Of a stretch of DNA of 64,000 nucleotides, positions 1 to 64,000 are shown in pieces. The stretch is from Tricholoma matsutake (taxonomy: Eukaryota; Basidiomycota; Agaricomycetes; Agaricales; Tricholomataceae): positions 310,001 to 374,000 of the forward strand of contig AP026539.1 in the NCBI GenBank assembly GCA_026075535.2, given 5' to 3'. The notes beneath the pieces were generated by a model. That model made no database searches and was not told the origin of the DNA. It saw only the letters and a list, made by a program, of their open reading frames with translations. The position numbers and the translations under genes are program-made. Positions within the stretch are counted from its first letter, which is position 1, and each line of letters opens with the position of its first letter.

Positions 1-938
1 GCTGCTTAAAACTGAGCATTATGGGTATTGCCTTTGAGTAATGCATTTATTTCCCCAGCAGAAGTGAATCATTGGGAAAAGCTATTCAAGGTATGATTAT
101 CGGGGGCCTCAGGAACTTATGTGTTGGTTACAGCACCCATGAGGACACGAAGGTGGGTCTCGAGGGCAAGCTGGGTTGTGCTGTCTCAGAGCTCAGGATA
201 AAATTAGAATAGTCAAAGAAACATGCACTTTAAGTTGGCTGGCATCATCAGGTATATCTGTATTTTTCAGATGATGACTATCTTCTTTTCCACTCCTCTC
301 CCCTTCCCCAGGAACAAAGGCCTTTTGACGCGGATGCTTTGAGGTTGATGATTCGGATGCCTGGGGTCTTTTACATATGGATGGCATGGCTTTGGATAGT
401 ACAGAGAATTTAATGACAAGAATGTGAGGAAGATATGTCGATGGAAGAAGACAAAGAGCAAATGTCATGCATGAGGCAGGCTTCACATACGGTCACCTGA
501 CTAAATGAGTCTTGATGCGACGGAACTGAGAATCACCTGATGAGGTGTATTTAGCTCTTAATTTCTTTTTGAATTAAATAATAATAATATAATACAAAAA
601 AGGAAGGAGACTATGAGGCACATTTTCTGCGAGATCAATTACTGACATATGACATACAGATCAACTTCCAGAGACGTGCCGAAGACATGAACTGAACTCA
701 TGTCATTTTGACATGAGCTGGAACATGCCTCCGGTGTGTCTAGCTGTTCCTATTTGGTGAATTTATCTATGCATATCAGAACAGGTCAATCTCCCATCAC
801 GAGCACCTGAAACTTGTTCTATGAGCACGATACTTCCTGGACTCTTGGGAAACATTTCTAAGCCAGTCTGTCTATGAGAAGTCCCAGTATTTTCTTTCTT
901 GCGAGGCAGCAGATATAGCATGGATCATAATTGAAGGC
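1..938. other. No confident gene
   Basis: No reading frame here could be tied to a family. There are short frames on both strands, an AT-rich patch near 580-600, and no recognisable terminal repeat. It may be a decayed gene leading into the fragment that starts near 939. Confidence 0.4.
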
Positions 939-1112
939 TTGATCGTTCATCATGATTATACTTCTGAGACTGTACCACTTATTCCATGGTTGCACTCAAG
1001 TGAAGCTTGTGAACATGTTTTTGGTGAATTACAGCAGGTTGTCAAGGATTTCACTTTACTCGACTTTATCTACATGGTACCTAGGCTGCAAATTCGACTT
1101 CATCAGGCTATT
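939..1112 (+). pseudogene. Fragment of an Agaricomycete-specific protein
   Basis: The plus frame from 939 contains a Pro-Trp-Leu-His ... Glu-Ala-Cys-Glu-His ... Phe-Gly pattern followed by a Asp-Phe-Thr-Leu-Leu-Asp-Phe stretch. I associate this pattern with large uncharacterised proteins common in mushroom-forming fungi. Only about 60 residues remain, and the frame runs into an unrelated Gypsy relic on the other strand near 1056-1112. There is no start context. It is probably a gene remnant cut by that relic. The assignment rests on recall of the motif only. Confidence 0.35.
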
Positions 1113-1594
1113 CTCCATGCCCTGGATGGTGCAGCCTAAGGGATATGTCTTGATCCCTTCTCGTTTGACAAATTTTGAGTCAATAAAGACTCCTCCTGCT
1201 CCAGAGTCAAGGAGCGCATTTGTTGCAATGTCTTTCCTGTTGTCTGTCTCAGCTACCCAAATAGACAGGCGCATAGATTGTCTATTCATGGTAGCTACAA
1301 GTACAGACCCTAGGGAGACTACAGTGGTAACTGGCATCATATCAGGCTGCTGTTCTAAAAACCTGATTCCTCCATGAGGTTGAGGGCTTGTTCTTTCTCT
1401 TCTTTGTCTAGTTCATCCAGCATCATGCGGATCTTCTGGTAGGTGTCCACCCCAGTCTTTTTCTGGGTGAAGTGGTTGCAGTAGGGAGGGGGCGCTGATC
1501 CCATCTGGGTGGGGCTCTTCCCATCCCTGTGGTTGGACGATTGGTGTCCTGGTTGGTGACAGATCACAATCCCTTTCAGAGGTGTTCCATGCAT
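1056..1594 (-). pseudogene. Gypsy gag end and aspartic protease fragment
   Basis: Reading leftwards, the first piece (1594-1355) is a charged gag-like tail. The second (1340-1056) carries an Asp-Ser-Gly-Ala-Gly active-site motif in a Leu-Leu-Asp-Ser-Gly context followed by Phe-Ile-Asp, typical of retropepsins of LTR retrotransposons. The two pieces lie in nearby frames separated by stops. Reverse transcriptase and integrase are absent, and no LTR belonging to this minus-oriented element is visible. It is a truncated copy, distinct from the plus-oriented LTR relic that follows. Confidence 0.65.
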
Positions 1595-1647
1595 TCTTGG
1601 TTCGTCAGTCAGTTGATGTCAAGAGAGGGCTGTTCTTTCTTCATCCA

Positions 1648-1936
1648 AGCTGCCTTTATCTTCCAAACCCATGGCCACAGCTGCCTGCTTCTTCTTTGCT
1701 CACTTTGCAGCTGCTGCCTCTTTTTTCCATGCCTCTGCCTGGCACGCCTCCTCAGCTTTTGCAGCCTCCTCTGCTGCCTTTTGCGCCTTTTGCGCCCTGT
1801 GCTCCTCCTCCCTCACTGCTTCCTCCAGCTCCTTCATCTCCCACTACATCTGCTCCTTCATAGCCCGCTCTCTCTGTTTGTGTTGGGCCCTCATCATGGC
1901 CAATTTGATTTGCATGAATACTGCTGAGGGGAACAT
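1648..1936 (-). pseudogene. Relic of an antisense coiled-coil gene of a Gypsy element
   Basis: The minus strand from the ATG at 1936 encodes an Ala/Glu/Lys-rich coiled-coil with repeated Glu-Glu-Ala-Ala-Lys-Ala-Glu-like units, broken by two stops. It corresponds to exon 1 of the antisense gene at 11702-11286 in the intact element: same distance from the LTR, same start context and the same run of charged repeats. The second, cysteine-rich exon is missing because a minus-strand Gypsy relic is joined at about 1640. Confidence 0.65.
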
Positions 1937-2054
1937 ATTTGATAGTGGATGGAGGAAGGAAAGGACATGAAAATTTTTGACCAATTGCTGCATTTGGAAG
2001 TTCAACCAACTTCCTCATTCGGACTCAAACCCTCATGTGCCTTGTAGGCTCAGC

Positions 2055-2480
2055 ACTAAGGGGGAAATACTGTCAAGAACCATTCCTCGCCTGATCAGAA
2101 ACCACATCCATCCGATCCTTTTCTGCACTTCAAACCCAACATTTGTCTACTCCTGATTTTGTTCCTGGCCACCTTGCACTGCTCACACTGCTGTGCACCA
2201 GGCCGCCTTGTACAGCATCCATGGCTGCCTTCCCAAGGCTGCCGTCTCTATTGCATATTTGACTACGGATTCCTGTGTGGCTCCCACTAGGTAATTTATC
2301 TATGCAGTCAAGACACAGCTGCAATTTCCGTTTCCATCCTGCTTTTCTTCTGGACTCTAGTATTTAAGCTTAGTTAGTTTTGCTTTGTATTCTTCTCGAC
2401 ATAGACTCAACTTTAATCTGCCAATCTATACCCCTTCTACACCAACCTCAGTTTTCTCAGAGTCTGAAACTCCAATATTT
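2055..2480 (+). mobile_element. Polypurine tract and truncated LTR of a Gypsy relic
   Basis: A polypurine tract (AAGGGGGAAA, 2058-2067) is followed by TGTCA at 2071 and about 400 bp that align along their length with the LTRs at 4796-5481 and 11835-12531. Shared landmarks are the TGCACCAGGCCGCC block and the TATTTAAGCTTAGTTAG promoter-like block. The LTR is more diverged than the other two are from each other, and its 3' part is lost near 2480. Confidence 0.8.
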
Positions 2481-2525
2481 TATTTACTAAATAAAAAAAT
2501 TAATTTTAATTTTAATTTTTTTCAC

Positions 2526-3588
2526 CAGGTATTGTTGAATCAACAGCAAAATTCTGGTATATAAATGGTGGCAATATCATATTTTATATTTAATGTTGGA
2601 TTGTGGGTCACAAGCTTCCAAAGAATATATATATTAGATATATATTAGATGCTCTAATAGTTTAGGGTTACACCACTTTTGTAATATTTTAGTCAAATTC
2701 AAAAAAAGAAGAGTTCTTCCAAGTGTTAGTCTCCTTGCAGCTTTTTGCAGTATTGCAAGTTGCTGATTACTATACAGTGCATACTGTGCTCACATTTGCT
2801 CAAAACTCAGAGGAATGCCACAAGACCACAGTTCGCAAAATAAGCACCTCATAGTCGATACCATGGACCTTGTAGAAGGGCATACACTTATAGTAGCTTG
2901 TATAGGTATTTCTCCTACACCTTGCAGCTCTTCTTGTCCTCGTGGACCACAGGTGATTCAGACATGCTAATGTAGTGTGGGCATTGTGACAAATACGTGC
3001 AGCCTACAAAGGATGTTAATCAAAAAGATGTGATATTGGAGGCATGATAGCTATTAAATTTTATTGTGGCCATACAGTGAGATGGAGGAAGCATGACTCT
3101 GAATAAGCTGGCTGGTCTAGCTTGTGGCACCGGTGGAGGAGCATATGGGGTGCCACATGAGGATGGGGGGAGGAAGGGCAAGAAGAAAATAAAGAAGAAA
3201 GTAGCACTGGATCTTGATGATGTTGCTAGTGGTATTGTGAAACTGACAAAAAATATGGATTTTGCTCGCTTACTTTAATCTCTTGTCCTCTTACTTAAAG
3301 TGGCTTCAGAAAATTGAATATTAATTTATTAGCAAATAATACAAGTGACTCTATGTAGTTATGATTTTTTATACATAACCAACTATTTTATGTGCAAATA
3401 TAAGATTTTTGAATTTGACTAAAATATTACAAAAGTGGTGTAACCCTAAACTATTAGAGCATTTAATATATATCTAATATATATATTCTTTGGAAGCTTG
3501 TGACCCACAATCTAACTACATTAAATATAAAATATGATACTGCCACTATTTATATACCAGAATTCTGCTGTTGATTCAACAATACCTG
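2526..3588. mobile_element. Non-autonomous element with ~180-bp terminal inverted repeats
   Basis: Positions 2526-2706 and 3406-3588 are inverted copies of each other over about 180 bp with few mismatches, both starting CAGGTATTGTTGAATCAAC at the outer end. The roughly 700 bp between them carry only a 61-codon frame (3093-3278) rich in Gly and Lys with no transposase motif. I could not find a convincing target duplication at either edge, so the superfamily is open. Confidence 0.75.
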
Positions 3589-3960
3589 TTGTTCATTCTG
3601 CTTTATTTATTGTTGTCATCCCTGTCCATCCTGTTGTTCTTGTGGCTGGCCATCCCCTCTCTATTGCTTCCTGTTTCCACTTTGCAAGCAGTTGCTTCTG
3701 GACATGGTTTGGAGATGCTATATAATAGTGATTGTCATCTCCTTGCAATTCTTATTGCATTGCTTTAGTCCTCATTATTCTCTGTTTCCACTCTGCGAGC
3801 AGTTGCTTATAGCAGTAGTTGGAGGTACTATAGTGTTGTTATTGTTGTGGTAGTTGTTGTTAGCATGCTCGTTCCCTTTTCTTGTTGTCTTTATCATTGT
3901 CACTCCCTGTTTCCACCCCGTGAGCAGTTGCTCACAGTAAAGATTGGGGTTTGAATAAAC
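3589..3960 (+). repeat. Remnant carrying three copies of the GAGCAGTTGCTC palindrome
   Basis: The motif CCAC-N(3-4)-GCGAGCAGTTGCTYRYAG occurs near 3678-3702 (TTGCAAGCAGTTGCTTCT), 3788-3812 (CTGCGAGCAGTTGCTTAT) and 3913-3938 (CGTGAGCAGTTGCTCACAG, a perfect 7-bp-arm palindrome with a 2-bp centre). The intervening T/C- and GTT-rich sequence resembles the cores of the elements at 36774-38151 and 60916-62562. No ends are preserved. Confidence 0.55.
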
Positions 3961-4795
3961 AATAGAGTCTAGAAAGAATTATTTAAAATGGAGCAAAATG
4001 GACAAGCATATTGAGACATACTCATCGATTGACATGGCTGCACCATTTACGAGGACAATGTAGTGACTAGGGCAGCTCACTAGTTATAAAATCTGCTATA
4101 AAATATTGATAAATAATTGACACAATATACATACTTCCTTTTAAGCCTGACTGGAACTGCAAATAGAAATCACTATAAATGGAATGAACAATATCTACAG
4201 AATAACATTCTTTAAGACAAAATATCTTTAAAGTTTTACTGAGCTTACCTTGGTTAACAATGAATCTTAGAAGCAGATTCCCATTCTTTCTTGCATTGGC
4301 ACTTTTACCAGACTTTGAATCTGGAAAAAAGCGGAAATAATATTGTGTTTTATATCATATTATTTCCCTCTCGCTCTGGGAACATGTCTGAGCATTTGTG
4401 TGAGAGTGGTTGAGGAACTCTTATATCTTAACTCCTACCTGTTGCTTTTGCTTTCTTGCTCTCTTTTCTTTTATCTTTTATCACCTCCTCCTCCTTCTGT
4501 TTCTCTCTCTCTCTCTCTCCTGGCACTTTTTGCTTTTTTCCTATGTGATATGGCTGCTAACTCTCCCAAAAAGATGGATTCTCTGATCAGCAAAATTTCT
4601 AGCTCTCTAGATCACAACAACTTGCTGTTACTAAATGTTTTTTTTTAGCATAATTAGTATTTGTTGAATTTTTTTTTGATTCTAAACTATCTAAAAGAAG
4701 ATTTTGACTACTATTTTATTCATGTTTGAATAATATAAAGAATCTGCCAAACAAAAAGAAAAGATTTTTCTCCTATTTATCCACTTTTTACTATG
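3961..4795. other. No confident gene; CT repeat
   Basis: A pure CT run lies at about 4501-4522 just upstream of an ATG at 4550 that opens a 33-codon frame (Met-Ala-Ala-Asn-Ser-Pro-Lys-Lys). I do not recognise this frame; it could be the start of a gag or a host gene truncated by the Gypsy insertion at 4796. The bases 4791-4795 (CTATG) are the left target duplication of that insertion. Confidence 0.4.
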
Positions 4796-5481
4796 TGTCA
4801 CAATCTGTTCCTCGCCTGCTCAGAACCTGCAACCTTCCAATCTTTTCCGCTTTTCCTAACCGCCTTCGTTCCAGCCCCCTTGCACTGCCCACACTGCTGT
4901 GCACCAGGCCGCCGTGTACAGCAACCATGGCTGCCTTCCAAGGCTGCCATCTAGTTTTGCAAATTTGACTACGGATTCCTGTGCGGCCTCTGCTAGGCAA
5001 TTTATCTACGCAGTTGAGACACTGCCACAATTTCCGTTTCCATTCCGCTCTTGTTCCAGACTCTAGTATTTAAGCTTAGTTAGTTTCGCTTTGTACTCCT
5101 CAGTTCGTATATCGACATAGACTCGACTTTACCCTGTCAATCTAAAACCTCCTTCTACTCCAACTCCTGACCTCTAAGAGTCTGAACTCCATTTGACTCA
5201 ACCTCTAGTTCCCCTCTGAAGTTCTAGTCTCATCTGAACTTAACCTAAGTCCCTCCATACTCCTTCCCACATTTACCCACACTCTCCCGCTCCTATCTCT
5301 AAAACCTCTACCCAAAATTAGGACACCAGACGAGGTGAAGGGTGCAGCTTCTTACAAGCTGAAGCCAAGTCCTTTTCATTACCCATCTGCATAATCTGCT
5401 ACAACCCAACAATCTTCTGCTCTCAAACACCCGCCGGGTCCGACCGGATTCCGACGAGCCCTTTCAGATCAGTTCTTAACA
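4796..5481 (+). repeat. 5' LTR of the first Gypsy element
   Basis: 686 bp, TGTCA..TTAACA. It contains the TATTTAAGCTTAGTTAG block near 5064 that probably serves as the promoter core. It matches the 3' LTR along its length. The sequence just after it (5482 onward) does not start with the TGG expected of a usual tRNA-primed binding site, so the priming mode is unclear. Confidence 0.92.
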
Positions 5482-5518
5482 GTATATATGAACTCACACT
5501 TCACTCGTCTCTTCTCCT

Positions 5519-6899
5519 ATGACCCCAACTGAAACTTGCCAGCGCACAACCAGAAACTCTCAGCGCGCCGGTACCATTCCAGGGATCTCTGCAATTCAGC
5601 GATCCACACTTCCTAGCCCACGACCCGCCTCAACATTCGGAGTAACTTCCAGACCTTCCAACATTTTCCGACAAATCGGTTTTGGAGCCCCATCAATCAG
5701 TGCAAACCTCATGTCTACTCAAGCTCAACAATCTCCTGCAAATCTGGAAGAACCCCGACCCATGACTCCCCTTGAGTATGTAGGGGGCATCAACCAGCCT
5801 GAACCCTATGGGTGGGAAGATCGTGGTCTAGAGGATGGACCTCCTGGCGGACCCGATGACCCTAGTGGTCCAGACAGCCCTGGGGGTGACCCCGATCCCA
5901 ATAATCCTGACGATCAACCTCCCACGGGGGGGAAACCCTGATCCAGGGGATAGGTTCATAGATGTTCTTTACAACCTCTCAGAGAGTATCCGCACCCTCC
6001 AACAAAATAATGCACCCAAGACCGAGAAAATCAAAGTTCACGACCCCAACACCTTCAATGGCTCCAACCCAAAGAAACTTAGAGACTTCCTAGTCTCGTG
6101 TAACCTTCATTTCTGCGACTGTCCACATGTATTTTCTTCTGATGAGAACAAGATCATATTTATCCTTTCTTATCTCAAGGGATCAGCTCTCAGCTGGTTT
6201 GAGCCCGGTCTTAACGACCCGACCGATTCCGCACACTGGATGTGGGATTATGAGGCTTTTCTCGCCAAACTAGAGAGTAACTTCGGCCTGCATGACCCAC
6301 TCGGGGATGCGGAAAAAGCTCTTTCCAATTTAGCAATGAAGAAAAGTGGTCGCATCACAAAGTATAACGTTGACTTTTGGGAATTAGCTTCTAGGGTCAA
6401 CTGGAATGAGGCAGCCCTCCGTGACCGCTATTTCCACAGTCTTCTGCTCTGACTTTGTATAGAAGTCCTTCAGGGTGGTAAACCCGCCACCCTTGCAGGA
6501 CTGCGCTTGAAAGCGCAGGACTGTGACAATATCTACTGGATGCAGGAAGATGAAACCCAGTTTGAAACTAAGAATTCCGGGAATTCTTCTAACCCTGTCA
6601 AGAAGGACAACCCCAAAGGTTCCTCCCAGTCCACCAATCAATCCTCATCGAGCTCCCCTCGGGGAAACTCCTCCAACCAGCAGCCCTCCACAACAAAGAA
6701 CACTTCCAAGTCGTCCATCTACGACAAGTTGGGGAAGAACGGCAAACTTACTGTGGATGAATGAGAACATCGCATGCGGGAAAGACTTTGCCTCTACTGC
6801 GGTGAAGAAGGGCACATAGCAGGAAACTGCCCAAAGTCTAAAGCCACAAAAGCCCACGCATCCACTGTAATTCCCAATTCTGCGGACTCGGAAAAATAG
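5519..6899 (+). pseudogene. gag of the first Gypsy element
   Basis: Starts at the ATG 5519, soon after the LTR. Residues 1-140 are Pro/Ser/Gly-rich. The frame then shifts at a run of seven G (5926-5932) and continues in the next frame with a capsid-like domain (about 5960-6450) and a CX2CX4HX4C zinc knuckle at 6789-6830. In-frame TGA codons occur at 6450 and 6762; the second lies where arginine (CGA) is expected. The frame closes with TAG at 6897. Removing one G from the run restores a single gag frame, so this is a decayed gene rather than a regulated one. Confidence 0.85.
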
Positions 6900-9800
6900 T
6901 CCGCAACCCTCAGGATACAGCCATTGGGGCTGGGGGTTGCATTGACCTTACCCACTTGGCTGCCTACGTCCATCTCAACGTGTCCGCTCTTTCTGACCCT
7001 GACTCCCTAATCATCCTCTTAACTATTCCTGACCTTTCCGCCCCTGTCCGAACCCTCATTGATTCCGGTTCATCCCACTGCTTTCTTGACTCCTCTTTCA
7101 TGTTGAATAACCAACTCAACATGGAATCCATTAACCTGATCGGTTTATGACTCTTTGATGGATCTTGCAACTCCACCATAACTCAAGTCGCCCAACTTCC
7201 GGTCATCTTTCCTACCAGTGAAATGTTCAATCTGTCATTTTATGTAACCTCGCTAGACTCTTCCTGTTCTGCAGTACTTGGTCATAACTGGCTGAAGCAA
7301 TACAATCCGTTGATTGACTGGTCTTCAAGCCAAATCACTTTCTGCTCTGCTGATCATAGAGGTTCAGCACCCCAGACGTCTCCTTTGTCCCCGAACCTTC
7401 CGGTAGAAATCCTTGAATCCTCTGCATTTTCCAAAACCCCCATTCCTCCTAAGATTACACCTCCCGACATCTCTTTCATCAACGCTGCCACTTATGTGCG
7501 TGCTAGCAAACTCCCTGGGACAGTAGCCTTCCAGATGACCTTCGCTCCAGAAGGGTTATCTGCCCGCTCGACCCATTCCTCAACCCTGCCGGATTTATCC
7601 GACATTCCCGCCGAGTATCATGAATTTGCCGATGTCTTTAATAAGAATAAGGCAGACACCCTTCCTCCACATTGTCCTTACAACCTCAAGATAGAGACAG
7701 AGGATAATGCTCCCCCTCCTCTGGGTTGCATGTACTCCCTCTCTCCCTCTGAATTAAAAGCCCTACAAGTCTTCATTGACGAAAACGTCCACTCAGGCTT
7801 CATCCGTCCTTCTAAGTCTCCACATGGAGCTCCTATACTTTTCGTCAAGAAGAAGGACGGTAGCCTCCGACTTTGTGTCAACTACCGAGGACTCAATTGT
7901 CTTACAAAGAAAGACCGCTATCCCCTTCCTCTCATTTCTGACCTCCTTGACTCTCCCCAAAAAGCCCGCTTGTTCACCAAGATAGACTTGCAGCACACTT
8001 ATCACCTAGTCTGCATTGCAGACAGTGATGAATGGAAAACTACTTTCCGCACCCGCTACAGATCCTTCGAGTGGTTGGTGGTTCCCTTTGGACTCACTAA
8101 TGCACCTGCAGCATTCCAGCGTTTTATGAATGACATCTTCAGTGACATGCTGGATGTTTGTGTCATCGTGTACCTCGACGACATCCTGATCTATTCAGAT
8201 GACAAGTCCCAGCATGGGACTCACATTAAAGAAGTCCTCCGCTGTCTCCGGAAAAATGGACTTTATGCCTCCCCACAGAAATGTGAGTTCCACAAACACA
8301 CCATTGAATATTTAGGTTTCATCCTTTCACCGGATGGACTTTGGATGTCTGAGGATAAAGTCAAATCCGTGCTCGACTGGCCCAAGCCTAGGAAAGTTAA
8401 GGACATTCAATCCTTCTTAGGCTTCTGCAATTTTTACCGCCATTTCATTAACGGTTATTCAGACATTGTCATCCCACTTACCCGCTTGACGTGGAAATCT
8501 GCACCTTGGGACTTCAACAAGAAGTGCCGCGATGCCTTTGAAAGGCTCAAACAAGAATTCACTCATGCACCCGTCTTAACCCAATGGGTACCTGACTCAC
8601 AAATGGTACTCGAAATGGATGCTTCTGACTATACCCTAGCTGCTATCCTTTCGGTTTACACTGTGGATGGAGAAATCCATCCGGTCACTTTTCATTCCCA
8701 CTCCTTCAATCCCGCTGAACTAAATTATGACACACATGACAAGGAACTCTTGGCCATTTTCGAAGCCTTCAAACACTGGAGGCAGTACTTCGAGGGTTCC
8801 GCAAACCCGGTTGAAGTGGTCATGGACCACAAAAATCTTGAGTACTTCAGCACTACCAAGTTGCTCACCCACCGCCAGGCCCATTGGTCTGAGTACCTTT
8901 CCCAGTTCAATCTCATCATCCGCTTCCCCCCCGGGAAACTAGGGGCCAAGCCAGATGCACTCACTAGATGTTGGGACGTCTACTGCAAAGGGGGAAATAG
9001 CGACTTTGCCTCTGTAAACCCGACCAACTTCCGACCCGTATTCACACAGGAACAACTCTCCTCTTCCCTCCATGCCACTTATCTCGCCACACCCATCCTT
9101 CAACAAGCAGTAATCATGGATGTTGAGAAACTCCACAACGACATCTGCACCTCTCTTCCCCTTGACCCTATATCTTCCGTTCATCTCCCGACACCTGTTG
9201 ACCCCAACTGGACCATAGATGAGGCAGGACTTCTCTGCCACTTCGACTGGATTTATGTTCCGGACATTGTGGATCTCCGCCTCAAAGTCCTCCAATACAA
9301 ACATGATCATATCCTCTCTGGTCACTTTGGACAAAACAAAACCCAGCAGCTTGTCCGCTGGGAATACATCTGGCCAAACCTCCGCACCTTTGTCCAGGAA
9401 TTCTGCAAATCCTGTATGACTTGCAAACAATCCAAATTGCCTCGACACAGGCCCTACGGGTTCCTAAAGCAACTTCCGGTTCTGGAACGACCTTGGAATT
9501 CCATCTCCATGGATTTCATTGAACAACTACCCGACTCCACTGGTCACACTGCTATCCTAGTCATCGTTGACTGCCTCACCAAACAGGGCATCTTCATTCC
9601 AACTGTCAATGAAATCACAGCCCAAGAACTAGCCAACCTGTTCGTCCTCCACGTCTTCTCCAAGCATGGTGTTCTGTCGCACGTCACTTGCAACCGGGGA
9701 TCCGAGTTCGTCTCTCATTTTTTCTGCTCTCTCGGAAAAGCACTCAACATGCAGATCCACTTCACTTCCGGTTATCATCTGCAAGGTGATGGTCAGACAG

Positions 9801-10585
9801 AACGACTTAACCAGACCTTGGAACAGTACCTCCAAATCTTCTGCAACTATCAGCAGGATGACTGGTCTCACCTCTTGCCCTTGTGTGAATTTGCCTACAA
9901 CAATGCTCCTTCTGCCTCTACAGGCATATCACCTTTCTTTGCCAATAAAGGTTGCCACCCGAACATTTCCGTCTTTCCAGAGCATGACTTAGCTTCACAG
10001 CACGCCCACGAATTTGTCGTCGATTTAGACGACCTTCACCAGGAACTTCGGAAACAACTTGTGGCCACTCAAGAACGTTATCAAGGTCCTGTGGATAAAC
10101 ATTGGGCACCCGCACCTGACTTCGACATTGGTGATTTTGCTTATGTCACTGTGGAAAATATCCACACCACCCGTCCCTCCAAGAAACTCTCCAAAAAGAA
10201 CCACAGTCCTTTTGAAATCATCACCCGCCCAGGAACTCACTCAGTCACCCTGCAGCTCCCAGATCACATGTGGGCTATTCACCCTGTTTTCCATGTCTCT
10301 CAACTAGAGATACACTCCCTGAACACAATTCCAAATTGAGTACAACCTCCACCTCCTCCGATCACCATCAATGATGAGCTCAAATATGAGATCACCGAAG
10401 TCCTCGACTCCAAAGTCGACAACCAACGTCGCTGCAAGATTCTCTACCTCGTCCGATGGGAAGGTTACCAGGGAACCGACAAAGAGACTTCCTGGCTACC
10501 TGTTATGGAACTTGACCACGCCCAAGAACTCCTTGTGGATTTTCACACCTGCTACCCCCAGAAAATCGGACTGTTACCCACTTAA
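6896..10585 (+). pseudogene. pol polyprotein with chromodomain of the first Gypsy element
   Basis: The frame is -1 relative to gag and joins it at an A-rich stretch (6891-6897). Domains in order: aspartic protease (Asp-Ser-Gly at 7061), reverse transcriptase (Tyr-Leu-Asp-Asp at 8171), RNase H (Glu-Leu-Leu-Ala-Ile-Phe region near 8740), integrase with an HHCC zinc region (9300-9430), and a chromodomain (about 10374-10560) with the Trp-Glu-Gly-Tyr core. The stretch 7223-10339 is open for 1,038 codons. TGA codons at 7148 and 10337 sit at expected CGA arginines. The second integrase aspartate is Asn (AAC at 9692), so the enzyme should be inactive. The chromodomain places the element among chromoviruses, which use it to target heterochromatin. 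Confidence 0.92.
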
Positions 10586-10669
10586 AGACGATTCACGTTA
10601 CTTATTCACTCAGTCTGAACTCAGAACAAACTTTATTGAAAAAAGAATTTTTTGGATCCGACAGGATCC

Positions 10670-11702
10670 CTACACTACCTCCACTTCTCCCTCTCCATCT
10701 TCGTCATCCTCTCCTCCGACTTCACCACCTTCCTCTGCTTCTCCACCTTCCCTGCCTTCATCCTCCTCTTCCTCACCCTCGCCCTCCTCCATGTTGTCTG
10801 CCTGCCTTTTTTCCAAATATCTTTGGAATCCTGCCCAGTTGTCTCCAGACTGGTGGATCCTGTGCCTCTCCCGTCGGGACTCTTGTACTGCCTGCTCCAC
10901 TTCCTCCTCGTCCTCATTACTCTCCCCCTCGATACTTTCGTCTGCCTCCCACTCCGGGTCCATTGCATTCCAGATCTCCTCCATCGACTCCCTCACTGCT
11001 GTCGCCACCTCCCCAAACCCTTTCCTCACCACCTTCACCAGCTGTCGTAGCAGCTCCGCCACTTCTCCACTGTTTTCCGGTGGGCCTGCTGTTCCCACTC
11101 CAGACCTCGCTTTTCTTACTGTTGGGGCCTCCTGCCCCTCCCACATGACCTCCTTGCACTTGTGCTTAACGCACGTGCAGTTATCGCACACGCGTCCCTT
11201 TGCACCCATCTTGAAGCACGAAATATTTTGATATTGGCACCTAAGCCACTTGTCAGTCTGAAAACATTGAAAAAAAACCAACTACGCACCTTTTGCAGGG
11301 CAAGGCGGCCTGCACCCGCACTGGACTCGCCGATTCTTCTGACCCCACCTGCGCCCTTGACGTGGCAATCTTCTTCTTCTTTGGGGACTTGCTCCCATTG
11401 GCCTTGTCCTCCAAACCTGCAGCCGCAGCCGCCCACTTCTTCTCCGCGTGTTTTGTGGCCGAAGCCTCTTTTTTCTGCGCTGCTGCCTGGCACGCCTCCT
11501 CTGCCTTCATAGCCTCCTCTGCCTTCGCAGCCTCCTCTGATGCCTTCTGCGCCTCCTGCGCCCGACGTTCCTCCTCCCTTGCCACCTCCTCCAATTCTCT
11601 CACCTCCCGCTCCATCTGCTCTTTCATCTCCCACTCCCTCTGCTCGTACTGAGCCTTCATTGCATCCAATTTCAGTTGAGCGGAGCCTGCTGGGGGGGAC
11701 AT
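10670..11702 (-). CDS. Antisense zinc-cluster/coiled-coil gene inside the first Gypsy element
   Basis: Exon 1 (11702-11286) encodes a 139-residue Glu/Lys/Ala-rich coiled-coil ending Pro-Cys-Lys-Arg-Cys. A 28-nt GT..AG segment (11285-11258) leads in phase 0 to exon 2 (11257-10670). Joined, they give about 334 residues with a CX2CX6C ... CX2CX5C cysteine pattern and a long Glu/Asp tail. The pattern resembles small fungal zinc clusters, suggesting nucleic-acid or chromatin binding; that is inference. A 28-nt intron is unusually short, so a deletion or frameshift is an alternative. The gene runs against pol and starts just inside the 3' LTR. The element at 17681-28424 has an equivalent gene at the same place. 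Confidence 0.75.
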
Positions 11703-11834
11703 TTTGTATAGGTGATGGAAGAAGGAAAACAACAAAATTTTTCAACCAATTGCTGCATTTGGGAGTCAACCAACTTCCTCATTTGGACTCGAACCTTCAC
11801 GTGCCTCATAGGCTCAGCACTAAGGGGGAAATAC

Positions 11835-12531
11835 TGTCATGATCCATTCCTCGCCCGCTCGGAACCCGCAACCTTCCGATCTTTTCCGCTTTTCCTAACT
11901 CAACTCCTACCGCCTTCGTTCCAGCCCCCTTGCACTGCCCACACTGCTGTGCACCAGGCCGCCATGTACAGCAACCATGGCTGCCTTCCAAGGCTGCCGT
12001 CCAGTTTTGCAAATTTGACTATGGATTCCTGTGCGGCCTCCACTAGGCAATTTATCTATGCAGTTGAGACACTGCTGCAATTTCCGTTTCCATTCCGCTC
12101 TTGTTCCGGACTCTAGTATTTAAGCTTAGTTAGTTTCGCTTTGTACTCCTCAGTTCGTATATCGACATAGACTCGACTTTACCCTGTCAATCTAAAACCT
12201 CCTTCTACTCCAACTCCTGACCTCTAAGAGTCTGAACTCCATTTGACTCAACCTCTAGTTCCCCTCTGAAGTTCTAGTCTCATCTGAACTCAACCTAAGT
12301 CCCTCTGTACTCCTTCCCACATTTACCTGCACTCTCCCGCTCCTATCTCTAAAACCTCTACCCAAAATTAGGACACCAGATGAGGTGAAGGGCACAGCTT
12401 CTTACAAGCTGAAGCCAAGTCCTTTTTGTTACCCATCTGCATAATCCACTACGACCCGACAATCTTCTGCTCTCAAACACCCGCTAGGTCCAACCAGATT
12501 CCGATGAGCCCTTTCGGATCAGTTCTTAACA
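11835..12531 (+). repeat. 3' LTR of the first Gypsy element
   Basis: 697 bp, preceded by the polypurine tract AAGGGGGAA (11822-11830) and followed by the duplication CTATG. It differs from the 5' LTR mainly by C/T and G/A changes and by an 11-bp insertion/deletion near 11900. Confidence 0.92.
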
Positions 12532-12740
12532 CTATGTTGAAATTAATTAATTTTAATTTTAATTTTTTGAAATTGAAAAATTATATTTTTTTACTAAGCA
12601 AAAAACATTAATTCACATTTTTATTTATTAAACAAAAAAAAAGTTATTTTTATTTTATTCTTATATTTATATTTTATATTTTTATATTATCTTGATAATA
12701 ACTTTAAAAACATAAAAATATTTACTTTGATTGCTTAAAT

Positions 12741-13042
12741 TACAAGTTATGAGTTCTTAACAACATTAAGTAAGACTCGTTCTTCATACCGAGATAAGAA
12801 AAACATTTCCTTTTTTCCCACAGTCAGTAAAGTTCTGTGCAACTATTACAAATATTACTGACTTTACTAATCATGAGACTAAAAAATTAGCCGAGATGCG
12901 GATTTTGAATATAAAAGAACATTTTTCATCTGGCTATCTAACTTACAGTAATTGACTTCAATACAATCCATTACAAAGTCTTATTGATAGTTTTATTACA
13001 AACTATTATTGATCAGTTACAAACTTTGTATTGAAATTTTGA
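12741..13042 (+). repeat. Dispersed repeat, copy 1 (also at 54384-54715)
   Basis: About 300 bp matching 54384-54715 in the same orientation, from CAAGTTATGAGTT to TTGTATTGAAATTTTGA. It includes a TATAAAAG box in both copies and the block CACAGTCAGTAA. Size and a central TATA box suggest a solo LTR, but I could not define clean TG..CA ends. The roughly 200 bp to its left (12540-12740) are AT-rich with nothing recognisable. Confidence 0.65.
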
Positions 13043-13127
13043 AGGATGGAGACAACCACACAATGACAACAGGACACCAGCACCAGGGAATGCAACAGTG
13101 GAAGACAGTCAGGATGGCAACAACGAC

Positions 13128-14626
13128 TAGAGATCTGCACAGGTTTGCGGGTACAGGTCCTGCAGGTACAGGTATGGGTAAGCAACTTGGTACCCACAAC
13201 CTGTCACCTACCCGCCACTAACGGAGGTCTCACTAGCACTACTAGTAATAAACTATTAAATAATTATTAATGCTACTTAAATTTGGGGATTGCCCAACCA
13301 AGAACATTGGAAACAGGGGTTTTTATATTCTCTCCAATGTGCACAGACCATTTGGCCTTGTGTGCACACAAACGCGCATCCATGACATTGTTGATCACTA
13401 ATCATTTATATGTTTACACATGTTTGTATGCTCACTTGCTTGCACCACAAAGACAACAGGGATGGAATGGCAAACGATGAACAGCAAGACCATGACAATG
13501 GCCACCACCACAGCACCGAGAACCACTGCCAGTGCCACTTCAAAATGGAGAGATAATGGCAATGCCACCACCAGGCCAAACGGAATGATGAGAAGACTGG
13601 AGACAAAGGGGAAACAATGAGGAGGCAAAGCAAACAAAAAAAAAGGCCCAAGAGACGTTGTTAGATGTCTCTTGGGCTGTTGATAAGTGTTTTTTTTTAC
13701 TCTTGTTTCATTATTTTCCTGCTAACAATCTTTTTACTTGCAATGGTGGTGGCAGGTGCTGGTCGGCATCATTATCCTGTCATTGTCGTAGTAGTAGTAG
13801 TAGTACCTAAAAAGATTGTTAAAAAAACACTTATCAACAGCCCAAGAGACATCCAATGACATCTCTTGGGCCTTTTTTTTTGTTTGCTTTGCCTCCTCAT
13901 TGTTTCCCCCTTGTCTCCAGTCTTCTCATCGTTCCATTTGGCCTGGTGGCAGCATTGCTGTTATCTCTCCGTTTTGAACCAATAATGACAGGGGATGACG
14001 ACAGCATGGGGAGAGGACTGACAATGAAGCACACCATGGGCCCCCAGCCTCACGAGCAACTACTCGTGGGGTGGATTGCGGGTGGACCGACAACAATGAC
14101 AAGAGGGAGGTGGGGACAACGATAAGAGGTAAGGGGACAATGATGAGAGGGAGGGGATCACGAAGAGAGAGGGGACCACAATGATGAAGAGAGGGAGAGG
14201 GGAACAATGACAAGAGGGGTGATGACAATGAGAGGGGGACAATGACAAGAGGGGGGATGATGACACCACCACCATGGACACCAACACCAGGCCCAGGAGA
14301 CACCCATCTCCTGGGTGTTTTTCTTGCTTTTCTCTGGCCCAGGGGACATGCGTCTCCTGGACCATTTCTTTTTTTCTTTTTTCTTTCGTTTCTCTGGGCC
14401 CACCCACAATCCACCCCATGCCTACAAGCACCTGCTCGTAGGGTGGTTTGATAATTGTTGTTAAATATATAATTAAATGAATGTATTTTTGTTAGTATGA
14501 CCCCTGACAAAACCCGTACCCGCCACGACCCATGGTTCATGACCCATGGGTTGTGGGTATGGGTAGATGCGGGTACGGGTATGGGTATGTTCAAAAGTAC
14601 CTGCGGGTTACCCATGCCATTGCCTA
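13128..14626. mobile_element. Non-autonomous hAT-like element nested in copy 1
   Basis: Bounded by a perfect 8-bp direct duplication ACAACGAC (13120-13127 and 14627-14634). Ends begin TAGAGATCTGCACAGG and, from the other side, TAGGCAATGGCATGGG, both followed by arrays of GGGTA/TACCC units. TAG-starting ends plus an 8-bp duplication are the signature of the hAT superfamily. Removing the element restores a sequence continuous with the intact copy at 37600-37540. No transposase is present. Inside lie GGCCCAAGAGAC hairpins (13645-13678, 13840-13872, 14290-14317, 14336-14362) and two GAGCA..TGCTC-type palindromes (14051-14070, 14422-14443). Confidence 0.85.
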
Positions 14627-15107
14627 ACAACGACCAGGAAGGGCATGACCAGGAACAGCATGGAAACGATGCCCAGGATGGCAAGAATGAGGACAGTGAC
14701 AATGAAGGCCCAGCACCCAGGATGATGGGGACAGAACAACAGGCACAACTCACCAGGCCTCCCCCACATTTTATGTGGGGTGGGTTTTTTTATTTTTTAT
14801 TTATGGTAATACCTTCCCCCTCACCCACATAAAATGTGGGTGATGGGTTTTTCTTTCTTTTTCTTTATAATGGTAGTACTCCCTCATGTCAAATGCGAGG
14901 GGAGATTAGTTTTATATGTATATATTTGTAGGACTTCCCCTTGCACCTTGTGTGGGGGAGGTATGTAATTAATGGTGTATCCCTTGCGTCCAATGCAAGG
15001 GATGTAGTTAATAAATTTTATTTGATCTTCATTGTGAGCTTCAAGAGAGAAATACCTAAGTTTGAGTTTGAGGGTATAAATACACTTTTATATTGCAGCT
15101 AATAATT

Positions 15108-15197
15108 CTCCTGTGGCTCAACTGGTTAAGCACTTGTTTGGTTTGTCATGTGATTCTTGATCATGAGTTCTAGAGTTCAATCCCTGCTCTGAACAAG
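15108..15197 (+). repeat. tRNA-like segment with A and B boxes (copy 1)
   Basis: TGGCTCAACTGG (15114-15125) fits a polymerase III A box and GTTCAATCC (15175-15183) fits a B box, about 50 bp apart. The acceptor stem does not pair properly, so it is tRNA-derived rather than a working tRNA gene. It lies in the same relative place in all three CTTTACACT elements. Confidence 0.6.
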
Positions 15198-15423
15198 TTT
15201 ATTTTGTAGGTACTTTGTGAAATTCATGAAGTCTGAAGCACTTGAAACTTGTAAGATATCTCAAATTGGCTTTTTATTATGGTATGACTTCAGAGTACTG
15301 AGTCTCACTGGATTCCTGGTGAGTCCATCCCACTGGAGTCCTGGTGAGTCCACTGGATTCCTGGTCTTCCTGGTAGGACTACCAGGATTCCTCCAGGACT
15401 CTGTGGGGGAGTGTAAAGTTCAG

Positions 15424-15924
15424 CATAGCGTGGTATGTCCAGCTTCACATATATTGGCAGCTTATCATCTTGTTTTATTAGGGCATCTTGTTGTACAGCC
15501 TTGTCTCATTATGCATATTGTTCCTACAAATCCCCTTCATTTTGAACTTGCTGATCGCTTCCTCTGCTACATCCAGCACTTCGACATTGTCTCTCAAGGA
15601 AATGGCAGAGCATCTAGCTCAGCTTCAGGCAAAGGCCCATACCCAGACCCAGCATCAGGAATGTATGTTCTTAAATGGGCAAGGTGCATACTTGGGACAA
15701 ATCACACATTACTTGGAGACATCATACCTTCAAACCAAGTCAGGTCACTGGTTGAGCTTACACCACAATTTGGAGAACAAGCAGACTGGTGTTTGACAAA
15801 CATGAATGCCTTTGCCTACTGTAGTGAATTCTTCCTAGATAAATTTTTCATCAAGGTGACCTTTTATGCATTGACACTTGACAGAAAGTATAGTACCAGG
15901 TTGTGGCTCGAACTTGTTCATTAG
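15424..15924 (+). pseudogene. C-terminal fragment of a transposon-associated Agaricomycete protein
   Basis: The plus frame to the stop at 15922 reads His-Leu-Val-Val-Gln-Pro-Cys ... Val-Pro-Thr-Asn-Pro-Leu-His-Phe-Glu-Leu-Ala-Asp-Arg ... Tyr-Cys-Ser-Glu-Phe-Phe-Leu-Asp. I recall this as the conserved C-terminal region (DUF6830-like) of proteins linked with CACTA/Plavaka transposons. The upstream part is cut by the terminal end of the CTTTACACT element at 15423. The transposase core is absent. The name is from recall and the exact family is uncertain. Confidence 0.55.
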
Positions 15925-17236
15925 GTATGCAATAACATTGGGATAGTCATGCCAGGCATGTTTGAATAGTTCACAAGGTATTACAAAATAGATCTACATT
16001 CAAACTCTAGGAAGTAGCATACCAGTGGTATGGGGCGCTATTGAGCTGTCTGCTATCACTACCAAGTGTGAAGATATCTTTGGATTACTACCTTTTTGGG
16101 AACACTTGGTTTAATCTGCTCTCTGGTGCATCATCTGGCCTCTTCTACTACCTGGATGGTCTATATCTCAAGGGAACTTGTTTAGTCACCTGGCTATACC
16201 ATTTTGTGTACACTACATAGAGATTTAGAATTTCTGTAGGCCTTGGGTGAGTGACTGCATTCCAACTCAATATATTGATTCTATATCTCTCCTATAGACT
16301 TATGGACCATTACAAGGTAGTAATTCTACTCATAACTACTTGGAACATTTGTCTATGCACCCACCAGTGGGCTATATAAACTGGCATTGAGTAACAAGGA
16401 AAATAGGTGAGTATGTGGAGATCCTATCATGTAGGATGAAGTATTGACTATATGGATACCTTGTAGGCTATTAATGAAGGGTAAGTGACTACCCCCAATG
16501 GCTAGAATGAGCTTTGGATGATAGGTAATGTGTACACTTTAGTGAGCAAAGTTTGCCTTTGTTGATGAGGAACCCATGCCCTCGCACTATGGGACCTTCT
16601 CCCCATGCTATACCCTTTATTTACCCTTATTCTAGTCCATCATTGGGCCCAGGAATCGAGGAAAGTGAACATTTTGGTGCCACAGATCTCACAGGGTATG
16701 CATATCTCCTCCTGAGTACATATTCTCTTTTCTGTCTATACTAACAACTACAGGGACTTCAGGGGGTACATCACATAATTTATTAGCACTATTTTACCCC
16801 TCTTCCATTTGCATTTCAGAAGGGGAAGGCCAAGGCATGCAGGTAAGTGACAACCTCCCCTCTCCCAATACAGGTACACTGACAGAGAGCACCTTGTTCC
16901 CAGCTCTCCCAGCATCAATCCCCACCTATATATACACCACTCTACCCATCTACATCCATTATTTTGGATGTAGAGGGTGTACAAGCCCAGCAGATGGTAC
17001 CCTGTCTCACACTCCCCTCACTTCTCCTCATTTTCCCTATTCCCTGCTCATGTAGATCCATTGCCAGTCATGTACATATATAGTCATATATATGAATATA
17101 TAGCAATGTACAAATAATAGAGCTCCCCCATAAAGAGAAGATACCTCCTCATTCTCCTCAAACTCAAGGAGAGTGGTTACTATGGGCTGGATGTAGCTGT
17201 AAAAGCGGAAATAACTGTTTAATAACACTATATATA
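15925..17236. other. No recognisable gene
   Basis: About 1.3 kb with only short frames (for example 16553-16744 and 16837-17055). A weak palindrome at ACATCCATTATTTTGGATGT (16951-16970) is the only structure I noticed. It is probably decayed transposon or gene sequence between the fragment ending at 15924 and the Tc1 element. Confidence 0.4.
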
Positions 17237-17585
17237 CAGTGGGCCACAAAACCTTTCCAATGTTTTGCACTTTGCGTCAAACCTTGATATAAAAAAGGAA
17301 ATAAAATCAGGACAATTCTGAAAATATTATGTAATATACTTTGACATCACCTGATGTTGCCCCAGAAATCCCAGGATTATGTGACCTAATTTAGGATGTC
17401 AATTCTTTTAATATATTCAGTCACTCATTGGAAAGGTTTTGTTGCACTGATTTTTTGTAGTGTACAATGTAGGTAAATCACATGACTTTGTTGATTATTA
17501 TAAACAATAACAAACAGTATCATGTGACTACACATATATAACAAGCCTGCACCAGTTTAAACTTCATTCTTTCCCTCTATTCATC

Positions 17586-17680
17586 ATGCGCAAGCTGTCT
17601 TCCGTACAAATCCTGCACATTCTTACTTTGCTTGACTCTGGTCTTTCTGGAGCACAAATATCCCATCAAACTGGTGTCAG
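17586..17680 (+). pseudogene. Tc1 transposase, N-terminal DNA-binding part
   Basis: From the ATG at 17586, 31 codons encode the start of a helix-turn-helix: Met-Arg-Lys-Leu-Ser then a Leu-Leu-Asp-Ser-Gly-Leu-Ser-Gly turn. The frame stops exactly at 17680, where the 5' LTR of the Gypsy element begins. It continues beyond the far LTR at 28426. This part would bind the terminal repeats of the transposon. Confidence 0.8.
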
Positions 17681-18845
17681 TGATAGGTCGTCTCCTTGGC
17701 TCAAGGACCGATTCACCACTTTAGCATCATTCTAATCACATTGGCTAACTCCTACGATGTCCCAGACACAGCGCAACCCAGTCTATCGATCGTGATATCA
17801 TATCGACCACATTGAAACATCACCAGCGACATTGATCGTATCAAAAGCCCACATCGCACAACCTTAGGACTACCCTCAAAGCCCCTAAGACCCCCCTACA
17901 CGACCATCGAACACCCCTGATCAACTTCAAACAGCCGCAACTGCAATCGAGCATCGTCAAGCATCATTGATCGATATCGAGAGACTATGAGCAACATTGG
18001 GCACTGCCTTCATTATCTAAATGGTGGAAGACCATGCACTAGGACATATTCCAACTCGTGCTCAAACCTGCTGATCATAGGTCAGCCTCATTCCAAATCC
18101 CTATTGTGCACAGAACCCACTGGACGCATTATTGCGAGACTTAGCACAGTTTATACACAAAGGACAGTCTCTTTTAGTTCTTTCCCTTTATTACTCTTTC
18201 ATCATATGATATATATATCTTTCTTGTTTGGATTCCAGTCTCCTTTATGGCCTTGTGCCTTAACTCATATCTTTTGCCTCATGTTCTACACATGTTTCTC
18301 ATTCCATTTTAGGAAGTTTCTTTAAAACATATAAAACTCTGTAGTATCTACTTGGAAATAAAAGAAATTGTCTTTGCATATCATCTCATATACAGTTCTA
18401 AGCATCTGATCAACTTTCTAAAACAATCTAAATCTCTATGGGTTTTCTCAATCAACAAGAAACCTCTGCAATTGTTGCATCCTCAATCCTCCCTCAATCC
18501 TCTTGTCATTAGCACTAGCAACTCTTCCAACACTTCATAGCCATTTGCCGCACCCTTTGTATACTATCAACCTGTTGAAAGGTCTCCAGAATTCACACAT
18601 CAACCATCGATGATAAACTTGTTTGCCATCGATCTCATCGATCACCCTTGATATCGATTGATACTAGATCGGACCACACCAAACACCTTTGTCTCTCATA
18701 GCACTACCTTCATGACTAGTACCAACTGGTCATCTTCCCATCGGTTGGGCCAAGAACATATGACCCCCAACCTTCCTCTGACTCGTTGCAAATATCATTG
18801 ATTGCCTCATTGGCAGTTTAGGTGGTTTTTCCAGGTTGAGTATCA
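17681..18845 (+). repeat. 5' LTR of the second Gypsy element
   Basis: Ends are TGATA..TATCA. It aligns with 27243-28424 along its length. The segment is rich in ATCGAT-like words (for example 17783-17830 and 18610-18665), and CpG sites in one LTR are often TpG or CpA in the other. Confidence 0.92.
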
Positions 18846-18852
18846 TCATTTT

Positions 18853-18870
18853 TGGAGCCCACCGCGAGGG
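18853..18870 (+). promoter_or_regulatory. Primer-binding site of the second Gypsy element
   Basis: TGGAGCCCACCGCGAGGG starts 7 nt after the LTR with the TGG expected to pair with a tRNA 3' CCA. The tRNA species was not identified. Confidence 0.65.
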
Positions 18871-19063
18871 ATTTTGAATCATTTCATCATCGGACCAACC
18901 TCGACTTCCTCGGCTTAGGCCAACACAAGCAAGAACCCTTCGTATCGATACTCACCATGCCGTTGAATCTCTAGAACAATTGGGAGACATTCTAATTCCA
19001 GTTTCCGAAGCAGAATCTACTCATTGTAGACTATTTCCTTCACCTATATAATCGCCTTCCACA

Positions 19064-22000
19064 TTGTCATCTACTTCTTCATCGTCATCATCAACCTCTT
19101 TGTTCATCCTTCCAACAACTTCAACACCCCTACCATCTATTACACAAGTCTTAACTCCTACCCCTAGAGTCATCACATTCATGACTACCCAAACCATGAT
19201 GCCAGCTCATGGGCACTCGACCACTCTGAAATTTGACCGGACTCAGCCTCGAGAGCTTCGATGATGTTTCGGAGAGCTTGAACTATTATTCCCAACCTGC
19301 GGCATTACTGAATCGAATCTAATGAAGAAACACGCTTGTCACTACCTTGACATCGACTCTTCCAAACTCTGGGAATCGCTTCCAGAGTATCAACCCAGCA
19401 CATCATTCAACGAATTTCGAACAGCAGTACACAAACTCTATCCCGGCTCAGAAGATGATCACAAGTGGAGCATATTGGACATGGACAAATTAGTGGGAGA
19501 ACAGCTATGCATTGGGATATTCGATGCAAGCGATCTAGGAATGTATTATCGCACATTCTACAACATTACTCACTTTTTGCGAGCAAAGAATAGGATCTTG
19601 GAAGCTGAGCAAAGCAGAGCTTATGTTCAAGGATTCCAACCCAGCTTATGGACTCGAATTGCTCGACGACTCGAACTCAAATTCCCCGACCATTATCCCG
19701 ATGATCCATATCCACTCAACAACATTCACGACGCGGCAAAATTTGTACTAGAAGGCTCCAACACATCAAACTCAGTGATCCACCAATTAACTTCCTCATT
19801 GCACTCGACATCAAACATTGGAAATATGGTCACCTTGTCACCTGGAACTATTACAATTAAAACTGAATATCTAAATGCGATGTTCAAATGATTCGCTAGC
19901 ACCATCGCTACACATATCACAGGTACTAAAAATCCTCACACTAATTTGGCAGACAGACAGGCACACATCAACGCACTCCTTTGCATATTTTGCAGTTTAT
20001 CGGGACATTTTATTCCTGACTGTATGGTTTGTCAGTCGTACTTGAATGAAGGGAAGTGTAAGAGAAATGCGGAAGGAAAGATTCTACTTCCAAATGGACA
20101 ATTCACCCCTCGAAGTATCCCTGGCAGGTTTATCAAGGAACGGATCGATGAATGGTGGAAACGCAACCCAGACGCAACCCCAGCAGCCACACTTTTATTC
20201 AGCATCACACCATTGGCACCTTCAACTTCGACTAGTTCAACCTCGGCTGCGATCACTTCGATAACAGAGTCTGATGCCACTTCTATATCGGGATCAGAGA
20301 CGAAAGGCATTTATCATAATTCGACATTGACAGCTGACTCCGAAGATAGAATAGGGGCTCTCGAGCGCGAAATATTTGCGCTTCGAAGTGGTCGGCCATT
20401 TTTGTGTCTGATCAAAGAGGTTCGAAATTCAGTTCTGGCCACAACAACCCCCATCCCTGCATTGTCAATGTCTACTGCTCCAGTCCCATCACCCTCCACA
20501 TCTTCATCAACAACGGTCAACCCTTCAACTTCAACTACCGCTCCAACATTGACATCGACGTCTCCCACATCAACCACTTCACCATCGACCACCATACCCC
20601 CAATGCAAACCTCAGTACACCCATACGCATCGGTCAGGGAGAACGCCTATTTGCCACCACATGAAAGGAACTTCGCTGGCATATCGAAGGGTAAGGAAAC
20701 AGATGGACCACTGTATGCAACTACAGAACGAGAAAATTGCACACGATATATTTGCGTGCTTGATGAAGATGCCAATCGTCATGCTGACATCTGAAGAATT
20801 ACTCTTGCTTTCACCCGAGGTTTGAACAAAATGGAGAGAACAGGTCACACCAAAATGAGTCCCACAATAAACAATGTGACAAACATGTTTAGTCCCAATG
20901 CAATCATTGTGCCTGACCCATACGAGACCTATATTAGCAGTCTCTGACCCGGTGAAATCCCTCAGCCTTTCATCGCCACTAAAGAAACCTCATCGATTAG
21001 ATCAGTTATTATGGATGTCCATGGTAACAACCAGGTAGAAAGCATCGTCGATCCCAGTTCCTCGATCATATCGATGGCCAAAGATGTTTGCCATGAACTC
21101 GGTCTAGCATACGACTCCTCGATTAGGCTTCTGATGCAGTCTGCCAATGGGACTGTAGATGAAACACTCGGTTTAGCATGCAATGCACCCTGTGATCTCG
21201 GTGGTATCACCTTATACATGCAGATACATATTATTCGGGACCTGGCATACAATATTCTACTCGGACGACCTTTTGACATCCTGACAGAAAGCGTCATTAG
21301 AAATTATTGGAACGAAGCCCAAACTATCATGATATGCAATCCAAACCGCTACCATTCCCTCGATACCTCAATTGCACCATTGTCGAAAAGTAGTTCGAGA
21401 GGATTTTCAGCGTTAGAGAATGAAATTTTGGAACAGTGCACTTTCATTATCTCATTCAACCCTTCTGACTCCTCTATATTTATTGAGCGCACTGCAAATA
21501 TCCCCGAAATCGACTCCTCTGAAGAATTATCCATGACACTTTCTGACCTATATTTATCTGCGTGCGACAAGTTCCACATTCCTCAAAACACCTCGATGGT
21601 GTTTATACCTATGCGAACTTCTTCAGCGTATGTTTCCCCTTCCTCAGTTATTTCTGACAATCGACAATCTAGTCATTTATCGACGAAGAAAAAGTATAAA
21701 CCAGTTGCACAGAAGGTCCGTCCAATTGTGGCCAGACTACCTGATCATTTTAGAATTATTCAATGCATCGAGGGCAATCCCCTCCAAGACATGCCTCCAC
21801 TAAATCCCCATCCTCCAATATTTAAACCAACTCCTTGATATAACCTCGAACACAAAAACATCATTGATCGAAATCATCCAGGCGATTTCTTATGACCTCA
21901 AGAATGAGACCTCATGCATGACTTCATTTGAAACCAGCAAGAAGAGTTCACATGGACAGAAAACGAACGAGGAAGGTTTTGACCCGATTTCTTCCCCCCT

Positions 22001-24952
22001 ATTGAGTTCCCAGTTGTCCCTCATACCTCTTGGGTTGAACACAATATCCCCATACCACCTGGTTTGTATGAACAGATTTGTGAGATGCTGAAAAAGAAGA
22101 TCGAAGCAGGAGTCTACGAGTCGTCAAACTCATCATACCGATCACAATGGTTTTGCATTGTGAAGAAAGATGCAAAATCACTCTGAATAGTCCACAGCCT
22201 CAAGCCGCTAAACCAAGTTACGATTCAGCACTCAGGCATAGTCCTGATCCCCGAGCATTTAACTGAACAGTTTGGGGGATGCGCTTGTGGAGGAATGTTG
22301 GATTTATATGTTGCATTCGACAAAAGGCTCATATCTGAATCCTCTCAAGATCTAATGACTTTCCAGACCCCATTCGGTGCACTTCGAATCGTCACCCTAC
22401 TGATGGGTTGGATGAACTCGGTTCTGATCTTACACAACGATGTAACTTTCATCCTACAACCCAAGGTCCCTCACATCATAATCCTGTATATCAACAACAC
22501 ACCGGTGAAGGGTCTGAAATTGGAATATCAAACAATCAGTGGGTCTTATGAAACAATCGTCGACAACTCAGGCATTCGACGATTCGTATGGGAGCATTTT
22601 GAGAACCTAAATCGCATTGTCCAGCACATGAAGTATTGTGGTGGGACGTTCTCTGGACCGAAATTATTTGCTTGTGTCCCCAAGATAATTGTTTTAGGTT
22701 ATTGATGCAATATTCAAGGCCGAATGGCTGACCTGATGTGTATTGATAAGATCCAGAAATGGGGTCCATGTCGTACGCTGACAGAAGTTAAGGCGTTCTT
22801 AGGAATGATTGGAGTTTGTTGAATTTTCATTCAGAGTTTCGCACATCGAGCAGCTGCGCTAATCAATCTTACTCGAAAAGATGTGCCCTTCGAATGTGGC
22901 CCATCTCAGGTAGCAGCGCAAGAAGATCTCAAGCATGTGCTCCTAAACTCGCCAGCAATTTGAGCCATTGACTATACCTCAAATGCCCCAGTAATCCTTG
23001 CAGTTGACACATTGAGCATTGCCATCAGCTATTTCCTAATGCAATGCGACCATGACAACCCTCGAAAGCGATACTACAGTCGATTCAGCTCGATCACACT
23101 CAATGACCGCGAATACCAGTTTTCGCAGCCAAAACTCGAACTTTATGGTCTATATCGAGCCCTTGGGGCACTTCATTTATACTTGATAGGGGTATGAAAT
23201 CTTATCATCGAGGTTGATGTGAGGTATATCAAAGGCATGCTCTCAAATCCCAATATTGCGCCTAGCGCTAGCATCAATCGATGGATACTCTCCATTCTAA
23301 TGTTCCACTTCATGCTAGTTCATGTAGCAGGTATGCACCATGGGCCAGATGGTCTTTCGCGATGTCCTCAACAAACCAAAGACAACAATGTCGAAGTAGA
23401 AGAAGAATCTGGTGACTGGATTGACAAACTACATGGTTTTGCTCACCAAATCAACCCAATCTCGATTCAACCTTTCCCCTCTCACACAACTTACTCCACT
23501 TTTGCCCAAGCTTTGGATTTCAGTAAGGGGGAGGACATTTTATATGAAGACATACCTCGATCGGACAAATCAAAGAAAGAAGACGAACAATTACTGCTCA
23601 TTCATAGATGGTTAGACGAGATGGTGCGACCCCCACATCTATCAGACACAGAGTACGCTACCTTTGTGCGATATTGCACTGAGTTCTTCATAGATTCTGG
23701 AAAACTATGACAAAAAGATCGTCATGGGGAACACAAGATCATCGCAATTTCAGACTGTCGCATCAATATTATCCGGTTATCGCACGACCATATCAGCCAC
23801 AAAATGATCTTTGCCACAAAGTCTCATGTTGCACTACGATTCTGGTGGCCCAACCTGAAAGCCAATATCACATGGTACATCCGAACGTGCCACTACTGTC
23901 AGTTGCGACAAACTCAAAATCTTCTTATTCCACCAATCATCGCCACACCCGCTCCTCTATTTGGAAAAGTCTACATCGACACAATGCACATGCCGCCTTC
24001 TGGCGGATATCACTATATAGTACAAGGTTGATGTTCGATATTGTAATGGCTGGAGTTCAGGATGCTTTGCAATGAAACAGCAAAGACCATTGGCGATTGG
24101 AACTTCAAAGAAATCATTTGTCATTGGGGCTCGCTTTATGAGATCGTTACTGACAACGGCACAGCATTTCTTTCTGCTCTCGAGTATTTGTCAAAGCGAT
24201 ATCATATCAAACACATTCGGATAAGTGGGTACAATTCTCATGCCAATGGTCTCATCAAATGAGCCCACTTTGATGTATGACAATCACTCTACAAGGCCAT
24301 CAATGGTGATCAAACTCAATGGTCGGTTGGGACCTACTCGGTCTTTTGGGCAGAACGGGTAACAGTTTGAAAACAAATGGGCTGTTTGCCTTATTTTGCG
24401 ATCACAGATTCTCATCCACTCATCCCTCTTGACATTTCAGAAGTGACACATCTACAACCACCACCCAATTCGATACTCTCCTCCACCGATCTCATCGCCC
24501 AACACACTATCGCACTACAGAAATGCTCGACCAATCTCGAAGTACTCTACTCTAGAGTCTACACCGCTCAACAAGAAGCTGCGAAATGCTTCGAAGAAGT
24601 TCACAAGTGAACAATTCGAGACTACAATTTCGAAAAAGGTGACCTCGTACTCATGCGAAACACACAGATCGAGAAAGCTCTTAATCGAAAAATGCGAGCT
24701 TGATATCTCAGCCCACTCATAGTCATCGCACAAAACTACAGTGGCGCTTATATTCTTTGCAAGCTTGACAGTTCAGTTCTGCATCGACCAGTAGCTGCTT
24801 TCCGAGTTCTACCCTATCTAGCATGGAAATCGATTCCCCTTCCTCCAAACTTCTTCAATATTGATGATCGCCAGCTCAAGCAACTTCGAACAACATTGTA
24901 TGTCGACGGAGACATCAACAAGGGCATTCCTGACCTCGATGAAGATGAATAG
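19064..24952 (+). pseudogene. Single-frame gag-pol of the second Gypsy element, riddled with TGA
   Basis: From 19064 to the TAG at 24950 all recognisable pieces lie in one frame with no frameshift. Order: gag core (19200-19890), CX2CX4HX4C zinc knuckle (from 19982), protease-like domain with Asp-Pro-Ser-Ser in place of Asp-Pro-Gly-Ser (about 21045), reverse transcriptase (22030-22750), RNase H (22980-23360) and integrase (23750-24900). Roughly twenty in-frame stops interrupt it. Nearly all are TGA at positions where relatives carry arginine. The reverse transcriptase Tyr-Ile-Asp-Asp motif has become Tyr-Ile-Asn-Asn (about 22485-22500), and the integrase catalytic Glu appears as Lys before a TGA (about 24254-24262). 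The copy is dead. Confidence 0.9.
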
Positions 24953-25780
24953 ACCATTTTTCTTTTCTTTTCCTACTTGAAATATTGAAACAAACTCTTG
25001 ATTTTATAACAGTGTACTATTATAAGTCGTGATATTGTTCAAAATGTGTTCGCGCAAGCTCGACAGGGTTTTTCGGCAATGAAGGAGTTCTGAGCCTTTC
25101 CCCTATGTCTCATTTTGATGAATTGTCCATCTTACTTTCTTTTTCTTTGTCTCTCCTATGTTTTTTTCGCATATATCTTACATTTCCTGGCTTCGATCAC
25201 ACGCGATATTTCTCATTTCAAATTTATCTTGCTCAGACACAAGAAAAACAATAAAATTTAAACAATAAAACAAACTTCTACTGGGACTCCTCCCATTTCC
25301 TCTCTAACACCTCGATCTCCTCCATCTGTAAGGGGACTAGGGGGGTGCCCTGTGTGTTTTTCCTATTTTTTATGTTCGTCCTATATTTTTCCCCACCTCA
25401 TTTCCTTCTATTCTTCATTTTCTATGATTTTTCCGGATTTTATTACTAATTTTCGCTTGCTATCATGTTTGTACATGTTCACACTTTTATATTTAGAGGC
25501 GGAGTACCCCTTCCGACACATACCCCTTGGTATGATGTCATTCGGCGGCCTTGATCCGCCTATCTCCGCCTTTTTCTATTTTTAGGTTATATTTGATTTT
25601 TGTCATCTTCACATATACTGGGCATCAGCAAGGGGATCCTTAGAGTTTTCTCTTCAGATTTCCCTTTGCTAGGTGCGCCCCCAATCCCTGTATTATGTAG
25701 CATAATTTTAACTTTGGATTTCCCTTTGCTAGAGGCTTAGGTTGCCCTTATACCATCAGCACTTCCACTTCCAACTTTTT

Positions 25781-27094
25781 TCACACCAGGACTTCCACCA
25801 AATACTGACGACAGAGTCTTGCTGTGTCTGACTGCGTCATCTCGTCCTCCACCGCCATTGATGCCCCCTCAACCATACCCACGACCTCAGGTTTGACTTC
25901 TTGCACTCTCGCTTTCCCCTTCCCCTTCCCCTTGTCATTCTCAGCCGACTTCGCCTTCACCTTCATCGTGCATTTTGGGCACTCATCAACTTTTGAGGGC
26001 CCGGCCTCCGCATTTTGGATGGGCTGGATAGCCTGGATGCATATCGCTAAGTAATCATACAGATTAGCAATTGTATCGGCTATGCAGAAGAATCACTTAC
26101 TACATCTGGGAGTCGACAACTGCGTTGACTCTGGATTATCCTTTGTAGGTCACTTGGAGCTCGCCTTCTTCCTTGACTTGCCTCATCAGAGTCCTCGCCT
26201 CGACACTCCCTCCCAGTAGCACCCCTGTAGCCCTTGAGTGCATCACTTGCACTTTGGGGTGCCCTCCTCGACGATACACTCCTGAGTCATCCTTAGTCTG
26301 GCGCATCGATCACACTAAAGCAATATCGAAGGCATGATTAGCCTGAACAATATCAAAAGAAAATGATGACTTACCGGCCCATGGAAGGTGATCAGCTCAC
26401 CTTCCTCTATGTGCACCCACTTTGTGACCATGGGCTCCTCATCCAGTTCATCCTCACCTTCCTCCTTGTCATCCATCTCATCTGCCATCCTCTTCTCAAT
26501 GATCCACTCGACATCTGGTAGGTTGTCAACCAGACGCGCTGCTCTGTCCGTGGCCTTGTCCCAATCGATAGAGAGGTGCATCAGCTGGAGTGCAGCTGTA
26601 CAATTGCGGAATTCATCCTTTGAAACTGTTTTGGCCCAGACTTTGGCCAAGAATGATCAATGTGCCTCAACCAGCACATCCTGTTGTTCCTCGATCCTCT
26701 GGACTTTGGCCTCGATAGCCGCCTGCCGAGCCTCCCTCTCCTCCTCTCTCTTCCTCTCTTCCTTGATTGTCCTTGAATACTCTTCAAACAGATACTTGCC
26801 CCCCCAAGACAGCCAGCCCTCATGAGCAAATGGTGCAAAGAGACCAATCGCCTCGTCCAACATAACCCGCACATGGTCGTTGTGTGCCTCATCAAACAAT
26901 CCAATAACACCGTCGTATTCAGCCTATCAACAAGGTTAGGAAGCAGATAAACAAAGAAAAAGGAAAAGACATACCATTTTCTCACAAAAAGCTCGACCCC
27001 ATACCTCAAAGTCGAGGTCTTTGGCTTTGCCAGCCTTGGGCATCAATTTTGCATGGTCGAGGATGGGAAGAGTGAGTTCGGTGAGGATAGACAT
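25781..27094 (-). CDS. Antisense zinc-cluster/coiled-coil gene inside the second Gypsy element
   Basis: Four exons fit in phase: 27094-26975, 26923-26375, 26314-26101 and 26046-25781, with introns of 51, 60 and 54 nt. The product is about 382 residues: an N-terminal helical region, a Lys/Glu/Arg coiled-coil (around 26830-26680), an acidic stretch, then Cys-Asp-Arg-Cys ... Cys and Lys-Cys-Lys-(stop)-Cys ... Cys, the paired-cysteine pattern of a fungal zinc cluster, and a Lys-rich tail with another CX2C. Several TGA codons (for example after His at 26654 and inside the cluster) replace expected arginines, so this copy is damaged. Position and orientation match the antisense gene at 10670-11702. 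Its function is unknown; DNA or chromatin binding is inferred. Confidence 0.75.
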
Positions 27095-27242
27095 GTTGTC
27101 AAGGAGGTGGATGGAAGAGATCAAATGAAAAGAGAAAAGTTCAAACCATGACACGTCTTAAATCAGCAATCAACAATGTCACATGACCCGGTTATTTTGG
27201 CTCGACTGACCAGGATGGTCAGAATTTCAGTAAGGGGGAGGA

Positions 27243-28424
27243 TGATAGGTCGTCTCCTTGGCTCAAGGACCGATTCACCACTTTAGCATCATTCTAATCA
27301 CATCGGCTAACTCCTATGACATCCCAGACGCAGTGTGACCCAGTCTATCGATCGCGATATCATATCGACCACATCGAAACATCACCAGCGACATTGATCA
27401 TATCAAGAGCCCACATCACAAAACCTTAGGACTACCCTGAAAGCCCCTAAGATCCCCCTACATGACCATCGAACACCCCCGATCAACTTTGAACAGCCGC
27501 AACCGCAATCGAGCATCATCGAGCATCGTTGAGCATCATCAATCGATATTGAGAGACTACAAGCGACATCAGGCACTGCCTTCATTATCTAAATGGTGGA
27601 AGACCATGCACTAGGACATATTCCAACTCATGCTCAAACCTGCTGATCATAGGTCAGCCTCGTTCCAAATCCCTATTGCACACAGAACCTGCTGGACGCA
27701 TTATTGCGAGACTTAGTGCAGTTTATACACAAAGGACAGTCTCTTTTAGTTCTTTCCCTTTATTACTCTTTCATCATATGATATATATATCTTTCTTGTT
27801 CAGATTCCAGTCTCCTTTATGGCCTTGTGCCTTAACTCATATATCTTTTGCCTCATGTTCTACACATGTTTCTCATTCCATTTTAGGAAGTTTCTTTAAA
27901 ACATATAAAACTCTGTAGTATCTACTTGGAAATAAAAGAAATTGTCTTTGCATATCATCTCATATACAGTTCTAAGCATCTGATCAACTTTCTAAAACAA
28001 TCTAAATCTCTATGGGTTTTCTCAATCAACAAGAAACCTCTGCAATTGTTGCATCCTCAATCCTCCCTCAATCCTCTTGTCATTAGCACTAGCAACTCTT
28101 CCAACACTTCATAGCCATTTGCCGCACCCTTTGTATACTATCAACCTGTTGAAAGGTCTCCAGAATTCACACATCAACCATCGATGATAAACTTGTTTGC
28201 CATCGATCTCATCGATTGCCCTTGATATCAATTGATACTAGATCAGACCATGCCAAACGCCTTCGTCTCTCATAGCACTACCTTCATGACTAGTACCAAC
28301 TGGTCATCTTCCCATCGGTTGGGCCATGAACATTCGGAACGACTTGCAACCTTCCTCTGACTCGTCACAAATATCATTGATTGCCTCATTGGCAGTTTAG
28401 GTGGTTTTCCCGGGTTGAGTATCA
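27243..28424 (+). repeat. 3' LTR of the second Gypsy element
   Basis: Preceded by the polypurine tract AAGGGGGAGGA. It ends GAGTATCA at 28424, after which the Tc1 transposase frame resumes (Gly-Asn-Ala-Thr-Ile-Ser-His). It is 17 bp longer than the 5' LTR. Confidence 0.92.
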
Positions 28425-29333
28425 TTGGTAATGCCACTATATCCCATATTTGCTCTGAGGATTGACCTGACCTCACCAAATCATGCGGTGGTTGTCCCAA
28501 AAAGCTCACAACTGCCAATGTTAATGTTGAAATTAAACCCTGAGATACATGCTGCATACATGAGGCAATACATGCAGCATACACATGTTACTGCGCTTAC
28601 TGTGCAAACATGTGGTAAACACATTCCTGAGTCATGTGACATCCTTATTACTATGTATATAAGGAGAACCTGTACCATAGTAGGAATACAGTGTTCTTAC
28701 CTCTGCTAACCCTAGCTGTAAGTCTAACTAAACCCCAGGTAGGTTGTAAGGAATGTGTTGTTTCTTCCCCTGTGCAGCATATATAGTCTGCTCCAACAGT
28801 TGACTATACACATTGGATTATTCAGATGGGAAAGGTTGATAATCCACTGAAGCTGCACATGCACTTCAAGATATCGATAATACCCTTTTCTCTTCCCAAA
28901 CTCTTCATCGACATCTTAAATTATGTGGCATGAAACCTGTAGTCGAAGAGAAATGCCCACTACTCAAACCTTGTCATTGACAAGCACGACTGGAGTTTGC
29001 TGAGCGGCATGCAGAGTGGACACTTGAAGATTGGAAAAGAGTCTTGTGGTCAGATGAAGACTAAGATTAACCATTTGGGGTCAGATGGAAGGAAATGTGG
29101 AAAGATAGTGATGAAGGGCTACGTGATAGGTTGGTTGAGGGAACAGTCAAGTTTGCAGGTGAAAATTTGATGATGTGGGGGTGCATGGGATGGGATGGTG
29201 TTGGATATGCCACCAGGATTAAAGGAAAGATGGATGCTGATCTTTATGTCAGCATTATGGAGGATGAACTTCAGCAAACACTGGAGTTTTGGGTGAAAAT
29301 GGCTATACCAAGTACTAATATATATTCAAAAAT
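28425..29333 (+). pseudogene. Tc1 transposase, central part, interrupted by a solo LTR
   Basis: The first stretch (28425-28524) continues the N-terminal helix-turn-helix and carries a Gly-Gly-Cys-Pro-Lys-Lys-Leu linker of the GRPKK type. After the solo LTR (28525-28798) the frame resumes with Gly-Lys-Val-Asp-Asn, then Glu-Asp-Trp-Lys-Arg-Val-Leu-Trp-Ser-Asp-Glu (first catalytic Asp, about 29045) and Leu-Met-Met-Trp-Gly-Cys-Met (about 29168). It ends at about 29333 against the terminal repeat before the second and third catalytic residues. There are several TGA codons and at least one frameshift. Confidence 0.82.
28525..28798 (-). mobile_element. Solo LTR in the Tc1 transposase
   Basis: 274 bp, TGTTGA..TCCAACA, flanked by GTTAA (28520-28524) and GTTGA (28799-28803), a 5-bp target duplication with one change. 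It contains TATATAAGGAG (about 28655). Removing it with one flank copy rejoins the transposase reading frame, which supports the boundaries. TGTTGGAG on the minus strand is typical of Copia-type LTRs. Confidence 0.75.
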
Positions 29334-29637
29334 CAGTGCAACAAAACCTTTCCAATGAGTGACTGAATATATTAAAAGAATTGACATCCTAGATGAGGTC
29401 ACATGATCCTGGGATTTCTGGGGCAACATAAGGTGGTGTCAAAGTATATTACATAATATTTTCAGAATTTTCCTGATTTTATTTCCTTTTTTATATCAAG
29501 GTTTGACACAAAGTGCAAAACATTGGAAAGGTTTTGTGGCCCACTGTACATGCATCAGTGTTTTCTACCAAAAAAAGTGAAGGAAAATGTTGAGGAATGA
29601 GTGGAATACTGTGCTTGTCATTGGGGATGATGAGCAT

Positions 29638-30626
29638 TGATAGGTCCACTATGGCAGCAGAGCTCTGAAATCAAGAAATCACACTCGGACACCTTCCCAA
29701 AGTCCTACAATTTCACGAATGATTACAAACACCTATGAACACACAAAACAACAAAACAACACTTCAAAATGTTTCAAAAGACTTTGAGCCATTTTGAATG
29801 ACTTTGGCCACCATATTCTTATCGTACCGAACCTCAAAAACATGATCCCACCATTACACATGCTAACACATCGTGTTCCCACCACCACAAACGCAAGGAA
29901 ACACAACAGCTAGCAACTTAGCGTGCATCGAGGCATTTTTAGATGTATTCATGATTTATTGGAACCACAAGACAAGGAAATTTGATATATCATGTATTTG
30001 GCACATTGCTTTCTTATCATTTTCTCATTTAATTCATGATTTCGACACCTTGCTCACTGCCTGGCATTTACCACATGTTTTGCCTCATGGCCTCTTACCT
30101 TTTTAGTACTATCTCTCTAAAACATATATAATTTGGTGTATTTACTGTTGACAGGCCAGAAAATTGTCTTCTCATACTCCCTATCATCTGAATTAAGGGT
30201 TTAACTCCTGAGTTATGACTTAGTCTTCATCCGAACTCGCTCAAAGTATTCTGCAAACTACATCATTTTGCCACATAGTCTCTCGAAACTCTCACCGCAT
30301 TGCCTATCTGTCATGTCATCGCCTCTTACCTCACTTTCTACTATCGTCACCATCTCCTGAACTCATGAAACCATTTTGGAGATTCTCGAACGCTAAACTC
30401 TCTCATATCATTTTGGAACACTTCATAGTGTTTTGCATTGCTTCAGACAGCTTCACAGTACTTTGCACAGCCTAATACGGCTTCACAACATTGTGCAGTA
30501 CATTTACTGGCCTTTGGATAGTGCAGTGATATTCAGTACTACCTTGCAACCTTGCTCTGACTCATGTTATATCTCCTAAGACCTGTTTAGTTGGTTTTGG
30601 TTGAGTTTCTGGATTGAGCATCATCA
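29638..30626 (+). mobile_element. Solo LTR with the same termini as the second Gypsy element
   Basis: Begins TGATAGGTC and ends GAGCATCATCA, close to the TGATAGGTC..GAGTATCATCA seen at 17681-18848. The interior is different. It is flanked by GCAT on both sides (29634-29637 and 30627-30630), extendable to AGCAT if the last base is shared. No internal coding region is adjacent, so it is a recombined solo LTR of a related family. Confidence 0.65.
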
Positions 30627-31030
30627 GCATGATGCAGCATGGCAACATTGATGGAGGTAGCCAAGTTTCACATTGACATGTGTTGACATGTGCCATTGTG
30701 CTGAGCTTGATCTCTCTTATCAGTTTGTTATCTATTGCTTACATGATATCTATGGGCGGCATAGATTGGGCAGGCTAGGCAGGCCACCTTACATGGTTGG
30801 GAGTCAATGATATTAGGGGAATGCAGACCTGTGTTCATGAGCACGTTCAGGCTGATTTCGGGGCTGAGTTCAATTTTGATTTCATCTTTTTTTCCCCCCG
30901 AAATCAGGTGAAATCAGAGTTTGTGTTGACAACCCCACATAATCCTGAGTTAGACGAGAAGTTCAGCCAAGCAGACATTGAAATAGATAATCAGAGATCG
31001 ATATTGAATTGTAGTGCTGCAAACTCTATT

Positions 31031-32513
31031 ATGCCTCGCAGGACAGAAAGACAACTGGCTACAGATGCCTTGCTTTGAGGCTTCCTTGTTCCGCTCCTTA
31101 CTGAGGTGGAGGCTGATCTTGGCAACAATTCAGACTTGGAATTGGACATGGATGACAACGACTCGGATGACTTCTTTGATGATGACCTGCCCCTGAGCCA
31201 TGCACTCCTCGAGGCTCTCGCTGGAATACATGCAAAATGGTACAACAAAGAGAGAAGGGAGATCAAGAAATCTGGGGAACAGCTATACTTGGTTCTCCAT
31301 GAATAGAAGTATTCAGAACCAGTGATCTTCTGTGTGTATCTTCGGGTGACCCCTGGCTGCTTCGACAAGCTCGTTGAAGCATTGTGCCAACATTCTGTAT
31401 TTCAGAACAGGTCCAGCAACATGCAAATGCCCATTGAAGAACAACTAGCCATAGCCTTGTACTGCTTTGGACACTATGGAAATGCTGCAAGTACCATAAA
31501 AGTGGCACTCTGGGCCGGCATTGGATATGGCACAGTCCATCTTGTGATACGTCGAGTTATGCAGGCTTGTTGTGATGAAAGTTTCCGGTGCTCTTCACTG
31601 TGCTGGGCTGATGATGATGCAAAGGAACATGCAAAGGCATGGGTTGAAGAAAACTCATGTCCTGGGAGAGATGGATGGCTTATGGTTGATGGTACCCTTG
31701 TACCATTGTATGCCCACCCTGCCTTCTATGGAAATGTGTTCTTCGACCACAAGTCAAACTACTCCCTAAATGTGCAGGTAGCCCAACCAATATCTGCTGT
31801 ATACTGAAATAATTGTACTGATTGTGTAGTGACAGCTGATAAACACTCCAGATTTGTGGATCATCAATTTTGCTGTGGGCTTACCTGGGAGTCAGCATGA
31901 TGCAACAGCTTGGGAAAATTTGCAAGTCTTCCAAGAGCACAAGACACTTTTGAAAGAGGAGGAGTGGGTTTGGGCTGACTCAGCATATCCATTGCGGGAT
32001 TGGTGTCAGTCACTGTACAAAAGGTATTCTGCCACATATCATATCTCCTCAGCAAAGTCAAACTAATCATTTTGTAGGCCAGAAAAAGACATCCCAGGGA
32101 ATTCAGATTATAACTATCATGTGTCAAAGGTCCACATTTGGTCTAAACACTGCATTGGATTCGTGAAGGGATGCTGGTGTTCACTTTGGGGATTGTGATT
32201 ATGGATGGACCACCCTGAAGGTCTTCAGTTTGCAACATTGTGGATCATTACATGTATGCACCTTCACATGTTTGCAATGGAGCACAAGGAAGGTATTGAC
32301 ATGGCACAAGACAAATTCTTTAAGAAAGGCTTGAAGATTATGGAAAGGGAGAGAATTAATGAGCAGGAGGAAATGGAGCGACAAAATGATGGCATGGTGG
32401 ATGTGGAAGTCAATGGGGTATCAGCAGATGAGGAAATCGAGCTATTCAAAGGAAGAATTAAACAGGAGGAATTAAAGCAGGCACTATGGGAGTATTTAGA
32501 TGAAGGAATGTAG
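31031..32513 (+). pseudogene. PIF/Harbinger transposase (DDE type)
   Basis: Exons 31031-31777, 31836-32023 and 32078-32513 with introns of 58 and 54 nt join to 456 codons. Motifs are Asp-Gly-Thr-Leu-Val-Pro-Leu (first catalytic Asp, about 31687), Gly-Ser-Gln-His-Asp-Ala (about 31890) and Trp-Ala-Asp-Ser-Ala-Tyr-Pro-Leu (about 31975), all typical of HARBI1-like nucleases. In-frame stops at 31076 (TGA), 31304 (TAG) and near 32196 (TGA) fit C to T change of arginine or glutamine codons. The catalytic Glu expected before His-Cys-Ile-Gly is Lys (about 32145). The enzyme would cut and rejoin the element ends but should be inactive here. Confidence 0.87.
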
Positions 32514-32566
32514 GTGGCAAAGGAATGCATTATGGATGGCAAAAATCAAAATATGAGGATCGAAAA

Positions 32567-34101
32567 TTACTGACTGCAAGAGTCTAAATCTGGCTGAATT
32601 GCAAACCCAGGCTTCAAGCGTTCCAACTCGAGCTGTTTCTCCATCATCATCAGGCCATGGTTGCGGGATAACTCACGGTCTCGCTGAGCATGCATCTCCT
32701 GGTCAACTTGAAATTGCATACACAGGCATTCAATCTGCAAAGTACTTTCAACACGCTTAGCCTCAATTGCAAGGCGGGCATCAAGCCTCGCTTGTGATGA
32801 TGCCAGCTGTGCCTCACGTGAAGCAGCAAGAGCTTCAGCGACTTGTTCACCCATTGATTTCCGAGAACGCATGGAAGAGCTCAGGGCAGCATTTGTGCTG
32901 GGCTCTGATTTGACCACTGGAGTGCTAGGCTGATGGGTGGTGGCTTTGGGTCTGGACTTCGACTTATTTGGGTGTGTCGGGGTCGACGCAGGAGTGACTG
33001 CATCACATCGTGGGAAAGTAGAGCCATGGATTGATGGTGGCGAGGTTGGAATGATGTCGTCTTCAATGTCCCATTTCGGCGATACCCCATGTGCGACAGG
33101 AAATTCACCAATATCATTTTGATCCTAAATAGTGACCATAGAAAATCAGTAGATCATAGCCAATTGAAAATGATAACATACATCCAAATCACTCTCTGGC
33201 TGGCCCCAACCATATGAACGGTGCTCACCAAGCACCGTGAGGTCCAACAGTGAGGTGCTATGGGCGAGCGCAGATTTTTTGACAGTTGGGCTGGTCCCCA
33301 TCAGATCATTAATCCTTTTATGGCATGGAAACAAACTCTTGATCTTATCTGTAAGGGTGTAAGAGCATAGGAAGGCGATACCAACTCAGAGTAACAACCT
33401 ACCCCATGCATTTGCGATCTCTGAATCAGGGAGAATACTCCCTTCATCATCGTTGGCAATAAGACCATGCCCAGTTTCCTTCAAGGTTTCGTGATGTTTG
33501 CGGAAAGCCTTCTTGATGCTGCGAAATGTTATTTGAGATGCCTTTGCAAACAAAGGACTTCCAGAAGCATACTTGGTGACCTGGTTCTTCACAACAGTCC
33601 CCAACTCCTTGATAGCCACGTCATGCCATTCGTCTGGAGACTTGACATTGTGGAAGAGCTTTGCAGCAAGGTCCAGGTAATGTTTGTGAGTCTTCTTTCC
33701 TTGGCCAGTGCTTGTATTGGAAGATGCTTTGATGAATCCAAAGGCTTGATGCCAAGTCTCGGAGTCCTCAATGAGTGAGAGCAGGCAGTCCATTAAGTAA
33801 TAGAGTGATTTATCCAACCAACTGCAAATGGTTGTCAAGTGGAAATGGTAATGAACATAGAGACATACTTTACAAGAAGTGTCCGTTTTCCTCCAGATGG
33901 GTCTATGTTCTCCTCATCAGACTTGCTGTCATGCGCAACCCACTTTGTCCTCTTTCCACTGAGGGACTTGGGCTTTGTCACATGAGTTTTTGGCTTTTTT
34001 GCAGCTTTCTTCCCTTCAGCTTTAGCAAGTTTTGAATGGAGGACTTTGATTGTCTCAGGGTCAGAGGAGAGGGATGTAAGACTCACTTTATGCTTGGCCA
34101 T
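32567..34101 (-). CDS. Harbinger partner gene, probable Myb/SANT-like DNA-binding protein
   Basis: Four exons join without any stop: 34101-33869, 33821-33403, 33348-33182 and 33124-32567, with introns of 47, 54 and 57 nt, giving 458 residues. The N-terminus is Lys-rich and nuclear-like. Residues around 80-180 have the Trp ... Trp spacing (Trp-Leu-Asp ... Trp-His-Gln-Ala-Phe-Gly-Phe ... Asp-Glu-Trp-His) of a Myb/SANT-like or related helical DNA-binding region. The middle is Ser/Pro/Lys-rich and the C-terminus is a long Ala/Arg/Glu coiled-coil. Harbinger elements need such a second protein to bring transposase to the nucleus and the ends. It converges on the transposase with 53 bp between stops. 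The fold assignment is inference. Confidence 0.75.
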
Positions 34102-34319
34102 GAAGCGTGACCACCACTAAGCATACACCAAATCCTTACTTGAGTATTTTTCAAACTCAGTTGTCCTGCCGGAGAAGCCGGATGAGATCAGATGAAACCA
34201 GGATTCTTGAGTTCAGAGTGCACATGAAATCCAAACTTTTGTAAAAAGGAATGCGAGGTCAAATCCATTTTGAAATCCATGTGAATGCACACGTCAACGC
34301 AGGGCTGAAAACCCCTATT

Positions 34320-34929
34320 GAAGGGATATATTCATGGGTGAGGGAAATAAGCAGATTTAGTGGGCATGATGTGATGGGATCATGTCCACTAACATGTGGC
34401 AGACTGTGGGAAGGTTAGGTTTGTAAATGTCTTAGGGTTAGCAGGTGGCAAGCACAACCAAATGGTCTGTGCACAGCCATGGTGCCTCATGAAATGAGTT
34501 CTTTTTGCTCTGGCTCCCCATTGCCCTTTTGTATACCATACATAAATTTACCTAAGTAATATAGGATATGTAGAACTGTAAGAAGACTGGTTGCAACTGA
34601 TTGCAACCAGTTTGCAGCACCACTGTGTATGGTCCAAGTAATTCCTCTGGACATCCAGGTTTCACTCACCCAGTGGTAGCTGTAGCTGTTGCATGTGCCA
34701 GATGCACCATTACTGGCCAGGGAAGTCCATCTAGTTACCACATCCACAGCACAAAAAATGGTTGGAATTGCAATGGACCCCACCACTATACCTCAAACTG
34801 CCCCCAGGACCATCATTACTGACCCCCCATTGCCCCAGTTATCTGCCATGTCACTGCCATTGATGTTTGCACAGCCCCTGGGTGCCATGCCATTGTTGAC
34901 AATGACCTTGACAACAGCCACCAGAACTA
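34320..34929. other. No confident gene
   Basis: No frame could be assigned. The segment contains the inverted pair GGTTGCAACTGATTGCAACC (34590-34609). Its right part runs into a CA/CC-rich stretch like those inside the hAT-like and CTTTACACT elements. Confidence 0.4.
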
Positions 34930-35693
34930 CACCCCTTGCCTCCACCCAGCTAAGTTTTTTACTCTTGTTTCATTATTTTGCTGCTAACAATCTTCTTAGG
35001 TACTAACTAAACTACTACAATGACAATGCCAGGACAACAAAGCTGACTCGCCACCACTGTTGTGAGCCCCTGCTTGCAAGGTGGATTGTGGGTGCCCAAC
35101 AACAAACCAACAATGACAGGGGATGACAACAAAATGGGGAGACGACCAATGATGAAGCACACCACCCCCAGCCTCATGAGCAACTGCTTGTGGGGTGGAT
35201 CGTGGGTGGATCGATGATGATGACAACTGAGGGGGCAGGAGGGAGGGGGGACAATTATGACAAAGAAAGGGGGGGACAACTATGACAAAGAGAGGGGGAT
35301 GACCGTGATGAAGAGAGGGGGGGCCCAAACTGAATGAAACAAAGGCCCAAGAGATGTTGTCGATGTCTCTTGGGCCAAAGGCATGTTTTTTGCTTCTCTT
35401 CTTGTTTCATTTTCATTTTACTAACAAACTTTTTATGTACTAATTTTGATGACACTGCTGTGAGCATCTGCTCATGGGGTGGATTCCCATCCAAGCCCCA
35501 ATGACAACAATGCAATGTTGCTGTCATCTTCAGCTCCTGTGCTCAAAGAAGCCCGCAATTGTGAGTCTTCCCTGACACAGGAGCTGTTACATGATGAGAG
35601 ATGGTGGGTCTACCCATACCTGCTGACCCACAGCTAGTAAACCCATGGGTTGTGGGCACAGGTACCCATGACCCATGCAGATCTCAATATGTA
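34930..35693 (-). mobile_element. Remnant of the hAT-like family of 13128-14626
   Basis: Shares TTTACTCTTGTTTCATTATTTT near 34960 with 13690 and the right-end block GGGTTGTGGGCACAGGTACCCATGACCCATGCAGATCTC (as overlapping short matches) ending near 35690, which mirrors the TAGAGATCTGCA end of the intact copy. Inside are three GAGCA..TGCTC palindromes (35061-35081, 35172-35198, 35461-35474) and a GGCCCAAGAGAT hairpin (35344-35376). The opposite end and target duplication were not found. Confidence 0.6.
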
Positions 35694-37011
35694 CCCCCAT
35701 ATTCTGGCTGGACTGAGGATGCTGGGGACTTATCTATGACAGGTTCTGCTGCAAACATTTATGTGGCATGAGATCTTTCATGCCTATATGCAACTAGGGG
35801 TAGGTGTTGTTAATGTAGTACTGTACCGATGACTAATCTATTTACAATATATTTTAATTGTGAAACCATCACTGCAGTAAGGCCACTTGGCTTGGCTGCA
35901 AAACATGATAACATGGGTTTGCCTTGTTTGTCACATTGCACATATCTCCAAATTTCTTTGCAATTTTCACTACTATGACAAAAGCAGCTTGGATGACTCC
36001 TGAGCAGCATGCCTGGCTTTTCAACCTGCTTGCAGGGTTTCATGAAGCACAGGAGAGTAAAACAGTTCCCACCTTTCTTGCTAAAGTTTATGAAGACTTT
36101 CATGACAAATGGCCTGCCAATGCCCCATCTGCTAAGGAGATAGTGTTTGCAAAAGGAAATGAGGAGCATGCAAAACTCCTCAAGCTCAAGAAAAGTGAAA
36201 AGGTAAGTTGTCTAACATTCATATACTTTTGTTTGGCATATGATAATATTGGGCAGCAAATTCACGATTGGATTTATAACAAGAGTTGTGGTTTGAGTTT
36301 GTGTTCTGGCACTCAAAAGGTTCTAAATCTCAAGAGCACTTCATGACTATTACATCACTGGCAAGTATTTGTGAAGTTATATGGAGAAGAACTTAAACTG
36401 AAGTTCAACACTGAGTCAGAAGCACATAAAGAAGCCAATCCAACTAAGGAGTTTACACATAATGATCACTTCACCTTTCATAACCAGAAGATGCAGGAAT
36501 GGTACAATTCAGCCGATGAAACAACCAAGGAAAAGGTAGAAGAGTTTCAGCAGGAGTATAAGTCCATGGATAGTGAAGGCAATAATTCCAATTGCATACT
36601 ACAAAAGTAAGTGTTGCAAATCTGGGCCATCATGACTTGAATTATATTCTAATTTGCAATAGCCATATTGACATGCTCCCTTGTACAATTGAGGATGCTG
36701 CCAAGAATATCGCCAGGCAAACAGGTTGGGCTTGTACAATCATTGTGGGAGGACTGATGCCTCAAGAAGGAGGCTGAACTTTACACTGCCCTACATAGTC
36801 CTGGAGGAATCCTGGTAGTCCTACCTGGAAGACCAGGAATCCTCCTGGAATCCAGTGGGACTCACCAGGACTCCAGTGGAACTCACCAGGACTCCAGTGG
36901 GACTCACTGGGACTCCAGTGGGACTCACCAGGAATCCAGTGAGACTCAGTACCCTAAAGTCATACCACTTTGGACTTCATGAATTTCACAAAGTACCTCC
37001 AGAATAAACTT

Positions 37012-37099
37012 GTTCAGAGCAGGGATTGAACTCTAGAACTCATGATCAAGAATTACAAGACAAACCAAACAAGTGCTTAACCAGTTGAGCCACAGGAGA
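37012..37099 (-). repeat. tRNA-like segment (copy 2)
   Basis: Reverse complement of the copy 1 segment with few changes: B box GTTCAATCC (37023-37031 on the minus strand) and A box TGGCTCAACTGG (about 37081-37092). Confidence 0.6.
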
Positions 37100-37683
37100 A
37101 TTATTAACCACCAATATAAAAGTGTATTTATCTTATCCCCTCAAACTCAAACTTGGGTATTTCTCTCTCAAAGCTCACAATTAAGATCAAATAAAATTTA
37201 TTAACTACATCCCTTGCATTGGACACAAGGGATACACCATTAATTACATAAAAAAAAACCTCCCCCACACAAGGTGCAAGGGGGAGTCCTACAAATATAT
37301 ACATATGAAACTAATCTCCCCTTGCATTCAACATGAGGGAGCACTACAATTATAAAGAAAAAGAAAGAAAAACCCCTCACCCATGTAAAACGTGGGCAAG
37401 GGGGAAAGTATTACCATAAATAAATGAAAAAAACTGCCCCATGCAAAATGCAGGGGCAGCCTGGTGAGTCATGCCTGTTGTCCTGTCCCCATCATCCTGG
37501 GTGCTGGGCCTTCATTGTTGCTGTCCTTGTTGTTGCCATCCTAGGCATCATTTGCATGCTGCTCCTGGTCGCCATGCCCTTCCTGGTTGTCATTGCTGTC
37601 CTGGCCATCTCCCACTGTTGCATTCCCTGGTGCTGGTGTCCTGTTGTCATTGCGTGGTCATCTCCATCCCCGTAACCCCCCTT

Positions 37684-37709
37684 CCACCCTGTGAGCAGTT
37701 GCTCGCAGC
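37684..37709 (+). repeat. GAGCAGTTGCTCGC palindrome in copy 2
   Basis: CCACCCTGTGAGCAGTTGCTCGCAG: arms GAGCA/TGCTC around GT, in the CCACCC context seen at the other sites. Confidence 0.7.
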
Positions 37710-39639
37710 AGCAGTGCTGGGTGCTGGGTCATGCTTGTTGTCTGTTGTCCTCCCATCCTTGTATTGCCACCCCACTGCTCTTGTCATTTTGGGTCTTGCC
37801 ACCCTGTTGCTCTTGTCATTTGCATCTCCTCGTCTCCATCTCCATGGTCCTCATTGTTGCTCCCTGAGTCCTGGTGAGTCCTGATGAGTCCTGATGACTC
37901 CTACAGAGTCCTGGTTCTCTTATAGAGTCCTGGTTAGTCCTACAGGATTCCTGGTTAGTCCTCCCAGATTCCTGAGAGTCCAAGTCCTGGGGAATTCCTG
38001 GGATAGTACCAGGAAGAGCCTGATTTACCAGGAATATACCAGGACTGAACCAGGAATCCCACTGGAGGAAAAACAGCCAGGAATGCAACAGTTGGTGAAC
38101 AATAGCTGTGGCAGGGATAACCAGGATTATGTGGGGCAGTGTAAAGAGCTTGAAGGAGGTGCCATTCAAACTCTTGTGTAAGCGACTTGACCCATCATTT
38201 CTTGTGAATCTAACCTTCAAATTGATAGCTCAAATGAAGGAACTACATTAATAGGTCAATTATTGGCCCAGTTTCTGGGAACCTCATATAACAATTATTT
38301 TCTATCTCACTTCAATAGGTTTCTTGAAGCTGCTTATGGTGACAGTCTTAAAAGCATCCAGTATTCAGAGCTGATTGTTTGCAATAGATAAGCAGACTTG
38401 TGATTCTTGAGCATTGGAAGGTCTCTCACATGAAGCCACTTCTGCACCTGCTGATGTCAATACTACCCCTTCTGCATCTACTGTGAAACTTTCTGATTAT
38501 GAGAATGAATGAGCAAGTAATATTGCAAGAAATAATATGAACTGGGATCAGGTAAAGGGGCTTTGAATTTGATCAACAAATCATCAAAAAAGGGCAAGGA
38601 CAGGAAAACAAAGCAAGCAATATGTATTTGCTTTGACTATGAGGCTAATTCAAATGAAGAGCTGCTTCTAATGCTGGAGACATGACAAGGGCACTGTTGC
38701 CTGAGTTTCCACCAACTTCTAATGTTGTAAATTCAACCCAATCAACTGTTATGAAGGCAACCAAAACCATTCTAAATGCAGCATTGCTGATATCATCCTC
38801 TGCTTCCACACCTTCCAGTGATGATACCATTGTACCCAACTTTGTACAGCCAACAAAGTAGACAGTGCTGTCATTGCTATTCTTCCTTTCTTGAAGAAGA
38901 TTTCAGATAAAGAGTTTTGGGTCAATCTATTGAAAAATTGGGTTGTGTTTGAGACTGAAAATCCACCAATAACTGTAAGGGCTAGCTAATTACCAATTCA
39001 CAATCTAATAGTAGCAATGTCTAGTGTTTGCCTACCAAGAATCGACCTGGTGAGATTGGAGCATGGCTGAAGAATGGCCAGCGGTTACAAGCCAATCAAA
39101 TGCCACAAATGAAGAATATCAAGGATTTTGGCAATCACTAGTTTGCATGGTGGAAGGCTATCCAGCCAGGCTGGCAGGGTGATGAACTCTCTCAACTTAT
39201 ACCTTCTGACACTTCATGGTCACAGCTGTTATGTGGTGGAGTGAATGGCTTTCTTGTTGTTATTCTTGCTTTGGCTTGGTGGATGCAAGGTAATACTTCT
39301 TCTGGTGATTCTGATTCACCTCGCCTTAAAACAGCAGTGGTGGATGTTAGTTGGACTTTGGTACAGCTAAAGATTGCCTTGGATGCCAGAGAGGATCAGG
39401 GGGAAAAAGCGAGGGATTGATGACACTGAAAATGGGGAATTGCCTGCCACAAAAAAGGATGTGGTGTCCTTTCTTTTAAATCAAACTAACATTTATCAGA
39501 TCTCGAACTACTCATCCACATTAATTATACTTTGTGGTATCCAATAGACTAGAATTATAATCACATTTGTTTGGCAATGATTTCTGCTATGACTTAAAAT
39601 AGAGTGAAATACTATTTATTCATTAGCAATGGTTTACAA

Positions 39640-39860
39640 TAGTTCAGATATTATTTACAAGCATTAACAATGAGTCCCAGTACAATTTACAATGATTAAC
39701 AATGTATTACAATGGGTGAAATAGGCACCAGTACCATTTACAATGATTAACAATGGGCCCCAGCACTACTATATTTACAATGATTAACAATATATTACAA
39801 TGGATGCCAGTACCATTTGCAATGATTAACAATGGGACCCAGCACCATTCACAATCAGTA
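39640..39860 (+). repeat. Imperfect tandem repeat of ACAATGATTAACAATG units
   Basis: Five or more copies of a unit of about 30-55 bp built from TTTACAATGATTAACAATG followed by variants of GGRCCCAGCACCA or TATTACAATGGATGCCAGTACCA. It lies just upstream of the Helitron coding start and may belong to the Helitron 5' region. Confidence 0.7.
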
Positions 39861-39943
39861 ATTTACACTCCAATGTAACAAAGCAGTACAACATAGAAAA
39901 TGAAGTCATATTTTCAAATGATACACTAGCCACCACAAATGCA

Positions 39944-41327
39944 ATGCTGATAGGTGGAGGAAAATTGCATATTACATATGGAATGTTGGCATCATATCTA
40001 CTACCAAACAGTCATGATTCAAATATTGCTGACAGTACCCAGTATCAATTTGTTTCTCACATGCTCTACTCGAACACAATAGATGCAGCTGATCAGAACT
40101 ATGATATGGTGGTATGCTGTATGCCACTTGGTGCAATTATAAATCACCTTACACTTGGCCAAGCAAAGTCTGTAGCAAAGAGCCACAGTATATTTGTGGC
40201 AAACAAAGGACTGTTAGGGGCTATACTGCATAGTCTCACTGTACATTTATGTTCAAAATATTGTTACGACAATGTCTTTGTCTTTAAACCAGTTAACAAA
40301 CTGTATAAATCTTGGAAGGAAGGCCTTACCAGGGTGAAACTTAGAAAATATCAAACATACCTTTATCAGCATAAAAAGTCTACAACAACCTTTAAACAAG
40401 CAAAAATGGTGCAGAATAAGAATAATTACAAAAACCAGAAAGCGTGTAGTTTTCCGCCAGCTCCACCAAAAGACAAGTTTCTTCACAAGATCATAAGCAG
40501 GTTTTGTAGCGACACACATCCTTCTCAGTTTGAAGAGATGGGATGTGCAGTTTGTGGTCGACTGACCTTGAAAAAAGAAAGCATACCATTAAAAGATGTC
40601 AACTGCAATCTTGATCCTCTCAAATGAAGTGGAGTAACTTCAATCGAGCAAACATGTGAGTCACAAGAGCAACAAGAGATTGAGGGCCCTATAATTGATT
40701 ATCATTGTACTGGTATGTGTACTACATGTCATAAATATTTGGAAAGGGGAAATTGCCCTTCTATGGCATTGGCTAATGGCTTTTGGATAGGCAAAGTGCC
40801 TTCTGAACTTACTGGTTTGACATTTGTGGAAAAAATACTTATATCGCGAGTATGCCATAATAGATGCATTGTTTGACTTCAGGATAATATAAGATGAGAG
40901 CAAATGCAATAAGCTTTCAAAATCCCATTCCCAAGCTGTATAATGTATTTCCACCTCCACTTGAAGAACTTGATCAGGTTTTGGCATGCATATTTACAGG
41001 ACCATGTCAACCAATGGAAAAAGATATTCAACAAACACCTTTGCTTGTTTGACATAAACAAGTTGGAAAAGCACTTCAATGGTTGAAGTTGAATCATATT
41101 GATTACCATGACATTGAACTTTCTGAAGACAACTTGGATAAATATCCAGAGAACAGAACACCAGTGGTCATTGATTACTGTCAGTCAATCTTAAACAGGG
41201 ACAAGGAGGCCATGAGCATGCATGATAATGAAGAAGAAGAAGGTGTTGAAAGGGGTGATTGTTCATTTGTAGGACATGGACTCACTGGAGAAGAATTTTC
41301 AGAGATGACACTTAAAACCATTAAAGC
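39944..41327 (+). pseudogene. Helitron Rep/helicase, N-terminal third
   Basis: The plus strand encodes the front of a fungal Helitron protein: a Cys-Ala-Val-Cys-Gly finger (about 40545), Cys-Thr-Thr-Cys and the Leu-Ala-Asn-Gly-Phe-Trp-Ile-Gly ... Leu-Ile-Ser-Arg-Val motif of the DUF6570-like domain (40720-40880), then Ile-Phe-Thr-Gly-Pro and Leu-Asp-Lys-Tyr-Pro-Glu. There is one frameshift near 40890, and TGA codons at 40625, 40876 and about 41050. The coding stops being Helitron-like at Thr-Ile-Lys (41325). The continuing part (Ala-Leu-Glu-His) is on the minus strand from 51956: the two were separated by an inversion. Confidence 0.82.
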
Positions 41328-43638
41328 GAAGGATGAATTTATCGCACAGTTAATTATCCAAACAAACAAAAAACATACCTGCAATAAATCCTCAAAATCT
41401 CTTGCAGCCAGTTTCTTCATTGCGGATGCATTGGAACTGAACTGCCAGATTGAAGTCCCAAACGTAGGAATTTGTCAATACCTAAAGCTCTTATCAATGC
41501 ATGACTCTGAGAAATCTCAAGCATGCTAACCATGAATTTAATTCTTGAATAAGATCGTCACCTACTGCATAGAGAATTCAAATTAAATGGTTGAAAGTGT
41601 TTTTCCAGACCCCAAGTTCAAATTCATGAAGCAAGTTGGGAACAAACATTGAAAAAAAATTGAACCGAAAGCTTTGTAGTCGCTTGGAGAATGCATTCTA
41701 GTGAAAAGTTATTTAAGTGAATCTATTAATACATTTCACTCACATGAGTCGGCACTTCAGATCTTTCTTTAAGAATGTTCTCCACTCGAGTACTTGTGAC
41801 GCCTGCCCCCTTGTCAAAGATAACCTTGCATGCTGCATCAATCCAGGCAATCCGCAAAGGTGTGTCAGTCTGTTCATGATCCCGACGTTGCTGATCGACA
41901 GTTGTTCCAAGACCACTGACATGGACTTTCTGGATCTCACATCGTGGACAGAGACATTGCCCCAGATTTCGGATTGTTGCCAGAAGAACTCTGATGACAT
42001 TAGATAAATTGAACATAGCATGCTGTCATTAAAAACCCACTTTTCTGGATAATCTGCAGAATATGTGAAGAACCGAGGATAAAATCGCTGTAAGATGCCA
42101 TCAGGGCACTTGATCACGATCCCATGTTCATAGGCTTCCATGAACTCGTTGTTAAGAATTAATTCCCAGATTGCATGCATTAGCTCCCGTTTCAAGTGTG
42201 TAAGGGTTGCCTGAGACGCAGTAGTACCAAAGTTTTCCTTGTAGAAATCCTGAATCGTATCGGGGAGCTATAAAAAGAGTCAGATAGATCAGAAAAATAC
42301 AAGAGCTGGTCATACTGAGGGAATGTACGTGAGGTGATGCGCAGCAAATTGTGATGGTTTTGCGTGCTGGTACTTCGACTGGTTCCCAAGAAAGAGATAA
42401 ATCGGCCATAGTGACACTTGCCCGAAATTTGCCAGGTGCATCAAATCAGACCATACCATAATTGCAGCAACAACCCGCTCCAGATCACTTGGTTGTTGCT
42501 GCAGTTTTTCATGCTCCTGTAAGAAAGTGTCCGAGTTGTACAGATCTGTCACGACTTGCTCCGGCTCACTATTGGGAGTAGGTTTCCAGAAAAGATGAAA
42601 CGGTGTCAAATGATAAAATTGCACCTCTGTGTCCTCGAATGCAGTACGAATGACCTCCAACAGGTCACGATGCCAAACACCAGGTATCTCGAATGTCAGA
42701 GCAACCACTTCCTTGAGCTTTTGCTTATCAACAGGTAAACGAATCTTCACAGAAGATTCCTTCCAACCAGCCTCTCCTGAAAATGCAGCTTCATCCTCCA
42801 TCATATCAAGGCGGCGCAGCTCTCGAGCCACACTGAAACCCTCGAGATCACTGACATTGAAGTCATCCTGAACAAGGACCTCCTTAACGAGACGGTCCAG
42901 CTCCGCAATGGACTTTTGGTTTGAACCAGAATAGAACCAGTTCATCAACCAGCACACCATCGCATTGAGAAACGGATGGTAAATGTTCTTGGTGGCAGCA
43001 TTGAACATTGCACCCATGCTGGTCCACCAGTGTTGTCCAGATTCCATTGATGGTTTTCCAGGAATGTCATAGATGTTGTCTAGATCTTGATCAGCCTCAG
43101 GATCGGTAGTGGGGAAGGTGATGTATTCGCGATATAATCCAAAGTTATCACATTCTGTTCTAAATAAGATGGGTTCAGGTGTATGTACCGAAGGAGATGG
43201 GGATGGGGATGGGGAGTGAGTGCCGGCAGGTGGGTTACAATCTTGCACAGGTTCGGGAACATGGGGGACAGCTGTGCGGGATGATGGCACAAAATCCTCA
43301 AAACAATTCGGCAGGAACCTGCGACGACCAGACTGGGTTGGCAGCACCTCTGGACAACTTTGAGTTGCTGTTGGGGTAGGAGGGTCAATCTGAGGCTCCT
43401 TGACATCCATAGGGATTTCTTCAACCTGTACAGAGTCATTAGATCCTAACTGCAGTATTCAGAACTTATTACTCACCTCAACCAGCACCAGATTTTTCTC
43501 TGCCTTCCTACGTTTTACAGCCTCCTCTCGCTTCCCAACAAGATCCAAGGTCCACTTGCATGCTGCTTGACAGTTAGAACAGTGCCTCCCTAGAGTACCA
43601 TCATCTCGGAAAGTATGCCCACAGGCACAGCAGACCAT
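41328..43638 (-). pseudogene. Plavaka (CACTA-like) transposase, N-terminal part
   Basis: Exons 43638-43477, 43425-42316, 42267-42041, 41990-41744 and 41697 onward join in phase with introns of 51, 48, 50 and 46 nt. The N-terminus is a Cys/His finger (Cys-Cys-Ala-Cys-Gly-His ... His-Cys-Ser-Asn-Cys). The transposase core is marked by Trp-His-Arg-Asp-Leu, Leu-Phe-Trp-Lys-Pro-Thr, Trp-Ser-Asp ... His-Leu-Ala-Asn-Phe-Gly, Leu-Phe-Leu-Gly-Asn-Gln-Ser-Lys-Tyr and Cys-Pro-Arg-Cys. A TGA follows His-Leu-Ile near 41600, and there is a frameshift near 41530. The last exon ends Asp-Phe-Glu-Asp-Leu-Leu-Gln, with a donor GTATGT at 41378 whose acceptor is now at 51959 on the other strand. Confidence 0.85.
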
Positions 43639-43649
43639 GTTGATTGTCG

Positions 43650-45745
43650 ATGGTCGGTCACTACTTGATTGTTGATGGTCGGCTACTTGATCAATCAATA
43701 AACAAATGTGTGAGGCACGTGACCAGGAATCTTGAAGGAATCACAGGGCACGTCGTCTTTTTCTTCCCTCCCACCACTATCTCCCCCTCATCTTCTCATT
43801 CTATTCCATCCTCCAGATCCAAGTCATCCTCGCAATCCTCATCTCACAATACAAACAGCAAGAAATGGAAGAGTGCTGCTGACAAAGATAAAGGTAGTAA
43901 AAAGCACCAAAAGTAAGTATCATCTCATTCCATTCTTGCTTGTACATTAATTACTGTTAGGCTGGATGCAGAGTAGGACTCCTTCGCAGATTTTAAGGAT
44001 TTCGCAAGGTGGATCATTCGCAGTGAACACCTGTTTGTATCCTGGTACACCATTCTGGATGTTGGACTCAAAGGTGGATGCTGAGGATTACGACGACGAT
44101 AATTGGTATGTATTGTGTCATAAATATATTTATCTTGCTCACTCGCCCTTTTATTCCAGGTTCATGGAACGATACCGGATCGAACTGGACATTTACCATG
44201 GACTACACAAGAAATACCCATGATTTGCAAAGGATATCAAGAAAATGAAGAGGAAGGCCAAGTATGAGAAGGAAATGATTAGTCTGGTATGCATTCCCTC
44301 CTCATTTGCATGCATATAGTCACATCTCGGCAGTTAAGAAATGCATCGTGAGGAGCGTGCTCGGACAATTCCAACAGCTTACTATCAGATGGCCTGGAAT
44401 ATGTCAGAGCGAAGTGTGGGCCACTCAATCCAGCGATCCTTGCCCGACAGCCCAAGGCCAATGTTCAAGGTTTCAACCATCCCATGCTTGCCCGACTTCT
44501 CTGCCCTATTGACTTTCTGGCATCATTTGACGAAGATCCAGAAAGGTGTGGCATCTTACTCGTTTGCCTTCATGCTGACTACGTTTACAGGTTTCGCAAC
44601 AAATTGGTGAATGGCTCAATAAAAGTCCATAGCACGGACTTTCTGGTGTGCCTCTACAATGAAGCGCTGATTGACAAAGAAGACCCTAGTTCTGGACTTA
44701 TGCGAAGCGATCTCTTAGTTGTGGTACATTTTTCAATTTTTGTTATTACTTAACTATGACATTAATTTCTCATCCAGTCTTTCAAACACATTTTCATTGG
44801 GCCGTCAACTGCTCTGAAGGATGGGCCGGGTGGCAGCAAAGCGAAGAGGGGTCAGGCCCAAAAAAACAACATGAAGAAACCTATGGCAGGTTAAATCACT
44901 TATGCTGCGACCCAGGTAGGTTCTCTGTTAGTGTAGGATACCTTGCTAATGATGTTTTTTGCATATAGCTCCGATGGTGTCTCAGTGCCTCAGATGACTG
45001 GCATCTTGGAAATGGAAATTGGAATGCTGAGGAGTTTTACGGCGCTCTGATGCAAGCATTCGGGATCGATATCTGCCTCAAGGATGATGGCGAGGGTGAC
45101 AATGATGAAGGTGAAGATGAAGACAAAAACGACGATGAGGAGATGAGACAGTGGGCAAAGGGAACCATTGCATGGTTCACTATGTGTGTTCATCACCACT
45201 CTCTCATTGTTTTGCACTGATACTCTTTCTAGGCAAGTATTCAACAATAAATCAGCTATGGAGCCTACTGCCCCTGTCTGCAGTTCGACCCTTGATGCAC
45301 TCCTGGCAAAGTGCAAGGCACAAAAAGCAGCAAAGAAGGCTGCCACCAGAACTTCACAGAAGGAACGCCAAACTGCATTGTCTCCTGGCCCCAGCCAATC
45401 CAATAACGAATGTGATGCACAGAATACAGTCTCATCACTGAGTAGGTCTCACTCTCGTAATTCCAGGGGTAAGGGCCACAACAAGGATTTGGACGAGAGC
45501 ATGACAGAGCCCGAGACAGAACCTGAAGGCGACAAACAATGGAAGAAGAGATCAGTGTCTAACTCCAAGGGTAGGGGCCACAGCAAGGACTTGACCGAGA
45601 GTGCGATGGAGCCTGAGATGGAGCCTGAAGGTGACAAATGATGGAAGAAGAGATCAGTGTCTAACTCCAGGGGTAAGTGCCACAACAAGGATTTGGACGA
45701 GAGTGCGATGGAGCCCGAGAGTCAGATGGAGCCAGAGAGTGACTG
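43650..45745 (+). pseudogene. DUF6698-like gene, divergent from the Plavaka gene
   Basis: Transcribed away from the Plavaka start with the two coding starts nearly touching (43638 minus, 43650 plus), so they would share one promoter. An Arg/Ser/Lys-rich N-terminus (to 43910), then introns near 43911-43960 and 44105-44159, lead to a region with Phe-Lys-His-Ile-Phe-Ile-Gly-Pro-Ser-Thr-Ala (about 44780) and Trp-Asn-Ala-Glu-Glu-Phe-Tyr (about 45020). These fit the DUF6698 family as I recall it. An acidic stretch and a 34-residue tandem repeat end the protein. In-frame stops and frame changes (for example 43974, 44221, 45639) indicate decay. Function is unknown; such genes are common beside Agaricomycete transposons. 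Confidence 0.6.
45459..45745 (+). repeat. Three 102-bp tandem repeats in coding sequence
   Basis: Units start at 45459, 45561 and 45663 (the last partial), each encoding 34 residues with Ser-Lys-Gly-Arg-Gly-His-Ser-Lys-Asp-Leu and Glu-Pro-Glu-Gly-Asp-Lys. The exact 102-bp period keeps the reading frame. A TGA at 45639 lies in the second unit where the first has CAA. Confidence 0.85.
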
Positions 45746-46280
45746 AGCACAGGTAAGTTGTGATGGTTGTATCACTGTCATATTCATCTCATGCGGCTTT
45801 ACAGGTTATTATTCTCGCTTTCCTGGACTCCTCGATGCTTGCCACTGCAAATCCCTATGATACAACAAATTTGTCTTGATCTCTTTGCTTCACTTGTCCT
45901 CGATGATTCTCTGCTTCACTCGTGATTGCTCATGCTAGGCTTTTTCTTTGCTCAACCTGCTGTGCTCACTGTTCTCGATGCTCTCTTTTGCTGATTGGAC
46001 ACCTCTGACCACTTACGATGATCCCCACCTGTCTTACCTGTAGTAACTATTGTGCCAATGAAATTGCTTTGAAACAATCTGTATTGAATATTAAGAAGAA
46101 ATGAAATCCTCTCCATTGAGATGCCTTCTTCTCATACATGGGACTAGGTTGAAAACTTAATCCCATGTTTTTGAAATGTTGTAGCCAAGTTTGCCACCTT
46201 CCCATTTTGTCGCCAACTTACCTCAATGTTGGGCTGAAATTTGCCAACATGTCACTTGTCGGTCAAGTAATTGTCGTGAG
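45746..46280. other. Gap between DUF6698-like gene and Helitron end
   Basis: Holds CTTTGCTTCACT/CTTCACTCGT-rich sequence (45870-45960) and the inverted pair CATGGGA..TCCCATG (46137-46167), which could be a Helitron 3' terminal hairpin read on the minus strand. I could not place a CTRR end with confidence. Confidence 0.35.
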
Positions 46281-49200
46281 CTATTCAAATCCATAGGTCT
46301 CCCACGTTTTCTGCAAATGACCATGTTTCGTAGGTATGTAGCGCAAGGCATTTGTAGGTATACTTAATGCGGTTTTGCTGATGTACTTTGTCACATTTGC
46401 TTCTGGTTGTCCATCATTAAACCAGACATTTTTGTCTGATATAATTCTACATGTAAAATGAAAGTTTCCAGAATAAACAATACCTTTCAAGGGAAGCATT
46501 GTATCTTTGTTATTAGCACCTTTTATTCAAACACTTTTGCTTACTGCTATTCCAGTCACATTCAAACTGAACATAAGTAGCTCTGGAGTGACTGTAAAGT
46601 TGCAAATAATATGCTGTTTGGATTGACATTCACAGCAATTGTCTGTAGTTTCATTTTGCCAGTTCTGAAACCAATCATTAACAGATTTCAAGTTACTGCT
46701 CATTACATGCATGAAATTTTCTGGAGGTTCAAGATTCTCTTGCTTGCTGCATGTTGTACACTGAAGTTTGGCATAGCACACAGATTCATCTCTAATCATC
46801 AACTGTCTTGCCAATTCAGCTACATTGGTACCAACTTGTCCATAGGGAAATAATATATTGTCTTTGTTATGCAGCCATTTTCTAACATCATTTCTGGCAG
46901 CTTCCAAAGATTCTTTACCCTGAAGAACTTCTCTATAGTTGTAGGCAAGTCCTTCTAATGGGGTACTCAACCAGCAAAACCATTTTGTCCATTTTTTTGG
47001 ATTCTGGATCCATACGTCACACAGAATAGAGAATATAGCATCATATGCACAACTATAATTTTCTGAATCCCATGTAATACCCGCTGGAGTATCTTGTGCC
47101 AGAATAAATGTCAATTTGGCTTTCTTTTTTTAGAGCATTCATTTATCAGCTCTTAATCAGCTACCTTTAGCCACAACAAATGTATGTACTGAAATCCTTT
47201 ATTTTTGTTTGAAACTTTGGATTTTCATTGTGTTCAAGTACATTACCATGCTCTTTTTTCTTGTCTTTAATAACTTGCCAAGGACTATCTGTGACAATAT
47301 TAAGTAAATCCATAGGATCTTCTGAAGTCCACTTCAATTGTTTTGATACATTGGCAGGTACATATTCAGTTCCCTTATATAATTGAAACTGACAAATACA
47401 AGCATTACGCAAATTGTCATTGATATTGCTAGGTAAGGTACCTTCATATGACAATCTAGTTATTTCATCTAGAAGTTCTAGCTCTCTAAATTCTTGTTGA
47501 AGATATCCTGATGCTCCACACATAATTTTGTGTGGATTGAAACCTTGCACAATTACAGTGCCTTCTGCAGTTGAACCTCTGGATAAACATGTGTAATAAG
47601 ACATATGATCATGACAACTACTCAAGTCAACAACATTGATATCTTGAGTCTTTCCTTGGGATGCATAATCTGTCATTGCAAAGTTGGGCAAAATTGGTAC
47701 TTGTAAATGATTGATTTTTAATGCAACATCACTTGGGGTGACACACAAAACAGATATTGATAACTTTGTTGGAGGAACAACATTTTCAGGTAAACCATCA
47801 ATCTTAATTGTCTTTGAAGGCCAATCAAGTTTAACAAACAATGTATCAAGTACAAGTTGACCATGTGGGCCCATAACTGACTGCCAGCTAGTGATATGTC
47901 CTTCTTGGCCTTTTGTAATACACAATTCAGTTCCTTCATTGTTGCATATCATTACTGGCATTCCCATACAAAGAGACAATTTGCCAGGTACATGATCAGA
48001 TGCTGAATGTCTCAAATTCCAGAGAACATTTCTTAGCATTGGGTTTATATCACCATTATTAAGTGTACACTTTTTTTTCATCCATTTTTTTTCTATAGCA
48101 GGATTTTCTTCCTCTCCAAACTGGTCTACAGAATAAAAGTGTGTCAATGTTTGACCAGTTTGCTTTGCAAATCGCTCTGAGCCAAGTTGGTTGATACAGT
48201 CTTTTGGTGCATTGAATGCTGTAATGATAGACAAGTTACGGTATTTATTGTCTGCCAATTTTGGCTGACCTGGACCCTTACCAGCAATTTGGGATCTCAG
48301 AAATTGTATATCCTCTGAAGTACAAGATGCATATCACATATTCTCAAGTGCAGCCCTTAGCTTGGCATCTTCTTTACTTTGTTTTTTTTTGTCGCATATT
48401 TTGTTGTAGAATTACTATGGTTGTCACTTGATGCCACAATGCTTTTCCAATCAATGCTTGTTGTCCTTTTAATGTCTGTGATGCATCAACAGATGTACCA
48501 ACAGCTTTATTGCTAAAAGAATGACCTCCAACCAGTGACAATTGTCCAAAATCACCCACAAAAATCATGTTGATACCACCAAATGGTGTGTCTCCTATGT
48601 TTCTTGCCTTGGCCAATTGAGCACTGATCTTATATAAATCATGACAGGCTACCATTGATACTTCATCCAAAAATATATAGTCAACACCATCAAGCTGTGC
48701 TTTGACTTGTGCTATAGCTGTATGCTCATTTCTGATTCTGACCATATCACCATCTTTTGTACTGTTTATACCAAGTACAGAATGGTAAGTTAAACCATTC
48801 AACAATGCAGCAGCAGATCCTGTTGGAGCCAGAATCATAATTCTGTGAGACTCATTGCGTTTTTCAAAAAGGGATATTAATGCATTGATAACCTGTGATT
48901 TTTTGGTACCTCCCATTCCACCAAGATACATTTTTAGTTGACTGGGCTGTGACATGGTTGCATGATTAGCGACAATACAAAAAGCTCATTTTTGTTCTGT
49001 ATTTAACTTGAAGTCTTTAACAGTATTGTTGATAATCTTTTGGTTATCAGCTGTTTCTGCTTTGAAGTTTTTCCGAAGATAACTAATATTGTCTACAACA
49101 ACATCATTATAATTTCGAGATGACAATGGTGTTCCTTCTTCATTTACAGGAAGATGTTTTCCTCTATCAGCTAACACAGCATCTTTTGCAGTTTTCACCA

Positions 49201-51956
49201 AGGCATTCCATTTACTACCAGCCATATTTACTTGTATATCCATGCCTTTTGAATCAATATGGCTAATAGCTTGTGGACAATCATCCAACCAACCAGCATT
49301 TTGAACAACATTCTCCATTTGATTCATTTGATCAAGTTTTTTCATATGTTTCAATGATGGTTCAACATATGTGCTCTCCTCTGTAATAATATCAAGTGGA
49401 TTATCATCATCATATTCAACAAATGAATTTTGTTTCAGATCTTTTAGAACTTCAGAAGAAGCCCACCATGGAAAGGACCCACCATCTTCTTCATCTTTTT
49501 TCAGTTTGGCAGAATAATCATCTCGAGCATCCATACACTCATAATGAAGATTAAAGTTTTTCATTAGTTGTTGTTGCCTTGGTGTAAAATTATGAACATG
49601 AAATGTTCCGTCCCATGTACTATCAACAGATTTCAAATATTTTCCACTTCGCCATGGTTTGAACAATGTAAGCATCATTAAACAGTAATATTCTCTATTG
49701 CCTTGATCACATCTTGGTAATGAACCACCAAGAAAATTGGGCACTATATTGTCCTCATCAATACAGTGAATGTGATGTGTTTGGAATTGTGGATGAGCCT
49801 TCATAAATTGATGTTTCTCTTCCTCATCTTCATACAAGTGCTGAGGATTTCCATCACCAATATTTAATTCATCACCAGTTTCATCATCTACATCTTCATC
49901 GTTAGTTGGCTTATCAAGTGAATCATAATCAGTATAATCACAATTAGTTTGATCTGATCCTCCACCTAATTGAGGAATATTTAAATCAAAAACCTCATTA
50001 TCGTTAAGAATGTCAAGCTCATCAATTTCATTATCAATCATTTCTTTGTCATATTAATTTGTTACTTCATGCTTTTTGTCAAATTCTGCTTGCTGAACCT
50101 TTGACTGCTTAGTTTTTGTAGATTGTCTGATCCAATCATACAAGCTGAGATCATTGTATATGAATGGTCAATGCATGTAGTCTTGAACATTTGACAAGCC
50201 TACATATTTGCCCATATTTTTGTTTAAAACAACTTTGGCTGGCTTGTCGTCTTCTTTTAGTGATTCCCAGGCATTTTGGACTTCTTGCACATAATTTCTC
50301 CAGTAGAAATTAACAAACTTGTGGCTGGTATAATGATCTGGATTTTCTAACAAATACATGCAAGCCATGGGACTGCCTATTTCCATCTTTGCTGTAAGTG
50401 CATTAACAATCTTTGTCATTAATGACCTTGACATGCTTTTATGGTCTGTAGAATCAGTAATAAGCTCAGAGTTTCAATCAAACACACGTTGAATTGTATC
50501 AAATATTGAATATGTCTTCAGGCCAGGCTTGGTTACATAATCAGAGACATAAGCTATAATAGCTTTGATTGCAGTTCCAGACAGAAGACTTGTTGCAACA
50601 AAGAACATAAGTTATCAATGGGGTAAAAGTATTCATCCATGATTCACCCTTTTTAATCATCAATTCACCTGTCAATGGATCAACCATGGTTTGCTCTACA
50701 ACATCTCTTGGAAACTGCGCTCTGCATTGCCCTTGCTTGTTCAAACAACCTTTTTTTATATCATTTCCATCTTTATCTTTAGTTGTCATGCAGCAGCTGT
50801 GAACATTTGAATGCAAGACCAGATTGTCTACTTTTTGTGAAAATCATGACCACCAACTCTTGAGTTTTTCACAGTTTTCACAAGAGTCACATCTAGTTTC
50901 ATGGCATCACTCTGGTGGAGGTTCTGGCACTGTTTTAGTGGGATCAAGATATTCAGAGTCATTATGTTGTGCTTCTTTGACACCTTGGTTTACATCAGCA
51001 GTGTGGCCATTGAAAAATTCACCCTTGTATATGGACTCTATATATTCAACCATCTTCCATTTAAAATCTGAGGATTGATCCATAATTTGATCACGAATCT
51101 CCTGAGGTGACAATGCATTCTTTACCCAAATTAACATATGTAGATGTAGTGTCAATCGACCTTGTTGTTCCACAGTGCCATAATATGCAGAAGTTTCTCC
51201 AAATAGTCCAGGATGCTTTTGTCCTATGCCTAAAACATTTTTTATAAATGCCTGACACATAAAATCAAAAAATCTTGGTGCAGCAGCAGGATTATTGGCA
51301 ACAAGATGGAATGTATTGTCAGGTAATCTTATATCCGGTTTGAACTCCTCATCTGTGTCAGCAAAGTAAAGACCTATTGGATGCTTGTTGTCCGCAGGTG
51401 ATAGCATAACAAACCATGATGGTGCTCCAACATATGACATAAGAGACCAGATCTCATTCCGCATATATTTTTTGGAAGCTGCAGAACCTTTGACATGACC
51501 ACTGACAACCTCCAGATCACCCATTAGCTTGTAGCATAATTTTTCTGCATCTGTTTCTGGCTTAACATGAATGTTCTGACTTAATTGAGTAGAAATGTCT
51601 GTCAAAACATTCAAGTCAAGATTGTGTAATTGGTCTGTCACTTGTGAGAAGTAAGCCTTATCTGCAGTTAAATATCCTCCAGTGGTGCTTTCTTGTATTT
51701 GTTCATGGTTTAAAGCAATAAGTGCGAATTCTGGATCCATTTGAAATCACTTGTCATAATACATCAGAAGATGTTTCTTATGTGCTAGCCCTGATAAAAT
51801 GCCTTGATGATGGCTGTTACCAATTCCACCTAGTCCATATGGAAATAGCCATGGCATCATAGATGGAAAAAGTTGTGGATTTTTGTATATCGACTCAGGT
51901 TGAGATGCATGACTGACAAATGCTATTTTTCCATCCTTTGTAAGATGCTCTAAAGC
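46281..51956 (-). pseudogene. Helitron Rep/helicase, C-terminal two thirds with a protease-like tail
   Basis: Reading down from 51956: Leu-Phe-Pro-Tyr-Gly-Leu-Gly-Gly (51840), the Helitron-like N domain (51740-50907) with the Rep motif His-Leu-His-Met-Leu-Ile (about 51130), a Pif1-type helicase (48955-47500) with Walker A changed to Gly-Gly-Thr-Lys-Lys-Ser, Leu-Asp-Glu-Val-Ser-Met, Phe-Val-Gly-Asp-Phe-Gly-Gln-Leu and Asn-Met-Arg-Gln, helicase motif VI (about 47590), and a C-terminal domain (47114-46281) starting Asn-Tyr-Ser-Cys-Ala-Tyr-Asp-Ala, which looks like a cysteine protease/deubiquitinase type. Three frameshifts (near 50500, 48380-48260 and 47140, two at T runs) and several TGA codons show decay. 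It was once continuous with 39944-41327. Confidence 0.87.
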
Positions 51957-53786
51957 TCAGTGTTCAATTCCGGTATTCGAGGACCTACTTCCAAACCAAC
52001 ACCACAATATCCTGATCACGGAAATGCTCTTCATCTTCTGTACCTGGCACGCTTACACCAAACTCTGGCTTCACATTAGTTCTACACTTGAGGCCTTGGG
52101 GAAAACAACGCAAGTGCTTGGGGCATCACTTCAGGAGTTTGTCAAGGTCATATGTTTGTGTTATGCTACAAAAGAGCTGCCAAGAGAGGAAGCTGCACAA
52201 GTACACTGTAGGGCCAATGTGAGTGCAAAGGGAAAGGGAAAGGCAATGGCAACATCTGACAAACAGAATTCAGCACGTGGGCGCTTCAACATGTCTACGT
52301 ACAAACTTCATGCTCTAGGCGATTATGTTGTGAATATTCAGTTGTATGGACCGACAGATAATTATTCAACTCAAGTGGTCAGTTATTTTACCTGCTGATT
52401 ATTTTTAACATTGAATGAAGATTGCAGGGTGAGCTTGAACACCGCCACATCAAGCGTTTCTATGCACAAACGAATAAAAGGTTCATGTTTACCTGACAAG
52501 TAAGCAAACACCACCGGCGGCAGCAAATTTTGCAAAAGATTTGAGAGAGATACACAGGTACAACAGTGGCAAGGGAGCAGGACCACACTGACACTTGGAG
52601 GAGATTGCGGTACCAGTTGACCCAAGTGAGCCCTTGCCCTCAATGTCCCCTGAAAAACACCACCACATGTCTGTGTCTCGTCAACATCCTGTCAATATTT
52701 TGCGATGGATGGATGAATGCTCTGATGATCCAGCGACCAGGGTATGCATTTCCCCTCCTTCATTGCACTATACTAATCTCAAGTAGACATTTATTCTTGA
52801 CCTCAAATCACATCTCTTAGCACATCTACTCAACCAGCCTTTCAGTGATGACCATGTCTACTCAGATATTGAGCTAACAATGGTCAAAATTGTCAACAAC
52901 CAAATTTACAACCACAAGGTTCTCGATGTGAATTATACAACTTATGATATGCGGCGTGCACGAGATTCAATCAACCCTCGGACACACCCTGATATTATGC
53001 TTCTCTCAGGTGAAGATCATGACGATTCAGACCCCCATCCATATTGGTATGCATGGGTGCTTGGGATATACCATGCAGAGGTCTGTCATGATCACCCAAA
53101 TGCAGTTTCATCTGATGTTTAGGTATTGGAGTTCCTGTGGGTACATTGGCTTGGTCAAGATGCCGACTACAACACAGGTCAATAGGGCATTGTCTACATC
53201 AAGTGGGGTTTGTGCCAGATGACCCCATCAATCTTGATGATCCCACACAGGCAAGTGGTGCATTCGGCTTTATTGATCCAGCAGAGGTCATCTGGGGTGT
53301 ACACCTCATTCCTGCATTTGCCCATGGAAAGACAGATGGACTTCTTGGACCATCAATTGCACGCCCACGGAAGGATGAGGATCAAGACTGGCAATACTTC
53401 TACGTTAACATGTATTTTTTTTTCTTTGACTGAGACCTTCTATCTGATTACGGTCTAGGTTTGTTGATCGCAATATGTTCATGTGTTTCTGAGGGGGGGG
53501 GATTGGACACAAGGGGATGCTTGACCGGATTGCTGGTTTACGAAACAAGGAGCAGCCACCTTCCACTGCTGACCAAATGAATGAGGATCTGGATGCTGAG
53601 GATATAGAAGGATTAGGGGAGAATGATGAGCAGGAGGAAGATGAGGAAGATGAGGAAGATGAAGAAGACGAGGAAGATGAGGAGGAAGAATCAGACGAGT
53701 CTAATGAGAGTTTGATTGAGTTAGATCTGGATGGAGAGGAAGGAGGCGAGGATGAGTATAATATCTTGGGCTTTGCGGCTTTTTGA
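51957..53786 (+). pseudogene. Plavaka transposase, C-terminal part
   Basis: An acceptor AG at 51959-51960 opens Cys-Ser-Ile-Pro-Val-Phe-Glu-Asp-Leu-Leu-Pro, which directly continues the minus-strand exon ending at 41379. Further exons carry Thr-Trp-His-Ala ... Leu-Trp-Leu-His (about 52060), Tyr-Lys-Leu-His-Ala-Leu-Gly-Asp-Tyr-Val (52298), Gly-Glu-Leu-Glu-His-Arg (52430), Val-Asn-Tyr-Thr-Thr-Tyr-Asp-Met-Arg-Arg (52926), His-Leu-Ile-Pro-Ala-Phe (53305) and an acidic tail to 53786. Introns lie near 52378-52427 and 52741-52785 and at 53411-53458. TGA codons and frameshifts are present. The protein is a CACTA-related cut-and-paste transposase typical of Agaricomycetes. Confidence 0.82.
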
Positions 53787-54383
53787 AATACTGTATTGGA
53801 CAATATAATCTTGTCTCCAGTTTCAATATGGTGTCCAACATGGGGCATATAGGCAAACTCGTGCGCAACCTTGGATCACAATCCCTGTTCTTTGCCATGT
53901 TTTAGAAGTATTGCAAGCCCTGTAAAAACTTGTAGACAAAGTTGGCTGGTATCACAAACATGTCTCAGGAATCCAAACTATCTTACATGTTTTTGTCAAG
54001 GATGCAATGCCAATAAAACTTATAATCAGAATGGAATTAAATATCATATTTGCATGAAGATACACAAGTTTTCGAGTAGATGGAATGTGAATAGCTACAG
54101 GTTTCATACTTCATGCAAGTAGGTAATTGACGCAAACCAATGCATACTTAATGCGATTTTGCTGATGTAGGTCATATAACAGATTTCTCTGACAAGATGT
54201 TTATGACTTGTAATAACAAGCATGCAGTACTGACAATACATGCCAAGAAGTAATTAGCGTAGATAGTTTTGGCTGAATGTATAACTATTATATTAGCCTG
54301 TAACAATTAATTTCATATTGAATGAATAACATAAAAAAATTAAGGACTCGTACCTGCCAGTACTGGCCCTCCCTCACACCCCC
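53787..54383. other. No gene; small Helitron-like scrap
   Basis: TACTTAATGCGATTTTGCTGATGTA at 54144-54168 resembles the Helitron C-terminal coding at 46357-46384, so a Helitron scrap lies here. The inverted pair TTAAGGACTCGTA/TACGAGTCCTTAA flanks 54341-54408. Nothing else was recognised. Confidence 0.4.
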
Positions 54384-54715
54384 AAGTTATGAGTTACGAG
54401 TCCTTAACCATGTTAAGTAAGACTTGTTCTTCATACCGGGAATAGAGGAAAAATTCAGTGTTATGAGAAAAAGATTTCCTTTTTCCCCACAGTCAGTAAG
54501 TTCTGTGCAACCATTACAAAATTACTGACTTTACTAACCATGGGACTGAAAAATTAGCCGAGATGCAGATTTCGAGTATAAAAGGAAAATTTCCATCCAG
54601 CTATCTAAATTACCGGTAACCTACAGTAATTGACTTCAATACAATCCATTATTGATAGTTTCATTACAAACTATTATTGATCAGTTACAAACTTTGTATT
54701 GAAATTTTGAAATTT
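54384..54715 (+). repeat. Dispersed repeat, copy 2 (also at 12741-13042)
   Basis: Matches the first copy over about 300 bp including the TATAAAAG box (54576). Compared with copy 1 it has short insertions near 54440 and 54610. It is probably a solo LTR. Confidence 0.65.
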
Positions 54716-54731
54716 GATGATACTTCAGGGG

Positions 54732-54816
54732 CCCTAAAGTTATCACATGCACCAAATATTGACTTCTCTCCCCCCCCGGAAGATGTCGATATTTGGTGCA
54801 TGTGACTGCTTTAGGG
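54732..54816. repeat. 32-bp inverted repeat (hairpin) with C9 loop
   Basis: Arms 54732-54763 and 54785-54816 match at 28 of 32 positions (CCCTAAAG...TCACATGCACCAAATAT) with a 21-nt loop containing CCCCCCCCC. No promoter or terminator role can be argued. Confidence 0.8.
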
Positions 54817-54978
54817 TATGCTTTTTTTAGCACATCTACAATGAAAGTCTTGGATCTCACTCATTTCTTGTCCGATTAGGTTCATTTAACTACATATGGG
54901 AAAGTACATCATTGGCCAGTCATCGGGAGTAGTTGGCAATGTTTGGTATTGTTGTCATGGCTAAATATAGTATCTCCT

Positions 54979-57156
54979 TCAGTTTTCATCCAATTTGCAT
55001 GATTTAACTTGCAAATGAAAAGTATGGATAAAGGATTGTAGCACCCCAATGCAGGATTCAGTGATGTTTGAGATGTTATAAAACTGGCTGCCCACATAGA
55101 TACTGCTTCTCATGGTGAGGATCTGGTAGGGTGTGTTTGGCTGGAGAATTCTGTAGCAGGCATTGAGATAGTGTGTTTGCAGAATGTAACTTTACTCACA
55201 GTTGAGATCCTTGAGATAAGAGGACAGATTCAACGTCCCAAAGCCCCGAGTTGGATGCAACAGGATCAAACAATGTTGCAGGATTTGAGATGTCGGTGAA
55301 ATTACGTCCACATTGGCCCTTTGGCTTACCTACCAGGACCCACAACAAACCATTCACTACGTTTAGATAGGTGCAGAACCCAAGCACTTCTTCTGTCCAT
55401 TCCCCAAATGCATTGCTTGTAGCTGCAGTAATCCATTGAGTGTGCTGTTCAGGGAGCTGTACTTGTCGCTTGCCAAAAGGTTCTTCCAATGTAGAGTTCC
55501 ATGTGGCGATGTCACTCACTAGTGTGTCGGGGGGTAGATAATCAGATGGTGAGAGACTTACTTGTCATGTACTTATGATGTTGCCATTGAAGGACTTGTG
55601 GCTGTCAAGTAGATGCTGTAACATTCCTTGGGCATCTTTTGCTTTTTCTTGTGTGTGATCTACATGAATGTTTGAGATCTGTGTCGTGTCCACATAGATA
55701 ATCTACAAACCGATAAATAGCAACTCGAATCCCAGCGGGAAAAGTCTCGTCAAGCCAAAATAGTCGAATTTGTATAATTGGAAAGGACAGTTCTCGACGA
55801 TGAGGTGCTTGTGAAGTTGTGTTGAAAAATTTCCAGGGAGCTCGGGTCATCCAGGTGAGCATTCAGGAGCACATCTGTCATTGTGTGCTGCCCAATCGCC
55901 ATCCCAAAAAGTTTGTAAAACAATCCCAATTCAGATGGTATCTAAGCATCATTATGATGGAATCATATGAGGGGTACAAGATGGGACATACATGGAAGGA
56001 TGGACAATACAACTCGGTTTGACCAGAGGGTCCAACGAACTGGACTTGTCGATGTCCTTGTGTTTTCTGAAAGAGATTTATAGACAAGAATGGGCTGATC
56101 AAGGATCACCTACTATATATCCAATCCAATGCATGAGGTTTGGAATTGGATAGTTCGAGACCTTGGGGGAGAGCCAGGTTAGTTTCAAGCACCATCAGGC
56201 TACTCATCTCCAATCAGAGGATTCACCTATATCGACTGCAGTAGAGCATAGTACCATGAGTTCATTCACATAATGCAGAGCAGGGGTGTTCATGTTTAGA
56301 TCCACCAGTTTGATGGGTTTTGAAATGGCCTCGTCATCAGAATCTTCCTCTTCCTCTTCCTCTTGCTCTTCCCCTTGCGCTTGCTCTTGCATCTCCCTCT
56401 CCACTTTTTGTCTTGCCCATTCTCGTCTTCAACATTCATATTCCTTTTTCTTCAATTGAGCCTGTTTTGCTGCATCTGTTCTTCCATGGGCTTTCCCTTT
56501 CCTTGCTCTTCCCATGGCCAATTTTGCTGCTTCTTCTTTGTGCTGCTCTTCTCATATTCTTTGGGCGTCTTGTCTTTGGTGTCTGGCCTCTTCCCTTATT
56601 CTGCATGTGTCATTGTGTGTGTTTGACCCGCTTCCTTGGGGTTTGACATCATCTGATTGGGTATCTTGTGTAGTGGGGGGGATCTGTAGCTCGCTGGCAC
56701 CGTCAGGTATGTCAGCACTTGTATCTGTATACAATTTCTCAATGTACAACCTTCTTCAAACTTCAAGCAAGGCTTGCCTTGTTCACCCAATGGAGGGCGT
56801 GGTGGTGATGATGCTGTTGTAACCCTTGGTGTGGGGACTACATCCTCGGTTACTGGATTGTCTTCCAGAGGCATGTCATCTTCATTGCTCCTGCAGTTAA
56901 TGTCTGCAGTATGTGCTGCCTCAAAAACCACTTGTCTTGCTAACTCTTCATGCTCTGGGTGCTGGTCAGAGGACTTACTCATACCCACAATAATAAACTC
57001 ACCACCAAACCATCCTGACAAAACCATGAGGTTTTCATTAATAATAATACCCTCAATTCGACTGAGGGCTTCCTGCAGCCGTGGGAGAGTCTCCATGTTG
57101 CCATCAGCAACATCAATTAATGCTGACCATATTTTGCGTTCAACCCAAAGCATCAC
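54979..57156 (-). CDS. JmjC-like protein lacking the iron ligands (gene A)
   Basis: A multi-exon minus-strand gene. The N-terminal exon (57156-56600) starts Trp-Val-Glu-Arg-Lys-Ile-Trp-Ser-Ala-Leu and is followed by a highly charged region (56400-56200). Further exons at 55862-55605 and 55519-55198 lead to a cupin-like segment: Trp-Ile-Thr-Ala-Ala-Thr-Ser ... Gly-Phe-Cys-Thr-Tyr-Leu ... Leu-Leu-Trp-Val-Leu. A 50-nt intron then joins Leu-Gln-Pro-Asn-Thr-Pro-Tyr ... Gly-Ser-Gln-Phe-Tyr. In JmjC oxygenases the expected His-X-Asp and distal His bind iron; here they read Thr-Glu-Glu and Gln. It may be a non-catalytic relative or a decayed gene. Upstream exon borders are approximate. It is head to head with the SET gene. 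Confidence 0.55.
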
Positions 57157-57287
57157 AGGGGTTTTGTTACCAGAAAAACCTGCAGTGTCTATGACAAATC
57201 ATAAGTAAACAGTGTTTCAGGAACAGCAGTGGCAACCAACTTCTAGAATGAACTTGCTACCCGCTGACCCTTTCCACATCAGCTTGT

Positions 57288-59264
57288 CTTGCAGGAGTGC
57301 GATTGGCGAGAGGGAAAGTGCTATGTTGAGTGGGTTACACAGAAAACTTATTCGTTTTTGAGTGGAGCCCTGGATTTGCAAAGAGTTACTGAATAGAAAT
57401 GTCAGGAGCAGGCAATTTGTTTATCTGCTTTGCACCTGCCTCTGGATCACAATTTCCAGCAGAGACCCAACTACATCCCAGTAGCCCTAGATGAAAACAT
57501 ATTTATTGTAGATCGAACAGTGTGTCTAGATACTTTCCTTGCAATGGACACTGAGGTGCATTGCTGCAACTTCAAAGTTGGAAAGCCATTTCTGGCCCTT
57601 GTTCTGTTTTGAATGCCAGACAATTGAGGTCAGCAAACATTGTGTGGGGTCTTGGGAAGGGTTGGATGTGGGAGACTCATTGTCAGGTAGTAGAACACTT
57701 TGAAGAGATACTTTGGCCTGCAAGAGCATGTTGGGCCAGTCTTGCATTTTTTGTACTTTCTATAAATAGTAAAAGTCAATCAATTATGATCAACAGGCGA
57801 CGGTATTGATACACACTAGCTTTGGTAATAGGTCACTGCGAGGACCGAGCAAAGTTGGTACCGCCATCATTTGCAATGAAACAGTTTCACTCTTGACCCA
57901 TTGACAAACGTCCAGGATACAGTATGCAAGGACATGGTTCATGGCTTTATATAGGCATTGGTTGTTGATTTTGTTGATCGGACCTGGCTCAAGCCGAAGG
58001 ACTTTCCGAGCCGCTTTAATATCAGCTGATGTCCCAGTAAGTTCCTTTTCAGCTTCCAATATCTTGCTGGAAAAACCCTGTCTTAACTACATTCATATCA
58101 AGTTTCACAAGGGGATAAGGTGAATGCATGCACATCAAGGTCCCGATCTTGCAGATCCTGTGGCCCAAGGATGATGTTGGTGTGCCATGATATCTCAGAC
58201 AGGAGCTTGGATGCTGCACAGCAAAAGTTAGACATGGTGCAATGATAAAGAAAAGATAACACATCTACAACATAATCTGTCACAGATTGTAAGCATGATC
58301 ACAAGGATTTTATTATGTGAATGGCCAGTTCCAAGATTTTCCAGACTATGCCTGCCAACCACATCCAAATCTCACAGTCATGGTATTCAAATAATGTGTT
58401 GGAGTGGGGGAGTGGAGACAAAGACAAATTTTACATAGCAGAAGTCAGATGGGCAAGACTCTCATCCCAGAGTGTTATTCACATGGACTCGCTTGTGATC
58501 AGTGCAATCTTAATGCCGAGGGATTTTCCGATACACTCTCTCTCTCGAGATAGAATAGAGGAATCTCTGGATATGAGGACAAAATTGCAGATGAAACAGA
58601 TGTATGATGCATACAAGAAATGGTTAGGTCATGGTGGGGCAGCATGGTACATGACCATAACCTCAGATCTTGCAACAAAAATGTGGAATAGCTTTGAAAC
58701 ATTGTGGGGGGGTGAGGATGGTAAGGAAATGTTGGTATGGTACATAATAATTTGACAAGAATTTTATTCTTTAGTTTAAACTACACAGGATCCTCTGGGC
58801 CTACACTGCGGTGATACTGGACTCTTCAGACATGTGGGCAAAGGCCATAAGCAATAAGAGAGAGTTTGGAATAGAGGCATCTTGGTTGTTCCGACCTGGA
58901 GAGTACATATATGAGTTGGCGGGGCTTGTACCAACAGATAATTTGGCAGACCACACCAACTTATCTGTGGTCACTCCACATGTTGATCAAGGAGAGGCAT
59001 TGGAGCCCCATGTGCTCTTCAGTCCTATTCATTTCATAAACCATCACTGCGTGTCCCACAATGTTCAGGTGGGTATTTCACATTCCATGACACTCACACC
59101 TCACTTATGTTTTACAGTATGTTCCACTGCATGGAAGCTGTGTGTTTACTATTCTAGTAACCAAGCCAATAGAAGAAGGAGAGGAGCTGTTTGTGGACTA
59201 TGGCCCTGGCTGGTTTGAGGAAGAAGAAGGTCCATGTAGTAGCTGTATATCCATTTCAACTTGA
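57288..59264 (+). CDS. SET-domain protein
   Basis: The last three exons are clear: 58321-58734, 58775-59068 and 59118-59264 (introns 40 and 49 nt), joining in phase to 284 residues. They contain Phe-Arg-Pro-Gly-Glu-Tyr-Ile-Tyr-Glu (SET start, about 58890), Phe-Ile-Asn-His-His-Cys (59032) and Gly-Glu-Glu-Leu-Phe-Val-Asp-Tyr-Gly (about 59185), the core of lysine methyltransferases. Upstream coding-like stretches (57288-57570 and 57800-58040) are in the same strand but contain a TAG at 57393 and a TGA at about 57899, so either more introns exist or the gene is decaying. An in-frame TGA lies directly before the ATG 58321. Its end overlaps the minus-strand gene B by 67 bp. Confidence 0.7.
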
Positions 59265-61137
59265 AATAAATTATATCCTGGGCTAGTTTGTATACTGTGC
59301 TTCCTAACGTCCACATTCCTCAATATTCTAAATAAAAAATAGTTTTCTAACCCTTCATGAAATTCAGCCCAACCTCTTATGCTTGCTTGCCCTTGCTGTT
59401 CATTCACTGGCCCATTGAATGTCATTATAATTTTGGCCATCTCCGTTCCATCTGAGTTTTGCTAGATTTCCCATGATTATATCTGGATTAACTTGCAAGT
59501 GTAGCTGGTTACATACCTTGCACTCTGGGCTTTCGAATCTTGACCGAGTGTAGGTCATCTTTAGGCCAAGCAAACATACCCAGCTGGACATCCGCAAATG
59601 ACTCCCATTGCTCCCAAAAACCATTGACACCTCGAAAAGATTCCTTTATTAACACATGTACTTCGTTGGCTAGTGGTATGCCCATGTAGGAATATGCCTC
59701 TTGTGAGTCCCCAAAGGTCTTGGCATAACAGATAGCGCATGCCTGGTACATGAGATAATTCCAATAAAACATCTCTATTGTCACAAGTTCAATATTGTAG
59801 TTGCTTATGACCCAGGATACAATTGCCTGAGATAAGAACTGACCTCTGATCATCTCCTGTCGCTGAGATACAGAAAGGCCGGTATGGTAGCTATCAGGAT
59901 GGAGTATGTTGGCCATCTCAATGACATTGCAGAGAGAGAAGAGGTTGTGGATGCCATCAAAAGTTGATGGATTGGGAATGTGAGGAACAGGGGATTCTAG
60001 GGGTCCTGTGAAAATTTATTATTAACTATGGGACAGTGGCTGTTAAAGATGGTTTTTACCTGCTTCTTCCAGTCTACCTTTGGTATATATGTTATAGAAG
60101 TACACCAAAATCTTCTGGAATAAGAGTTGACAGGCTGATGTATGCATGGTGTTTGTGAGTAGGGTGCTCAATGAAAATCCCATGAGAAAGCCATAACTGG
60201 TCAACCAGAGATTTGACACTGTAAGATAATGCCCTCCATGGCATATCAATGCTTCAGGCATAAGAACAGCGTGGGGGGTATTAGGGCGCATATACCTAAA
60301 GATTGATTAGAGTATTTCCAAATAGAAGAGGGGGGTTGATGGACAGTCTGATGCCGGGTCTCAGCAACACTGCCTCTACTTGGACATCCCCAAGTGCCAC
60401 CATATTGAGCTGGTCATTATGAAAGGCATACATATTTTCCACGCTTGCAAATGCAGCTGTGTTGCTCTTGTCCTTGGGGCTGATGACAACCCACCTTTTT
60501 GAACCACCTTTGTTCATGCAATAAATGGTGGTTGCTAGGCCATCAGAGTCAATATGGAAGCCAGTGAATGTGCCCTGAGTAGCAGCAAGTCCCCAGTGCA
60601 TGTTGGTGGCTGGGTATTCGTCTGTGGGTGCCTTGCAGGCCATGGCACGAAACACAACTAGGTCAGAAGTGATTGCCATGGGTGGATGGCTACTGTTATT
60701 CAGAGGAAAGTTGAGGGCGTTGAGAATTTTGCCATTTATGGATTGATAGCTCTGAAGTAATTCAGAGGTGGTACCATGTTGATGCCTCTGGTTCTCATCA
60801 TCGGTAATAGGGATAGAATAATCTGTTCAAAAAACTTGGGTGTGAGTTGTGCATGTTTCAGATGTAGGACACACCATAGATAGTGAATACTCTGGATGGA
60901 GGCGCCAGCATTGCCGTAAACTTTGCACTACCCCCCGTATTCCTATCGGAGTCCTAGGAGTCCTAGTTTTCCGATCAGAATCCGATCGGAATGTATCTTG
61001 ATGACCATGTACTTTTATTTCCAAGAAATTCCTAGTAAATTCCAAGTAAAGTCCTATGCAATTCCAACAGGTAGTAGTTGGAATACCACACCATTTCGGA
61101 AGACTTAACTTGATGAAAGTGTTTACAAAATAAATGG

Positions 61138-61223
61138 GCAGAGCAGGAATTGAACTCTAGACCTTGGGATATAAGTGACATGACTACCAAACAAGTGCTC
61201 AACCAGTTGAGCCACAGGAGCAT
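61138..61223 (-). repeat. tRNA-like segment (copy 3, first)
   Basis: Same family as in copies 1 and 2. On the minus strand it has A box TGGCTCAACTGG and B box GTTCAATTCC, and a pairing D stem (GCTC..GAGC). Confidence 0.6.
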
Positions 61224-61620
61224 TAATAAATATGTAATATAAAGTCCATTTAAAGCACTTAGGATTAGTTCACTTATTTTTAACCTCTCTCACAAGAGCT
61301 CAAAAAAAAATTGTTGAGCCCTCGCATCCTCGCAAGGGAGTAGATAAATATAGATTTAAAAGAACCCCCCACGCAAATGCGAGGGGGAGAATTAATTATA
61401 CTATTTAATTATACTATTTTAAATTCTACAAAAAAAACCCACCCCCCCGCAAAATGGGGGGGAGGGGGGTGGTGGTGCATCGCATTGGCTGTCTCGTCAG
61501 CCCTGTCCCATCATTTCCCCTCCCTCTCGTCTCCGTCATGTCTTGCCTCCCTCACCTTGCCTCCCCCACCTTGCCTCCCCCGTGGCTTCCCTCCCCTCCC
61601 TCGTTGTTCCACCCACTGTC

Positions 61621-61895
61621 CACCCCACGAGCAGTTGCTCGCGAGGCTGGTGGTGGGTGGTGCATTGTATGTTGGTGGCAGTGTTTGTCCATCATCTCCC
61701 CTTCTGGTCGTCATTTCCCTTTCCCCTTGTCGTTTTGTCACCCTTGTTGTTCATCCCCCTCATCGTCTGCACCCACGAACCACCCTACAGGCAGCTGCTC
61801 GTAGGCGTGTCGTTTGGTGCTGTCATTGTCCCTCCACGCCGTTCCCGTGTTCTTGCACCCCATATACACCCTGCGAGCAGTCGCTCATGGTGGTG
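61621..61895 (+). repeat. Three GAGCAGTTGCTC-type palindromes in copy 3
   Basis: CACGAGCAGTTGCTCGCG (61627-61644), ACAGGCAGCTGCTCGTAG (61787-61805) and GCGAGCAGTCGCTCATGG (61873-61890), each preceded by CCACCC or CACCC, spaced 160 and 85 bp. Confidence 0.7.
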
Positions 61896-62169
61896 ATGGG
61901 GGGTGCTGGATGTCATTGGTGTTGTGGGGGGTCCATGCATGAAACCAGTTGTTTCCGGTCTTGGGGGCTCGTCTAGAGATGGGGGTGAAGTGGGAGTGGT
62001 GGGAGTTGCTGGGTTGAGGTGGTTGAGGTGGGGGGGATGGAGGTGGCATGCTTGTCGTCATTGGTGGTGGTGGGAGGAGTTGATGAGCTGGCAGGTGTGA
62101 TGATGCGGCTATGTGCTTTGTCATCACACCCGCAGGAATGGTATGTAGTGTAGTATGATCACTTACCTG

Positions 62170-62248
62170 TAATGATTGTTTAGCCTAATGGTATTGTTGT
62201 TGGTTACATAATCTTCTGTAGTCAAGTGTTCAATTCTCATCTGTGCAC
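62170..62248 (+). repeat. Methionine-type tRNA-like segment (copy 3, second)
   Basis: TAGCCTAATGG (62181-62191) fits an A box, TTACATAATC (62203-62212) resembles an anticodon loop with CAT, and GTGTTCAATTCTC (62226-62238) fits a B box. The spacing suits a 75-80-nt tRNA, but the acceptor stem pairs poorly. Confidence 0.5.
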
Positions 62249-63725
62249 TTAATTTTTCATACTATATTACTAAGCAAGGCTGCTTTCATTCCTATTGGAA
62301 TCCTATGTTGTCTGATGTCTTAGCATAACTTCGGACTAGTCCTATGTGATTTCTATGATTGGAAATTCCTAGGAAATTCTGATAGTCCGATCGGACTCTG
62401 ATCGGACTACATCGGACTGGACTAGGACTAAATGTGCCATTTCATGTCAATTTTGCTGGTGAAAATGACATCGGAATATGGTTGGATTCCGATCGGAGTC
62501 CGATTGGAATCATTGGAATCATCAGATTCCTATAGGAATATGGGGGGGAGTGTAAAGACCTCGCATTGCCAATCCTTTGGCATCAAAGCCATATGGCACT
62601 TCAGGGTATCCAGTGATGAGGAGATGATGATGGGCATGCACGTCTTGAAGCTCCTGGTCTTCCATTTGGTGGAGTTCTTGCATGGTCATGATTCAAAACA
62701 TTGAATGAGTGGGGTCTGCCACATGCAGTGGCTGGCCAGAACTATGAAAGTCCTGCTCCACCCTATGCATGAGCTGTGTCACCACATCTAAGTCTGCAAG
62801 GTTCTAGATCATCAGAAATTGAGCATCTACATATGCAACCAATGAGAACTGAGATGTTACGTGAAAATATGGTGTGTAAGGGATGGCTTCCCCAAACACA
62901 TCATATAAGAGACATGGTGAGCCTGTAACACGAGGCTCGGTGGTGGTAGTTTTTGTGAGCGATCGCTCAGGCATTTCCTCCTGTTCAATTCAGTCATTCT
63001 GTCAGATGATTGCAGCAGGCATATTCATGAAAACATACCTTGTCTTGAGAGAGGTCTATAAGCTCGCATATTTTGCCGTTGAGATATATCTGGCACTCTG
63101 AGGTGAGATCAATGGGGTTGCTGACTGAACCTCCAGGCAAGCGTCGGCGCTTTAGAGGTTTAACAGGTTGAGGTGGAGGCACTTGCCCACCACTGCCACC
63201 TGATGGTACTTCAACTGTTGGCTCAGCATCAGCCAAGTTGTTGCGCTCATCTACAGCCATTTTATCATGGTCTAAGCAGGCTGTTTTGGGGTGAGAAATT
63301 GGTAGCAGGAAGTTAACCCAAATTTCCGTACTGCTGTCAAACCAGTCAATATCATCGACATCCACGCCCCTGCCTAGAAGTGAGTCTATTTGTTCGAAAG
63401 CCGTTTTCAGGTTTTGAAGAGTGTGTCCATCAGGTGATCCTGCAAGGGATATGATCACCTGCCACAATGCGAGCTCTACCTCCTTTAGCTGTCGAGGCCG
63501 CATGCCTCCCATACTTTGCCACATCTGGAAATCAGGTGGGTGAGTTTGAGATTATTGAGTAAGAAGGCAGTAACTTGCCTCTATAAGGTTTAGTCAACCA
63601 ACTTCTTGTTTATGTAGCATGGTCTGTAGTAGTAAGACGCATGGCAATGTCATGAGGGCCAGATGTAAGGGGAACCGGAGCCCATGTGTACCAGCATGGG
63701 AGGTAATCTCTTCTAGTTTTTGCAG

Positions 63726-64000
63726 GCCACTATGAAAGAGCATCCAGTTTTCCAATTACAGTTTCAGAATGAAGTGGTACTTACAGGCAACCCAACTCTG
63801 AAATGTTATCTGGGTAATCTTTACCTTGTAGCAAGAGTGATAAATGCAGTGCTGCAATTTCGAAGTTTATCAGTATTTTGTTTTTATCCATCCAGGCTAC
63901 ATGCTGGCAGACCGACTCCAAATGCTTGAGGGTTATGTCCATCTGGGCCGAAATGGCCAACCCATCCACTTCCTCTGGGACCTGGTATAATAGAGTCCCA
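63726..64000 (+). CDS. Start of a plus-strand gene cut by the window end
   Basis: An acceptor-like TTTTTGCAG (63719-63727) opens a frame (Ala-Thr-Met-Lys-Glu-His-Pro-Val-Phe) with a possible short intron (about 63874-63894). It resumes as Tyr-Met-Leu-Ala-Asp-Arg-Leu-Gln-Met-Leu-Glu-Gly-Tyr-Val-His-Leu-Gly-Arg-Asn-Gly to about 63990. It is head to head with gene B, as the SET gene is with gene A, and shares short similarity with 57540-57600. No domain is visible yet. Confidence 0.4.

Follow-up and report, generated by a model that had tools for sequence, protein, structure and literature searches.

The locus and its elements

The window analysed here (64,000 nucleotides) is part of chromosome 2 in the Tricholoma matsutake assembly TMA_r1.1 and contains a Helitron and a Plavaka element, both of which lie in pieces on the two strands (Table 1). 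Repeats make up 71.6% of the T. matsutake genome (PMC10211490), and paralogues of both elements within the one genome assembly served as the reference for ancestral order.

Table 1. Features of the split Helitron and Plavaka elements; positions are those of the window
Feature	Position	Strand	Basis
Helitron upstream fragment, ending ..TIKA in frame; truncated at 39869 relative to other copies	39869..41329	+	Paralogues; weak DUF6570
AAAGC, Helitron sequence and not a junction	41323..41327 (second copy 51952-51956)	+	Paralogue letters
Left junction: Helitron (..AAAGCGA) and reversed Plavaka intron (AGGATG..)	41329..41330		Sequence, paralogues
Segment of 10,629 bp, inverted against the ancestral order	41330..51958		Paralogues of each element are contiguous precisely at both edges
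Broken Plavaka intron, first 49 nt (donor GTATGT); last 2 nt are 51959-51960 on plus	41330..41378	-	Sequence
Plavaka 5' part (within inversion; 5,054 bp), with the CATCA terminus at 46383	41330..46383	-	PF18759; other copies
TA target duplication, Plavaka 5' side	46384..46385	-	Single TA in empty site GACAAAG-TA-GGTCATATAAC of L060, L061, L062
Helitron body with Rep (Helitron_like_N) and PIF1 helicase; within inversion	46384..51958	-	Pfam matches; other copies
Right junction: reversed Helitron (..CTAAAGCTC) and Plavaka intron end (AGTGTTC..)	51958..51959		Sequence, paralogues
Plavaka 3' part (beyond inversion; 2,209 bp), with the TGATG terminus at 54167	51959..54167	+	Paralogues, terminus
TA target duplication, Plavaka 3' side	54168..54169	+	Flanking sequence, empty site
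Helitron past the Plavaka insertion, reaching 54348 or beyond	54170..54348	+	Matches L060, L061, L062 continuing directly from the 46384 side

Helitrons have 5'-TC and 3'-CTRR termini and insert between A and T. The window copy encodes both Rep (PF14214, E 2e-28) and a PIF1-type helicase (PF05970, E 1.4e-20), and the DUF6570 match in its upstream fragment is weak, under the curated cut-off. Once re-inverted, it has the domain order of Helitrons with DUF6570, Helitron_like_N and PIF1 helicase, from which it differs in lacking the upstream part at 39869, in carrying the Plavaka near its 3' side and in being split by the inversion. Its reading frame runs on the plus strand to 41329 and resumes on the minus strand from 51958; an earlier note on this DNA had recognised the split, but placed the two ends at 41325 and 51956. 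The Helitron body is at least 94% covered in one piece by seven other copies, and the closest full-length copy (L011) is common to both halves, at 96.5% and 96.7%. As a point against a simple history, three copies (L010, L013 and L014) match the left half at 83-84% and the right half at 93-94%, so that the family has had unequal histories along its length; they are nonetheless contiguous at the join. The upstream part present in other copies is missing from the window, and L057-L059 match it only from 39869. A genome search for this edge gave 32 listed matches, including L057 itself and the window; with those two set aside, none of the 30 others among the matches listed was seen by eye to end there.

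The Plavaka transposase domain (PF18759) was found above its curated cut-off in two open reading frames (E 2.2e-13 and 3.3e-08), and four other copies span the full length of the 5' part. The CATCA and TGATG termini face each other correctly only once the segment is re-inverted. According to PMC12730594, PlavakaB elements of Agaricomycotina likewise have CATCA..TGATG termini, a 2-bp target duplication and a PF18759 transposase; in contrast, the window copy is inversion-split and contains stops. Its exon ending ..FEDLLQ (minus, to 41379, with the donor from 41378) resumes as CSIPVFED on the plus strand. This continuation had been correctly noticed; the next exon begins at 51961. The re-inverted intron (41378-41330 plus 51959-51960) measures 51 nt, instead of the 55 nt or so first estimated. 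Its original acceptor was TAG, the CAG now at 51958-51960 having been created by the inversion.

The inverted segment and its junctions

The four broken ends are real. Paralogue alignment places the breakpoints at 41329|41330 and 51958|51959, since in paralogues 41330 adjoins 51959 between the Plavaka halves and 41329 adjoins 51958 between the Helitron halves. Genomic places matching both sides are contiguous at the junction in every case (17/17 for Plavaka, 12/12 for Helitron). The 10.6-kb inversion proposed in the earlier note (41328..51956) is borne out by these paralogues, with edges that lie 2 bp away from those given. Re-inverting 41330..51958 rejoins all four broken ends, and a single inversion, as proposed, explains them. 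Relatives in other fungi, a comparison suggested at the same time, agree, in that 116 of the 120 listed Plavaka proteins align across the re-joined exons and 119 of the 120 listed Helitron proteins across the re-joined frame. Homologues whose pieces are never adjacent had been named as the finding that would speak against an inversion; the paralogue pieces are contiguous at both joins. The expectation that reversal restores both elements holds for their contiguity, but not for their integrity, since the Helitron remains interrupted by the Plavaka and without its upstream part, and in-frame stops persist in both. The closest copies of the inner Plavaka part (L034/L006, about 95%) and of the outer part (L031, 95.8%) differ, which is weak counter-evidence because the distances are nearly equal.

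The 201 bp around the left window junction, and the sequence around the right one, were searched against the same genome and other matches were counted. At the left junction 0/33 matches cross, 12 Helitron matches ending at query positions 98-100 and 21 Plavaka matches beginning at 101 or later. At the right junction 0/30 cross; none of the 13 Helitron matches extends past 101, and Plavaka matches begin at 102-104 (15/17) or one base early, at 101 (2/17). These counts exclude chance.

Comparison with paralogues revealed no base lost or gained at either edge, so that the inversion is balanced, and the joins share 0 bases of microhomology. Zero microhomology is expected in 56% of random break pairs and therefore cannot by itself identify a mechanism. 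Neither edge has duplicated bases, such as the inverted end duplications of a staggered-break inversion. AAAGC had been read as lying at both junctions, as possible microhomology or a palindromic site (AAAGC / AAAGCTTT). Paralogues across the Helitron break read AAAGCGA|GAGCTTT, some AAAGCAA|GAGCTTT, and the motif is thus separated from the break by 2 bp on either side; AAAGCTTT does not occur there, no base is common to the joins, and a joining site of this kind is rejected.

Nesting and order of events

The window Plavaka is flanked on both sides by TA, a target site duplication within the 2- or 3-bp range, and the two repeats face correctly only in the re-inverted order. In 3/3 other Helitron copies fetched at this site (L060, L061 and L062) the target is unoccupied, with a single TA. 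Judged by these flanks, the Plavaka is inserted within the Helitron, and the empty target rules out that the two are mere neighbours. The nesting indicates the order of events, first the Helitron, then the Plavaka insertion and then the inversion, and provides independent proof of the inversion. A further Plavaka copy, the only other one for which both ends were retrieved (L054 and L030, on C10), is flanked by GA on each side.

Possible mechanisms

The best explanation, and a highly probable one, starts from a Helitron carrying a nested PlavakaB element. Two double-strand breaks would have occurred, the first within Helitron coding sequence and the second in the Plavaka intron 10.6 kb away, and the segment between them would have been rejoined backwards by end joining, with no base lost, added or matched, leaving two split, dead transposons. 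The breaks were presumably blunt and simultaneous, and sealed by classical non-homologous end joining. Inversions of this cut-and-paste kind, without end duplications, are described in PMC7584159, and the window event agrees with them in being balanced, without end duplication, loss or inverted repeats at its breakpoints.

Replication template switching (fork stalling or MMBIR) can generate inversions, and another Helitron copy, on C11 (L028), carries an inverted stretch of 1.03 kb with 3 bp of microhomology. For the window such an origin is improbable, its edges having neither microhomology nor a duplicated or deleted base. Somewhat less probable still is that the assembler flipped the segment and the true chromosome is uninverted. 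The inversion is about as long as the N50 reported for the reads (10-11 kb), and sample heterozygosity is 1.05% (PMC10211490); the full segment is therefore beyond the span of most reads. Nevertheless, the window is free of N, chromosome 2 is listed as a single contig in each of two separate sample assemblies, A6 and B11, no other genome match found crosses either junction and the edges have no inverted repeat that could mislead an assembler; nor would an assembler be expected to turn round a unique sequence reciprocally and to the exact base.

Equally small is the likelihood that the Plavaka transposase or Helitron Rep cut an internal or cryptic end and the segment was rejoined. Both breaks do lie within elements encoding DNA-cutting enzymes, and the edges are clean. 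However, neither break coincides with the end of an element, that in the Plavaka (..CATCCT|AGTG..) lies away from the CATCA terminus, the edges lack TA or any other duplication, and both Plavaka ends persist elsewhere in the window. A cryptic Plavaka end at the break was sought by eye, without a match. Recombination between inverted repeats (NAHR), for which a repeat-rich genome and a flipped piece between large insertions sharing flanking sequence in another Helitron copy (C5:7596676-7642514) might speak, is already refuted for the window event, since the longest inverted words common to both break regions are only 9, 10 and 11 bp within 200, 600 and 1500 bp, none at the edges, and later traceless loss of repeats is very unlikely given base-exact edges.

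Comparison with other inversions

The window inversion is a tidy case of an already known kind of mutation. Compared with the Drosophila cut-and-paste inversions (blunt breaks, non-homologous end joining) in PMC7584159, the matsutake event is only 10.6 kb, and its edges are known to base precision, since each break fell within a transposon present in many copies. Nested elements of this kind take the place of an outgroup inside the genome itself, giving ancestral order, event order and edges from one genome, with a sister strain unneeded. Genome-wide use would yield spectra of inversion edges (loss and microhomology) in a fungus whose genome is about 72% repetitive. By itself, the window inversion alters no known gene, and host function is not claimed. 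Inversions are also reported in PMC10627285, from T. matsutake and T. bakamatsutake chromosomes; the genus is the same, but the comparison is chromosome-scale, and the words breakpoint and Helitron are absent from its main text.

Within the genome, flips were found in 3/20 close Helitron loci (window, C11 and C5) and in 2/25 Plavaka loci (window and C2:6507243-6508138). Among these four flip events, those of the window and C11 are lossless and that of C2 involved loss. It is conceivable, though rather doubtful, that small inversions, some nearly unprocessed, keep arising in matsutake transposons, and that the window's is recent enough to differ between nuclei or strains. In the C5 Helitron copy, the insertions on either side of the flipped piece (7623194-7624635) share sequence.

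Structure of the inversion

Reading through both junctions bears out the four broken coding ends described in the earlier note. The Helitron frame on the plus strand breaks off at the left junction (41329/41330) and resumes on the minus strand from the right junction (51958/51959). The minus-strand Plavaka exon ending ..FEDLLQ, with its donor at 41378, is followed by an exon (CSIPVFED..) on the plus strand, just beyond the right junction. For the left Helitron fragment the sole Pfam match is a weak, sub-threshold DUF6570; no Pfam family matched the ORF in the outer Plavaka piece (51913-52398).

Pieces, termini and domains of the two elements (window coordinates)
Feature	Position	Strand	Detail
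Helitron, left piece	39869..41329	plus	
Helitron, inverted piece	46384..51958	minus	
Helitron, distal piece	54170..54348 (at least)	plus	
Plavaka, inner (5') piece	41330..46383	minus	inside inversion
Plavaka, outer (3') piece	51959..54167	plus	outside inversion
Plavaka terminus	46383	minus	reads CATCAGCAAAACCGCATTAAGTAT
Other Plavaka terminus	ends 54167	plus	reads ..CTGATG
Plavaka transposase	41740-42267 and 42310-43458	minus	Pfam
Helitron_like_N	50907-51746	minus	Pfam
PIF1 helicase	48374-48985	minus	Pfam

The four pieces were aligned to copies of both elements fetched from the same genome, with the loci that are the window itself (L001, L009, L029) left out of the counts. In Plavaka copies the end of the inner piece (41330) and the start of the outer piece (51959) are neighbouring bases, and in Helitron copies the two halves join at 41329 and 51958. 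Among the 19 Helitron loci (L010-L028), 11 close ones are gapless over the join within the 60 bases shown, and four more distant ones (L019, L020, L022, L023) span it with a single gap placed 13 bases downstream; L024 and L025 match just one of the two sides, and no match came from L021 or L027 in the join alignment. The Plavaka join is spanned in 24 of 31 loci (L002-L008, L030-L053), representing 17 separate places. Five distant loci (L049-L053) align on a single side, and no match there came from L008 or L047, whose matches are without that part.

A genome search with 201 bp around each junction returned 34 matches for the left and 31 for the right, window included. When the two match lists were paired by place, the places matching both sides were contiguous in 17/17 Plavaka and 12/12 Helitron cases. 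For six of the 12 paired Helitron places and one for Plavaka (contig C9), the two matches fall two bases short of each other, a shortfall that, in the copies that were fetched, consists of substitutions within an ungapped alignment. Four more Plavaka matches (left junction) and one Helitron match (right) were one-sided or fell short of the junction. Because the paralogues are contiguous exactly at these points, the inverted segment is 41330..51958 (10,629 bp), with no bases lost, gained or shared; the single inversion proposed previously stands, its edges shifted from 41328..51956.

Both re-joined proteins were searched, as had been proposed, and most of the listed relatives align across the joins. 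The joined Plavaka reading (849 aa, exons picked by eye) gave 251 protein matches at E <= 1e-20, with named relatives including the mushrooms Lyophyllum shimeji and Agaricus bisporus. With at least 20 aligned residues counted as spanning on each side, the join between FEDLLQ and CSIPVF is spanned in 116 of the 120 matches listed (of 251), 58 of these being gapless within 15 residues. For the joined Helitron reading (487 protein matches), 119 of the 120 listed align across the join, 112 of them gapless nearby, and the listed relatives are mostly from metagenomes.

Nesting of Plavaka in the Helitron

Within 44900-46900, copies change family at 46383/46384, from Plavaka on the left to Helitron on the right, and the majority of matches begin or stop precisely there. 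TA lies directly outward of both Plavaka termini, and an unoccupied site with a single TA, GACAAAG-TA-GGTCATATAAC, is found in 3/3 other Helitron copies fetched there (L060, L061, L062), which shows that Plavaka inserted into the Helitron with TA duplication. The halves of the target site are now 7.8 kb apart in opposite orientations, and one 7,263-bp Plavaka with facing termini results only from re-inversion. The nesting is a second proof of the inversion, absent from the earlier note, and the order of events is Helitron first, Plavaka insertion next and inversion last. The CATCA..TGATG termini and 2-bp TA duplication agree with PlavakaB, defined by such termini and 2- or 3-bp duplications (PMC12730594). 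The one further Plavaka copy for which both termini were recovered, on C10, has GA on each side.

Among the fetched copies, L011 is the nearest full-length copy for both Helitron halves (96.5% left, 96.7% right), and L010, L013 and L014 have 83-84% identity to the left half versus 93-94% to the right. The nearest Plavaka copies differ by part, at nearly equal distances: L034 (95.5% over 1,500 bases) and L006 (95.1% over the whole) for the inner part, and L031 (95.8%) for the outer.

Probable mechanism of inversion

The AAAGC at both junctions, suggested earlier to be microhomology or a palindromic joining site, does not hold in that role: the computed slide ambiguity at the breaks is 0, and AAAGC at both sides derives from the Helitron stretch AAAGCGAGAGCTTT, the halves of which resemble each other once flipped. 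The lack of microhomology is not remarkable in itself, because 56% of random break pairs at the same distance also show an ambiguity of 0 (1 in 27%, 2 in 11%; 20,000 draws). No inverted repeats, staggered-break duplication or coinciding element ends were found at the edges, and by the inversion footprint rules of PMC7584159 this is very probably a cut-and-paste inversion, with clean breaks sealed by end joining. Neither a transposase nor a template switch has positive evidence here as the maker of the inversion. An assembly error that flipped the segment appears unlikely, since chromosome 2 is listed as a single contig in each of two sample assemblies (PMC10211490) and no match besides the window crosses either junction (0/33 left, 0/30 right). 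The window is C2:310001-374000, chromosome 2 of TMA_r1.1 (161,040,721 bases, 13 contigs), and has zero N bases across its 64 kb. This telomere-to-telomere T. matsutake assembly was made with HiFi/hifiasm (read N50 10-11 kb) from a sample with 1.05% heterozygosity, and its repeat content is 71.6% (PMC10211490).

The chromosomes of T. matsutake and T. bakamatsutake are reported to differ by inversions (PMC10627285). The inversion in the window adds a clearly readable case to a familiar class of event. The event itself is absent from the literature found on the matsutake genome and transposons, Plavaka with Helitron, Plavaka with inversion, and inversion footprints.

Decay of both elements

The earlier statement that reversal restores both elements is correct for contiguity and not for intact frames, as open frames are not regained by re-inversion in either. 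The joined Helitron frame is interrupted by stops at residues 163, 443 and 464 and riddled with them from 565 onward, and the Plavaka exons contain at least two. Two Helitron stops, including one shortly before the start of the joined reading, and two Plavaka stops were compared with the codons at other loci; counted by loci, not distinct places, these codons are mostly CGA, CAA, CAG and TGA, with single GAA, TGG, CGG and TGC, and at one Plavaka stop CGA occurs in only 1/18 loci. The stops are compatible with C-to-T decay at CpG, and CpG hypermutation is reported in repeats of the matsutake genome (PMC6980582). Upstream, the window Helitron ends at 39869; L057-L059 have ~1.8 kb more in common, and a repeat (~38152-39861) with >20 other copies, mostly 84-91% alike, adjoins the Helitron exactly where the upstream part is missing.

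Other rearrangements

Strand flips, counted as lower bounds and grouped by eye, occur inside the element at at least 3 of 20 Helitron loci (identity >=90%: the window, versus its left part, C11 and C5) and at least 2 of 25 Plavaka loci (identity >=80%: the window and C2:6507243-6508138). Both orientations of one element occur together in L028 and L063, out of 65 fetched loci (20 Helitron- and 33 Plavaka-matching under the thresholds applied). The C11 flip (L028, C11:6886624-6890373) is balanced, spans 1,028-1,034 bp within a further copy of the Helitron found in the window, and has 3-bp inverted microhomology and no loss versus L013 and L014. In L063, the C2 locus, the terminal 502 bp of Plavaka are flipped together with ~93 bp of unmatched sequence, and ~33 bp of Plavaka are missing at the inner edge. 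In the C5 Helitron copy (C5:7596676-7642514; L018, L064, L065), large insertions that share flanking sequence enclose a 1.4-kb segment in flipped orientation, and this flip may be repeat-mediated. At C5:7642469-7661323, Helitron upstream pieces follow a mirrored arrangement resembling a several-kb inverted duplication.

Further repeats were seen in the window. Positions 54384-54711 are ~79% similar to 12737-13043, and this sequence also follows the Helitron match in L060. Inverted repeat pieces (13044-15424 versus 36773-37669), ~0.9 kb in total and 84-96% alike, lie ~22 kb apart. Direct repeats at 17681-18846 and 27243-28425 (90-100% alike, spacing 9.56-9.58 kb) could be the long terminal repeats of one element. 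An open frame of 1062 aa at 7151-10339 is presumably a Ty3-type retrotransposon polyprotein.
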